NCBI GenBank assembly: GCA_964017195.1
Contig: OZ024898.1
Location: 18,323,304-18,387,303 of the forward strand
Origin: Siderastrea radians
Lineage: Eukaryota; Cnidaria; Anthozoa; Scleractinia; Rhizangiidae
Direction of reading: 5' to 3'
Length of the DNA stretch: 64,000 nt
Position numbers and translations under genes: made by a program
Notes under the pieces: model-generated
What the model saw: only the letters and a program-made list of their open reading frames with translations
What the model was told of the DNA's origin: nothing
Database searches by the model: none
Shown: positions 1 through 64,000 of the stretch, piece after piece
How the letters are laid out: every line of letters starts with the position of its first letter
Position numbering within the stretch: the stretch's first letter is position 1

Positions 1-1610
1 GGGAATGCCGAATATATCTCGAACATTAGAAAATTTACACGAGAGTTCGCGAAAATAAACACACGAATATGCTCAGGAATGCGCTGAACTCCACTACAAT
101 ATCTGGTATTTACCATCGCATCCACGAGATAAAAAGTATTCTAACCTGCGAGGGAGGCGCCAAAAGGGCGGGGATTATCCAATCACAATATTGCTGACTT
201 AGCCTGACATTAATGTGATTCACTCCTGATAATCAGAAAACGGAGCGAGGAGTTACACGGTTATCGGCTGACTATTCGTGCACCGTGGAGGAAGCCTAAA
301 ATTAAAGATAAGAAATTATTTGATTTTTACTCTCAGAATTACATCAAAACGCCTCTCGTAATCTCAAAGGAGAAACACTGCAAAGGCCCAAAGAGGACGT
401 TATTAGGCGGCGCGACGTGCCTAGGTACGTCCGGCCGACTCATAAAATGCAACGCGCATTCCTGGTTTCGCGTACGTCGGTTCACTTAGTCTCCGCGCGG
501 CCTCTGAACAATCAGGCTCGTTATAATGACGTCGATTTTACCAGAGTGAGAGACTATGCGCCGCCTGTAAATTCTCCAGAATTTCTTGTTGGTGATTTGT
601 TGCAAACGGGCAAAAGAATTACAAAATTGGACGACTTTTCGATGTCTCGATTGACATTGATGTCGACGTCTCGATTGTCTCCTACATCTCCGGCTGCCTC
701 AAACACGTCTCCGAAATTTTTTTCCTCGATCTCCTGCAGTTGATAATTTTTTCTCTGTTTAGTTACAGAAAGATAAATTTGTTTTCTCTGTTTAGTTACA
801 GAAAGATAAATTTGTTTTCTCTGCTTCTAAGATTCTTTTTTCCAATACAAAAGTCAGTTATCATCAAAGCAGTCTTGTCTGGATGAGTTGCGAACGATAA
901 ATTTTAAATAGTAGTCGGCTAACTACTTAAGTTAATTCTGACCAATCGGAACAACCATTCAAGTTATTGATTAACACAAAATTTGTCCTGACCAATCACG
1001 ATTTTTCCTCCACCAGGCGGACGTAAAAAAAAAAGGATAAAAACAATAACATGGTAGCAGCCACTACCTTTTCCCTTCCCTTATGTTCCACGCTCGCCTT
1101 TCGTGCTTCCTAAGGGAGAGTATTTTGGATGCATCCAGTACTTGCCGTTTCCATTCTTATGACACCACATTGGTGCATTCATTTGGTTATTTCCGTGAGC
1201 AGTCGTGTAGATTCGGTGTTGTTCGTGTGAGTAACTGTGCTGTGTTTTCGGGCTTTGTCGGATATGTTTTCGATATTTTAAAGCGCTGCTGTGTTAGATA
1301 ACTTGGGTAATGGAATTCCCGCTGATCAGAGTGATACCTCGTATCGTTTATCGATGATTTAACGCTCAGTAGTATTCATTATGTTGCAGTAAAATTTAAG
1401 GACTTTATGAGAAATAGCGTTAGATTACAGCGAACAGAGAGGCGTTCTTAGGATATTTTTGCCAGGAGCATATTGCGATTATACTTGTGTTGATTGTCAA
1501 GCATACACGGAACAGTCGATTTCCGGTTTTGATTACATAATCAGAGATCTTGTATGGTGCAATGTTTGATTTTGCTGATGTGACTAGAAATTCTGTGTTG
1601 GAACATTCAA
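1..1610. other. Gene-poor stretch, no supported gene
   Basis: I see no recognisable coding exon, RNA gene or complete element here. An open frame at 417-743 has no familiar domain and no clear exon boundaries. A short tandem repeat is listed separately. Several A-rich tracts (near 1030) suggest old retroposed debris. Confidence 0.5.
749..826. repeat. 33-bp tandem repeat, about 2.3 copies
   Basis: The unit TTCTCTGTTTAGTTACAGAA plus AGATAAATTTG repeats at 751, 784 and (partly) 817, a period of 33 bp with almost no change between the copies. Confidence 0.85.
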
Positions 1611-1616
1611 ATCGCC

Positions 1617-1692
1617 TTTTTGATTGCAAGGCTGGCACTACGGCAAAAGGACACTTTCAATCAGGCTAATATTTCAACTAGTACAACTAGTC
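1617..1692 (-). repeat. Inverted repeat arm (partner at 6782-6857)
   Basis: This 76-bp stretch is the reverse complement of 6782-6857 with a few mismatches. It includes GCACTACGGCAAAAGGACAC. The pair could be the ends of one element 5.2 kb long, or two independent copies of one terminal repeat. The CTGAAGAAGACTAG edge near 6774 resembles Penelope-type terminal repeats, but no reverse transcriptase lies between the arms. Confidence 0.8.
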
Positions 1693-2153
1693 ATCTTTTA
1701 ACCTTTTAATGCCCGGTTCAAACGTCGAACTTTAAGGAGACGGAAAATGATGCAGGGGTGTGTCAAATAAAGCTGACAGACTTCAATTAGCGAGGAGTTT
1801 GGATGACGCTGTTAAGTAATTACCATAATTGTTCCCACAGAGAATCAAATAAAACAGACGACGAGATAACACGCGTGACCCACGTTTAGACGCGATGATT
1901 TCTCGGGTGATTTCTCCAGCGTTAACATTTGCGATCCCGTTCTTACGTACGTTCTCGTTGCGTGAAAAAAACAAGCGTTCGGTAGCTTCAACAATGCAAT
2001 AAATGCCGCACCAGAAGCCTATCATGGCCGCACTGATTTAGAATGCATAAAGCCCAAAAATATTTAGAGGCTTTGGTTGCAAAAAAAGAATCTGTCCAGG
2101 AGGTCTTATTTTAAAATCTTGTACGTGAGTTGTAACCATCTGCCAGAAAATAG

Positions 2154-2384
2154 AAGGGATGGACCATTATATTTTTGTTTGGGGGTGGGGGGTGGGCAAT
2201 TTTTTCTGCAGAAATATCTTTTCGTCACTAATCACCATTGGAGACCCTCGCTTGAATTTTATTTCACTACCTTGCAATATATTTATCTGCTTTGTGCTGC
2301 TATGCACTATATTTATTTCTTCTGCATCAACTGTGCAGAAAATTTTTTCGCATTTGCCCTCAAAAATAAAATGGTCCGTCCCTT
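2154..2384. mobile_element. Small TIR element (MITE)
   Basis: The ends are inverted repeats: AAGGGATGGACCATTATATT at 2154 and, read from the other strand, AAGGGACGGACCATTTTATT ending at 2384. It is 231 bp long with no coding capacity. I could not define a target site duplication, so the superfamily is unassigned. Confidence 0.75.
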
Positions 2385-2577
2385 AACATGAAGCAGAGAC
2401 AAGACAGTGTTATTTGAGTCACACAGTTTCTGCTTTTGCGTTCTCAATCATAAGTTACCGCCATGCGGCGCGTAATGTGTTTGTCCAATTTTACTGATCG
2501 TAATTCCTTTGCTGAAACGGTTTGTACACCTTTTTGAAACCTCATAGTGATTGGTAAAATCTCATTGGATTTTGTAG

Positions 2578-2717
2578 CCAAGACTCTCACGAAGAACCTG
2601 CATTTTGTCGCGAGGTTGCCAATGAATTACTACAAGCGAATTTTGCAAACGTGAATTGTAAGTTGTTTATCGATTCCGGTTCTCGATGCTCTTTACAAAG
2701 CCCGCAAATTGAGTTTG
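2578..2717 (+). CDS. Orphan exon-like ORF with good splice sites
   Basis: A 140-nt open stretch is bounded by an acceptor (TTTTGTAG before 2578) and a consensus donor (GTAAGTACC after 2717). The frame is open throughout and contains CKLFIDSGSRCSL. IDSGS resembles the active-site loop of retropepsin-type aspartic proteases, but flap and C-terminal motifs are not visible, and three cysteines would be unusual. I do not recognise the protein. It may be one exon of a gene whose other exons lie outside the window, or a fragment of an element. Confidence 0.3.
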
Positions 2718-3219
2718 GTAAGTACCATTTTATGGAAGAAAAGAAAGATCGACATCAGTCACTGATCAGGCCATTTTCTTTGATTTCTGAGCGCGAAAAT
2801 ATGAGGAATAGATGAACACAAATGGATGAAGTGCGGCGCCTTCTCGAAATCGTTTATAATTTTATTTCTGGAATTATGGATGTCCGATGTATATTTTTTC
2901 GAAGTTTTCTTGGTGAGCTTTGCCACAGTTTCTGTCCTTGGCATATCAAGAGGCACATCGAACCCATAAGAAAATTCATCAGACTTTTGGAGAGCTGTTA
3001 TTTTTGTCTTCTGATCACTGAAGCGAATTGGCGGTAAATGCGAGGTCGCGGGACTCGCGTGTAATCCCCGAATGATCAACGCAAGGAAAAGAACACTGGT
3101 AAGTTGAAGTTGAAGTTATGAGTTTGACTGTGTATGCTATTCTAAGCCATCATATTTGCTCGCACTGAATTGCTTTGTTTCATTTGGTCATGGCTAGTCA
3201 GTTTTTTAGTGAGTTGCTT

Positions 3220-3690
3220 TTATCTGTCTAGCACGCGAGATATTAACCGGCTTCGCGAGCGCTAACCGATTCTGCTCTAGTGCTTGGGTACTCAGCTTTT
3301 TATTGAACTGTTGTTATCTGTCGAGCAAACTGCTTTACTTGGGTAGTCAGTTCTGTATTGGACTGTTGTTATCTGTCGAGTAGTTTGTCTCACTTGGGTA
3401 GTCAGTTCTATACTGAGCTGTTGTTATCTGTAGAGCAGGATTTTAACCTAAGCTTGCCGCTAACATTTTGTACTAATTTACATTCAGCTGTTATTGTACG
3501 GGCGTTAACCTATTCTGCTCTACTTGGGTAGTCAGCTTATTATTGAACTGTTGTTATCTGTCGAGCAGACTGCTTTACTTGGGTAGTCAGTTCTGTATTG
3601 AACTGTTGTTATCTGTCGAGTAGTTTGTCTCACTTGGGTAGTCAGTTCTGTACTGAGCTGTTGTTATCTGTCGAGTGGAATATTAATCTT
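3220..3690. repeat. 56-57-bp minisatellite
   Basis: The phrases ACTTGGGTAGTCAGTTCTGT and GTTGTTATCTGTCGAG alternate at a period of about 56-57 bp (for example near 3309, 3365, 3421, 3549, 3605 and 3661), with one diverged interruption around 3440-3500. Array only; no gene visible. Confidence 0.88.
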
Positions 3691-3748
3691 GATCATCGCA
3701 CTGCACTAACATACTGTTTTCTGCTTTGGCTGGGCATTATACACTTTA

Positions 3749-6245
3749 CAGTCCGGGCCATAACCAGAACTGGATATATGGTGACGTCATCAGAAAAGTC
3801 AATATGGCCGCCAAAGCTGGGCACACTATATTTAGTCATTTCTGAGCTCTTTTCTCGGTCGTAAACGACCCTTTTCCCAAAAGGCTTTGCACACAATAGC
3901 ACTAAACAATGAAGATGCAGTCGAGTGGGGAACTTATGGCTTCGTGTAACATGTTGAGAATTTTGAGCACGAGAACCGTCGCGAGGTTCGCTAAGTTTTA
4001 TTCGATTACATAGCGAGTGGGCATCAGACAAGTGGAAAAACAAGGTACGTAGCATTTTTTTTGTCTTTCCAAAAAAATATCACGAATATCTTTATAAAAT
4101 TTGCCTTTAATTGATGGAGCACTGGGGAGCCAAAGGAAATGTTGGCATCACTCGAGGGGGATGATACCTATACTGCCCCCAAAACTACAGCACGAAATGC
4201 AAGCATTCCTAAGATTAGCCTTCAACCTTCCCACTGCTCTGCATACCCTGCTTGATAGACAAACTAGGGAAGCAGATGAGTCTTCTCCCCGGGGAGATTA
4301 GAATAACATTTTCTTACATGATGATAGTAGTGACATTCCTTAGACTTTTCACCTGTGGCATAACTCCAGTGAGTCAAGAATAATATTGCTCTCCAGATTT
4401 TTTTTAATTGTAATCCTAGAGGAGACCAATCTGGACATGACAGAAGTTGATTGCTTTAAGATCCCATTATGAAACATCTACGCCGCACTCACAACAATGA
4501 TGGAATATTTTAATTTCTTTATTTACAACACTAAGTAATACCATGATGTATTACTAGTGTGACTAGTATGTATTATTATGTAGTATGTATTGTTAGTATT
4601 CCATCCTGTCTACTCAAAGTGATATCCAAATCGGCAGTTTGCAACTCCTCTCTCCTTCCATATGAGAGTACACCCTGGGTGGTCTGAACACTTTAACGGT
4701 GAAGTCGAGTGATCATGGGGTGGAAAAATTTTCCTTGAATGAAGTTGAATTATTCCCTGCAATTGTATGTGCTTATTGCTGTTTTACATAAGTGTTTGTA
4801 AGTCATATCTTGTCACAATATCAAAACTTAAAATGTACTTCCTGTAAAGATATTGGGAGAATAAGATTGTCAAACAAGATTGAACAGTTTGCTGATCAGT
4901 GTAGGTTACTTACTACTTGGATAGTGTCATCAGCAATGAAAGTGATCTTGCTAGCCATCTGAACTGGATCTATATTAAAGAGATCCTCTTCATTGAGTTG
5001 TGGATTAGCAAACAATTAAAGGAATAGTTTATTTCATTTCCAAAGCCAATTCAGGGGCTTGTTTCAGTTGTTTTTTTGCATTCACACTAACTATTCAAAC
5101 TAGTACCATCTCTAATAAGTGCTCTGGGTTGGATGGGACTATTGCATTGCCCTATCTCAAATAAGTGTTTATGTCTTGTTTATGTGCTCACTGCAGGGCC
5201 AAAATCCTTGTATCCTTACTGGTACAGTAAAACATGTACCTTGGCCATTAGTTCCTATCCTGTAGAATTTTCAGTTGGTTGAGTTTATTTAATGTGAAAG
5301 AATATAATATATCTGCTTAAAATACATGTATAATTAGCTTACATTTTAACCCTGTATGCACAAAAATAAAAAGCAATCAGTTTTAACATCAGCCTCTGAG
5401 GCCTCAGCTGTGAAAGACACCTTTACCATCTAAGGATGGCCACTGGAATTTTAAATTTCATTGATAGTGGATTTTCCACAGCTAACAATTACAGAGACAG
5501 TTTTCAGCAGTGGATTTTATTTGTGACCACTGAATTTTTCTATCCAAGCAATTCATACAATCTGGGTTATCCTGAACATTTTATACAAGTACACCTGAAA
5601 CACTTATACAGGCTAGGCAGAACATTTTCAGTGCCAAAAACTGACTGTCTTCGTTGTTTATAAAATTGCACGGAATCCTTCCGTCGTATATAGCCGGGAT
5701 ATAGGTAAGCTTATGCCTACTAAGTAAAACAGCTACCGATAAGCAAAACAGAGCTACCGAGAAAGATTATGAATGGTACCGTCCGCCTTCAGTTTAGTAA
5801 GGCGCAAGTCTCACAACAATCCGAATCACACATCCACACAGCTTCGACTATGCTAATTCTCTGATGAATGAGTACTTTAATTAAGAGACAACGAATACCA
5901 CGCGTTCTGCTTTTATAAACTCGAGCAGCATATTATTCTCGGCCCAATAGAGGCAGAAACGTCTTCGTTGATGGTATAATTACATACCAGCCGTAAGAAA
6001 GTTTCAGGACGCTTCGGCTGTCCTAGCTAATTCTTGGCGAATACGACCTCATCCGAGTGAAGAAAATTGTCTATATTTATGTTTGAACCCTTTCTGCGAG
6101 CTGAAATCGAAAGCTTTCGATCTGTTTTTCGCTGTACTCTCTCCTGGAACTTAGTCCTTTCGCGGTCAAGGTAATAATTTGGTCATGTGTGAACCAATCA
6201 GATTACAAGAAATTTTATACCCAGTTCTGGTTATGGCCCGGACTG
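3749..6245. mobile_element. 2.5-kb non-autonomous TIR element, TSD CTTTA
   Basis: Both ends carry the inverted sequence CAGTCCGGGCCATAACCAG followed by AACTGG (start 3749; reverse complement ending 6245). The flanks are the direct repeat CTTTA at 3744-3748 and 6246-6250, consistent with a 5-bp target duplication. Inside I find no transposase; the open frames at 3693-4055 and 4101-4301 are featureless. The superfamily is not assigned: a CAG tip occurs in several families, and the 5-bp TSD does not match the usual 8 bp of hAT. Confidence 0.75.
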
Positions 6246-6781
6246 CTTTATACTATAGTTTATACCGCTTGTACTGAGCAATATTTTTTCTAGGCCATTT
6301 TTTGAAAGAGGAGTTTCATTTTCCCGCTCAGCTAATTTTTTTCTTTATTTTCTTTCTAGGGACGTCTGCCGCGTGGAGCGGACCACGCGCTTTACTCAGC
6401 GCAATCCTGTTTTTAATATCTGATGTCTAAAATATCTCAGATCTTAGAGGATTCGTCTTTCACTCTGCATGCGTTTTGTAAGTCAATAAGTCGGAAAAAG
6501 CGTTACCGCTAACATTAAAAGCGACACCGCAGGCGCTCCAATCTTGTGAAATGTGGTCTTCGGTTACAGTTAATAATAAGCCATGGGTAGATTCAATCTA
6601 CCCTTAGCCTAATTTGCATAAATTTTTTTTGTGGCCTAAGTTTGTTATGTATTATCGTATGCGTATACTGTTACAAACAATTTTGTCACGTATACTAGTT
6701 AACCATTAACTACTCTTGTTTACGTTTAAATTCAAATATTAGAACCGTTATATCATTCAGTTTAACACTGGCCCTGAAGAA

Positions 6782-6857
6782 GACTAGTTGTAGTAGTTGA
6801 AATATTGGCCTGATTAAAAGTGTCCTTTTGCCGTAGTGTCAGCCTTGCAATCAAAAT
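6782..6857 (+). repeat. Inverted repeat arm (partner at 1617-1692)
   Basis: This is the second arm of the inverted pair described at 1617-1692. It is preceded by GGCCCTGAAGAAGACTAG, an edge seen in Penelope-like terminal repeats. Confidence 0.8.
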
Positions 6858-6977
6858 AGTTTACTAAAATTTGTCATTTAGAACCTCAAATATAACATCA
6901 TGTTTTTCCCAAAAAAATTGAAACAGGTTCTTACTTGGAAAAAAATATAACTGTTGTGTGTAATATACGTTTGATAT

Positions 6978-7190
6978 TTGATCTTTGATATTTCAAAGTG
7001 TCCACTTCTGAAACTTTTTCTCCTACAAGACTGCCAAGAGATAACCGAGGAAGCTTACATGAACTCCCTTTTTAAAACGCATGGATCTCTAACGCTTATC
7101 AATGTAGCATACAATAGAGCAGCTCTTTCTGTGCCTTACGTAATTGAACTATTGAAATATAGTCACCGTAAAATAAATGACTTGTATGTT
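6978..7190 (+). CDS. Orphan leucine-rich-repeat-like exon
   Basis: An open frame reads DISKCPLLKLFLLQDCQEIT and then a leucine-rich helix. The pattern C-x2-L-x-L-x3-L-x2-C-x2-IT-x-EA matches cysteine-containing leucine-rich repeats of the F-box/LRR (AMN1-like) type. A possible acceptor (TTTCAAAG) lies just before CPLL. No start, donor or further repeat is convincing. It is either a single exon of a larger gene or a relic. Confidence 0.3.
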
Positions 7191-7242
7191 GTTCTAGTTG
7201 TGTCAGCAAAGGCCTGGCTCCTATAGGCTTTACGTTCTTCAT

Positions 7243-8799
7243 CTAGGGCCTGCTCTTGAGAGCGATTTGATCCTGCATTGGAAGCGTAGAAAGAGAAGGT
7301 AGTGACAGATTAATGCAATTGGGGTTGTTCTTGAGTGAACCAGAATGAAGCAGTGATAGGAAGTGGGCAGCACTCAGGTGATTGTGCGAGCGCGATAGTG
7401 TGTCTGCAGTGGTATTATCTGTAGTTTTAATGTAGCTTGAGGTTACTCTGAAGTTGTTAACTGCTGATATCCAGAAGATTTCTCGTGGCCACGCCATTAA
7501 TCGTTCTGATTTACTAGTTCTTTATCAAGCCAGGATTTTGTGACGGCATTGTCCATGTAGTTAACAATCCATTTATCTGACAGTTGTGTTCCCCATCGTC
7601 TAAGGGCTAGTAAGACCGTAAAAAGTTCCAACTCATTGATACGACAGTTAACATAGAACCAATTTTGCTGGTAGTGGCCACCACCACCCACTAGACTGGC
7701 ATCCATTGAAAATTCGGCAACTGATGTTGGTTCAGACGAAAAAGGTTTTCCCATTGAAGTGCTCCATGAAATCTGCCCACCACAAGATGTCTTTCCGCAA
7801 AGTTTCTGTCATTCGTTTCCTGTGTTAAGGCCGCTTTAAAGTGTTAATTGCATCAATGATTCGCCCAAGAATGTACGCCCACCATAGATGACACGCGCCG
7901 CAAAGTTCAGTTTTCCTGCTGATGACTGTAACTCCCGCTTTGTAAATTTAGATTTCGCCAATGTTTGACTTAGAAGAGCTCGGATTTCTCGCAACTTATG
8001 ATCGGGCAACCGAAGTTGTCTACAGTTGCTATCAATTTCTATGCCCAGATAAGTGAGACGCTGGCATGGACAAACAATTTTGTTCTAATTTACTGTCAGT
8101 CCTAAACGTTCAAGTAATGTTATGAGTTCCCAGAATGCTGTCCAACAGGTCATGTTTGGTGTCTGTGATGATGAGGAAATCATCTAAGTAGGTGACAACA
8201 AAGAAGCCCCTTCGTGACATCATTCGCGTGATCGATTGCGTTAAGCAGTGAAAATTTTCGGGGCTCCGTTTTGCTCCAAATGGGAGTTTAGTGTCATAGA
8301 GATATGTAAAAGTGTTATCGTCATGAAATTGCCATTTCAATCCCGTCGTTTTGTAATTTGATGGGTGGAATGGGACGTGGCGGTATGCACTTTTCAAATC
8401 AATTTTAGCCATGAAAGCGCCTTGCTTTATATTTGCTGTTACTTTGTCCACGGTGTCGTATGAATAGTGTTCACAGTTAGCATTCGAGTTCAAACTAGTT
8501 AAGTCGGGTCCGCTGCAATCATGAATAAGGCGAATGTAGGTCGAGTCTGGTTTTGGTATTGCCCAAAGGGCACTAACAATGGTTGGTTTTTCCGTTGTGA
8601 CGATATAGTTCCCCTGTTTTATTTCGGTCAAGATTTGTCGTTCCACTTGTTGTCGTACTGTCGATTCCGTGGCAGAGCGGTAATTGTTCACATTAACATC
8701 TTCTAGCTGCAAATTATCAGAAATGATTGTAATGCCATCCATTAGGAAGTCCCTGGCAATGGCCTCATGTAATTCTTTGTACCAAACGTCAATGTTCAA
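7243..8799 (-). pseudogene. DIRS-like reverse transcriptase-RNase H, frameshifted
   Basis: Read from 8799 downward, the first 229 codons are a DIRS/Ngaro-type reverse transcriptase. The segment has KIDLKSAYRHVPFHP (first catalytic Asp) and the YLDDF box. The RT thumb continues in a shifted frame across 8100-7760 (RLTYLGIEIDS, KRELQSSAGKLNF). The RNase H follows at 7754-7497 with SMDAS and then NYMDNAVTKSW, and its tail is at 7497-7243 (WPREIFWISAVNNF). At least two frame changes or stops break it, so it is not expressed as one protein. The tyrosine recombinase expected downstream is not visible below 7240. The rest of gag lies upstream (8796-9470), and the gag N-terminus is apparently at 24237-24596. 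Confidence 0.85.
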
Positions 8800-9470
8800 A
8801 GGAAAGGAGTGAAGAGTTGTCGGAGTTTGTTATACTCGTCCATCTTGTAGAGTAACTGGGGTTTGCGAGCCATAATAGTGAGCATATTCAGGGTGCTTCT
8901 TGCCACACCCTGGTGCAATGCAGATGTGCTGAAACTTGCAGCGTGGCCAATGACACCCGGTTGGTGAGTTGTAGAGCTTGCAAATAGGAGCTCTGTGGAC
9001 GATTTGCTGGCCCTTACCCCGGCGGGTGGGGTATGGTTTGACGGGAAGGTTCCTTGCCGGAATCTCGTGTGTAAATGTTGGGAATCACTGCCCCAGCGAA
9101 ACCCGTGGCGGTGTTGGAGTTTGCGGTATTCATTGTCGTAGAGAATAACGGACTGCCACGTGTGCTCTTCGATTAGCTCCAATACCTTAGCTATGTAGGC
9201 GAGGTAGTCTTGAATCGCCGTGACATCCATATTCTGACGCTTGAGAAGTACGTTTAGGATCTTAACGCTAGTCCCCATCCACTGCGAGAGCGTGATGGTT
9301 TCAAGTTGAACGCTCGCACAATGACCTGAGCGCCACCACTCGAACCTATCTCTTGTTCTTCTGGTTCAGTAGAACCTAAGTACATGTCCACAAAATCGGG
9401 AATGAGAAGGGGTTTCTCTTCCTTTTTACCTGCGGTTGGTTTTCCGAGGTACATGTGCGGGATTAAGGAG
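8796..9470 (-). pseudogene. DIRS-like gag, C-terminal part
   Basis: Two overlapping frames (9454-9254 and 9278-8796) give a gag-like protein: MYLGKPTAGKKEEKPLLIPD at its start, then EYRKLQHRHGFRWGSDSQHL in the capsid-like region. The first segment aligns with IYLKPRTGK in the gag of the second DIRS-type element (31.4 kb), where it sits about 120 residues from the N-terminus. The missing N-terminus is therefore expected upstream on the minus strand, but the sequence there (from 9471) is a satellite-like insertion edge. A frame change near 9260 indicates decay. Confidence 0.7.
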
Positions 9471-9875
9471 ATATGTCCAGGTTTGCTCGCAGCTGCGAAA
9501 ATTCCAAAATTTGCGAAAAATTGGAAAATTCGTCGAGTCAGTAAAAAACAGTAGAAGAGGAGGTTGAGAGGGCCCCGACAAGAGCTGTGATTTTTGCAAA
9601 AACTGCGAAAATTGCGAATATTGTAAGATCTGCGAAAAATTGGAAAATTTGTCGAGTCAGTGAAAACCTGTAGAAGAAGGGGTTGAGAGGGCCCCGACGA
9701 GAACTGTGTTTTTTGCGAAAACTGTAAAAATTGCGAATATTATAAAATCTGTGAAAAATTGGAAAATTTGTCGAGTCAGTGAAAAGCTGTCGAAGAGGAG
9801 GTTAAGAGGGCTCCAACGAGAGCTACGATTTTTACAAAACCTGCAAAAATTGCAAATACTGAACGCAATGTAAAG
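9471..9875 (+). repeat. Insertion edge plus 120-bp GCGAAAA satellite
   Basis: The edge ATATGTCCAGGTTTGC plus TCGCAGCTGCGAAAATT is followed by at least three units of about 119-120 bp (TTGGAAAATT at about 9521, 9640 and 9759). Each unit contains GTCGAGTCAGTGAAAA and GAGAGGGCCCCGACGAGA. The same edge occurs at 42381 (plus strand) and, inverted, ending at 24230. The array breaks the gag gene of the flanking DIRS-like element. Confidence 0.85.
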
Positions 9876-10160
9876 ACTGGGATAGAGGGCCCAAACACAA
9901 CTGTGGAATCCACTTCTATGACAAGTAATGTCATACACAATACAAAGTGGAATCATTTTATGGTACAGTAGCGATGCGCAGTTGTTAATCAAGTGAATTA
10001 TCATGACTAGTATAGTAAGCTTATTGTAAGAACATAGCTTACTATCAATGGTAAATTAGTTAGGCAAGTTACAAAACCAGTAGCATTAAAGGTAAATAAA
10101 TATGGGTTTACTCACAAATCCACTTGTTGTTGTTGTTAAGCTGGAGGCAACAAAATGTTG
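9876..10160. other. Unassigned spacer
   Basis: AT-rich sequence between the satellite and the target site duplication of the 10167-15780 transposon. I see no gene or repeat in it. Confidence 0.5.
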
Positions 10161-10166
10161 TTTCAG
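10161..10166. repeat. Target site duplication TTTCAG (left)
   Basis: TTTCAG directly precedes the left inverted repeat (TATGGAAAGCCATAACTTTC). An identical TTTCAG follows the right inverted repeat at 15781-15786. Confidence 0.85.
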
Positions 10167-10254
10167 TATGGAAAGCCATAACTTTCTTATGTGATCAGTG
10201 ATCTGTAGGTGGTGACGTTCTATCGTGATGTGGTGTAGTTTGGTCACGTTGTAT

Positions 10255-10530
10255 TTCAGTTGCGTTGTTATGTATTGTGGTTTTTTTATTACGTTATGAG
10301 GTTTTATCATTATGTGCTGTGGTGTTGTCATTACATGATGAGGTTTGGTCATTGTGTGATGCAGTGTTATCATTATGTGGTGTGGTTATTTCTTTATGTG
10401 GTGTGGTTTCATCATTATGTGCTGAGGTTATTCGATAACGTGTTGTAATCTCGTCATTATGTGATGTGGTTACTTTATTATGTGGTGCAGTTCCTTCTTT
10501 ATGTGGTTAACTCGTTATGTGATGCGGTTT
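10255..10530. repeat. 21-bp subterminal repeats, left TIR
   Basis: About 11-12 degenerate units of 21 bp with the core TCATTATGTGATGTGGTT. Because 21 is a multiple of three, they produce open frames with a 7-residue period (HYVLW..) on both strands. Arrays like this near transposon ends commonly bind the transposase; that role is inferred here. Confidence 0.85.
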
Positions 10531-10764
10531 TGCATTTATGACATTTATGTAATGAGGTTTTCTTCATGAAGCAATGTCACTTTCACTTCCGGTATCAAAC
10601 TATTACCCAGGCTTAACTCGTCCTGAAGAACCGGCGTAACCAGTTTTTAGAACGATCCTTGGACTCTTTGTGTGTAATACACAAAGACTGTAGGTACTTT
10701 GTGTAGCATACTTGACGTACTTTGTTGTTTTCAAGCACGTGGGAAGAAAGCATGCGAATAAAGC

Positions 10765-12710
10765 ATGGAGAATATTCTGAAAGAACTCGGCTTCGACCCT
10801 CTTATTCCGAAATTTTCCGCCGAGAGAATCCAGCCTGAAAACGTGTCAACATTGTCAGATGAACAGCTTTCTCGTCTCGGTGTAACAACGATCGGGGATC
10901 GCATTCGTCTCCGTGGCCTTTCTGCCGCCGCTGAGAAGGATCGCCAGTCAGTGGCTGCAGATGTTCTTCATGAACGCATGGCTCTATTTTCCGGACGTAA
11001 TAACAGAAGGGGTGACCGCAAAAGAAAAGCTCTCGCAAGGCGGTCTTGGACAGTCAGTTTCGTTTGTGTTACTGATCGCCATCAATCAAGAATTCCCTCA
11101 GCTACAGAAAAACAAGTTCTGTTTCACGCTGGCCTCGGCCTGAAGAAAATCAAATTAGACCTGGAAGACGACGAGAACAGTGTGTTAGAGAAGATTACTT
11201 CTGGCGAAAAGGATGATCATGGTGAAATTAAAGGGTTTCCTCAATTAAAGGATTGTGGAGGATTCGAGATTCTGTACTGCGTCTCAGGGTGTAAGGAACT
11301 GAAGCCGTTAAACTGTTGCTGGACAGCTAAAGATCTGAAGGCAAATGTCGGGGCCCAATCAAAACTTTTTTTAAGACCTATCCAGAAAAACCTATCTACA
11401 GTCAGCGTTCTCCCCCAGAACAGGTCACAAGTTAAGGAGAAATGTAACATCTGTAATAAAGATGTGTTGATGAGAGACCTTCGATATCATGTTTTCATGT
11501 GTAAATCAAGGGAAGGTTTGCTTAGTTCAGATTCAGATGATGACAGCTTAAATCACTCTGTGTTTTCTCAAAGGAGCATGTTAGTGCAAGAAGGCTATCA
11601 CCAGGATCAAAATGCCTCTTCCAGCTCAGTTCAAGAAGGCCAACACCAGGATCAAAATGCCTCTGGAAGCTCTGTTCAAGAAGGCCAACACCAGGATCAC
11701 AATACCTCTGGAAGCCCTTCACTGTCAGGCGACCCCATTGCAGTTGCCGAAGTGGTTGACTTGGTTGACAATAACGACCAGCAGCCAGGTGGGGTTGATG
11801 GTGATCTTTTTCTCATAATAGAGTATCAAGTTCTGAAATTTGAGTGTACTTTTACAAAATATTGGGCTTTTGTGAGCATGAAATTTATGGTGATTGTACA
11901 GTGACAGTTTCAATTACTGGTATAGAAGAGTAGTAGTCTTATTCTATGCTTGGAAATGTGTGAATATCTATGTGCTCACATGCACGTGTTTTGCATATTT
12001 CATTTCAGATTTGTGAAGCCATGCCAATGTTTCTTCACCTGTTTAGGCCAAGTGACGCCAGTGTACTGAGTTTGAAAATGGTTACAACCTTATTGAAGCC
12101 CAACTTCAGTGAATCTGGCTCTAACAGAAGACGTTTTGAAAATGAGGTGTATGCTGCATTTACCAAGTACTTGAGAGAAGCTGCCAGTAGGAAGTCCATT
12201 GTCACTACAGTGTATTGTATATTTCAGTATTCCACCGGAAAGTTTTAATTATCTTTACAGAGTGAATAATTAAACAGAAAACCCTTGTTGTGTTTAACCT
12301 GGAGTTGAAGGGGCTTAAAATTTGCCTCCCAAGCAAAATCTTAGTCCATAAAGCGTAAAACAATTATCTAGGACCAGGGAGACCTTGTTATTGTATTTAC
12401 TTCATTGCACACATAACAACTGTTTTCTTACATTCATTATATAATTATAGGTGGCAGAAGAGGTGATGTTCGCCTAAGTCATGTATTGCAGTTTGCCACA
12501 GGATCTGACGAGGAGCCTATGCTGGGTTTTGAACTCCATCCATCCCTTATTTTCACAGAAGTGATACCTTCATTTATTCCCACTGCAAACACATGCAGCA
12601 ATACCTTGTATTTGCCACATGCAACAAGAAGTAAACCTCTTCCGGAAACTGAAGCCTTGTTTGATTTGTATGACTATGCATTTGTTAATGCATATTTTGG
12701 TAACAAGTAA
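10765..12710 (+). CDS. SAM domain - HECT-like E3 ubiquitin ligase (transposon-borne)
   Basis: Exon 1 starts at 10765, about 100 bp inside the left TIR. Residues 1-55 form a SAM-like helical domain (LSDEQLSRLGVTTIGDRIRL). A pair of cysteines (CNICNKDVL) followed by HVFMC near residue 230 looks like a zinc finger, and then three copies of a QEGxHQDQNASxSSV repeat of about 19 residues. A donor near 11790 is likely. Exon 2 starts at 12009 after TTTCAG. Exon 3 runs 12451-12710 and contains LQFATGSDEEPMLGF and PTANTCSNTLYLP, the pattern of a HECT C-lobe whose Cys accepts ubiquitin. Most of the HECT N-lobe (E2-binding) is not visible and the exon 2 donor is unclear, so it may be truncated. The coordinates give the span and include introns. 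Confidence 0.65.
11575..11715 (+). repeat. 57-bp coding tandem repeat in the HECT-type gene
   Basis: Three units of 57 bp (GTTCAAGAAGGCCAACACCA and onward) encode a QEGHQHQDQNASGSS-like linker. The units are very alike, so the array expanded recently and probably varies in copy number among copies of the element. Confidence 0.8.
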
Positions 12711-13035
12711 GCTGTCTGTGGAGGTTTAGCCTGTCTTCAAGTTCCTGTTGGAAAGATTTAAATGTTGTGAAAATTTGATGTATTTATTCTTTAATAATGG
12801 TATTACGTTCTGTTAAAATTATTAGTAGACCCTTTCCTGTGCAGTTGTGGGCGTTTTAAATACTGCCTTGTTGTTGATTAAGTGCCTATTGCAGGCGAAC
12901 CATGTTAACCACCAATAATTTGTGCTGAACATATTTTTCTCAACAGTCAATGTACGGTTTCTGCATGACTTGATACTGTTTTGCATTAACAGTGTTGCAG
13001 AATTCTTTTTGTATCGTTAATACCAGCCTATGTCC
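12711..13035. other. 3' region of the SAM-HECT gene
   Basis: AT-rich sequence between the HECT-like stop codon and the duplicated block. No ORF or repeat supported; probably 3' UTR of the transposon gene. Confidence 0.5.
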
Positions 13036-13970
13036 AATGTAATCTGCAGCACCTTCTTTGCATCAAATTAAGGATGTCATTGATAATGTCTGTTGTGCCT
13101 ACTATCCATCTTAGATGCCCTTTGGATAGGATTTTTGGCCAGCTTGACAGACTGTTTTACATAATCTTAGGTTTATTGACTGCAAGTTGACGTCAATATC
13201 TGTAACGTTAACCATGCGATGAATGGATTTCAAATTGAAATCATTTCAAATATCCTCAAATAATGTCATCTCCTACATTAAAATATCATCCTATACTGGT
13301 TATAAACATTATCTCCAGGATAAATTCAGAAAAAAAAATCCCTTTTCAAATGACATCTGAGACGGATAGTAATGATCTCACGGTTCTAGGGCAGTTCAGG
13401 AGAAAACTAGGATCCCCTAGGGCTACTGTAGTGACAATGTTTGCTTACAAATTGTTCAAATGTATTGAGAACACATTGCCGCCCCCCCCCCCCCCCCCAA
13501 CAAAAAAATACAATTAAATTACAAATTTCATTCCATTGCTTTTAATTACAAATTGAAACAATCAGTTGCAGAGTGACTGTCCAAATGCACAGACCTTGCC
13601 ACCCCCCCTCTACCTGTTTCTTTTACAGTGGATAATTACTAACATGTTATAGTTTAAGATGAGGCAAATATTGTTATTGTTCAAGTTGTCCTGCTTTATC
13701 CATGCATTCATGCCTGGAGATATAGTTGAGTTATGCTTTTCTTCCTTTGAACCCAAAATGATAAGGACAATGTAAAATTGCATGTTGTCAGTTCTTACAG
13801 AGAATAATATGAAAGCTATACAACTGGTGTCACCGTGAAAAGTACAACCATAAGTGTCACTGTTAATAAAGTTAACATCATTGCTGTTGTTCTGGTGCAA
13901 GTTCTCAAACTGCCAGTGTATAACACTTGATTTTTTCAGCGGCTTTCAAGAAATGTTCCACCCCATAATT

Positions 13971-15289
13971 TTATGACGACCAAGTGGAAGGCACTTGACT
14001 ATCCAGTTGTATCTTGCATTCATCAGTAAGAGAAGTTGAAAGAGATTGTAGAATGGGCCGGCTTTCAGACTCGTCTTCCCTGTCGTTGTCTATAATGCCT
14101 TCTACCCCATATTCCTGTATGGCTGATCCCACTAATTCAATACCCAATGGATTTTGTAGCTGCCCAGAGACCCACATACGAATTGGCGAAGATCTTGTAG
14201 TGCGCATCCTGTGGCGTGACCATGCACTACTCCAGACTTTCAGCTTCTCATTAATTACTGGCAGGTAAACATAATGAAGGGCAGCAAGGTGAATCTCATT
14301 CAAAGGATCAAGGAATCCTTCATCTTCCAGGAAGTAAAAAAGCCTATAGTGTAGTCCTAAAACACCCTCAAAAACATCACGCCATAAGCGTTCAATTCTT
14401 TGATTATGGGTGCTTTTTCCGACTATAGCACTTCCTCTATTAATCCCTCTCTTAGATATCATGTATTCGGCCATAGCGACATTTTCCATCCCCTTGTCAG
14501 TTCTAATTCTGCTAGGTAAGCCAAATTCATCTACTGCACACAGAAAATGCTTTAATATGTTTCGGCTTTGTTGTTGTCCGAGCATGATAGCATAACAGGT
14601 AGGCGGCTGAAGCCATCAATGCCACCTATAACTACCAAATGCCAACGCACAAGCTTATGATTAGTGTCTATGTGCCATAAGTGATTGGGACCTTGAACAT
14701 TGTAGGTGCGTCGACGAAGACGGCCTCCCTTCCTGTTTTCAACTCCCTCATGATCGACTCTGTGAATGCTGTCACGGAGTCTCATTCTTTGAACCTTTAT
14801 TCCCCGATCTGCAAGTATTTGCTTCAACAGCACTTCTCCACAAGAAGGATATTCCCTTGTTATTTCCTCCACAACACTGTCTAGATCTCTCTCTGTTATC
14901 TCTGTAAACTGCAACTGACTGAGGCCGTAACGATCCATCCTACGGTAGACTGTACTCTCTGAAACGCAAAGTAGTGATGCGATGTCCTTAATTTTGAAGC
15001 CATCTTCCAGGTAGCTTTCTAAAACTGACTTCGAAATCAAATACTCAGGTGCGCCGCAGCCTTGTGTTCCTGGTTTTCGTGGCGGCGAATAGCTTCCAAA
15101 GTTTAGACACTCTAACCTTAATTTCATCATTGTGTTTCGATCGTTCACCCCCAAACATTGCATTTGGTCGACAGATAACTTGGATATTTGATCCAATGTA
15201 ATCTTTTCACGTTGGAAGTTGTCGAGAAGATGTCCAAGATGCAACTTTTCAAGCACATTTGACAAATTATCGTTTCTCACTCCCGCCAT
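13971..15289 (-). pseudogene. SAM-HTH-DDE integrase (transposase), 1-nt frameshift, copy 1
   Basis: Read from 15289. Residues 1-55 are a SAM-like domain (LSVDQMQCLGVNDRNTMMKL). An HTH follows around residues 85-115 (KIKDIASLLCVSESTVYRRM), and then the integrase core: WHIDTNHK (first Asp), RIRTDKGMENV (second Asp) and NQRIERLWRDVFEG (Glu). The first frame ends at 14552 with ..NNKAETY and a stop. The next (14585-13971) continues at KHFLCAVDEFGLPSRIR after loss of about one base near 14555. The core belongs to the rve/IS3-like family with the THNQRIERLWRDV signature. Its neighbour is the convergent SAM-HECT gene. Both copies share the break, so it predates the duplication. Confidence 0.88.
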
Positions 15290-15317
15290 CTTTGCTTGTT
15301 TGGAAGAGTAGGCACTG

Positions 15318-15780
15318 GGATCGTTCTAAAAACTGGTTAAGCCGGTTCTTCAGGACGAGTAAAGCCTGGGTAATAGTTTGATACCGGAAGTAAAAGTGAC
15401 ATTGCTTCATGAAGAAAACCTCATAAACATAAATTTAAAACCGCATCACATAACGAGTTAACCACACAAAGAAGGAACCATATCATATAATGACAAGATT
15501 ACAACACGCTATCGAATAACCTCAGCACATAATGATGAAACCACACCACATAAAGAAATAACCACACCACATAATGATAGCACCGCATCACACAATGACC
15601 AAACCTCATCACGTAATGACAACACCACAGCACATAATGATGAAACCTCATAACGTAATGACAAAACCACAATACATAACAACGCAACTGAAATACAACG
15701 TGACCAAACTACACCACATCACGATAAAACGTCACCACCTACAGATCACTGATCACATAAGAAAGTTATGGCTTTCCATA
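15318..15780. repeat. Right terminal inverted repeat of the 5.6-kb transposon
   Basis: About 463 bp, the reverse complement of 10167-10658, with 21-bp subterminal units at about 15430-15700 (core CATAATGACAAAACCAC). It ends GGCTTTCCATA before the TSD TTTCAG. The left arm is roughly 30 bp longer through extra repeat units. Confidence 0.9.
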
Positions 15781-15786
15781 TTTCAG
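15781..15786. repeat. Target site duplication TTTCAG (right)
   Basis: Matches 10161-10166 exactly and directly follows the right inverted repeat. Confidence 0.85.
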
Positions 15787-16137
15787 ACTGTTACACTTTT
15801 GTCCTTTTTGTGATGTTTTACGTGGTCATGGAACTTTTATGACCAAGATTAGAAATTCCTGTGACGTTGCATCAGTGAAAATTAAAATTATATGAAGGAA
15901 AGATAGTCGGTAGAATGAAATAATATTGCCGTGGAAGTTTTAGTTGAAATCTTGCTCAATATCCTTGACCCCAAATCAGCAATGACTTGTAATTTACAGC
16001 ACTCAATATGTGTGAAGGGCCTTTAGTCAAATCCAGCTGAGAATTTTCATGTCTCGCATTCCCTAAGACTGTTTCATGTGCCATATGGTCTTTCATTAGA
16101 AAGATTATCATTTCCATGTAAATGTAAATGATGTAAA

Positions 16138-16410
16138 TGTTTGAATTGATGGCCAGTCAGCAGAAAAAAGCATCTTTGAACTGTGGAAGTACGGGTAGAA
16201 ATCAAAAGGACATCTTTCACATGTCCAGCCGTGAAAAAGCATGGGTAGTACAGCATTTCTCAGCTCCCGAAAGTAAACTACTGGTGCAATTGACATGTTT
16301 GAATTAAAGGTCAGTCAATAGTCAAAAAACATCCTTGAATTGCGGAAGACGTCTTCCACATTTCCAGACTGAAAAAGCATGGGTAGAACAGAATTTCTCA
16401 GCTCCCAGCT
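16138..16410. repeat. About 155-bp tandem repeat, two units
   Basis: Two imperfect units contain GTTTGAATT..GGCCAGTCA, CTTGAACTGTGGAAG, CATTTCCAGACTGAAAAAGC and TTTCTCAGCTCCC. The family recurs at 20510-20782 (the duplicated block) and once at 44990-45130. Unknown dispersed repeat. Confidence 0.75.
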
Positions 16411-16791
16411 TGTCGATGAAGAATCAAAGATTATAGCAAACATATAGCAGTGCTGAAACATTTCTTCTCGCTTGTTTTCCTGTTTATGATCCCTAAAGAC
16501 TATCACAAAGGACTGAAGTTGTTTCCTGTTTCTTTTTGATGGCTTTTGTTACACTTGAAATGGCTAAACTTTTGCTACTGATGAGTGTAAACAAGCTAGA
16601 GTAGCGAAGACGTATAAATCTGCCAGGCCGTTGCCAAGCTGCCAGGCCTGCTTGAGAGAGACTGGGATAAAATCGCCCCCAATTCTCTGCTCGTGCATTC
16701 CCCCTACATCTCGAGGGATGTTTCATAAATCTTTTAGAACAAGGGATAATCAAAGATTAGATTTACGTTACATCTCGCGCTTGGAGTTTAA

Positions 16792-17386
16792 GGTGATTCC
16801 ATCGAAATGGAAGGAATATTTAAAATTTTCTAAAACTTGGTCCACTTGGTAATTATCTTTAGAACATTTCAAAAATGCAATAAAAAATAGGGGTCACCGT
16901 GCTTGTTTTTTCACAAACCCTAGTAATCAGAAATGAGAACTATAATTGCTTTAAAAAGTCATTGCTTGTATTGAAATATTGGAGCAGTTCACCATAACAG
17001 ACATTTATCTTGTATTGTATACTATTTTAGCTGAACAGGAATCAAGATTATGGAAAAAAATTGAAAAAATTGCCGCATGCGTACATGCCCTGCTGCACCT
17101 AAAGATGTGTTCTTTTCGGCATTCAAATAAAAATATCTCAAAGCAGAATTTTTAACTTTTTTTGAAATCGCGATATATTGTACTAGACCGTGTGCCATTT
17201 GAATTTATGTCTTAAAAAATGGGGTCACCGAGCTCGTTTAGGAGAAAACGACCATTTATTTCTCTGAACAGCTCAGCTTTCATAGAAAACCTATAAAATT
17301 CCGAAGGTGCGCGCGCTCGTGCACGCGCTAATCACGCAAGAAATGATGCGTAGAAAGGATGCGTAATGCAATTGACTGGAATCACC
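16792..17386. mobile_element. TTAA-flanked element A (595 bp)
   Basis: Starts GGTGATTCCATCGAAATGG after TTAA (16788-16791) and ends CTGGAATCACC before TTAA (17387-17390). No coding capacity. TTAA duplications are typical of piggyBac and Kolobok families; the tip GGTGATTCC is not enough to choose. The right half (17220-17386) is closely related, inverted, to the left half of element B. Duplicated copy at 21164-21758. Confidence 0.85.
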
Positions 17387-17413
17387 TTAAGGTGATTCCA
17401 TTCAATTGCATTG

Positions 17414-20152
17414 AATGTAATCTGCAGCACCTTCTTTGCATCAAATTAAGGATGTCATTGATAATGTCTGTTGTGCCTACTATCCATCTTAGATGCCCTT
17501 TGGATAGGATTTTTGGCCAGCTTGACAGACTGTTTTACATAATCTTAGGTTTATTGACTGCAAGTTGACGTCAATATCTGTAACGTTAACCATGCGATGA
17601 ATGGATTTCAAATTGAAATCATTTCAAATATCCTCAAATAATGTCATCTCCTACATTAAAATATCATCCTATACTGGTTATAAACATTATCTCCAGGATA
17701 AATTCAGAAAAAAAAATCCCTTTTCAAATGACATCTGAGACGGATAGTAATGATCTCACGGTTCTAGGGCAGTTCAGGAGAAAACTAGGATCCCCTAGGG
17801 CTACTGTAGTGACAATGTTTGCTTACAAATTGTTCAAATGTATTGAGAACACATTGCCGCCCCCCCCCCCAACAAAAAAATACAATTAAATTACAAATTT
17901 CATTCCATTGCTTTTAATTACAAATTGAAACAATCAGTTGCAGAGTGACTGTCCAAATGCACAGACCTTGCCACCCCCCCTCTACCTGTTTCTTTTACAG
18001 TGGATAATTACTAACATGTTATAGTTTAAGATGAGGCAAATATTGTTATTGTTCAAGTTGTCCTGCTTTATCCATGCATTCATGCCTGGAGATATAGTTG
18101 AGTTATGCTTTTCTTCCTTTGAACCCAAAATGATAAGGACAATGTAAAATTGCATGTTGTCAGTTCTTACAGAGAATAATATGAAAGCTATACAACTGGT
18201 GTCACCGTGAAAAGTACAACCATAAGTGTCACTGTTAATAAAGTTAACATCATTGCTGTTGTTCTGGTGCAAGTTCTCAAACTGCCAGTGTATAACACTT
18301 GATTTTTTCAGCGGCTTTCAAGAAATGTTCCACCCCATAATTTTATGACGACCAAGTGGAAGGCACTTGACTATCCAGTTGTATCTTGCATTCATCAGTA
18401 AGAGAAGTTGAAAGAGATTGTAGAATGGGCCGGCTTTCAGACTCGTCTTCCCTGTCGTTGTCTATAATGCCTTCTACCCCATATTCCTGTATGGCTGATC
18501 CCACTAATTCAATACCCAATGGATTTTGTAGCTGCCCAGAGACCCACATACGAATTGGCGAAGATCTTGTAGTGCGCATCCTGTGGCGTGACCATGCACT
18601 ACTCCAGACTTTCAGCTTCTCATTAATTACTGGCAGGTAAACATAATGAAGGGCAGCAAGGTGAATCTCATTCAAAGGATCAAGGAATCCTTCATCTTCC
18701 AGGAAGTAAAATAGCCTATAGTGTAGTCCTAAAACACCCTCAAAAACATCACGCCATAAGCGTTCAATTCTTTGATTATGGGTGCTTTTTCCGACTATAG
18801 CACTTCCTCTATTAATCCCTCTCTTAGATATCATGTATTCGGCCATAGCGACATTTTCCATACCCTTGTCAGTTCTAATTCTGCTAGGTAAGCCAAATTC
18901 ATCTACTGCACACAGAAAATGCTTTAATATGTTTCGGCTTTGTTGTTGTCCGAGCATGATAGCATAACAGGTAGGCGGCTGAAGCCATCAATGCCACCTA
19001 TAACTACCAAATGCCAACGCACAAGCTTATGATTAGTGTCTATGTGCCATAAGTGATTGGGACCTTGAACATTGTAGGTGCGTCGACGAAGACGGCCTCC
19101 CTTCCTGTTTTCAACTCCCTCATGATCGACTCTGTGAATGCTGTCACGGAGTCTCATTCTTTGAACCTTTATTCCCCGATCTGCAAGTATTTGCTTCAAC
19201 AGCACTTCTCCACAAGAAGGATATTCCCTTGTTATTTCCTCCACAACACTGTCTAGATCTCTCTCTGTTATCTCTGTAAACTGCAACTGACTGAGGCCGT
19301 AACGATCCATCCTACGGTAGACTGTACTCTCTGAAACGCAAAGTAGTGATGCGATGTCCTTAATTTTGAAGCCATCTTCCAGGTAGCTTTCTAAAACTGA
19401 CTTCGAAATCAAATACTCAGGTGCGCCGCAGCCTTGTGTTCCTGGTTTTCGTGGCGGCGAATAGCTTCCAAAGTTTAGACACTCTAACCTTAATTTCATC
19501 ATTGTGTTTCGATCGTTCACCCCCAAACATTGCATTTGGTCGACAGATAACTTGGATATTTGATCCAATGTAATCTTTTCACGTTGGAAGTTGTCGAGAA
19601 GATGTCCAAGATGCAACTTTTCAAGCACATTTGACAAATTATCGTTTCTCACTCCCGCCATCTTTGCTTGTTTGGAAGAGTAGGCACTGGGATCGTTCTA
19701 AAAACTGTTTAAGCCGGTTCTTCAGGACGAGTAAAGCCTGGGTAATAGTTTGATACCGGAAGTAAAAGTGACATTGCTTCATGAAGAAAACCTCATAAAC
19801 ATAAATTTAAAACCGCATCACATAACGAGTTAACCACACAAAGAAGGAACCATATCATATAATGACAAGATTACAACACGCTATCGAATAACCTCAGCAC
19901 ATAATGATGAAACCACACCACATAAAGAAATAACCACACCACATAATGATAGCACCGCATCACACAATGACCAAACCTCATCACGTAATGACAACACCAC
20001 AGCACATAATGATGAAACCTCATAACGTAATGACAAAACCACAATACATAACAACGCAACTGAAATACAACGTGACCAAACTACACCACATCACGATAAA
20101 ACGTCACCACCTACAGATCACTGATCACATAAGAAAGTTATGGCTTTCCATA
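17414..20152. mobile_element. Left-truncated duplicate of the SAM-HECT/integrase transposon
   Basis: Corresponds to 13036-15780 of the complete element. It keeps the integrase gene and right TIR but lacks the left TIR, so it is not mobile by itself. It arose by segmental duplication, not by transposition, because its flanks are duplicated as well. Confidence 0.9.
18343..19661 (-). pseudogene. SAM-HTH-DDE integrase, frameshifted, copy 2
   Basis: The translated product is identical to copy 1 (245-codon and 204-codon frames at 19661-18924 and 18957-18343), including the same 1-nt frameshift. Two silent substitutions (near 18710 and 18862) lie in the second frame. Confidence 0.88.
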
Positions 20153-21762
20153 TTTCAGACTGTTACACTTTTGTCCTTTTTGTGATGTTTTACGTGGTCA
20201 TGGAACTTTTATGACCAAGATTAGAAATTCCTGTGACGTTGCATCAGTGAAAATTAAAATTATATGAAGGAAAGATAGTCGGTAGAATGAAATAATATTG
20301 CCGTGGAAGTTTTAGTTGAAATCTTGCTCAATATCCTTGACCCCAAATCAGCAATGACTTGTAATTTACAGCACTCAATATGTGTGAAGGGCCTTTAGTC
20401 AAATCCAGCTGAGAATTTTCATGTCTCGCATTCCCTAAGACTGTTTCATGTGCCATATGGTCTTTCATTAGAAAGATTATCATTTCCATGTAAATGTAAA
20501 TGATGTAAATGTTTGAATTGATGGCCAGTCAGCAGAAAAAAGCATCTTTGAACTGTGGAAGTACGGGTAGAAATCAAAAGGACATCTTTCACATGTCCAG
20601 CCGTGAAAAAGCATGGGTAGTACAGCATTTCTCAGCTCCCGAAAGTAAACTACTGGTGCAATTGACATGTTTGAATTAAAGGTCAGTCAATAGTCAAAAA
20701 ACATCCTTGAATTGCGGAAGACGTCTTCCACATTTCCAGACTGAAAAAGCATGGGTAGAACAGAATTTCTCAGCTCCCAGCTTGTCGATGAAGAATCAAA
20801 GATTATAGCAAACATATAGCAGTGCTGAAACATTTCTTCTCGCTTGTTTTCCTGTTTATGATCCCTAAAGACTATCACAAAGGACTGAAGTTGTTTCCTG
20901 TTTCTTTTTGATGGCTTTTGTTACACTTGAAATGGCTAAACTTTTGCTACTGATGAGTGTAAACAAGCTAGAGTAGCGAAGACGTATAAATCTGCCAGGC
21001 CGCTGCCAAGCTGCCAGGCCTGCTTGAGAGAGACTGGGATAAAATCGCCCCCAATTCTCTGCTCGTGCATTCCCCCTACATCTCGAGGGATGTTTCATAA
21101 ATCTTTTAGAACAAGGGATAATCAAAGATTAGATTTACGTTACATCTCGCGCTTGGAGTTTAAGGTGATTCCATCGAAATGGAAGGAATATTTAAAATTT
21201 TCTAAAACTTGGTCCACTTGGTAATTATCTTTAGAACATTTCAAAAATGCAATAAAAAATAGGGGTCACCGTGCTTGTTTTTTCACAAACCCTAGTAATC
21301 AGAAATGAGAACTATAATTGCTTTAAAAAGTCATTGCTTGTATTGAAATATTGGAGCAGTTCACCATAACAGACATTTATCTTGTATTGTATACTATTTT
21401 AGCTGAACAGGAATCAAGATTATGGAAAAAAATTGAAAAAATTGCCGCATGCGTACATGCCCTGCTGCACCTAAAGATGTGTTCTTTTCGGCATTCAAAT
21501 AAAAATATCTCAAAGCAGAATTTTTAACTTTTTTTGAAATCGCGATATATTGTACTAGACCGTGTGCCATTTGAATTTATGTCTTAAAAAATGGGGTCAC
21601 CGAGCTCGTTTAGGAGAAAACGACCATTTATTTCTCTGAACAGCTCAGCTTTCATAGAAAACCTATAAAATTCCGAAGGTGCGCGCGCTCGTGCACGCGC
21701 TAATCACGCAAGAAATGATGCGTAGAAAGGATGCGTAATGCAATTGACTGGAATCACCTTAA

Positions 21763-22409
21763 GGTGATTCCATTCAATTGCATTGCGCATCCTTTCTGCG
21801 CATCATTTTTTGCGTGATTAGCGCGCGCACGAGCGCGCGCGCGTTCGGAACTTGATAGGTTTTCTATGGAAGCTGAGCTGTTCAGAGAAATAAATGGTCG
21901 TTTTCTCCTAAACGAACTCGGTGACCCCACTTTTTTATTCCATTTATTTAAGGAAAATACGACTTTACATGATATATTCAAATTTGAAGAACTTTTCATT
22001 ATTCAGTTTTGAAATATTCCGGTTGATTCACTACTACAGCCAGATTTTAGGCGTTTCACTGGAACCGTGCGGACGCTCGATTTGCCTATTATTTCAAATT
22101 AGTTTCATTGTTACGGCAATTTTAAGACGTTTTACTGTAACATTGTACTTCTATCATAAGAATAATGCTTATATTTCATTGCTAGGTATAACTTTGTTGA
22201 AGTAATGGGTGTCACTAGTACAAGGATAGGTTTTTTTAATATTGCTGTCTAAAGATAGCAAAGTACCTATATACTACAGCCCCGTAGCGTGAAATCAGAC
22301 ACGGTGACCCCCTCTTTTTATTTTATTTTTTTAATGTACTAGGGGTAATTAGTAACTGTGCAAAGTTTCAACAAATTCTCATTACAACTTCTTTTTCGAT
22401 GGAATCACC
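21763..22409. mobile_element. TTAA-flanked element B (647 bp)
   Basis: Starts GGTGATTCCATTCAATTGC after a TTAA shared with element A (21759-21762) and ends TTTTTCGATGGAATCACC before TTAA (22410-22413). A and B meet head to head, making a palindrome with arms of about 170 bp rich in GCGCGC. Nothing coding inside. A 23-bp stub of B (17391-17413) ends copy 1 of the duplication. Confidence 0.85.
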
Positions 22410-22413
22410 TTAA

Positions 22414-22545
22414 AGAACGAGGGATCTTCATATATGCCTGGTACTCGCGCTGGGAGCTTAAAGAACGAGGGATATTCATAGATTTATGTTATATCTCGCG
22501 TTGTGCGCTTAAAGAACGAGGGTATACATAGATTGATGCTACATC
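22414..22545. repeat. About 60-bp tandem repeat interrupted by the TTAA elements
   Basis: Units read AAAGAACGAGGGAT..CATAGATT..TATCTCGCG..GCTT. The last unit before element A (16740-16790: ACAAGGGATAATCAAAGATT, then CATCTCGCGCTTGGAGTTTAA) belongs to the same array, so the A+B insertion landed at a TTAA inside this repeat. Confidence 0.75.
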
Positions 22546-23084
22546 TGCTGGATTAGTTAACTCATATTATTTCATTGTCCTCGTGTGTCTACGTTTTATA
22601 AAATTTGACAGTGATTAGTAGAAATTGAGATTGCAGAAAACTGAGAAAGATAAACTAACCGATCTTTCGATCCGAAGTGTACACGTTGCTTTGTCAACAT
22701 GCAACAAACGGCTCGTCAACTTTCTTTGGTATATATGTTTTCAATCGATAGAAGTAAGTTTTATAGTGAATGAAAGCAATGTAAGAATAGGTTGAGAGTT
22801 AACAAATTCCTTAGTAAACCTTCGAAAGTTCTTGAGTTTGGATGGCATCGTGCGTAAGCGACAGTTTCAAATTACGCGCGCCAGTTGTCTTGAAGTTATG
22901 CAAATTTGTGATGTGAGTCAATTTGTGTAGCCGGTTTTAGTGTAAATATATATAGCTTGTTTGCTTACAAACTCAATCGGTTTACTTTATTGAAACGAAC
23001 ATAAGATAAGATATGTCACTTGCTGAAAGAAACCTCAGAGATATTTACTGTTTATGGCGAACTGAAAGGGACTGAAGCGACGAC
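22546..23084. other. Gene-poor spacer
   Basis: No coding exon, RNA gene or defined repeat found; AT-rich sequence. Confidence 0.5.
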
Positions 23085-23089
23085 GTGTT

Positions 23090-23606
23090 GCAGACCTGCC
23101 AACCTCCAAAACATGCAAATCTGGAGACTTTGAAAAAAAGCCCAGAAAAACCTGGAGATTACGACCTCAAACCTGGAGATTTCCAAAAGATGTGTCAAAT
23201 GAAAATAAAAATGGTAGATTTGTTGTTTCAAGGTATTCTTTACCTTATTCGTGCTACCTATTGGATTCTTTTGCCGCATTTTTTGAAGACTCAGTTTCTA
23301 TTTCGCCGTCGACGCGAGGCGCCATTTGAACTGTTCACAGCTCTAGCTTTCCCAGAGACCTAAGCACACCTCTGTTCCACGGGAATGAGGTTGGAATTGT
23401 ACCCAGGTTTCCCTCAAACTTTAGATGTGACAAAATTGGCCATTTTCAACACGGATTTTTCAATATTGCTTCATACAACCTGAATTGTTTGGCAATTTCG
23501 AGATTTTCTGATTCACTGTGAGATTTGGAGGCCAAATCGTGAGACCGTGAGTTGATACCCCAAACCGTGAGTCTCACGGTGAAACCGTGAGAGTTGGCGG
23601 GTCTGC
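23090..23606. mobile_element. MITE with GCAGACCTGCCAAC ends, TSD GTGTT
   Basis: Left end GCAGACCTGCCAACCTCC, right end (reverse complement) GCAGACCCGCCAACTCTCAC. The flanks are GTGTT at 23085-23089 and 23607-23611. Inside are tandem phrases with CCTGGAGA on the left and a CGTGAG-rich run (ACCGTGAG) on the right. Non-coding, about 517 bp. Confidence 0.75.
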
Positions 23607-23611
23607 GTGTT

Positions 23612-23985
23612 GCTAACGCCGCGAGCGAACGAAAACTTCAAACCTGGGTCAACTTGTTCATATGGCGAACTAACGGATAAACGCGCTGAACGTGAGTCGT
23701 GCCGGGATTGTAAGACTCGGCCAGTTGATTTTCATGTTCTATTGACCACAAAGCCAAAGAAATTTGGCAAAACATACAAACATATTCACGGTCGATTGCG
23801 ATGTAAGATACTGTAAGTCGCTCACTACGGAATTATAAAACTCACAAACTCACACGCTCAAAGATATTTGCGTAAACAAAACCAGAAACACATCAAATCC
23901 TTCTGTCTCGGAGACATGGTAAAGCACCGAAGTGCAGTTGCTAAACCATTAAAACCACTTCGCGAGATTGATCGGTTTCGCGCAG
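23612..23985. other. Gene-poor spacer
   Basis: Unassigned sequence between the MITE and the GCGAAAA satellite. The small open frame at 23607-23816 has no recognised domain. Confidence 0.45.
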
Positions 23986-23989
23986 GATA

Positions 23990-24230
23990 ATCGTTCCCAA
24001 TCACAGAACTACGAAAAATCGCAAGTGAACGCGAAAAATCGTTGGCCTTGTGATTTTTCGCAATTTTCCCAAAATTCGCAACTCGCTTGCGACTTATGTC
24101 ATTAACAAGACTAAGAACTGCGAAAAATCGCAAGAGAACGCGAAAAATCGTCGACTTTGCGATTTTTGCGATTTTTCGCGAGCCCAAGAAAAATCGCAAA
24201 TTTCGCAGCTGCGTGCAAACCTGGACATAA
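23990..24230 (-). repeat. GCGAAAAATCGC satellite with inverted insertion edge
   Basis: Runs of GCGAAAAATCGCAAGAGAAC lie between 24005 and 24190. They end in TTTCGCAGCTGCGTGCAAAC plus CTGGACATA (24200-24230), the reverse complement of the edge at 9471. It directly follows, on the minus strand, the N-terminal gag piece at 24596-24237. Confidence 0.85.
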
Positions 24231-24236
24231 GTGGGT

Positions 24237-24596
24237 TTAAGTCGACTCTAGTCGTATCTCCCTGCGCTTGGCCCGCTGGTGGGATTGTTGAATGGAAGCT
24301 TTGCGGTAGGTCATCAAGACCCCACAGCTAACCAGGGCATCTAAGCCCCCTCCATTGTCCAACTTCTTTATAAGCTCGTCGAGGCCTTGGTCCGCGAGGC
24401 TGGTTGTTGTTATTGGCTCCGTTAATTTCGCTGGTTGAGCTGGTGCTCTCAGCTCGTTCACAGCTTTGGACAAAAGTTTGTTTTGCCCTTTTGTTAAACC
24501 AAGCTCGGCTATGTCGCTCGGTGAGAGGAGTTTCACTGCTTCCATCACATGGAGGTCTTGGTCCTTCAAGATGGTAGCTGTTTTTGGTGTAAGCAC
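24237..24596 (-). pseudogene. DIRS-like gag, N-terminal part (about 119 residues)
   Basis: Starts MLTPKTATILKDQDLHVMEA and has a SAM-like helical block (LLSPSDIAELGLTKGQNKLL), then LDELIKKLDNGGGLDALVS. This matches the layout of the first 100 residues of the gag at 31433 (an [16 protein letters not shown] block, then [17 protein letters not shown]). It stops at a TAA next to the inverted satellite edge. It ends where the gag piece at 9470 begins, so I infer these are two halves of one gag gene. Confidence 0.65.
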
Positions 24597-25006
24597 ATGT
24601 AGCCAAAGCTTGAGTTACGACTGGAAATTAATAAAATTTTGTGAAATAAACAGTGTTTCCTTGTTTGTGACGTACTTGCTATCGGCGGCAAAAATTCGCT
24701 CTTCGAGCGAGAATAACCGTCTTTCTAATTTTTGCTCCTAATTAGTATTATAATTATGAAAGGTGATACACAATTCACCCGCACCAAGCATTTAAATGAT
24801 CTATATTTCTAGAAATGCCCCATTTCCACTCACAATTTCCTCAAATCTGAATGAATCCATAGTCGAAAAACAACTATAAGCCCGAAAAGTTCCATCTTCC
24901 CCAACGTTTGTCACCATAAACGACAATATTTTGAGCTTCTTGAACCTGAAATCAAATGTCGGTATTCGACCGCCGACCTCTGCGCACAAATATATGCAAA
25001 TATGCT
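24590..25006 (+). repeat. Inverted repeat, left arm
   Basis: Reverse complement of about 25175-25565 at high identity (for example CCGCCGACCTCTGCGCACAA near 24970 against the same motif inverted near 25200). The arm abuts the start codon of the gag piece at 24596. The pair could be inverted terminal or 5' regions of a DIRS-like element, or an independent foldback. Confidence 0.85.
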
Positions 25007-25174
25007 AATTCCATCCCGCTGTTCTCGTCTCATTGGACAGTCGCACAATAACGCGAACATGGCAAAAGCTACTGTGTTGGGGTGCGACGTTTCATGTTTG
25101 AAGCGTGGCTATTTGTTCTTGCTCACCATGCACGCCTCCCCGACACAGTAGATTTTGTCTTGTACGATTTATTT

Positions 25175-25565
25175 AGCATATTTGCATATATTTGTGCGCA
25201 GAGGTCGGCGGTCGAATACCGACATTTGATTTCAGATACAAGAAGCTCAAAATATTGCCGTTTATGGTGACAAATGTTGGGAAAGATGGAACTTTTCCGG
25301 CGTATAGCTGTTTCTCGACTATTGATTCATTCAGGTTTGAGGAAATTGTGAGTGGAAATGACACATTTCAAGAAATATAGATCATTTAAATGCTTGGTGC
25401 GGGTGAATTATGTATCACCTGTCATAATTATAATACTAATTAGGAGCAAAAATAAGAAAGACGGATTTTTTCCCTAGACAGCAAGTACGTAAAGAAACAC
25501 TGTTTATTTCATAAAATTTTATTAATTTGCAGTCACAACTCAAGCTTTGGCCACCTGTGGTGTAA
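25175..25565 (-). repeat. Inverted repeat, right arm
   Basis: Partner of 24590-25006. The spacer 25007-25174 is unique here and non-coding. The outer edges of both arms read CTCAAGCTTTGGC. Confidence 0.85.
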
Positions 25566-25608
25566 GCCCATTTGACTCGTACCATTGAGAAAAATCAAAT
25601 TCCGTCGA

Positions 25609-25790
25609 CATTGTAGCTAAAATTACAGCAACTTGTATTGCAAACGCTCGCTAAATGAAACTACACTTTTTGCGGGGGTGACAATGGGCTTTATTAAACC
25701 ATGCAAATGCCCTCCGGGGGGGAGGGAGGGTAGCTAAAATTACAGCAGCGTGTATCGCAAACGCTCGCTAAATGAAACTAACACTTTGCG
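25609..25790. repeat. Short direct repeat pair
   Basis: GTAGCTAAAATTACAGCA followed by ..TGTAT.GCAAACGCTCGCTAAATGAAACTA occurs at about 25609-25662 and 25731-25785, separated by a GGGGGGAGGG tract. Confidence 0.75.
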
Positions 25791-25888
25791 TCGATGGATC
25801 ACGCATTGATAAATGTACATTTCTCGCATAACATAATTGATAATTTCCTACCGCAAAGATAACGCCGGAATTTTAAACTACGATAAAC

Positions 25889-27131
25889 GGGAGTCTATCT
25901 TTTTGTCGAGGGTAGAGGGTAGAGGGTTTCATGTCGAGGGCGAGGATACCATGTCGAGGGTCGAGGGTAATTTTTCCCCAATTTTTTTTTAATTAATAAC
26001 GAAAAAGCAAACCGAATTTAACTAAAATAATCATTTTTTAAGATACGGATTGCAAGTGGACATTAGATCTTTTTATACGTGGACATCGCCCCCAAAAATA
26101 GCGAGTGGGGGAGGGGTGAGATAGTGAATAGCACGTGAACTTCCCAGTTCGTTTTTAAACACCTGATTAGTTTTCAAAGAATTACATTTAGAACCCACAG
26201 AAAGCTCATATTCGATCATAGATCTGGTTAGATTTCCCGTGTTACTGTAACATCACGAAGCGAAGAAATGTGACAAAAAAAAGCAAAGAAAAAGCGCGAT
26301 GGCTTTGTAAATGGTTTCACAACATGGGGTGTAATCCAGCTGTCAAGGAAACTGTCTTGACATGTCCAAGCTCCAGACAATAAAAATTCCCGGGCAGAAT
26401 CGGTCACATTTACTAACTTCTACGTTTTGCCGACGGAAAATATCGGCAAGCAACAGTAGCCACCATAGTTCCGTTTCGTAGGTTTCGCAGGTTTTTACGC
26501 AAGAAGTGATTGGCAGCGGCAAATTGGAAAACAAACCTAGGGGAGTCGCGAGGAATACCTGGTCGCGATTTCCGGTGTCGGTGGTTAACTCCTTTGTTTG
26601 CGAAACAGATAAAATCGATATTTGCAGGCGCTTTCCCATATTGCAAGTACAGCAGTGTTTTTGCTCGATTCGAGAATATGGATTCCTGTTCGAAATCGTT
26701 CGCTGATGCGGTAAGAGGACAGAATTAAAAATCGATATTTGAATATCATGTATCCACTTTAGAACCACAGCAATTTCCGTTGGATTATACACCTCATGTT
26801 GTGAAACCAGTTATAAATACTTCGCGCTTTTCCTTTTTCTTTGTCACATTTCTTCGACTCGTAGATTCGAAGAGGAATCCATATTCTCGAATCGAGCAAA
26901 AACACTGCTGTACTTGCAATATGGGAAAGCGCCTGCAAATATCGAGTAAATCCTTATCTTAAAAAATTATTTTTTCTTTAATTATATTTAATTATTTTAG
27001 TTAAATTCGGTTTACTTTTTAGTTATTAATTTTAAAAAAATTAGGGAAAAAATTACCCTCGACCCTCGACATGGTACCCTCGCCCTCAACATGAAACCCT
27101 CTACCCTCTACCCTAGAAAAAAGATAGACTC
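25889..27131. mobile_element. Foldback element with nested inverted repeats
   Basis: Outer arms 25889-26052 and about 26950-27131 are inverted copies carrying GGGTAGAGGGTAGAGGGTTTC, and CATGTCGAGGG twice. Inside, 26240-26340 pairs with 26780-26865, and 26615-26700 pairs with 26866-26945 (GCTCGATTCGAGAATATGGA). The open frames inside arise from these palindromes. No transposase. Confidence 0.85.
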
Positions 27132-28168
27132 ACGATAAACATAGTTTATCTACCACAATAATAGTTTTTTGTTTTTTTTTAAACTTTTTTAGAATGTGCT
27201 GTGAGTTCCAAACTTCCGGTCGTACTGCACGCGGTGCACGCGGCTAAAAATGGCTCTGCACGCGCGAGATCTCGTCGAGTTCTGCCATACTCTTCAGACT
27301 GGACCTGTTAAGTTGAAATGCCGATGTCAGTTTTTGGTTTTGGTTGGGAAGAAAATTTAATGGTGATCAGAACGGTGAAAAACAACCGAGTGATCTTCCC
27401 TTCTCAAAATTAATCCTTAGGCGTTCGCTACTGTGGCTAATGTTTGTTTCAAAAACATCAGTGAAATCTTCAAGGGCGACTGTCACCCGGATCAGTTCCT
27501 GTACAGAAACACGTTATTGTTTTAATCGGGGTCCATCCAGGAAAATACGGAAGAGATTGCTTTCATGATTGTGACATTCGTCTTTTTCATTTCAACATTT
27601 CGCCTAAAAGATCAACTTGTGACAATTTTTGTTGAGAAGAAAATTCGGTGATGAACAGATGAGCTTTGATCCCCTCCTGCCCTGGGGACGTCACATGTAA
27701 CCACATTTGTTATGGCGTTTAATCGGAGACTTTGCTATTTTGTCGATGAACTTTTTTTACCCTTAAATTGCAATAATAGACAATAAAAAGTACTGCCCTT
27801 ATTTTGCCTACAACAATAGCACCGAGTTTGCATCCATTCAACTCTTTGACCTCTTCACACATTATATTTAAAGTGATTGAAGATCCGGACCACCTAACAG
27901 CAAGGGATAAAAACAAAAGGAATCAGGCTCGTAAAACAAACCATTGTATTGTTAGGGATTATTTGAAGGATCTATTCACTTTTTGTTTTTGAATTATTCC
28001 CAATGCAAACAAGTCGGCGACAAGATATTTTGACAGCCGTCTAAGAGACAATAGCATGTAATCAGAAGGCCAGCTTGGTCCCCAGAGACCATTCCCATGA
28101 AATACGAGAATTTATAAGCTTTAAAACGAAACACGTAACACTGATTCTCGGCAGTATTTCGTCACATT
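27132..28168. other. Upstream region of the astacin gene
   Basis: No supported exon. A TTTATAAG motif at about 28109 lies some 60 bp before the predicted start codon and could be a TATA-like element of the metalloprotease promoter; this is weak evidence. An ORF at 27344-27568 has no recognised domain. Confidence 0.4.
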
Positions 28169-31100
28169 ATGGCTACTTCAACGTCGTTGTTGTGTATTCT
28201 GCTAATGTTTGGGTTACACTTTCCTTCGTCGTACATGAAACCTATTTATGAATGGGACAATTGTAAGTACCATCATTTTCCTTATAGAGTCAAGCACATT
28301 TAGTCGTTAATTAAAGAGATTAAAGGCAGTCAGAAAAATACATCAGCAGATGTGAAAGTCTCAACTGAATGCCTGTCCGTGTGCCTTTGTTATTTTCTTC
28401 GGGAAAAGTGTGGTTACATTTCCACAAGATTTCCTCTCGTCTCTTCTAGAGCAAAGACTAATACTAAACAGCATTTCTTGTTGCCCTCTTCATATTTACA
28501 CTGTGATAATTCGATAATCGCGGCCATGTTTTTGGTGGGAGATGTTGGCTGCTGACGGTTTGAAACTGACCGTGCTTAGGACAAACTACAAAATACACAC
28601 TCGTGTTTTACACAATTCTAAAGTGTTTTAAAGATAGGCAAACACCTCCGTCCTGGGTTTGGTAAATACTGTATAGACCTTATTTATCAATGACAATCGT
28701 GCAGCCATACCCTGTTTAGGACACGTTTAGAGCCTTTCATAAAAGACTTTCATAAAAGGAAAGAGGCTAAGAACCAGGAATGAGAGGCTAAGAACCATAA
28801 CCTGTCCAGCGGCACGTCCCCTTACAGGCCATTTAAGAGAGTACAGCCCCCCCCCCCCCCACTCATCTTAACCCGTTTTTTTAAGCTCTTAGGTTAATCC
28901 ACAACAACATGAACCATCAAAAAGATGTACACGGAATTGTCGAATAAGAGACAGTGTGTTTTGTACACCAAAATAGTTGTCTATGAGCATCGCCACACTG
29001 TCCAAAGACGTGCATATGACCTCGAAAACGATGAAGTCACGATTAGTGCTTGCTTCTTTGTGTGAAAGTTCAACAAATTGGCTGGTTTAACGTATTTATA
29101 AATTACAGATCTTTAAGATCAGTGGCTGCGTGTTAGCCAGAAGAGATCGAAATAAGTGCATTTACAACATCCGACAATACTTAGGCTGTCATCAAATTCG
29201 TGGATGTTGGTCCCAGTAGTGTTTAATACACGTATACGATGCAAAAAAAAAAAAAAAGAAAAAAAAATGGGATTGAAGAACTGGAATGTAGAAAACAATT
29301 GAGTTAAAACTTCCAAATTAAAGCGGCATGTGTAACTGCCATCTCCTGCATTGATTGGAATAGTTGAGAATAGCCATCTCTGATTGTGGCAGTCCACACG
29401 GACCCCGGTATACTGACGAAGTCCCCGGTTTAACGAACTGCATTCTTCAGCCCGGCCAAACTTACCATTACAAGTATCGAACAGGAACCCGATATAACGC
29501 ACCCGATACAACGAAATTCCCGATATAACAATTTTCTCACGCAATTGACGTTGAATGCGTAACAGCAATATAACAAAGACGCATGCAAAACCTAAATCAC
29601 GAATTTTATTTACTCTTGCAAATCTAGATAGTAATTGCACGCTATCAGTAAAACTCGCGCGAATCTCCAATGCTGAGTGGTACAACATAACACCGTTTAA
29701 CATTCACGGCAAAATAATTATTAGTCATACCCTGATATGACGATTTTGATTGTTTTCCTACAAGTTCGTTACAACGGGTTTTGTTCATAACGCAAAAATT
29801 TAGATTTATCGCCTGAGATGATGAGGTAAATTGGCCACCGTAAAGAAATTAAAAGCTGTCATTTCGAGCGTTAGCCCTGAAGCGGCACAATTTCTCAGTC
29901 TCTTGGCAATTCGTTATAACAGGGTTTCACTGTATTCGTGTTTTGTGAAGGGTTGAAGTCAGGTGCCTTCTGCCCCAACTGTGTCGCCGAGACAAGAAAC
30001 TTAGCGCTGTACTGGCCCTCTACTCCAGCACAGGCCAGCGGACAGGGAGACTGTTAAGGGTTACCCTGCTATGGTCTAAAATCCCGTCCAGGAGAGGGAG
30101 CGGAGAAATAATACTAGTTGCATCAAGATATAAAACCGGGAGATATCAGTAATGTGGAGTCGGGGGGTTGAAAATTCCTTTACAAAAAGAAACTGAAAAC
30201 GTTTTGTGAAGGAGTTGCTTGTTTTCCAGCATTTAATTCAGTTTGCTTCAAAATATACTGTAAGAGACGAATAGAATTAGTACTCTACTGATTTCCACTT
30301 TTTAAACTTTTTTTTTAGGGAGAGAGGAAAAAGCTACCAGTTTCGATGACGAAATTGAGGAGATTTCTAACAAAGGTAACCGATTTCCTGAGTAGCGTGT
30401 CTTATTTTATGAGCAAAGTTTCAACGATTTTATATTCATTTAAAAGTCGCACTTTTTTCTTCATTTGATTTAAAATATTGCTCATTATAATTAGTAAAAA
30501 CAAAGACACACATTGTAGGCTGTTTGAAAATAAGATTTATTAATACGTGGTTTCTTTCATATAAAATCAACAAAATCCACCAAAGAAATATTAACACAGT
30601 CACTCTTTTCTTATGACAACAGAAATTTATAAGTTCCTCTAATTTCTTGTTAAACTCTAATAGGACATTTAAGAGAGCAGACGCCATTTCGCGGATATAT
30701 TCCTTTAAAAGCGAGTCAATAAACAATGACAACAACAACAACAACATCGATCAGGAGCCACAAGAACCGTCCATGACAATGAATTTTAGGAACATGCATT
30801 GTCCATATCTACACTAACAAAAGAAAACATCCCCACTTATGTCTGGAAATTATGAACGGTTATGAAGTTAAGAGTCGGAAAAAAAAGGTTTCAATCATGC
30901 CTGTCAGACAATGCACTTGACCAAAGCTGTCAAAGTTGCGTGACCTCGAAAATGTGTTAATCACGAATGAGTGTGTGACCGTATTTTTGATACTCAATCC
31001 ATTTATACGCTGTTGTCGAGGGGGAAATGTACATAACTTTTTTCAGTTTTGCATCTGTAGCAAATTTTTTACGATTTCATATGATTAATTTTAGTATGTT

Positions 31101-34100
31101 CCTGTACCTTCCTACGCCCCCCCCCCCCCACTAACCCCCACTCCCTCAGCGCTATGCGATTTCCACACATTTTTGGCGCTCGCTCATGTCCCAGCCCACT
31201 CTTGTCTCACAACTTCTGCTTGTCATCTAAGGTCATGTTTTAAAATTACAAATAAAACATATGTTTTATGAAATTTTAACCTGGTGTACATTAGAGACAT
31301 AACGACTTGGTCATGCAAACGCAAACGCGTAAGAAAAAAAAAAGAAAAATAATAAAAATACAGTTCTCCTCGCACGCCTTTCACTAGCTCGCTCGATTTC
31401 TGTTTCTGGATCTTTACTTTAAATTTTCATCCATGGATGAGGAAACCCAGGCGTGGTGCGAGGCCACTGGCTTCACTGGCCACACTGTAAAATCTCTTGT
31501 CAAAGAGGAATTTATCACCATGCAATCCATAAAGGCCATGACGGCCGATGTTATATCAAGCCTCGACCTATCAATGGCTCAACGCTGTCTACTAAAGAAA
31601 GCTGTACTCACAGCACAATCAGCGCTTTCTCCCCCGACCACGGCTGGCGCTGGCGGTGCCGCCGTCTCTGGCCAACTGGCAAGTGAGCTTGACGCATTAG
31701 AATCGTCCATTCTAGCCCTCTCGCAGAACAAAGAAGGTGACAAGGACTCGGAAAAAACTGGCCAAGGTAAGACCAAGTCTTTACCTCGCGCCCACGAGGC
31801 TATTTATCTCAAGCCCCGTACCGGCAAGACGGACGCGAAAGTAAACCCGCTTGAACTGAGCTATTCTGAGTTTATAGCGGGTTACTTCTCGATTTTGGAC
31901 GGCTTGCTGCAAAGCGGAGAGCACCTCCAGGCTCAACAGCTCTGCCGTTATCTGAAATTTTTATCCAAGAAAGCAATCGCTTTCACCACCACGGCTATTC
32001 TTCAATTCGATGACGAGTTTCGTGGCATGGTCGCGCGTGGCGAGGCGGCTTACGACGATCATACATCGCTCAATGATCTGCAAGCCCACCATTTCGACTC
32101 GTCGGCGGTGAAGACAACTACCACTCGGCCCAAAATCGCGGTCGTCCCCGTCCAGGTAATTCCCAAGCTGGTGGTTCGAAGTCTTTCGGCAAACACTGCT
32201 ACAAGTGGAACGAGGATTCCAATAACTGTGCAGGGTGCAATTACACACACGCGTGTCTCGTGTGCGACTCCACGCAATACGGAGCCGTATTTCATCGCTC
32301 TCAATCTTCCCAAGGGAAAAAATCTTCCTCCAATTGACCAGTTACAACGGCAGCGGCCGCCTCAACCTCTTCAATCGCTATTTCTGCATCGTGCTCGACT
32401 GTCTTCTCTCCAGACCCTGATCTGCAAAACATTTGCTCTCTTACGCGCCATTTCGACACTTGGTGTCGAGAAATGGACTCTGACCCCGGCGACAAAGATT
32501 TTATTCTCTCGGGCATCGCACATGGTTTTCATCTTGTCAACGACCTCTCTACTGTTTCGTCAGCGGACTGCAAAAATTATCGGAGCGCCGAAAACCCTGA
32601 TGTTAAACCAGCCCTCGACAAACTTTTTCATGACGAACTCTGTTCCCATCGAATCCAAGAAGTTCCCCACAAACCGCTTCGCGTCAACGCCATCGGGTGC
32701 GTTATAAAGAAAGATTCAGGCGACCCTCGACCCATAACAGACATGAGTCGTCCTCTAAACAACTCTGTCAATGACTACATATCCTGCGAATCTTACCGCT
32801 ACAAGACTATCGATGATGCTATCGTTCTCATGCATCCAGGCTGCTACTTCGCCACCGTTGACATTAAATCTGCTTATCGCTGGGTACCCGTTTATCCCCC
32901 TCATCGCACACTTCAAGGATTCCGCTGGGCCTTCAATGGACCTTACAAATTCTTTACAGACAATTTCCTCTGTTTTGGTCTCAAAAATGCGCCCAGTATT
33001 TTTCACAGGATTTCCTGCGCAATTACCCGTATGATGGCTCGCAAAGGCTTCACTTACATTGTTAACTATTTGGACGATTTTCTCATCGTTGCTTCGTCAC
33101 GCGAGGAGTGCCTTCGTGCACAACTGACACTTATTCATCTTCTCCACTCACTTGGCTTTCAAGTTAATTGGTCTAAGCTCTCTGGTCCCTCTCCACGGGT
33201 CAAATTTCTCGGGATTATTTTAGACTCAATTGCAATGCAGGCATCTATACCCGAGGACAAAATTTCATCATTAGAAGATCAACTTAATTTCCTTCTTTCA
33301 AAACACAAAGCTTCCAAGCGGGAATTACAAAGAGTTGCTGGCCTCATGAACTTTCTGGCTAAAGTGGTTAAAGGGGGACGAACCTTCTTGCGTCGCGTTC
33401 TTGACCTTTCTACAAAGCCCGTATCACTTCCGCCCTTCGCAAGGACTTCTGTTGGTGGCTAGACTTTTGTCGCGTGTTTAATGGCCAGGCTATTAGTATT
33501 TCCTACTCGCCTATTATCGAACATGCTTACACAGATGCTTCCCTTTCGGGTTTTGGGGCACACTGGCGCAATCATTGGCTTGCCGGAGTTTGGTTTTCAG
33601 ACACACAAGTGCCGCCGAGTCTTCGCTTGTCGGGAAATTGGATTCACACATTCAACTGGTCACGAAATCCCGTCGCAACTCCAGGCGAACATTAACTATC
33701 TAGAATTGTATGCGGCGTTACATGCAATCCGTAGGTGGTCTCCGCACTGGGCGAACTGTCACGTTTGTTTACACACGGATAATACACAGGCCATGTCTTT
33801 CTTGAATAAGGGCTCGTGTAAAAACACTACCGCTATGGATTGGCTACGGGAAATCTTCTGGTTATCAGCCATCTACAACTTTCGCCTGACCCCTTGCCAT
33901 ATTAAGGGCCTAGAGAACGTTTTCGCCGACCACTTATCTCGTCTTACAGAAACATATACAGAGTGACTACAGTCTTCTTGTATTGGACTAATTACGCGAT
34001 TTTCTCCTTCTTTCCTAGACCCTCGTGGTTCCCTTGATGACGCCGTTGCTTTCGCGATTTCCAACGCTTATGCCTCCTCCACTCTCGCCACTCGCAAGTC

Positions 34101-37100
34101 TCAAGTCCTGAAATACATCCAATTTTGCCGCCTGCTTCAGACGTCCCCTCTTCCCGTCTCGGTCACGAATCTTTGTCGCTACTGTGTCTTCTTGGGGCGC
34201 ACAATGAAGTACTCGTCCATCGTAAACTATTTGGATGGTATCCGCTGGCTTCATGTCATGTTCGACTACCCACCGCCTCCGCTTTCCCACTGTCGCGTGC
34301 AGTTGACCCTGCGAGGCTTGAAACGTCTTCTCTCCGCGTCGGTTCAACGCAAGCTCCCGATTACATCGTCCATTCTTCTGGCTTTACGAAATGTCATGGA
34401 CTTCTCCTTGCCACTTCATCGCGCGCTCTGGGCAGCCTTCCTTCTTGGTTTCTTCAGCTTCTTTCGCAAGTCCAATATCATCCCTCCAAGTCACTCGCAA
34501 TTCTCTCCGAACAAACACCTGTCACGCTCCGACTTCCATTTTCACCACGTGGGGCCTCATCGTCTCTGTCAAATGGTCCAAAGTTCTTCAATTCCGCGAA
34601 AGGACACTTCTCATTCCATTGGTTTCCATACCGTCTCATGTTTTATGTCCAGTGCAAGCTCTTCGCGAGTTCTTCGAAATGTGCCCAGCTCCAGCTTCAA
34701 GTCCAGCCTTTGTTATCCCTACGGCTACTGGCCTTCGCTCACTCTCTTACAGCTCATTTACTAAACACTTAAAAGATCTCCTACGCCTTGCAGGTTTCTC
34801 TCCCAACAACTACTCCGGGCACTCATTCCGCCGTGGAGGAGCCACATATGCCAGCTCACTCGGTATTTCCCACGAGTTAATTCAACTTCAAGGTGACTGG
34901 GCTTCTACCGCTTACGTTGAGTACCTAGCAAGACCACTCCGACAGCGCTACACCTTGGCGGAACAGGTTGCGACTCAAATTGCAACTTCTACATCCACCT
35001 CTGACTCTCTACTTTTACAGTAAATTAATGTTCCTTGAACTGTGTTGGCGTGCTTCTCTTTTGGACGGCTTTCGGCCTCAGGACAAAGAACATTTTATTA
35101 CAGAACTATTGGACTTTGGAACAATTTAGATCCCTTTTTAAAATCAAGCTGTTCAGTTCAAGTTTTTAAACGTATCTTAAAGAGTAAGCTTTTAGACAAT
35201 TTTGTAAATACTCCCTAAATTTTATTCATTTTTAGTATTTTGGCGACTACAAAGTTTAGATAATGTTGTAAATGTTTCTTAAATTTGATTAATTTTGATT
35301 GTATAGTTATTAGTAACTTAGTAATTTAAGTAATTGTTCCTGAAAAGCCCCATTGGGGAGGTAACAATAAAGTATGTAGTATGTAGTATGTAGTATGTAG
35401 TAATTATTACCTGTCAATAAATAAACTGCCAGTCTGTCACGCCAACACTGCTTGATGCTTAACTGTCTCGAACGTGTCCATTATGTGTAAGATAAAACGA
35501 CTAGGTTTATCTGGGTATAATTGACAGTGCGGTAACGTACTTCCGCTAATTGTCTAGTATGAGTTTTATCCCGCCGCGTTGCGAAACAGTCAGTTCTCCT
35601 CGCACGCCTTTCACTAGCTCGCTCGATTTCTGTTCCCTCCCTACCCACCCTTTTTCCTTTTTTATTTTTGTTTTTGTTGTGTCATATTGTGTATTTTTTA
35701 GTTAGTTACCTACGGCAGGGGTTTGTGATTGTATTGTTTGATTATGGACGGCTTTCGAAATTAATTATTACCTGTCAATAAATAAACTGCCAGTCTGTCA
35801 CGCCAACACTGCTTGATGCTTAACTGTCTCGAACGTGTCCATTATTGTGTAATAACCCAAAGTACACAGAATACATTACTAGGATCGTGATTTTGTTAAA
35901 ACAACAAAACTAAACCAGGTGTACTTACATGGCGTACTCCCACTTGTAGTTGCACAAATACCAGAGTTGTGTAGGTGTGGACAAACAACGAGGAGCTCTT
36001 ACATGAGATAGCCCATAGTCTGCTCCCAAGACTACCCCCATCTTCATTATACGAATATCGCTGGCAGGGAAACACCAGTATAAAAAGGGCTGTGGGGTTG
36101 TCTAGGGAGCAGACGAGAGAACCCTTAAGACCCTTTTGTTTTTAGTACGTAGTTAATACAAGTAACATTGCTTTTACAGAATATGACACCGTTCATGGCC
36201 GCATCTTAGCAGTCAACATGGCACATATGCGAAAGAAGCGTCAAACTCCTGGAAATGAATCGCTGGACGGAAACGTGTTTACAGGAATAGAACAGGCTAA
36301 CAGAGGTAAATCAGAAAAACACTTGAAGTTTAATTCAATGGCGTTTGTAGATTTGTGAATGCTATCGCAAAACGTCTTGCTTGGTTGTGGTTCTTGTCTA
36401 TGTGCTCAAGGAGGTACCAAAAGAGGACATTAACAACTGACCCTTTTGCAAAGATCCGGTCATGGAACACATTTTATTTTTGCACGTTTTGTCCTTGTCA
36501 TGTTTCCTTTGGAAATACTATTACTGTTGGTCAGTAATACCCTCTGTTCAGGGAACAAATGTGCACCAGTGCTTATTTAAATGCTTAGCAAGGTTTTTGT
36601 TTTGTAAGTGTATTTTACTTCTAAATGTAAGTTTCTAAGCAAGATTAGTCAATTTAAAAGTAAAGTACGTACAAAGGACACGATTTAGAAATATTATCCA
36701 AGAGGTTGAAGACTTCAACAGCTGTCACACGTCTCTGACTCATAACTTAGTGTCTTAAACATATATTTTCGTTGTCGGTCGATTGTTGCAGAAGACTTTT
36801 TAAAGTGATGATTTGCAAAGCCTAGCTTAAACTTCAGGAAAATATGTATATAGCTCAGCTCAAAAATGGCGTTCAAAAGTCCGATTTGCACTTAAGCCTT
36901 AACGGCGGTTAACTCACTGGCAACACATCAAGAGAACGCTGCACCTCGAAACCAGCAAACCAGCAAAGGGTTACCCCCTCCCCCCGCCAATTAACTAATA
37001 ATAATAGTGATAATAAGTAAGTAAATAAATCACATGAATACGCGCCTTTTACAAAGAGTTCTTATTTGTTTTGTTTGTTGTCTTTTCTTTCGCTCCTTTA

Positions 37101-37254
37101 GCTAACATGTCAAAGTTTTATCAAGGGGACATAAGGCTAGATCCTGAACTTGAAGATTATGTAACAACTGGAGGTCACTCACGGAATGCCATAAGAGAGC
37201 GCAAGCTGTTGTGGACAAGTCGGGTTATACCATATCGGATTCCTTCCTGGATGA
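28169..37254 (+). CDS. Astacin gene exons 1-4: signal peptide and propeptide
   Basis: Exon 1 (94 nt) begins ATGGCTACTTCAACGTC and encodes a hydrophobic leader [12 protein letters not shown], typical of a secreted protein. Exons 2 and 3 encode an acidic then basic propeptide (MRKKRQ). Exon 4 has FYQGDIRLD; the Asp of this motif occupies the zinc in astacin zymogens. Basic residues (IRERK) just before [12 protein letters not shown] mark the likely activation site. All four donors leave phase 1. Confidence 0.9.
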
Positions 37255-40200
37255 GTACGTATTTGTATTATTTCCTTTCGGAATGGAGTAGAGGGTGGGA
37301 AAAGGGGGGGAGGGGATGTATCCTTGTATGGTGCGTGCCATCAGTTATGGTCCTCCAACTGCGTTGTAATAAAGACAACTCAACAAATCAGTGTCCGCTT
37401 TCTGGGGTCTCTGTATCTAAATCAAAATGAAAAGTAAGGAAGGAGAAAAACCGACAAAAAAAATTCAAAATTAACTTAATGCCTTTTGTAGCTACAATAA
37501 TTTCCAAAAATAGAAACTTCGCTATTGGGAGTTACCACAGGAGCTATATCAGCTCTTTGAAAGTTACATTGTTATAGAGCGCATCCCGGGTAGTGCACCA
37601 TATACCGAGTTACGTCACAAAGACCAAAATAGAACGACAACAATATAAACCTGATACAAAACAACAACAACAACGCAATTTACTTAAGAAAAGAACGACA
37701 CAATAGACTTTGTATATTAAGCATTACCCCGCAACTAGGGAAATCGAAAGTGAGCCTTATTGGTGGAAGATGAGTGCTGTTTCTACAGAATCAACTCTCC
37801 CCATTGGTATTCAATTGGCTGGTTCTCCTAGAGCAACATACAAGGATGTGAGCCCACATTGAGGGAGATTGTTGTTTGCAACAGGGTTAGCAGACTTAAA
37901 ACGCCTCTTTACACGCGCCTTTTTGAAGACGTCAGTTCAGATGGCTTAGTTTGGTTTTTGTTTAAAAATCCAAACAGGTCACGTCTTCCTGGGCCAACAG
38001 TCAGGGAACCTGACTGTTGGCCCTTGAGTGTTAAATAGCCTATCTTCCTTAAATTACTTTAATTAAATGCCCGTTATCTCCACACATCACTATTTTCCTT
38101 CTAATATCCAATAATTTATTTTTGTTCCCGCGCTCGTTAACGCATATATTTCCCCTGAATCACTGTTGCTTAAAAGGTGTCATAAAAATATGTAACTTAT
38201 TATCATAACTGCTGAATCACCTTTATAGTTTGTACACAATCCTTTATTATAACTCCCGTTAAAAATAGCAGATCTAAAGATCGCTTCCATCAATGTCAGG
38301 GGAATAGGAAACGACAAAGAGAGATGGGAGACCAACTGGCTGAGAAATAAGAAACAATCAATCTTCTTTTTGCAAGAAGTGCACCGCACCGAAAACAATG
38401 TTGACAAGTGGAGAGCTGAATGGGGCTATAAAGCATTGTTCAGTTGTTGCTCAGGCAGCTCTGCGAGTATTTGCATTCCCTTTAACAGCAATTTTAATTT
38501 GGATGTTATAAAATCCTATTCTGATCCCTCTGGGCGTTTTGTGATATGCGATATCAAAATTGATGAAGCTTTTTTCACCCTCGCTAACCTATACGCTCCA
38601 AATGAAGACAACCCGAATTTTTTCAAACTTTTTTTGACCATCTAGACGATTTTCAATGCGAAGAAATAATACTCGGCGACCACTTTAATCTTGTTCTCAA
38701 TATTGAAAACGACAAAAGAGGCGGACTCCCCAGAACCCATCAAAATGCACTAAAAGTAGTCAAGCAATCTTGCGATGAATATGATTTAAATGAGATTTGG
38801 AGAACATTGTACCCGAATAGTTGCAGATTTACGTGGCGCCGAACAAAACCGGAAATACACTGCAGGCTTCATTTTTTTCTAATAAGTTCAAGTCTTTTTA
38901 GGATAAAAATTAGCGATAGAAACACGACGTTTCGACGACTGAATGTCGTCATTATCAAGTGTAAATAGGGAAAGTTTGATATGCAGTCATCGAAACGTCG
39001 TGTGTCTATCGCTAATTTTATCTTAAAATGTTTTAAAACATCCTGTGTAAACAGAAGTTCAAGTCTAATTTGTAACATCAACCAAGTAGACATTGTGCCT
39101 GGCTTTAAAACGGATCAATTGATGATAACACTTAAAATTGCCTTGCTTCACAATCAAAGAGGAAGAGGTTTCTGGAAGCTTAGCATGTCTCCCTTGACAG
39201 AAGACGAATACCAGAGTCAAATTAAAACAGTCATTCAAGAAACAAAAAAGAAATGCAAATCTGACAATTCAATTACATTATCTCTGCTTTGGGAAATTAT
39301 TAAAATGAAGGTTCGTGAACAATCAATATTTTACGGGGCTGCTAAAAAATCAAAATATATATCCCGTAAGAATACACTTCACAAAGAAATTGCTGATTTG
39401 GAAGGTGAAATTATATTCCAACATGGCCATAAGCGAAGTGCAAAAGCAAAGATGTAAATAGACAATCTTAAGAACGAGCTTGAGAAAATCGTAGAAAATC
39501 GGACAAAGGGTGCTATTTTGCGATCGAAAACCCCGATAGTACAACGAAGGAGAAAAAACGCAAAATTTTTCTTAAACCTAGAAAAAAGACATCATAAACA
39601 ATGAACAATCAGCCGTTTAAAGAAGGACGAAAATAACTTTGCTACTACTGATAAGGAAATTCTTAACGAATGCGAGCTTTTACAGAAATTTGTATTCGTC
39701 AATGTTCGAAACTGACACTCTCCCATCTGATTCAGACTTCTTTTTTCGTGAGAATCGATACAGTACTTAGTAGTGAAGAAAGTGTATCTATGGAAGGCCA
39801 GCTGACAAAAACAGAGTGCTTTAATGCTATGAAAGACATAGACAGATCCGGGGAAGAGTCCAGGAACTGACGGCTTGCCGTCTGTTTTGGTCTTTTGGTC
39901 TGATATTTCTGAACCAGGGTTGAAGTCTTTAAACTATGGCTTTGAGAATGGTTAGCTCTCTATATCCCAGAGACGAGGTATCATTAAGCTTATCCCTAAA
40001 AAGAATGAAGAACTCTATTATATACGTAACTGGAGACCTAACTCTTTGCCCCTGGTCTCCTTTATACCGAAAAGGTTTCAGCAAAGACTTTTCTCTATTT
40101 TTCCCTCTTTTAAGCAAAATAAAAATAAACACAAAACTAAGAAGGATTTAGAGAATGATGTACTACAGGCAAAGTGTGGTATATTATATGTACAATAAAG

Positions 40201-43200
40201 TGTTTTTCTTTGTAGGTCACATAACTTTAAATGTCCAAAAGGCGATCCAAGAATTCCACAGAAAAACCTGCCTCCGGTTTGTTAGCTATAACAGTGCTTA
40301 TCACAGAAACTACATTGAGTTTGGAAACGACGATGGGTAAGTTGCAGTGAGAACTTTTCTTTTGCTTGTGCCATTATCACCTTGGTCATTAACAAGAGAC
40401 TTAATTTACTCCAAGGATCATTAAGGATGTCTTAGCTTGTAAAGGAAGCAGTGAACACTGTTGTAGATCACTGGGAAAAATCATAGTATATCGTATGACT
40501 GAATTATTATTGAGGCCTCATAAACGTAAAGACAACAAGGCATCCTAACTGTGTACCTTTGGACTTTTACTTTATCTTATTTAAAAGAGATAGGAAATAA
40601 ACATTACTGAAAAACATAAATAAAGAAAAGTAAGAATTAAAAACAATCCTGTACCTTAGTTTGGTTGTAGCTGACTAGAAACGAAGTTGTAAAAAGTTGT
40701 TTGGGAGTTAGCTGGCCGTTGCTCAGTCTGACGCTGTTTCACCTAGCTGACGACGGACCCAATAGCCTTGTTGGCTCTTTGCTAAATCCTCAATTCCCTA
40801 AATATCCTGAACGTTTGCGTTTGATTGGTCAAAAAAATTCACTTGACATAATATGCCCGAACTAAAACTGGGACATTTTTAATGCTCGTTACTGCCTGCG
40901 CGTCACAAAAAATCATGCCTAGAAATCATTTAAGTTTATATATTTCTTTGTTTTTCCTCACATGGATTCCCAAGATGCTCATCGAGAGTAGGAAAAAGAT
41001 ACGCAGAGTACGGACGGCAGATTATATCCATTGGTGACGGTTGTAACCATGTCGGAACAATTATCCACGAGATGATGCATGCGATAGGTACGCGTTGCAA
41101 AAAAATGTTGTTGAACGAAATGTAATCAAGAGTGGTAAAATTAATTCTGTTCACCAATTTATTACTCATTGCTGACGGCACTGTTACACAGGGCATGCTG
41201 CAAGTAATCTCATAATGCGCAGAAGAATGGTCCAATTTTCGGGAAACTCATAAGGACTATTTTTTCTCGTGGCGATAAATCTCCTTTAGGCTTTTAAGTT
41301 GTAATATGTTTTGATACATAATATATAGGATATTTTGCAAGTTGTCTTGTAACGATCCCGTCACCTTTGCGTTGCCAGTGGCAGAAAAAGCCCCACGAAA
41401 CTATGTCCTCACATCACTTGAGTTGACGTGTAACCAACCGATCTTTTTCTTTGTGCTTGTTACCGCTGTTCTTTAGCAGGTGAAGAGGACAGAAGGTTAC
41501 GTGATACACATTGAATGTTGGATTTAAAAAAGAAAGACAATTAATGCCGTTTGTCAGACTAAGATATACATGTAATATGCACTTCCTTCTGTGCTGTCTT
41601 TCAGTGCCTAGTTCTCTCAGGGGAATCCCTCCAGGGAATCATGATAGTTGTGTGCAACTGACAAAATAAGTCCAAAATGACTTGTCATGCGGGCTTTATC
41701 CAGACGCTTGATTTACTTAAAGAACGTTTCCGTCTGTGTAATGCAACGCAGAGCTTTCCTAATTGCCATGGTAATGAGTGATATGTCGTGCTATGCTATC
41801 TTCGTTCTTGTCCCCAGGACCGCCTGGCCCTCTTAGCCGTCGGCACCTGGGCACGAGGACCAGATGGCCAACTGGTCCTCCTGCCCAGGCGCCGGCGGCT
41901 AAGAGGGACAGGCAGCTCTGCGGACGAGAAAGTACTATCTTCTGCTGTGCAGTGCTTTGCCTGGCTAAATATCAGTCTTCTTCATTGGATTGACCGTGTC
42001 AACGGCCATACATTGACAATGTTACGGAGATTCTTGACGCAGTCATTGCATTCGACTACTCTTATTTAATATTTGGTCGGTGTTATAGGTTTCTTCCACG
42101 AACAATCAAGAAGCGACAGAGACAAATACGTTAAAATCTACTGGGAGAACATTTTAGATGGTAAGAGTTTCGTACCTACTAATTTCTATGCAAAGACTAA
42201 CTTTCCTATTAAATCCAACTAAAGGAGCTTTTTGGTTAATGGGTACCTGCGTTTAGCAACGGATTAAGTGGCATAAATCGAAGCACCAACTAACCATGTA
42301 CGTCCTGCAATTAAGAAAAAAAAAGAAAACTTGTAAAGCCATCGCAAAGTGTCCTTGAAACATAGGTGTAAAATTGAGAGATATGTCCAGGATTGAACTC
42401 TGCTACGAAAATTACGAAAACTGCGAAAATTCGCAAACATACCAAAAAAAGCCTCAACATGCCAGAGGGTGCCAACGAGAACTGCAATTTTACAAAAATT
42501 ACGAGAATTACAATAATTGCGAAAATTCGCAAAGATCTTAGAGGGACCCAACGAGAATTACGAAAACTGCAAAAATCGACACGAAGAATGCCTTGGAAGG
42601 TGTCAGAGGGTCTCAACGAGAAATGCGAATTTTACGAAAATTACGAGAATTACGAAAACTGCGAAAATCTGCAAACGGCTTAGAAAGGCTCAAACAAGAC
42701 AAACGTGTCATAGTTCTAACGAGAGCTGCGAATTTTACTAAAATTACGAGAATTACGGTAATTGCAAAAATTCGCAAAGATGTCAGAGGAACCCAAGGAG
42801 AATTACGAAAACTGCAAAAAATCGCTAAATTTTGCAAAAAATCTTGGAAGATGTCAGAGACATCCAACGATAACTAAAAAATTTACGAAAATTACAAAAA
42901 CTGCGAAAATTTCCAAAAGCACCAAGAAAGCCTCAACCATGTCAGAGGGACCCAACAAGAACTGCGAATTTATGAAAATTACGAGAACTACGATTATTGC
43001 AAAATTCGCAAAGAACTTAGAAGGGACCCAACGAGGATTGCGAAAACTGTAAAAAATCGCTAGGACACGAAGAATGCATTGGAAGATGTCAGAGAAGCCC
43101 AATGAGAACTGCGAATTTTACGAAAATCAGGTGAATTACAATAATTGCAAAAATTAGCTAAGATCCCAGAGATACCCAGCGAAAATTCGCAAACGTAACC

Positions 43201-46200
43201 AAGAAAGCCTTATGAAAGCCCTCATGATGTCGGAGTGGCCCATTAATAATTGCGAAAATTACAAATATTATGATTATTAGGAAAACTGGTAAATTGGCAA
43301 ACGCCAAAAAAAAATTATGAGATATCAGACATACATTAAGAAAAACTGCTTGAGAAACAAGGGTCACAATTTGACCATAAACATCATCAATGACAAAACA
43401 TGTATTTCTGCATTGTCACTTTGCAACAGCTTGTTTTATATATCATTTTACCTGTCACAAACTGCAAAATCCTCTGGGTTGGTTTTAAATTTGCTGTCTT
43501 ATAACATAGAGGGCAAAATTACTGATTGCTGATTGGTTGAGACAGAGGGCATTTTTTCTTTAAATTTTCTTCCTGAGGAGAGCAAAATTACTGACTCCTG
43601 ATTGGCCAAGCGCCAAAAATACATGCATTTCATTGGCTGAGCGCGCAAGCGCGCCATTTGCATTTTGTAGCCGTCTTGAAACGAAAAGCAGATTTGAATT
43701 GGATTTTGAATTGTTCAACACAAGGATATTGCTTCAGAGTTTAAATTTAACAGAGTTAGTTGGCAAAAATGGTATGGTCTAAGGGTGATAGCTCGAAGAG
43801 AAATTCCAGAAAGTCAGAACCTGAATGTTTTACGGGAAACAGCAAAGGGTTATTTGTTTTAAAACTATCGAAAACTTTGGTTAATTCAGCGAGGGAGAGG
43901 AAGCTTTGCAACTCAGGTAACTTAAATTAATTTACTTAGTTTGAGTTTTAAGTGTGTTTTTTCAATGAACTAGAATTGTAATTATCTCATAAGATGAACA
44001 TATGCATAATAGACAGTTTCTTTTCAGTTGTCTTTTGCTCTGTACGCTGAGCAGCAGTTTAATAAACTGCTTATGTGGAGAATTGTTTATTCCGAGGGCC
44101 GGCTGATTGTGTTTCGACGTGCATGGAAAGTTTTCAGAAAATTTTTCCCTCTGTGTTACAAACAAGTAATCGTATTGAGTCTTCGTCGCTGCACGACTTG
44201 GGCAATTTGTGAAAACTTTGAAAATACAAGTGAAAATTTATCCTTAATTCTACTCGGCCTCATGCGATTACATATACTTATTTCATGACTGATTGACTAT
44301 AAGAAATAATCATTCAAGAAATCACAACTATCTATGCTTTCAAATTTAGAGGCCTTTTTGCAAATGCAGCTTGTGAGGGGTGCAAACACAACAACAGATA
44401 GGAAACAAAATAAAGCCAACATATGCTTACGTGACTTCCTTTCTTCTTTGTATCATAGCCACTACAGCCAATAAATCGTTGTAATCCTCCTCCGTTGTTT
44501 TTACAATCATTTGATGTCCAGAAATTGCTTTAAGGACGTTAGCGCTAATTGTTTCTGTGCATCCTTACTGCGCACGCAATTCACGTCGCCATGTCATGCC
44601 ACGTCATGCATTGAGCGCGCGCACTGTTGAAGAAATGTAGAGATGTATAGCGCTAGTGGGCATTTTAATATCTATGCACGGATTTATCTCTCTTAAATGT
44701 TCGGTGACCCCAGATTTTCTTTTGATAGATCACTTTTTTATCGATTGTCTACGTTTTATGGAAAATTGGAGAAAATCTGTGTTGTGGAAGTTTGATTTTC
44801 AACTTTTCTACCCACGCATCATTGAATTCCGCCATTATAGTAGGTGACCCCCCCAATTTTTTTGCATTTCTGACATAGGTAACTCATTATCTGATTGTAG
44901 CAAAAGTATGAAACAAATCTGTGTTGTAGAAGATTTTCGCGCAAACGTCCTTAAATGTACATCTTGAATGCAAACTATTGAGATAAATTGACATGTTTGA
45001 ATTAGAGGCCAGTCAGTGGAGAAAATCATCCTTCAATTGTGGAAGTACTGGTAATGGTGTGTTTCACATTTCCAGACTGAAAAGCTGCATGGGAAGTACG
45101 GAATTTCTCAACTCCCAGCTTGTCGGTGCACAGACAGCCTAAGTATGAGATATGTTTTGCATACATCACGTATTACTGAGTCTACTCCACGTGTGTGCAT
45201 ATATTATTGAACCTTCGTAGAAATATAAAAGTCTGTATGGGAATGTTGCAAATCCGCTTCATATGCCAGAAATATTAAATAATTCAAATTAAAAAGTGTT
45301 TATTCATACTTCTGGGTTGTTTCGTCGCTGTTTATGACCTTTCTGGACTGGTTTGCACCCTTTTATAGCTATTTGAGGGAGATACTGTTTTTAAGTTTTC
45401 TCGTCAGTAATGAATTAATTAAAGGTCGGCGGGCTGTTGCTTGGGCCACACGTCCTTACTCGAAGCTCGATAAATGCCATAAAATCCGATTCGGTTTCTC
45501 CAAAATTACCTTCGTCGAAGCTGTCGATGTCTTAAGGTTTTTGTTTGTTGCCTCTAAAGGTGTAAGTCTTTCCTTCATCACTCCAGAAACGACCACTTTT
45601 AAACAAGAGGTTGACTATTTTACTTGTCCTTATAGCTGGAATCACACTGTCTGGGCGTAAAGAATATTATGGGTTCGAAAATCCCGTTCGTTGGCTACGT
45701 CATCGTGGCAAAACTTTTGTCAACCGGGGATAGGGGTAGTATCATGAAAATCCTACCGTGGGAGGGATCCTGAAGCGATTTCCCTGGAAATAACAATCAT
45801 GCAAGAAGCTCATAGGAAAAGTAAAATCGAACCTATGAGTTGATTGTATTTAAATCGGACACGTGGTATTGTCGGATTTTCTCGTGTCCGTTTTCTGGTT
45901 GTTTAACAGTTTCAAAACATTAAAATATTTGTATGTACAAATGGGACAACTGTTGGCATATCCTACAAATAATCGAAACCCAGCCTATATATATTTAAAG
46001 TTCAAGGGCGTTGATTTGGAGTCTTACAGCCTTCTTTTACAACATTCTTGTTTTGAAATTTAGAAATAAATTTTCTAAATTCAAAACAAGAATGCTCGCA
46101 CGTGCAAATGGGATAATCGGTTCCCATATGCTCCAAATAAAACTACCAATACTATTTATAACAGCTGAACTTTGAGAAGGCTGTAATACTCTCAATCAAC

Positions 46201-49200
46201 GCCCTTGCTTGAATGTCACCTTACTTACCTTACCTTATCTTATTTCAAAACTTTGGATTTATCAGCTGAGTTAATAAGGTAAATTGGCAACCGTAAAGAG
46301 GTTGGAAGCTGACGTTTCGAGCGTTAGCCCTTCTACCCACCTTACCTTACTTTACATCATATTACCTTACCTTTCCTCAGTTTATACCTTACCTTACCTA
46401 ACCTTACCTTATAAATTACCTTACCTTACGTAAAACGTTTCTAAAACTTCCTTTTAGGCTTGTCAGACCAGTTTGACAAGTACTCCTGGAAAACGATCGA
46501 TGACTTAGGCGTGTCGTATGACTATCAGTCAATTATGCATTACGATAGAAAAGCTTTTACGAGGAACGGCAACCCAACTATTGTAGCAATTGGGAACGAG
46601 AATATGGAATTCAAGACGCCAAATCGTATGCTGAGTACAAGAGATGCGTTGGAAATAAATGCTTTATACGACTGTAAAAGTATGTAACTATTTATATTAA
46701 ATTAAACTGGTGGTGCCAGACCAGCGAAATGTTGTTAGAAAATGCAGTGCAAGTAGCTTTTTCTTTCCATAGTTGTGAAAATAATTTTCTTTTTAACAAT
46801 CATTGGAAAATGATTCAGGAAAAAAAAAAACAAAACAAAAAAAAAACAATTCAGGGAATATTTCAAAAAGAAAAGGAGAAAGATAAAACAAGTCAGAACA
46901 TTTTATGAGCACCCTTACAAAAATACGTTTATCAAAATTTTCAAGACATTTTAGTCCTAATAACAATTTAGCATTTCTTAATTACTTTTTTTAGTGTTTG
47001 GCGTTAGGTTTTGAATACCCGCAACTAACTCAGCTTTATTTCAACAAAAAAGAATTAAAAAATTCTTGTATTTATTACCCAAGAACAGTAGCAGTTAAAC
47101 TGCACATAGCGAGCTTATTTTACGCTACGGTTCGTGCATAACACGTTTGTAACTTACTTGAAAGTCTTGCCTCTGCTTTATTGCCAGGGGATGCTTCTAG
47201 GTTTTTATGGAGAGATGAGCCATAGGCCGACTGCCAAGAAAAAAAGAGACTAGTTAAAACAGACCGTTTATGTAATTTTCTGCTTGTTTTTCTTTTTTCT
47301 GTCAGCTTCATCGTATGGTTGGGCTTCATGGTCAGGGTGGACACCATGTGACGATAATTGCTACCGCACCCGTCAAAGGTACTGCTACAATTCTGGAAAC
47401 AAGAGGTCTTGTGGAGGAAACGTAAATGCTTACGGAATAGAAACGCAGAAGCAAAAGTGCCCTTCTTCCATATGCCCGGGTAAAAGTTTTTCTCTTGGCG
47501 ATGCCCTCCTGCGTTTCAGGCGGGTCTACTAACATAGAGCAAACACCACTGAACCGTTGCCAACAACTACCTGCACCTTACAAACGACTTATTGACGACA
47601 ACAACAGTACAAACAAACAATAGACAAACCCAATTTTTTTTACTAACAATAGACCAACGGTCATTTGACTAACAAAAGGAGGATCGAAACGCACCAATCA
47701 CGTTTTACAGTCTTCGCAGCTAATGACATCACGGCTTAACTGACAGACAACCAATAACATCGCGAGTTCGTCGACCAACCAGGAAAACGAACAGAGAATT
47801 ACAACATCTACTGACGATTCACCATTCACTTGACTATGATGATGACTTACCTCTCAGGTTATTATTTATGAGCATTTTAGTTTTTTGTATTAGATAATTA
47901 GGAACACTGCTTATTTGAAAACCAAACTATTGAAATAATTGCCACCACAAACAGTCCTTTCTAGGACTGCACTCACCCAGACAATCATACTTTACCGGCT
48001 TATGATATGACTTCGGGTTCAAACCATTTACAGAGTTGTGAAATAAATTTTATTTTAACAGCCCCGATTGATGGACACTGGGGTCGCTGGTCAGAATGGC
48101 GTCCATGTAGTAAAACGTGCAATGATGGCGTCAGAACAAGAATCCGGGAGTGTGACAACCCAGCGCCTGGTCATGGCGGAAAAACCTGTCCAGGAAGTGC
48201 AAAAGACCAGGAAATGTGCATCTTGAAGAGGTGTCGTCTAGGTGGGTTGAAATTGCACAACTATCCAGACAGGAATAAAATGTCAATTTGTCAATATCAA
48301 CGTTGTGGCCTGTAGATTTCGTTGCAATTACCTGTACACGGCGAATTTTCAGTCGGAGCGAAATGATTGTCGTAACTGAAATTTATCCCATTTTTTTACA
48401 GACAATGACGATGCTGACTTTGAAAACGGCCGCCTTGGAATGTGGACTAATTCTAGAGCCGACAACCTGAACTGGCAATTTAATCAAGGTTATACACAAA
48501 CCGTGGACACAGGACCCAGCAAAGATCACACTAGCGGCCTGGGTAAATATGACCCTACTTAGTCATGTCGACATTATGGCAGCTCTAGGGAAGGAAATAT
48601 AATTACAAAGATCAAATAATGAAATGCTTTCCTTTGAGAAGATGTTGAAGTTTTAAGCAATCAATAAATAAGAAATCTTTTGCACTTGATTACCATAAAC
48701 GCGGGGCCCAGTAGAGATTACACTGACAGGCTAAGTAAATATTGTCCTGGTGGCACCAGGGATTGGATGTGAACAACACAAAGACGAATAGGTGAGATGC
48801 ATGGAATGCCTTCCTTGGAAACGTTGTCAAATGATACATTAGTAACATACTCTCATTGACATAATCTCACTAGTATAAATTGAACGTGCCATTAGCTTAC
48901 TCCCAGGAACTCCAAATGATACATGCAAACGTTCTTGTTGCAGGATATTACCTCTATATGGAATCATCATATACGAGAGGTGGTGAAAAAGCAGACTTGG
49001 TGAGCCCCTGGACTCCAGCGAAAGGTGGAGGGCAGTGTCTTAAATTTTACTACACCATGTACGGTAAAACAACGGGGAGCCTGGCTGTTAAGCTGGAATT
49101 ATCAAACGGCAACAACTGGTTTATTTTCTACAAAAAAGGGAACCAAGGCAAAGAGTGGAAGAAAGGGATTGGAAACATTGATGTTCCACTCGGCGTGTCC

Positions 49201-52200
49201 TACAGGGTAACTTTTAACCAGATATACCACTTTTATTCCGAAAGCAGCGACTCTCTGAAAGTAAGCTTCCCTCGGCCTAAACAATAGACTGGTTTTGTTT
49301 CTTAAGCAAACAGCTTAGACAGACTAAGGTCTGTGCGAGTTGTCAGTGAAAAAAAAAACTACAGGAAAAAAATAAACGGTTTTTAGGAAACATTGATCAA
49401 AGTCCTTTTGCCCTGTGTATATCTGTATAATGGTGGATCTTCTTATGTACCCACTTCGAAGAAGCAAGCTGTCAAAGTTAAAAAACAAAATAGAACAAGC
49501 TCTTTAAAGACTATCCTTTCTTTGGAGCCATGCGGTATATTACTTATGTTGCACATAAATGAAAAAGAAATTTTGTGCTTACCAACGCCATGGAACTCAA
49601 AGAATGTGATTTGCGACTATTGGTGCAATATTCAGACAAAAAGAAAACAAAAAAAAAACAACAACAACAAAAACATCCAGATAAGTGCAAATGGTGACTA
49701 TTCTGTCTACCCTCAAGAGGGAACCATTATTTTTATGAGTATGTCTAAGTTTTTGCCTTATTTCTTACTACACTATCAGCTCATGCCGCGGATGGCAAAC
49801 TCAAGTTTCGTGTAAATAAACGAAGCAGTGGACCCCAAAATTGCCATATCCAATGTTGCAATGAATTTATAAAGTCTGGTTTTCACTAGCGACGGAGTCG
49901 TAATCGGAGTTGTAAGAGCGTTTGCGATTTAGTGAAAATCAGGCAACGGAGCCGTAAGCGGAGTTCGTAAGGGCGACGGAACTGGAGCCACAAGAATCAG
50001 AACGTTTCCATTTTCTTCTGGTTGCGCTTCTGACTCCGTCGCTTAGGATCTAGTGAAAACGAGATTGTCGGAGTCGTAAGCAGAAGCGGAAGAATGAACC
50101 AATCACAGGGCTCGTCCGCAGGCCCTCCGGGTACAGAATTCTGCTTACGACTCCGACAATTTGGTTTTCACTAGATCATAAGCGACGGAATCGCAAGCAC
50201 AATCGGAAAACTCTGCTTACCACTCCGTTGTTTGATTTCTACTAGATCGTAAAGCTCTGCGTTTCTGGTTATGAATTCGACTCCGACTCCGTCGCTATTG
50301 AAAACCAGCCTTAAAAGAGTTCGTTTTCCTCCGTGAAGGAGGGATCACAAAACCAGTTCCATTGTTTGCACTATTCTTTTACAGCTTACCATAGAAGGAA
50401 AAGTAGGACAAACTGGTTACTCAGATATCGCTATTGATGATGTGTATATTGATCCAGGATTGTGCCGTAAGTGATCTATTTTAGTCACCAGTATCAACGT
50501 TTCATCTTATAGGATTTTGCATAGTTCATAGTTCATCCATGTCTCCTAGTTTAATCTTACTTCATCCCATTCTTGGATGATTCTTTTTCTTGCCCGGAAA
50601 TGAACTAGTTAAACAAACATGGAAACCCCTTTTCGTTGATTTAAGGCAAGCTTTCCTCATTAAAGGGGATGGACAAACTGGTCAGTCAGAGGAATTTTTT
50701 TTGCCACTCGGCACCAAGAGGATGAGTGAGTGAGTGAGTGACAAACCAGTCAATAAACCACCAACACGTACGGACCTCTCGAGATCTCCGTCCTTAAAGT
50801 TTGAATTCTCTCTTTTTTTTGTGACCAAATAAACACCTACCTCTCAATGTAACCTTACCTCTCAGTGTAACTAAAGGTTCCTCTTCTGGTTAATCCTGTT
50901 TTTTGTGGCCTTTTCGCAGTTTCCGGTCCATGTCATGCTGCAGGGCGAGCAAAGCAAAACAGAAATTACGCTGTTAAAATGGAGGGAAAGGCTTATTCAA
51001 ACGTCCTGTAAATATTCGATATGTGTTAAGATTTGCCTGGCGATTCAGAGAAGTATTTTGGTTTTTTCCGAGATTGTGAATACTGTAAAATTGCTTTGTC
51101 GGAAAGAAACGAATTTCGGAATGGAAATTCTGAACAAATATCAAGTTCGAACAAGTCTTTCCGTCGAAATCCTTTGAAAATGTCGAGCTGCCGGGCATGT
51201 AGTCTCGAAAGATCCGGTATCCGGCCACTAAAAAGATCTCTCCGATTGATGCCAATATGTGAAATTTAAAAAACACAATAGAGATGCTTTGTTTTAAAGG
51301 TTTCCACACATTGTCACACATATTGAAAACTTTTCTTGTCGTGTAAAAAGTTATCGCATTTTGAATCTTTTATCAATTTAATAAAAAAAAAACCGTAGTA
51401 GCGTAAATTCAGCGTTATTACTAGTTACTGAAAAAGAGAAAACTGTTTAAAGACATCCGACTCGCTTGCCTTTTCGAAAAAAGAAAACAAGCGGCGCCGT
51501 TTTAGAACGTTGATTATAGTTGACATTAAAAGAGTGAGAGGTTTACCGTTTTATAATGTGGGTATTATGTTTGAAAGAAAAAACTATATATAGATAGGGG
51601 GTTCAGTATACTCGGCTGTGAGAGGCGAACTATGAGCCTCCGCAAGCGAGCCTTAGGATCCATGGGGAGTTGAACTGAGGATAATTACAAGATTATAGGC
51701 GAAATGAAGAGTAATGTTTGATTGTGTAGTCGGTGTGGTATTACCACCATTTTCACTACTACGCGACTTTTCTTTTCAAAACACCTCTGAACACTTTGCA
51801 ATACACTTCCGTCAATCATACCTTATATGGGAAGTGTGTGATGTTACCGCAATTGAATTGAGCGAAGGAATAAGGATGGCGCCAAATTATCCCGTAAATT
51901 TGCGCTGGCGAGTCATATATTGACTAGTAAGAAGCTTTAGAGTCGTTGATGTTGCAAGAATACTTCACGTTTGGCAGATATATTTGTAAAGAAATTTCGA
52001 CATTTCTTCAGAATTACTGAAATACCCGCTCGGTGGATTATCCTATGCGGCCGATGGTAAGCGTGCGTTTAATCTCGTGAATAAGTTAAACCGAAGTGTG
52101 AAGTAATAATTCTAGCTTTTCTGGCCTAAAAATAGCAAACGACATGTTATTCACCACGAGCATAAATCTGGCAGTATCCCGAAGTGTACGAGGACGAAAT

Positions 52201-55200
52201 TCAGGTGTGGATAGAGTATGCAACGGGAAAACGAATCATGATCGGCGTGCGATCAACCGATTCGTGAAGAAAATGGTTTTGACAAGAAGAAAGGAACGTA
52301 TGACTTGTTGCATTTTTTTGGAAGGAACACTGCTTATTCTAATCACCTATCACCTCCGGAATGAATTGAAAAAACAAAAAAAATGTATAAGTTTATAATG
52401 CGCTTGTAACGTTTGTTGTTCTACGTTTCAAGAATGTAAACATATGACGCTGTGACATGTAGGGAAATAATATTGTTATTTCTACAAGCGGGAACGGGGA
52501 ATCGAGGAAAATATTTAAGCTTACTTTCAAGTTTACAGTTGCCAAAGAACATGATGAGGGAAACAGGACGATGTATTGTCATACGATCGCTGAATTTCAC
52601 CGAGAACAGTTGCTATTTATAGATGAGTCTGAGAAGTTCTGATTCATCCATAAATAGCAACTGTTCTGGGTGAAATTTAGCGATGACCAACGACGATACA
52701 TCGCCCTGTTTCGCTTATCACGTTCTTTGGTAATCACAGTGAACTATAACGAAGAAGTAAACATGAAACTGTACTTAAATATTTTCCTTGATATTTTCCC
52801 GTTCCCGCTTTTATAAATAACGATTTTTCAAATTAGCAGAATTTGAAATCAGTAGAATTAGCAGCGTTTCTTGCAAAAACAATCCAACAAGTCATCCGTA
52901 CGTTTCTTCAGCTTTCTTCTTGTCAAACCCATTTTCTTCACGAATCGGTTGATCGCACGTCAATCATGATTCGTTTTCCCGTTGCATACTCTATCCACTC
53001 CTGCCACTCCTGCCAAACGTGAAGTATTCTTGCAACAGCAACGACTCTAAAGCCTCTTACTAGTCAATATAACACTAGCCAGCGCAAATTTACGGGATAA
53101 TTTGGTGCCATCTTTATTCCTTCGAGCTCAATTCAATTGCGGTAACATCACACACTTCCCATATAAGGTATGATTGACGGAAGCGTATTGCAAAGTGCTC
53201 AGAAGTGTTTTGAAAAGAAAAGTCGCGTAGTAGTGAAAATGGTGGTAATAATCCATCAGGAAAACGTTGATAATTAGTATTCGCACTGGTTGCATGTGAA
53301 TCAGTGGCGAGCGAAGAGCCTACGCCAACGAACCTCGTGACACAATCCACGGAGGTTGAACTAAGGGACCAGAATACAAGAAATATCACGGGAAACATTT
53401 GAGTTAGGCCGTATAAATTTTATCCGTTGGTTAGTTTCTTACATTCAGAGAAAGAAAACTTTAATCCGTGCAGAATGTGTTCAATGTTAATCAGGTTGTG
53501 AAGATAACTTTCCATCTACCGCTGGCAGCCAGAGAATTCTAGGCGGGTTATATCAGAACGTTTGAGTGGGATGTGTATTTCATGTAGTTGGTGACGGAAA
53601 ACACTAATCCTTGAAGAAAGTGGTTCATGTGTTGTAAGTTCTCTGCAAACATTTAATTGTCTATCAGGTTGTCAAGATGACTTTTACACCTGCCACATTT
53701 GGGCCGCTAAAGGCGAATGCGCTGTTAATAAAGAGTGGATGAAAGAGAACTGCAAAAGAAGCTGTAAGATTTGCCGAGGTAAGCTAAGGAACAGATCTTC
53801 AGGTTGTTAATCTTCGAGGTCAAAAATCAAAAGAAAAAGCACGTATTTGACGAAGGGAATTTTGAGTTTTAAAGTGTTTTCTGGTCAAAGAAACACTAAA
53901 ACTCTAAAAAGACAATAAAAAATTTCAGTTTAAATCAGCCAAAATCTGCCAAGTGACACGAGACAACCGCCTTATTCGTTAAACTTGATGAGGTAAAAGA
54001 TTGTTGGATACTACTCGTTCTTCTTCTAATCCACTCCAAAAATACTGTATAGTGAAAATTCAGTGCCACGCTCAAATTTTTTACTTTTTCGTTTTTATTG
54101 TCGTAGGACCAACTCCTCAAATCTGCGAAGATAGCGACCCCATACAGTGCCCGCAGTGGGCTGAAAAAGGCGAGTGTCAGAAGAACCCCCTCTGGATGAA
54201 ACCAAACTGCAAGAAAAGCTGCAAATCTTGCGGTAAGAATCTTAAGCATTTATATCGACTGTAGTATAGCAATATATAATAGAAAATAGCTTGGGTGCCA
54301 TATGACCTCATATCGTACGGGACACACATTGGCCACGCCTGGCTATCAGTTCACCTACCGCGGGATTAGGAAGAGGCGTGTCTCTTTATTTTGCCATCTG
54401 CTACACGCGACTTCCCTACTTTTAGGATATTTTACAATCAGACATTGAGGCCGAGTTTTTTTATGGGGTACTCGACTACTACACTGCTTTTAAAAGAACG
54501 CTGATGAGTAGTCTAATTGTTTTAACATAAACTTCAATTACATATACTGCAATTAGAAGTTCTTTTTCATTCCATAACATATTGAAGCCGCATTCCTCCT
54601 CCACGCTTTTATGAGAACCTTTAAACATTCGATATAATTCTCCCTTTGTTCGTAAACCTTACTTTTTGCCAACAAGTGATAATAATAACTTTATTAGCTT
54701 GTCATAAAAAATTGTAGCCGAAAGTAGTTCTCGTAACTTGTGATAGTGAGCACAGTTTACATGTTTGTTCTTGAAGACTGCAAAAACGTAGGGAAAATAA
54801 TGTTTTGAAGTTTCAACTGGCCAGTACAAGCAGTTTAGCACTATAACACTACCTATAACACTATCTACAGATTCACTATCTATACCAGAGCAGACAGTTA
54901 GGAGCATAGCCGATGGGATTGTAATAGAACGCTTGTAAGAGCTAAGAGCTGATAGCCTATAAGAAGATAACCAATCAGAGCTCTTGCCTGCTCTTATCCC
55001 GGAGCTTTCTAAATACAGTGTAATAACAGGTGATATTCCCCATGATTATTGCTAAAGGAAAAACAAAGATAAACTGCGGTCGCCAAATCCTTCCCGAACA
55101 CACTGAGCAAATTCAGTAAGAGGGTTCCTCGTATATGCCCGGGTAGCAGAGGTTTCGCTTGCATGCTTTTGTGAACCAGTTGTCAGCTGAAGGCTTACGG

Positions 55201-55489
55201 TTCTAAGAAAATATGAGACGCTACGTTTGCGCCGTAATTGCACTCGCGTTAAACGCCTCTGGTACCATTGGTACATGGTATAGCAAAGGAATTGCCCTTG
55301 GAAATTGTCTTTTAAACTTAAACTAGTAATTTTGCATCTGTTCAATAAGGATTTGTTTTTGCAGATGGTGTACCATCCCTCTGTCGAGATTCTGACGATA
55401 GCTGTCCCACTTGGGCGAAAACGGGCGAATGCGCTAAAAATCCAGGCTGGATGCTACAAAACTGCAAGTTGAGCTGCAAGCAGTGCTAA
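28169..55489 (+). CDS. Secreted astacin metalloprotease, astacin-TSP1x2-MAM-ShKx3
   Basis: Zinc endopeptidase of the astacin (M12A) family. Sixteen exons with GT/AG sites join in frame to about 719 codons: 28169-28262, 30319-30375, 36180-36305, 37102-37254, 40216-40336, 40975-41087, 42089-42160, 46458-46679, 47306-47479, 48062-48241, 48402-48542, 48944-49206, 50385-50466, 53668-53778, 54107-54232, 55365-55489. Domains: signal peptide 1-22, propeptide to about 126 with the YQGD switch motif, catalytic domain about 127-319 with [13 protein letters not shown] (zinc ligands His215, His219, His225; Glu216 catalytic) and Met-turn SIMHY (270-274), TSP1 at 323-378 and 379-437, MAM 438-600, ShK at 601-636, 641-678 and 683-719. 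Nothing essential is missing. Cnidarian relatives include nematocyst-expressed astacins; venom, mucus and matrix roles remain possible. Transposons swell several introns. Confidence 0.93.
29384..29931. mobile_element. Possible pogo/Tigger-type MITE in intron 1
   Basis: The right edge, read inward, is CAGTGAAACCCTGTTATAACG, close to pogo-type tips. The left edge CAGTCCACACGGACCCCGG is followed by repeated CCCGATATAACG motifs. No TA duplication is clear on the left and no transposase is present. Confidence 0.45.
29825..29875 (+). repeat. Dispersed 50-bp repeat (second copy at 46278)
   Basis: GGTAAATTGGCCACCGTAAA then GCTGTCATTTCGAGCGTTAG matches 46278-46328 with a few changes. The TTTCGAGCGTTAGCCC motif resembles terminal-repeat debris of Penelope-like elements. 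Confidence 0.6.
31361..31404 (+). repeat. Split direct repeat A1
   Basis: CAGTTCTCCTCGCACGCCTT and 24 further bases, identical to A2 at 35591-35634. Confidence 0.9.
31433..32330 (+). pseudogene. Ngaro/DIRS gag-like ORF, one frameshift
   Basis: Starts [14 protein letters not shown]. The N-terminal helical block ([20 protein letters not shown]) is SAM-like. The capsid-like part has [20 protein letters not shown]. Near 32085 the frame changes, after which a cysteine-rich tail appears in another frame ([19 protein letters not shown]), typical of DIRS-group gag. Length about 300 residues in total. Confidence 0.75.
32380..33966 (+). pseudogene. Ngaro/DIRS reverse transcriptase-RNase H, frameshifted
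   Basis: The RT is open from about 32380 to 33410: [53 protein letters not shown] and [10 protein letters not shown] frameshift near 33415 moves the start of the RNase H ([16 protein letters not shown]) to another frame, and a second near 33670 returns it ([40 protein letters not shown]). Catalytic residues are present in both domains, so the breaks are recent. Confidence 0.88.
34013..35023 (+). pseudogene. Ngaro/DIRS tyrosine recombinase, frameshifted
   Basis: Open from 34013 to about 34550 ([32 protein letters not shown] with the first Arg), then a frame change, then 34550-35023 with [18 protein letters not shown] (His-x-x-Arg box), IQLQGDWAS and AYVEYLARP (likely nucleophile Tyr). This recombinase inserts the circular cDNA. 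It ends 377 bp before B1. Confidence 0.85.
35401..35484 (+). repeat. Split direct repeat B1
   Basis: TAATTATTACCTGTCAATAA and 64 further bases, identical to B2 at 35762-35845. Directly preceded by a TAGTATG microsatellite (35370-35400). Confidence 0.9.
35591..35634 (+). repeat. Split direct repeat A2
   Basis: Identical to A1 (31361-31404). Confidence 0.9.
35762..35845 (+). repeat. Split direct repeat B2, element end
   Basis: Identical to B1; marks the 3' end of the Ngaro-type element. Confidence 0.9.
38270..40150 (+). mobile_element. L1/Tx1-type LINE fragment in intron 4
   Basis: An endonuclease region starts with [18 protein letters not shown] and has FFLQEVHR (catalytic Glu). The usual GGDFN block is changed to GDHFNLVL. 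Then linker sequence, and near 39860-40060 the RT entry motif with GTDGLP and [13 protein letters not shown], then [10 protein letters not shown]. Several stops and frameshifts break it, and the catalytic RT core is absent, so it is truncated and dead. It is on the same strand as the host gene. Confidence 0.8.
38896..39054. mobile_element. 159-bp insertion in the L1, 12-bp flanking duplication
   Basis: AAGTTCAAGTCT occurs at 38884-38895 and 39055-39066. The insert has inverted ends: ATAAAAATTAGCGATAGAAA.. and ..GTCTATCGCTAATTTTAT, with GACGTTTCGACGAC inside. Short foldback or MITE; a long duplication like this is more usual for target-primed insertions, so the class is unclear. Confidence 0.7.
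40216..46679 (+). CDS. Astacin gene exons 5-8: catalytic domain
   Basis: Exon 5 encodes the N-terminal subdomain ([14 protein letters not shown]). Exon 6 holds [19 protein letters not shown] and exon 7 completes the zinc motif with [14 protein letters not shown]. Exon 8 carries [14 protein letters not shown] (Met-turn and Tyr) and ends at INALYDCK. Split of the zinc motif by the exon 6/7 boundary is in phase 1. The four cysteines expected for two disulphides are present. Confidence 0.92.
41821..41913 (+). repeat. GC-rich hairpin, arms about 42 nt
   Basis: CGCCTGGCCCTCTTAGCCGT.. pairs with ..CGGCTAAGAGGGACAGGC around an 8-nt loop (ATGGCCAA region, 41864-41871), with only about four mismatches. 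It stands out from AT-rich surroundings in intron 6. It could be a miRNA-like precursor or a very short foldback element; the sequence alone cannot decide. Confidence 0.75.
42381..43290 (+). repeat. GCGAAAATT satellite with insertion edge, intron 7
   Basis: The edge ATATGTCCAGGATTGAACTC (compare 9471) is followed by 900 bp of irregular repeats built from GAGAACTGCGAATTTTACG, AAAATTACGAGAATTACG and GGGACCCAACGAG. Unit spacing is uneven (about 100-240 bp). Open frames on both strands reflect the period, not genes. No far edge was found. Confidence 0.8.
44530..44954. mobile_element. TTAA-flanked MITE in intron 7
   Basis: TTAAGGACGTTAGCGC at 44530 and the inverted GCGCAAACGTCCTTAA ending at 44954. 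GGTGACCCC motifs inside resemble those of the TTAA elements A and B. Non-coding, about 420 bp. Confidence 0.8.
44990..45130. repeat. Single copy of the 155-bp dispersed repeat
   Basis: GACATGTTTGAATTAGAGGC..CAATTGTGGAAGTACTGG..CATTTCCAGACTGAAA..CAACTCCCAGCTTGTCGG matches the tandem units at 16138-16410. Confidence 0.75.
45930..46215. mobile_element. Hairpin MITE in intron 7
   Basis: The centre is a palindrome (ATTCTTGTTTTGAA..TTCAAAACAAGAAT, axis near 46067). The outer pair GGGCGTTGATTTGGAGTCTT and its inverse near 46180-46205 also match. A direct pair GCAAATGGGA near 45940 and 46103 complicates the structure. Confidence 0.65.
46214..46436. repeat. ACCTT-type pentanucleotide microsatellite, interrupted
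   Basis: Repeated CTTAC/ACCTT runs before exon 8, interrupted at 46262-46335 by the dispersed 50-bp repeat also seen at 29825. It ends 22 bp before the exon 8 acceptor. Confidence 0.8.
47306..48241 (+). CDS. Astacin gene exons 9-10: two TSP1 repeats
   Basis: One phase-1 exon per repeat. The first reads [14 protein letters not shown] with [12 protein letters not shown]; the second reads [20 protein letters not shown] and ends CILKRC. WxxW and CSxTC motifs are clear in the second; the first has a diverged CDDNC. Matrix or glycan binding is the usual role. Confidence 0.92.
48402..50466 (+). CDS. Astacin gene exons 11-13: MAM domain
   Basis: Exon 11 has [20 protein letters not shown], exon 12 [20 protein letters not shown] and [11 protein letters not shown], and exon 13 [18 protein letters not shown], the closing MAM signature. 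The exon 12 donor at 49207 gives phase 0 and joins exon 13 exactly at the expected strand. MAM domains mediate adhesion or dimerisation in astacin/meprin proteins. Confidence 0.9.
49870..50315. mobile_element. Foldback MITE with CGGAGTCG repeats, intron 12
   Basis: Ends AGTCTGGTTTTCACTAGCGA and, inverted, AGGCTGGTTTTCAATAGCGA. The interior repeats CGACGGAGTCGTAAGCGGA-like motifs in both orientations, so the element folds at several scales. Sits between the second and third MAM exons. Confidence 0.85.
51739..53250. mobile_element. 1.5-kb near-perfect palindrome (foldback), intron 13
   Basis: The tip TATTACCACCATTTTCACTA is at 51739 and inverted at 53250. Arms remain alignable to an axis near 52640 (GAACAGTTGCTATTTATAGATG / CATCCATAAATAGCAACTGTTC around a TCTGAGAAGTTCTGA loop). 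Both arms keep GCGCTGGCGAGTC-like and TGCAAGAATACTTCACG segments, with small indels. No transposase and no certain target duplication. Confidence 0.88.
53668..55489 (+). CDS. Astacin gene exons 14-16: three ShK domains and stop
   Basis: Three phase-1 exons, one six-cysteine ShK (SXC) domain each, with the shared core W(A)xxGEC..N..WM..NCK.SC..C. The last ends ..SCKQC and TAA at 55487-55489. Similar exon sizes (111, 126 and 125 nt) point to tandem exon duplication. ShK modules occur both in toxins blocking potassium channels and in many enzymes; here they are C-terminal appendages. Confidence 0.92.
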
Positions 55490-56124
55490 ACAAGGTAAAT
55501 AATGACACTTTGTTTTTCACTTTGGTTGCGAAATAGAGAGATTATAACAAAGTGCAACTTTAATGAAGCAAGGCTCTAAATCTTCTCGGAATAGGCGAGT
55601 GACCAAGAGCTGCTCTGTTTGGTTGGAGTGGTTAAACAGGTCTAGATAGTACTTAGCGACGTCATTCCAAAATCCTTTTTTTGTATTTGTCGGCATTCTG
55701 GTTTATTTAATAATCCTCGCAACTCTGCTATTCGACCTGGTTTAATTTCTCATCTGTTGAGGCTTCAAAAAAAAGAAATGAAACTGTATGTCTATTATAG
55801 ACTCAGCTGTTAAGATTTCATAGAAATGTTAGCTTTCATTTCAAATGTCCTTATCTGTAGAAGCAGGACTTTCATCAAGTAGCTTTCTATTCCTCCTTGT
55901 TTGTCTGTGCCATCTGCATCTTGCTATAAAAATGGAACCTCTCGTACGGTATTCAGTATTTTCGCTTCTGTTTTTCGTAAACCTCCAGGACAACAAGAGT
56001 ATTTCATTTTTCATATTCATGTAGTTAGATTCAATACAGTGTTGCAAATCGTTTATTGCTTTACCAAGTTCCTCTCCTTGCCGTTGCAGCCACATACTTT
56101 AAAACTGGCCTCTGATAACTAATT
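55490..56124 (+). other. 3' flank of the astacin gene
   Basis: No further exon seen after the stop codon. A GTAAAT follows ACAAG at 55493, so a 3' UTR intron is possible. I see no canonical AATAAA close to the stop. Confidence 0.4.
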
Positions 56125-56151
56125 TTATCATCCCCAAAACAGGTCTTACTG
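56125..56151. repeat. 27-bp target site duplication of the Penelope-like element (left)
   Basis: TTATCATCCCCAAAACAGGT plus CTTACTG, identical to 60601-60627. Confidence 0.88.
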
Positions 56152-56215
56152 ATTTTTTAATTGAACACTAGTGAGCAGCACGAAGCAACGCGAGTATCTT
56201 GTTAACTTGTTTTAT

Positions 56216-56262
56216 TTCTCCGACCGGTTTCGTCTGATCACACAGACTTCATCAGGGAGTAT
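56216..56262 (-). ncRNA. Minimal hammerhead ribozyme of the Penelope-like element
   Basis: Minus strand, written as DNA: ACTCC, CTGATGA, stem II GTCTG-TGTGAT-CAGAC, GAAA, CCGG, TC and then GGAG. Stem I pairs CTCC with GGAG. All core nucleotides are present and the cleavage site follows GTC (plus 56222-56224). Stem III is only CCGG with no loop, the minimal form known from Penelope-like elements, thought to act as a dimer. It would process the element transcript. Confidence 0.88.
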
Positions 56263-56470
56263 AACAAGGTAGAGCTAAGGAACTAACTTTATACCTAATG
56301 ATTAAGGTAAAATCACGTTCCTGTTAGGGTGTGAATAGCAAAAAACACCCACACAATATACGCGCAGGATATGACTAAAATCCTGCGTAACAAAATGTGC
56401 AATGTTTAATTTGGGCGCTCCCGGATTTAACGTTAAACCCGCGAGCCCCCAAAAAGTACTATTTATGCAT

Positions 56471-56946
56471 CAGTCAATTCCAGCAGTGCCCATCCCCCCG
56501 GGCATTAGTGGGGCATTTTTCCTCATTGTCCATCCCGGGGGCCGGGCATTAGTCTACCCTGGGGCATTTGACGGTTTCGCGATTTTCACGTCACAGCACT
56601 GTCACTTCCTTTCAGTGATAAGTTCATCGGGCAAGGACAATAAATTTGTGATTAATTTTGTCTAAGAAGGACAAAATGAGATGGTAGATCCACAGTACGA
56701 CTGATCGTTGAAGAAATACAGAGAACTAAGATTTATTTGAGACTTAGTTTGGCCTAAGTTAGCTTTGATTAGAATGAAGGTATGCCCAAAAACTAAGAAA
56801 TCAACTTATTTTTTTTTACCTGTACCCCGGGGCATTTGAACAGTTCGTTTGTCCTCGCCGTGGGGCATTTGCCGGTTTGTCTTCAAAAAATCCTAATGCC
56901 CGGGGGTTGGTCCGGGGAGGGGATGGGCCCTGCTAAAAATGACTGA
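56471..56946. mobile_element. MITE with GC-rich ends inside the Penelope-like element
   Basis: Left CAGTCAATTCCAGCAGTGCC, right (inverted) CAGTCATTTTTAGCAGGGCC, then CCCGGGCATTAG on both sides and GGGGCATTTG phrases inside. It truncates the C-terminus of the Penelope ORF: the last residues (GPIPSPDQPPG) are translated MITE sequence. Confidence 0.7.
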
Positions 56947-57656
56947 GGCGCTAACGCATTCGTAGATTTGTAGCTAACAATAGAACTAAGGTTAGGGAAA
57001 TGCTTAAGAATAACGTTTTTGATTCTAACATGGCTGCAATTAAATGTAGGTTTAAACACGACTCTACGTTGTTTAGATAACCGGTTGGGCTTAGCGAGCC
57101 ATTTTCTCCTGTTGCTATAGTTTATTTCCCTAAAAGTAGGAAGTAGAAACTTAGCCGGATAACCCCTAAGGCGCAAGCGTTTCCAGAAATGCAGACGCCT
57201 CTCATTGAATGAGTAAAAGGTTGAGCTATTTCTAGCGTAACGCACAAGTTCGCCCTTGATGAAAGCCTTCTTGTTGCTGGCGAGGTGAAATGACTCGTAA
57301 GGTATATACAAATACTTATTAAGCAGTTTCTGAAAGGTAGAGTATTGCAGCGTTTTATGTGCAGAATCTTTAAAAAGTAGCAGATCTAGAAATGAAATCT
57401 GAGAATCGCTTATTTCAAACGTTATCTTAATGCGTTCATCCTTAGTATTAATAACACTAAGAAATTCTGGGAGGTTCTCCCTAGGGCCGTCCCATATGAC
57501 AAATATGTCATCAATAAAGCGTTTGTAAAGGCAAAGATATCGAGAATAAAACTCGATAATGCCTCTCTCGTGGTAATACATAAACGCGTTTGCAGCTGTT
57601 AGGTGTGCCCATAGCAATCCCAAACGTTTGATGGTATATGTCACTGCTAAATCCAT
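56883..57656 (-). pseudogene. Penelope-like RT, C-terminal part
   Basis: Contains CLYKRFIDDIFVIWDGP (catalytic Asp-Asp), ISFLDLLLFKD, and SFHLASNKKAFIKGELVRYA, the order typical of Penelope-like RTs. The N-side is cut by the LINE at 57664; the C-side is cut by a MITE near 56946. Together with 59460-59037 it covers the RT except for a few residues lost at the LINE insertion. Confidence 0.85.
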
Positions 57657-57663
57657 ATTTAAC

Positions 57664-59030
57664 TGATGATGATGATGATGATGATGATGATAAACTTTAT
57701 TAATGTGTCAAGGCCACATAGCCTGGGAAAATCCCATACTAATTTGGGGACACAATTAATAGATATTAAAAATATGTAGAAAGAAAATTTATAATACTTA
57801 GAGCTATATAAAATATTTATGATAGTCAGATATTAAAAATATTTATAAAGAGAATTTAAAATACTTAAAGCTATATAAAATAATGATGATGAGCAGATAT
57901 TAAAAATATGTAAAAAGAGAAATTAAAAATACTTAAAACTGTATAAAATAATTATGAGGAGCAGAGGGAACAACCCTTGCAGCCATCATCTATGAGCAGA
58001 CTAATGTCGTATTTGCGTATCTGTTTCCTAAAAATATTTAAAGTTTTAGCTGATCTTATGTCTGGGGATAATTTTCCCCACAGTTTTGGTCCAAGATATC
58101 GCAAAGAATGTTTACCATATGTAACCGTATTGAAACTTGGTGTGGAAAAGTCTGACTGTCTTAAAGAGTAAGAGGAATTATGATTATTAAAAATATTACA
58201 AATATAAGTAGGACATAGTCTGTTCCTCACTCTGTACATTAAGATGCAAATATCCTGCAAACGCCTGTTCATAAGTGTTGGTAACTCAGCTCTTTTGAGT
58301 AATTGTGAATGGCTTGAAATCTTGTCTCTATAAACCGCCCTCAATCCTCTTTCTTGCAGCCTTTCTAGTTTTCGCGCGTCACTAGATCTACAAAAGTGCC
58401 AAACTAAATGACAGTACGTAAGGTACGGTAAGATTGCTGATTTAAATAGAACTAGCTTAGCCTTTGTTGGAATTAAGTTTCTGAGTCTCATGATAACGCC
58501 GATCCTTTGACTTGCCTTCTTACAGATTGAGCTTATATGATCTGTGAAGTTAAGTTTGGAGTCAATTGCAACACCCAGGAGATTGAGACTTTCTACTGAT
58601 TTGATTTCCTCATTGTTCACACAAATTGCATGTGCCGCGCTGTTATCCTGACTGTAGCCAATGTTCATAGTTTGATATTTTTTGAGGTTTCCAGCAAGAA
58701 GATTGTGATCATACCATTTAGTAGCAGTGCGCGCACTGTCCCTTAGCTTGGATGTTACACTGGATTGGTTACAACCAGTATGGTAGATTTGATGATCGTC
58801 TGCGTACATCGATAAGTTTGTCGTTACACAGTATGACAGGTCGTTCTGGAAGATGTTCCATAGCAACGGGCCTAGGGCAGAGCCCTGGGGGCAACCACGG
58901 CTGACGGTCCTGTGTGAGCCAACGTGATTTCCTAATTTCACACGGTACTTCCGGTTAGACAAATAGCTGTTTAGAAGTTGTACTGTGCTGTCCTGGAAAC
59001 CATATGCTTTGAGCTTGCTCAGAAGCAATG
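57664..59030 (-). mobile_element. 5'-truncated CR1/jockey-type LINE
   Basis: The minus-strand element begins inside its RT domain at about 59030 and ends in a TGA/TCA trinucleotide microsatellite (57664-57691) after AATAAAGTTTATCA, as CR1/L2-type LINEs do. It interrupts the Penelope-like RT between its fingers and the FIDDIF box. Confidence 0.88.
57952..59028 (-). CDS. LINE reverse transcriptase, 3' half (358 codons, open)
   Basis: Open for 358 codons: VSRGCPQGSALGPLLWNIF, MYADDHQIYH (catalytic YADD), LLGVAIDSKLNF and LPYLTYCHLVWHFC, ending in the C-terminal domain with GPKLWGKLSPDIR and CKGCSLCSS. Fingers and endonuclease are lost by 5' truncation. The intact frame over a kilobase implies a recent insertion. 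It cannot act alone. Confidence 0.85.
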   Translation of the reverse strand: MLLSKLKAYGFQDSTVQLLNSYLSNRKYRVKLGNHVGSHRTVSRGCPQGSALGPLLWNIFQNDLSYCVTTNLSMYADDHQIYHTGCNQSSVTSKLRDSARTATKWYDHNLLAGNLKKYQTMNIGYSQDNSAAHAICVNNEEIKSVESLNLLGVAIDSKLNFTDHISSICKKASQRIGVIMRLRNLIPTKAKLVLFKSAILPYLTYCHLVWHFCRSSDARKLERLQERGLRAVYRDKISSHSQLLKRAELPTLMNRRLQDICILMYRVRNRLCPTYICNIFNNHNSSYSLRQSDFSTPSFNTVTYGKHSLRYLGPKLWGKLSPDIRSAKTLNIFRKQIRKYDISLLIDDGCKGCSLCSS

Positions 59031-59036
59031 GCGGAG

Positions 59037-59564
59037 AAAATTATTTTCAAAGATCAACCGGGTTAACTGAACCAAGAGAGGTGTTTGCACCACCTTGCCC
59101 TCTCTAAGCAAGAGGACAAGAGCAATAATAGCCTTCTTTGTGTCAATGTTCGGATAAAGTAGCTCAATGTTCTCTAAACATTGGATCAGTTCACCCGAGT
59201 CACGTAATACCGTAGACATGCAAATAGATGGTTTAACTAACTCATCCACAAAAACACTAATAGGCCTAGTGATATAGGAATGAGAGGCCGCAATACGCCT
59301 CCCAGCCATAGGTGACATATGAATCTTGGGAATAATGTAAAATTTAGCAGGATCGAGATTCCTAGGATTATCGTCAAGGCTACGAAGAAACTTATGTGAA
59401 TTTGGAGGAAGAAAGCTAGAGTAACATTTAACAAGCCTATCTCTGGTCTCAATTACCTTTTGACGTCTAAGAGTCTAGTCATCTTTCGTGACTTTAGCAT
59501 AAGACTTAGTGTCATTAAGGCGGACATTAAGGTGTTTGAGCGTTTCTTGTTCTACTCATTCGGT
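59037..59564 (-). pseudogene. Penelope-like RT, central part
   Basis: Reads PPNSHKFLRSLDDNPRNLDP, then AKFYIIPKIHMSPMAGRRIA, LYPNIDTKKAIIAL (first catalytic Asp) and LTRLIFENNF, typical of the Penelope RT palm. One in-frame stop (near 59475) and frame changes show decay. Confidence 0.8.
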
Positions 59565-59573
59565 AGAGACGAC
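59565..59573. repeat. 9-bp TSD AGAGACGAC (left)
   Basis: Identical to 60026-60034, flanking the MULE-type MITE. Confidence 0.85.
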
Positions 59574-60025
59574 GCAATATTCCCTTTTCGTAAACGGTCG
59601 TTGCCATTTTTAAGACACTTAGAAAATTTTTGAACTATTATTGAAAGTTTTTCTACTAAAAAAAAAGACATTCACAACCCAGATTCGAACCCCGGTCCTT
59701 TCATATGCTAATCTCTCTCCCTTACCACTACACTACCACGTCAATCCTCCACAATTCCGAAAAATTAAAGTATACATTATAATTAACTGTCTTTCATAAC
59801 TGATACATCTATAATAGGTGACCCTAGCCCTTTCCAAAACTTTTAACGTAAATTCAACTTGGGCTTAAACTTTGTTCTTTCTAAGGCTATTTAAAAATGT
59901 ATTTGTTGCCTTATTGTGACTTAATTCAGAGCATATATTACATCTACCATGACAAAAGGCTTGGTTACCAATGATGGCATCGACCGTCAAAAATGGCAAC
60001 GACCGTTTACGAAAGGGAAATAGGC
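59574..60025. mobile_element. MULE-type MITE, 452 bp, 9-bp TSD
   Basis: Inverted ends with TTCGTAAACGGTCGTTGCCA in common and the duplication AGAGACGAC at 59565-59573 and 60026-60034. A 9-bp TSD is typical of Mutator-like elements. Inserted into the Penelope-like ORF. Confidence 0.85.
59676..59741 (-). ncRNA. tRNA-like (Pol III) sequence inside the MITE
   Basis: Minus strand: GTGGTAGTGTAGTGGTAAGG (A box-like) and CCGGGGTTCGAATCTGGG (B box with T-arm), spaced as in a tRNA. The acceptor stem pairs poorly, so it is a tRNA relic or SINE head rather than a working tRNA. Confidence 0.5.
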
Positions 60026-60298
60026 AGAGACGACAGCTGGTCCAAGGTTTTTGTCAGTAGCTGAGACACGAACCGTGGGGTTTTCCTCTGGCTCAAGTAA
60101 TCCACTCCTTTCTTTGCGTGATAGATTGCTTTTCCAGCGTGGCGGGTTCTGTTCAAAGTTCTCCAGTAGCTCCTGACGAAGATTGTGCAGGGTTTCTTCG
60201 AGGACTGGATCCTCTCGTGGCGGATTCCAACCAGTTTTTACGTAAAGCTTTGGGTTAAAATCCAGGTATCCGGTTTGATTGGCATATTTGAAATGCAA
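60023..60298 (-). pseudogene. Penelope-like ORF, N-terminal part
   Basis: Contains WNPPREDPVLEETLHNLRQE, NPPRWKSNLSRKERSGLLEP and VRVSATDKNLGPAVVS, the conserved N-terminal block of Penelope-like RTs. The reading frame runs into the MITE at 60025. Confidence 0.82.
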
Positions 60299-60473
60299 TC
60301 GGACGCTACGACAGAAATCCTGTATTTGGTTGTCAAAAACACGAACAGCAGGCGGTATAAGCGTATAGGTCTAAATTTTAGACCCAGGCCTAGAGTTCTT
60401 GACTGTGTGGATGGAAGTGAGAGTGACGTGTGAGAGGTTATGAAATTCTAAGTTTCGCGGTAATAAGTCCAAA

Positions 60474-60522
60474 ATCGGTGATGAAGTCTTTGTGATCAGA
60501 CGAAACCGGTCGGAGAAATGAA
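60474..60522 (+). ncRNA. Degenerate inverted hammerhead copy
   Basis: Plus strand GTGATGA (C3 changed to G), stem II GTCTT-TGTGAT-CAGAC with one mismatch, then GAAACCGGTCGGAG. Stem I lacks its 5' strand. It is the inverted counterpart of the ribozyme at 56216-56262 and is unlikely to cleave. Confidence 0.75.
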
Positions 60523-60600
60523 ACAAGTTAACAAGATACTCGCGTTGCTTCATGCTGCTCACTTAGTGTTCATTTAAAAAATAAAAAAATAAAAAATATA

Positions 60601-60627
60601 TTATCATCCCCAAAACAGGTCTTACTG
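60601..60627. repeat. 27-bp target site duplication (right)
   Basis: Identical to 56125-56151; preceded by an A-rich tract (60570-60598). Confidence 0.88.
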
Positions 60628-63590
60628 GAGGTGCTAGCATGCTGGTATTCTCGCTTCACAAGCATTTTTAATTATAGCCCGCATTTTACTTATATAACCA
60701 GTTTCTGTTAGAAAAGGGGTGTGAAGTTATCCCGTTGCGATAATTTGTGCACCTTCATTGCACATTAAACTTTGACTGACAAGGAAGAAGTCTTGCCATG
60801 CAGGCCTTGAATTTCAGACCTTTTGCCCTGGACCCTGGTTATATAGCGATTAACTACCCTCTCGATTAAATGGGTAGGAAAAATATTCTTCTTGAAAATT
60901 TGTGTGAGGTTCTTAACTGCCATCTTCATGATTCTCCTTGATTTCCAGTATGAGGAATTTGTAATTGGGGCAGATTTAAAATTGGCTTTAGAGAACCATG
61001 GGTAAAAAGGGAGGATTTACCAAACACACTAATTCAGTCAGAACGATTGAAGATGTTTACAGGTACACTTGGTGTCGCAAAGATTGCCCTACGGTTCTGT
61101 TTCTGACAACTTGGGTCTCTCACGTATTCAAACACTTGCAACAATCTGTAGATTGCCGCACTTTATCTTCCTTCAGTTGCTTTAGCGTTATAGATCATAC
61201 TTCTACTTATTTTCAACTAAAAATAAAGAATCTTTGCACCGCAGGGACACGTTGATTTAAAACGTTCTGTATAGCTCATACGTTTTCTTGCATTCTTTTC
61301 TTTATTATCCATGAATGCGGAAACTAAAAAGAGAAAAGTTTGCGAAAATCGCTTTTAGGGCTCTCGTTCCTTCCCTCGCACTTCGAATACTATGAGCGAA
61401 ATACCATTTCGGAGAAGTTTAAAAAGTCTAGTCGTATCCAGCATTTAGGATGGTAACGAAAGAATTGCTCTTATAATTTGAAACTCAGTTTCGCAGAAAA
61501 GTAAAGCAAAAATGATGTCAGCAATATCAAGATGTGTTTCCATTGAAAAAGAACAATAAGCTTTGCCTTTATTGTCTGTTTACTTTAAAGGGTGTTTAAT
61601 TTTTTGATTGTTTTAAAATCATCCTGGGTGTGGCAATCGCGTCGGAAAATAAAAGCCTAACTTGACCATAATTTTTCTTTCCACAGTCTTCGATGTAATT
61701 GTCATTCAATATACGAAAGACAATTTTAAAATTGTTCTATTTCTCTTGTCTTTTCAGAAAGAAAATGAGAAGTTGTCAGACACAGACTTGAAAAATAATA
61801 AATGGGATTTGTAGAAAGCACAGTTAATAACGTTAGCTACTTTGATACATGAAGTGTCTGTTTAAATCAGAGATAGAAAAATAAATAAGTGATGCAGAAC
61901 TTTTCTTCGAGTTGTTCTTTCGTGTAGGTAAAGTATACCCACTCGTTCCTTACGGCCACCTCATTCTTACGGACCCTTTATTTTGGCCTGCTAAATTTTT
62001 AGTCATTTTCTTGTGTAGAAAAGCTTTCATCCTGTCGTTCCGTTACTACTGCGAGCGACCACATAAGGTTTAGTTCGAGGGTTATTTTCACTGCAGATTT
62101 CAGTACCCCGGAATATGGCAACTTTGAAACGAAAAAAAAAAACAAACAAACAAACGTAAGCATTTCTCTTGAAAATGCATCTACAGAACAGCATAGAAAG
62201 TACATGTTTTGTTTCGATTGGGTTTATCACCACTGGCAATTTCTATCCATGTGAGAAATTTTGGTTGGGACGGCAGCGTACGCCCGTACTCTCGTCCGTA
62301 CGTAAGACTCCGGGAAAGGGGAGTCCAAAGGCAAGCCGGCCGGGGCGGGGGAGGGAGAATGTTATCTATTCTTGGCGGGAAATCGCACGGTGCTTTTAGG
62401 CAACCAGTGTTTTTCTTGGCGGGAAATCGCATGACAATAGTCGCTTTTGAAAAAGGGGTTTCTTTAAAAGCTTAAGCTTATTCATCAAAACGCTTGTTCG
62501 ACAAGGTTGAAGTTTTCAACTTGGGAAAAATATCTAATATCTATAAATAGAAAGAAAACGTTCCGAAGAATACTATTTTTTTTTTTTGTGGAAGGCGAAA
62601 AGTTCAAGTTACTAAATTGCCTTCAAGGACTTCATCTTTGCTTTCTTCAAGGCGGACAGCTTATCCTGTTCTGAAACACAACCGAATAAGTGAAGTTTTT
62701 AACCGGTTTAAGTTGCATGATTTTGAGCATCACGTCAAAGAAATAGCGTTTCGATATGGGAATTTAATTTATGACAATAGAAATGTGTCACTTACTTTTT
62801 ATTTATGTGGGCGTTGACTTTAAAAAAGTATTAGATAACGCTCTCAGATCTGAGACAGATGTAGCCTTGAATATTTTGTGCTCAGCCGATTTCGCTTGCG
62901 TCGACAGACACGCGATACAGAAAGTGTAACGGAAAATTCATTTAAGTATAAACGTATGGGTTTTGGAATAAACTTTTTTAAAAACGATTTCTCTGTCCAT
63001 GATTTTGTGTTTGTTCATTCATAACAGTACGTCAAAGCACAGTTGTAAGACAACATCATCTAATTTGCACAAGCATCACTTCAGTGAGATGTCGGCGAAT
63101 AACTGTTTTCAATTTTGACTGTCGGGTCCATCTCTTTGGGCAATAGTGGATTTTCTTCCCCTCAAAGTTTCAAATAGTAGTAGTACTGTAAGCCCGTATG
63201 GCCCACCTGGACTCGTTTTGATGTTGAGGGCGTGGCCTCGTTTTGATGTAAGAGGAAATGACGTCACCAGAACCGGAAGTGACCGGAAATGACGTGACCG
63301 GAAGTCACATGACCAGAAGTGACCCAAAAACCGGAAGTGACGTGTTTTAGAATGGGAAACCGCTGACGAGTATGAAAAATGGATCGTGGGCTCAGGGTGG
63401 GCAAAAACCGCGGAGAAAACGCGGGCTCAAAGTCCAAAGTCCAAGTGCGGCAGCGGGGGTAGGTCAAAGAAAAGGCATTTGTATGTTGGAAAAAAAATTA
63501 GTTTAATGTAAGTCATATAATCCATGGCTTGCAGATGATGAGAGTTCCGCATGCAAATGATGAGAGTTCCTATTCCATTTCACGTAATCC
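60628..63590. other. Gene-poor stretch
   Basis: No recognised protein domain. The open frame 60998-61255 lacks known motifs. Direct repeat CTTGGCGGGAAATCGCA at about 62371 and 62416. A cluster of CCGGAAGTGACGT-type motifs lies at 63265-63345. Confidence 0.5.
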
Positions 63591-63599
63591 TATTACGTT

Positions 63600-63845
63600 T
63601 GAGGAGTATTCCTTTCAAGTTCCTTTTGATGAGTGTTCCTTTTGATGAGTATTCCATTTGATAATATGAGTGTTCCTTTTGATGAGTGTTCCTTTTGATG
63701 AGTATTCCTTTTGTTAATATGACTATTCCTTTTGATAATATGAGTGTTCCTTTTGATAAGTGTTCCTTTTGATGAGTATTCCTTTTGATAATATGAGTGT
63801 TCCTTTTGATGAGTATTCCTTTTGATAAGATGAGTGTTCCTTTTG
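63600..63845. repeat. GAGTGTTCCTTTTGATGA minisatellite
   Basis: About 13 units of 17-18 bp (GAGTGTTCCTTTTGAT), some with an extra AATAT insertion giving 22-23 bp. The minus-strand frames with KEHSYYQKEYSSKGTL-type repeats are products of this array, not a gene. Confidence 0.88.
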
Positions 63846-64000
63846 CCGAAATACCACATCATGCGTCAGAATGTCCTGGACGAAAGGGGTCACTGCAAAG
63901 AACCCTCGCTTGGGACCTGCATCGGGAAGCCAAGGTGCCCTTTGGACCATGCAGTTACGATGCATTAACGACCTTCAGTAAGGCTGTCAAGCCAGCAAGC

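Follow-up and report, generated by a model that had tools for sequence, protein, structure and literature searches.

The element described here is probably a decayed animal cut-and-paste transposon of the IS3EU/GingerRoot type, whose family encodes a SAM-HTH-DDE transposase together with a SAM-finger-HECT ligase. The product of the HECT gene is very probably a transposon-encoded HECT E3, because both the anatomy of the element and the proteins of bivalves and a hemichordate point to it. The anatomy is that of the one copy bounded by terminal inverted repeats (TIRs) in the window, by which we mean the whole analysed stretch of 64,000 nt (Table 1).

Table 1. Features of the element and its surroundings, in window coordinates.
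Feature	Position	Strand	Basis or remark
Left TSD, TTTCAG	10161..10166		Read from sequence
Transposable element	10167..15780		Single unit, both genes enclosed
Left TIR	10167..10658	+	492 nt, begins TATGGAAAGCC
Degenerate 21-bp units in left TIR, about 12	10247..10507	+	Self-match periodicity
SAM-HECT exon 1	10765..11800	+	SAM, conserved middle part, C2HC finger, low-complexity linker; ORF and tblastn
SAM of HECT gene	10777..10911	+	Profile match, ORF residues 6-50; Pfam SAM_1 21.4 bits, just under cut-off 23
Putative C2HC zinc finger, TRAFD1/XIAF1-like	11437..11502	+	Weak, 17.5 bits, under cut-off 27
Site of missing HECT N-lobe	11785..12008	+	About 180 residues present in relatives; tblastn and alignment A1
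HECT exon, end of N-lobe	12009..12186	+	Coding similarity begins at 12009
Last HECT exon, C-lobe	12451..12710	+	Pfam HECT 31.4 bits, cut-off 23.9; stop 12708-12710
Cys codon in PTANTCSN	12594..12596	+	Expected ubiquitin-accepting Cys; motif read from sequence
SAM-HTH-integrase transposase gene	13971..15289	-	Two overlapping ORFs, frameshift between
Integrase core rva_4 (PF24764)	14151..14704	-	69.6 and 168.6 bits on the two ORFs, cut-off 26
Helix-turn-helix of transposase	14927..15013	-	Pfam HTH_23 27.8 bits, cut-off 24.6
SAM of transposase	15140..15268	-	Pfam SAM_1 24.3 bits, cut-off 23
Right TIR	15318..15780	-	463 nt, own 21-bp array
21-bp array in right TIR	about 15482-15679		Self-match periodicity
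Right TSD, TTTCAG	15781..15786		Read from sequence
Second, partial copy of right half	17414..20152		Tandem duplication

The termini, TATGGAAAGCC at the left and GGCTTTCCATA at the right, have the form TATGG..CCATA and thus the TA..TA ends of IS3EU/GingerRoot, and the TTTCAG on each side is a 6-bp TSD, as is usual in that lineage, left by a single insertion. The initial annotation had claimed this TSD and TIRs of ~0.5 kb, and both claims held. In one gapped alignment the TIRs are 91% identical across 492 nt, and an inverted-repeat search resolved them into arms of 320 nt (10167-10486/15461-15780, 95% complementary), 64 nt (10477-10540/15428-15491, 88%) and 107 nt (10552-10658/15318-15424, 97%). 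The self-match of the TIRs is 0.63-0.69 at shifts of 21, 42 and 63, against a mean of ~0.33 across shifts 5-69. Two convergent genes, as previously described, lie within this one TIR/TSD pair, the HECT ORF on the plus strand and the integrase ORF on the minus strand; their starts, which had been put at 100-30 bp inside opposite TIRs, are 106 nt from the left one and 28 nt from the right one. When inverted repeats of at least 20 nt were searched for, the genes were found to be framed by the terminal ones only.

The transposase ATG is at 15287-15289. The first of its two ORFs aligned with residues 47-291 of the relative P0066 in a tblastn search and the second with residues 286-501, which places the frameshift between them. 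An rve/IS3-like core with D, D and E motifs had been proposed, and we located all three codons (D at 14666-14668, D at 14496-14498, E at 14391-14393) within the PF24764 match, which makes this an IS3/IS481-like DDE transposase, as in IS3EU/GingerRoot. A D-to-E spacing of 34 residues is shared by 91 of the 115 relatives in which the motifs were found (140 were looked at). SAM and HTH occupy the region before the core, and no HHCC domain is among the 25 of 26 matching Pfam families listed. The predicted model of P0066 (mean pLDDT 69.6) is weakly nearest to IstA, TnsB and retroviral integrases, with a best E of 1.7e-4. An in-frame stop at 13971-13973 shortens the C-terminus of the window protein, and the relatives continue past it.

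The HECT gene begins in an ORF at 10762-11904, with its ATG at 10765. The donor of exon 1 (11800) was placed by eye, without a transcript, and the in-phase acceptor used for the spliced query (12018/12019) was also picked by eye. That exon 3 is HECT had been left to a profile check with PF00632, and the match above cut-off supports this prediction, although it spans just profile positions 232-283 of 306. The Cys context TANTCSN is there as described, and [AS]NTC recurs in 33 of 65 HECT matches. The E2-binding N-lobe was not recovered by sequence search in the window copy: three pieces of it, used as tblastn queries window-wide, gave no match below E 0.27. As the N-lobe is gone, the ligase of this copy cannot work as written.

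The right half of the element and its flank were copied in a tandem duplication of 99.8% identity (13036-17413 and 17414-21785). The partial copy, which has the same flank, was made by this duplication, not by a second insertion. To judge from its sequence, the window copy encodes neither protein intact and is dead. The missing N-lobe, the frameshift, the in-frame stop and the duplication had gone unmentioned in the initial annotation.

A SAM domain had been reported at both N-termini. Profile matching finds one in each gene, the transposase scoring above and the HECT gene just below the SAM_1 cut-off; the HECT relatives likewise fall on either side of it (P0002 25.4 and P0016 28.9 bits above, P0003 22.1 and P0005 19.8 below). 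Profiles made from the SAMs of relatives (11 sequences each, with the window's sequence added to each searched set) match both genes. Those from the HECT relatives find their own gene and both copies of the integrase ORF, the original and the duplicated one, but nothing else better than E 0.1 among the 730 window ORFs of at least 40 aa. The HECT-SAM profile matches 127 of 141 integrase sequences at E ≤ 1 (best 45.0 bits, median of the hits 32.8, window integrase 30.1), and the top solved structures are BICC1 (35.6), ANKS6 (34.6) and tankyrase-1 (32.0). In the reverse direction, the integrase-SAM profile matches 34 of 66 HECT-side sequences at the same threshold (best 36.9 bits, window HECT 35.0, median of the hits 26.2), with tankyrase-1 (34.6), tankyrase-2 (32.2) and then CNK2 leading the solved structures and BICC1 at E 0.2. 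By these scores the two SAMs are not clearly mutual closest relatives, and we do not claim a recent SAM duplication inside the element. Since the two SAM families are about equally similar to each other and to the best solved SAM, SAM-SAM pairing is plausible rather than proven. The SAMs of tankyrase, BICC1 and ANKS6 form head-to-tail assemblies, which makes homo- or co-polymers of the present SAMs plausible as well, and a meeting of ligase and transposase through them is a plausible prediction.

These observations suggest the following scheme. Transcription of each gene would start at a promoter in the adjacent one of the near-identical TIRs and run inward, so that both proteins would be made together. 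The transposase would bind the 21-bp TIR units, which are two helical turns long and so would lie on the same side of the DNA. Contacts between SAMs would line up or stack the transposase along the array. The ligase would enter the complex by its own SAM; recruitment by this route is a serious possibility, with the case for it nearly balanced. It would then ubiquitinate the occupants, most likely the transposase itself, or else chromatin or repair proteins of the host that sit at the element ends; that the transposase is the main substrate is a tentative suggestion. Ubiquitin tagging could curb or stop the transposase, remodel the complex after strand transfer, or call repair. The scheme as a whole, namely a widespread animal transposon lineage whose own HECT ligase co-assembles with the transposase via matching SAMs on 21-bp TIR arrays, with tagging of the transposase or of end proteins built into transposition control, is offered as a speculative model. 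The interpretation in the initial annotation is partly supported overall: the HECT identity of exon 3 and the SAM at the start of both proteins are supported, whereas the idea that the SAMs bring the two proteins together and ubiquitination regulates the process is a hypothesis.

Alternatively, the ligase might serve as a counter-defence that targets silencing or repair proteins of the host for degradation, its SAM binding host SAM proteins or only itself. The HECT-SAM profile scores of BICC1, ANKS6 and tankyrase-1 are close to that of the median integrase SAM and exceed that of the window integrase, and the TET/JBP genes of fungal IS3EU are thought to counter silencing, according to PMC12730594. 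However, the best integrase SAM scores higher than any solved SAM, and we consider the counter-defence explanation unlikely.

It could also be argued that the transposon picked up a SAM-HECT gene from a host, and that this gene travels as a passenger without a role in transposition. The HECT of the window copy is decayed, and the annotations of bivalves, the hemichordate and corals list its relatives as ordinary proteins of the host. Furthermore, these relatives (65 at E ≤ 1e-3, scoring being limited to the 7995 candidates with the most shared words) are far outnumbered by those of the integrase (1911 at E ≤ 1e-30, of which the best 120 were listed; a second search listed the best 120 of 947 matches), and many related elements may therefore lack HECT. 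On the other hand, both genes start a short way in from the TIRs and together take up the element, both proteins have a similar kind of SAM, and Cys and N-lobe motifs are retained in named proteins of bivalves, the hemichordate and a coral (P0043). SAM and Cys occur together in 16 of the 65 HECT matches, all 16 with the N-lobe motif; the 25 matches without SAM are partly fragments and partly a HECT lineage with a different N-terminus (e.g. P0051). The predicted model of P0014 has both HECT lobes and the C-lobe Cys, so that, as modelled, the relatives include a complete HECT fold. The SAM-middle-finger-HECT layout is found in named proteins of Mollusca and Hemichordata, the complete ones coming from bivalves and one hemichordate only and none from corals, where the named relatives P0043 (Porites) and P0059 (Acropora) are HECT without SAM in the listed protein. 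Named HECT relatives recur within a genome, with three in Saccostrea and three in Solemya. If the transposon family does encode its own ligase, some repeated "HECT domain-containing" genes of bivalves and corals may be transposon genes. Cluster member counts were not taken as copy numbers, as copies and repeated sequencing are inseparable in them.

The other observation against a passenger comes from a second lineage. The reading frames of the HECT ORF P0024 and of the integrase ORF P0073 extend beyond the start in the upstream direction without a stop, and they have a common translated stretch there (SFGYFFIIFGAYFIIFGGFFDMIV and TFGDNFIIFGALFVIFGAVCIMII) with a 7-residue period, which would equal 21 bp. 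In a comparison of translated sequences covering 80 pairs (4 HECT by 20 integrase proteins with an upstream extension), this pair scored 67 and the next best 22; none of 2000 shuffles reached 67, and the other 79 pairs showed no upstream similarity. Because the window TIRs have the same period, we read the stretch as a common TIR, i.e. as TIR-like DNA preceding both HECT and integrase genes in this lineage as well. The initial annotation had named a host gene captured once as a refuting outcome; the layout in Mollusca and Hemichordata and this TIR-like DNA speak against it, and a one-time capture from a host seems an unlikely origin for the HECT gene. We regard the passenger explanation as rather improbable.

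Other data sets were less informative. A HECT cluster and an integrase cluster apparently lie on the same contig twice, where their longest-contig values (given per cluster, not per member; six equal values in all, spotted by eye) are both 1,466,850 or both 468,268. Both genes recur within a genome, so their presence together on a long contig carries little weight. The equal values 2,885 and 2,370 were discarded, as their sources differ, and 62,650,966 and 43,197,688 are chromosome-sized and uninformative. Among viral contigs, none of 20 pattern matches to the integrase alignment and none of 10 to the HECT alignment were confirmed, and a TIR 20-mer had no match. Among bacterial and archaeal genome contigs, 3 of 27 pattern matches were confirmed as integrase loci, all in one sponge-symbiont bin. 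Six HECT queries gave no match in these pieces of just 3.4-4.2 kb, and one of them (L002) runs into a retroelement, by our reading of its translation. The loci being this short, and one ending so, the lack of a HECT match says little either way.

Copies of the SAM-HECT gene that lack the N-lobe might instead be neo-functional and make SAM-only inhibitors of transposition. Window ORF1 runs for 380 aa without a stop and keeps an intact SAM, and P0001, the cluster that contains it at 90%, counts 8 member sequences, taken here as a bare number; however, the N-lobe is retained in every relative with SAM and Cys, simple decay suffices as an explanation, and a short product is very unlikely. That the HECT gene and the integrase come from two nested or adjacent elements is scarcely credible given the single TSD pair, the terminal inverted repeats that alone frame the genes, and the P0024/P0073 upstream match.

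A family of IS3EU/GingerRoot type with its own HECT ligase can be compared with several known systems. IS3EU has been in Repbase since 2013 and forms one lineage with GingerRoot; PMC10045372 describes the same TA..TA ends, usually 6-bp TSDs and IS3/IS481-like integrase transposase, to which the window element adds the SAM-HECT gene, and the terms "hect" and "ubiquitin" do not occur in the text of that paper. Fungal IS3EU with TET/JBP genes have TAYGG..CCRTA ends, TIRs of >30 bp, a 6-bp TSD and transposase and alpha-kinase genes in opposite orientation, but in place of a HECT ligase they carry an alpha-kinase and a TET/JBP dioxygenase (PMC12730594, where "hect" does not occur). The term is also absent from the text of PMC4255032. 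We found no report of a HECT gene in a transposon among the papers listed in searches of the open-licence literature, several of which covered only the top of the match list and were judged by title and start of abstract; a Repbase entry may exist. The modelled full HECT fold of the relative and the C-lobe Cys region resemble those of Smurf1, HUWE1, UBR5, AREL1 and E6AP, but the element family has an N-terminal SAM, a middle part and a C2HC finger, and the setting is a mobile element. Ubiquitin-pathway parts have been described in transposons as tag-removing proteases (Ginger1) and as a RING (Chapaev/RAG1). Ginger1, also an integrase-type transposon with a ubiquitin/SUMO-pathway domain, has an OTU or Ulp1 protease fused to its transposase, from which its authors propose a role of the ubiquitin pathway in transposition (PMC2836005), and its TSD is 4 bp rather than 6 (PMC10045372). 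RAG1 bears an E3 RING, so an E3 ubiquitin ligase domain is tied to a transposase there too, but in RAG1/Chapaev it lies inside the transposase, and the superfamily is a separate one (PMC4411706). A separate, complete HECT ligase and a transposase with the same kind of SAM would provide a simple two-protein system in which to assay the role of ubiquitin. In summary, the window element has the ends and the TSD of IS3EU and resembles the fungal elements in its two-gene layout, although the enzyme beside the transposase is another one, a HECT ligase.

The right half of the element and its flank are taken in by a 4.4-kb tandem duplication (window 13036-17413 and 17414-21785), the two copies of which are 99.8% identical. 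This duplication may be real, or it may be an assembly (haplotype) artefact. Immediately to the left of the element lies a separate tandem repeat of ~119 bp (window 9494-9858), with copies that are 85% identical.

Reverse-transcriptase sequences and stretches that resemble SAM by eye were also found elsewhere in the window.

Features of the window outside the element
Feature	Position	Strand	Support
Reverse-transcriptase ORF	8113-8829	-	RVT_1, 48 bits
Short ORF, SAM-like stretch by eye	24240-24614	-	only E 0.39, with one integrase-SAM profile
Retroelement with reverse transcriptase and later ORFs	31388-34761	+	RVT_1, 70 bits
Reverse-transcriptase ORF	57955-59040	-	RVT_1, 45 bits

A Pfam search with the short ORF returned no match. 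The start of the first ORF of the retroelement also appears SAM-like by eye, and no profile supported this resemblance.

The eukaryotic integrase family of the element is present at three loci, L001-L003, on contigs LWTN01000118, LWTN01000139 and LWTN01000127, which are filed as a bacterial metagenome-assembled genome, that of a Cycloclasticus symbiont of a sponge. These loci are probably sponge DNA inside a bacterial bin. By eye, L002 additionally bears a Gypsy-like retroelement.

On the ligase side, the protein searches recovered P0051, P0059 (the latter from Acropora muricata) and their relatives, which constitute a related HECT family with an N-terminus that is devoid of SAM.
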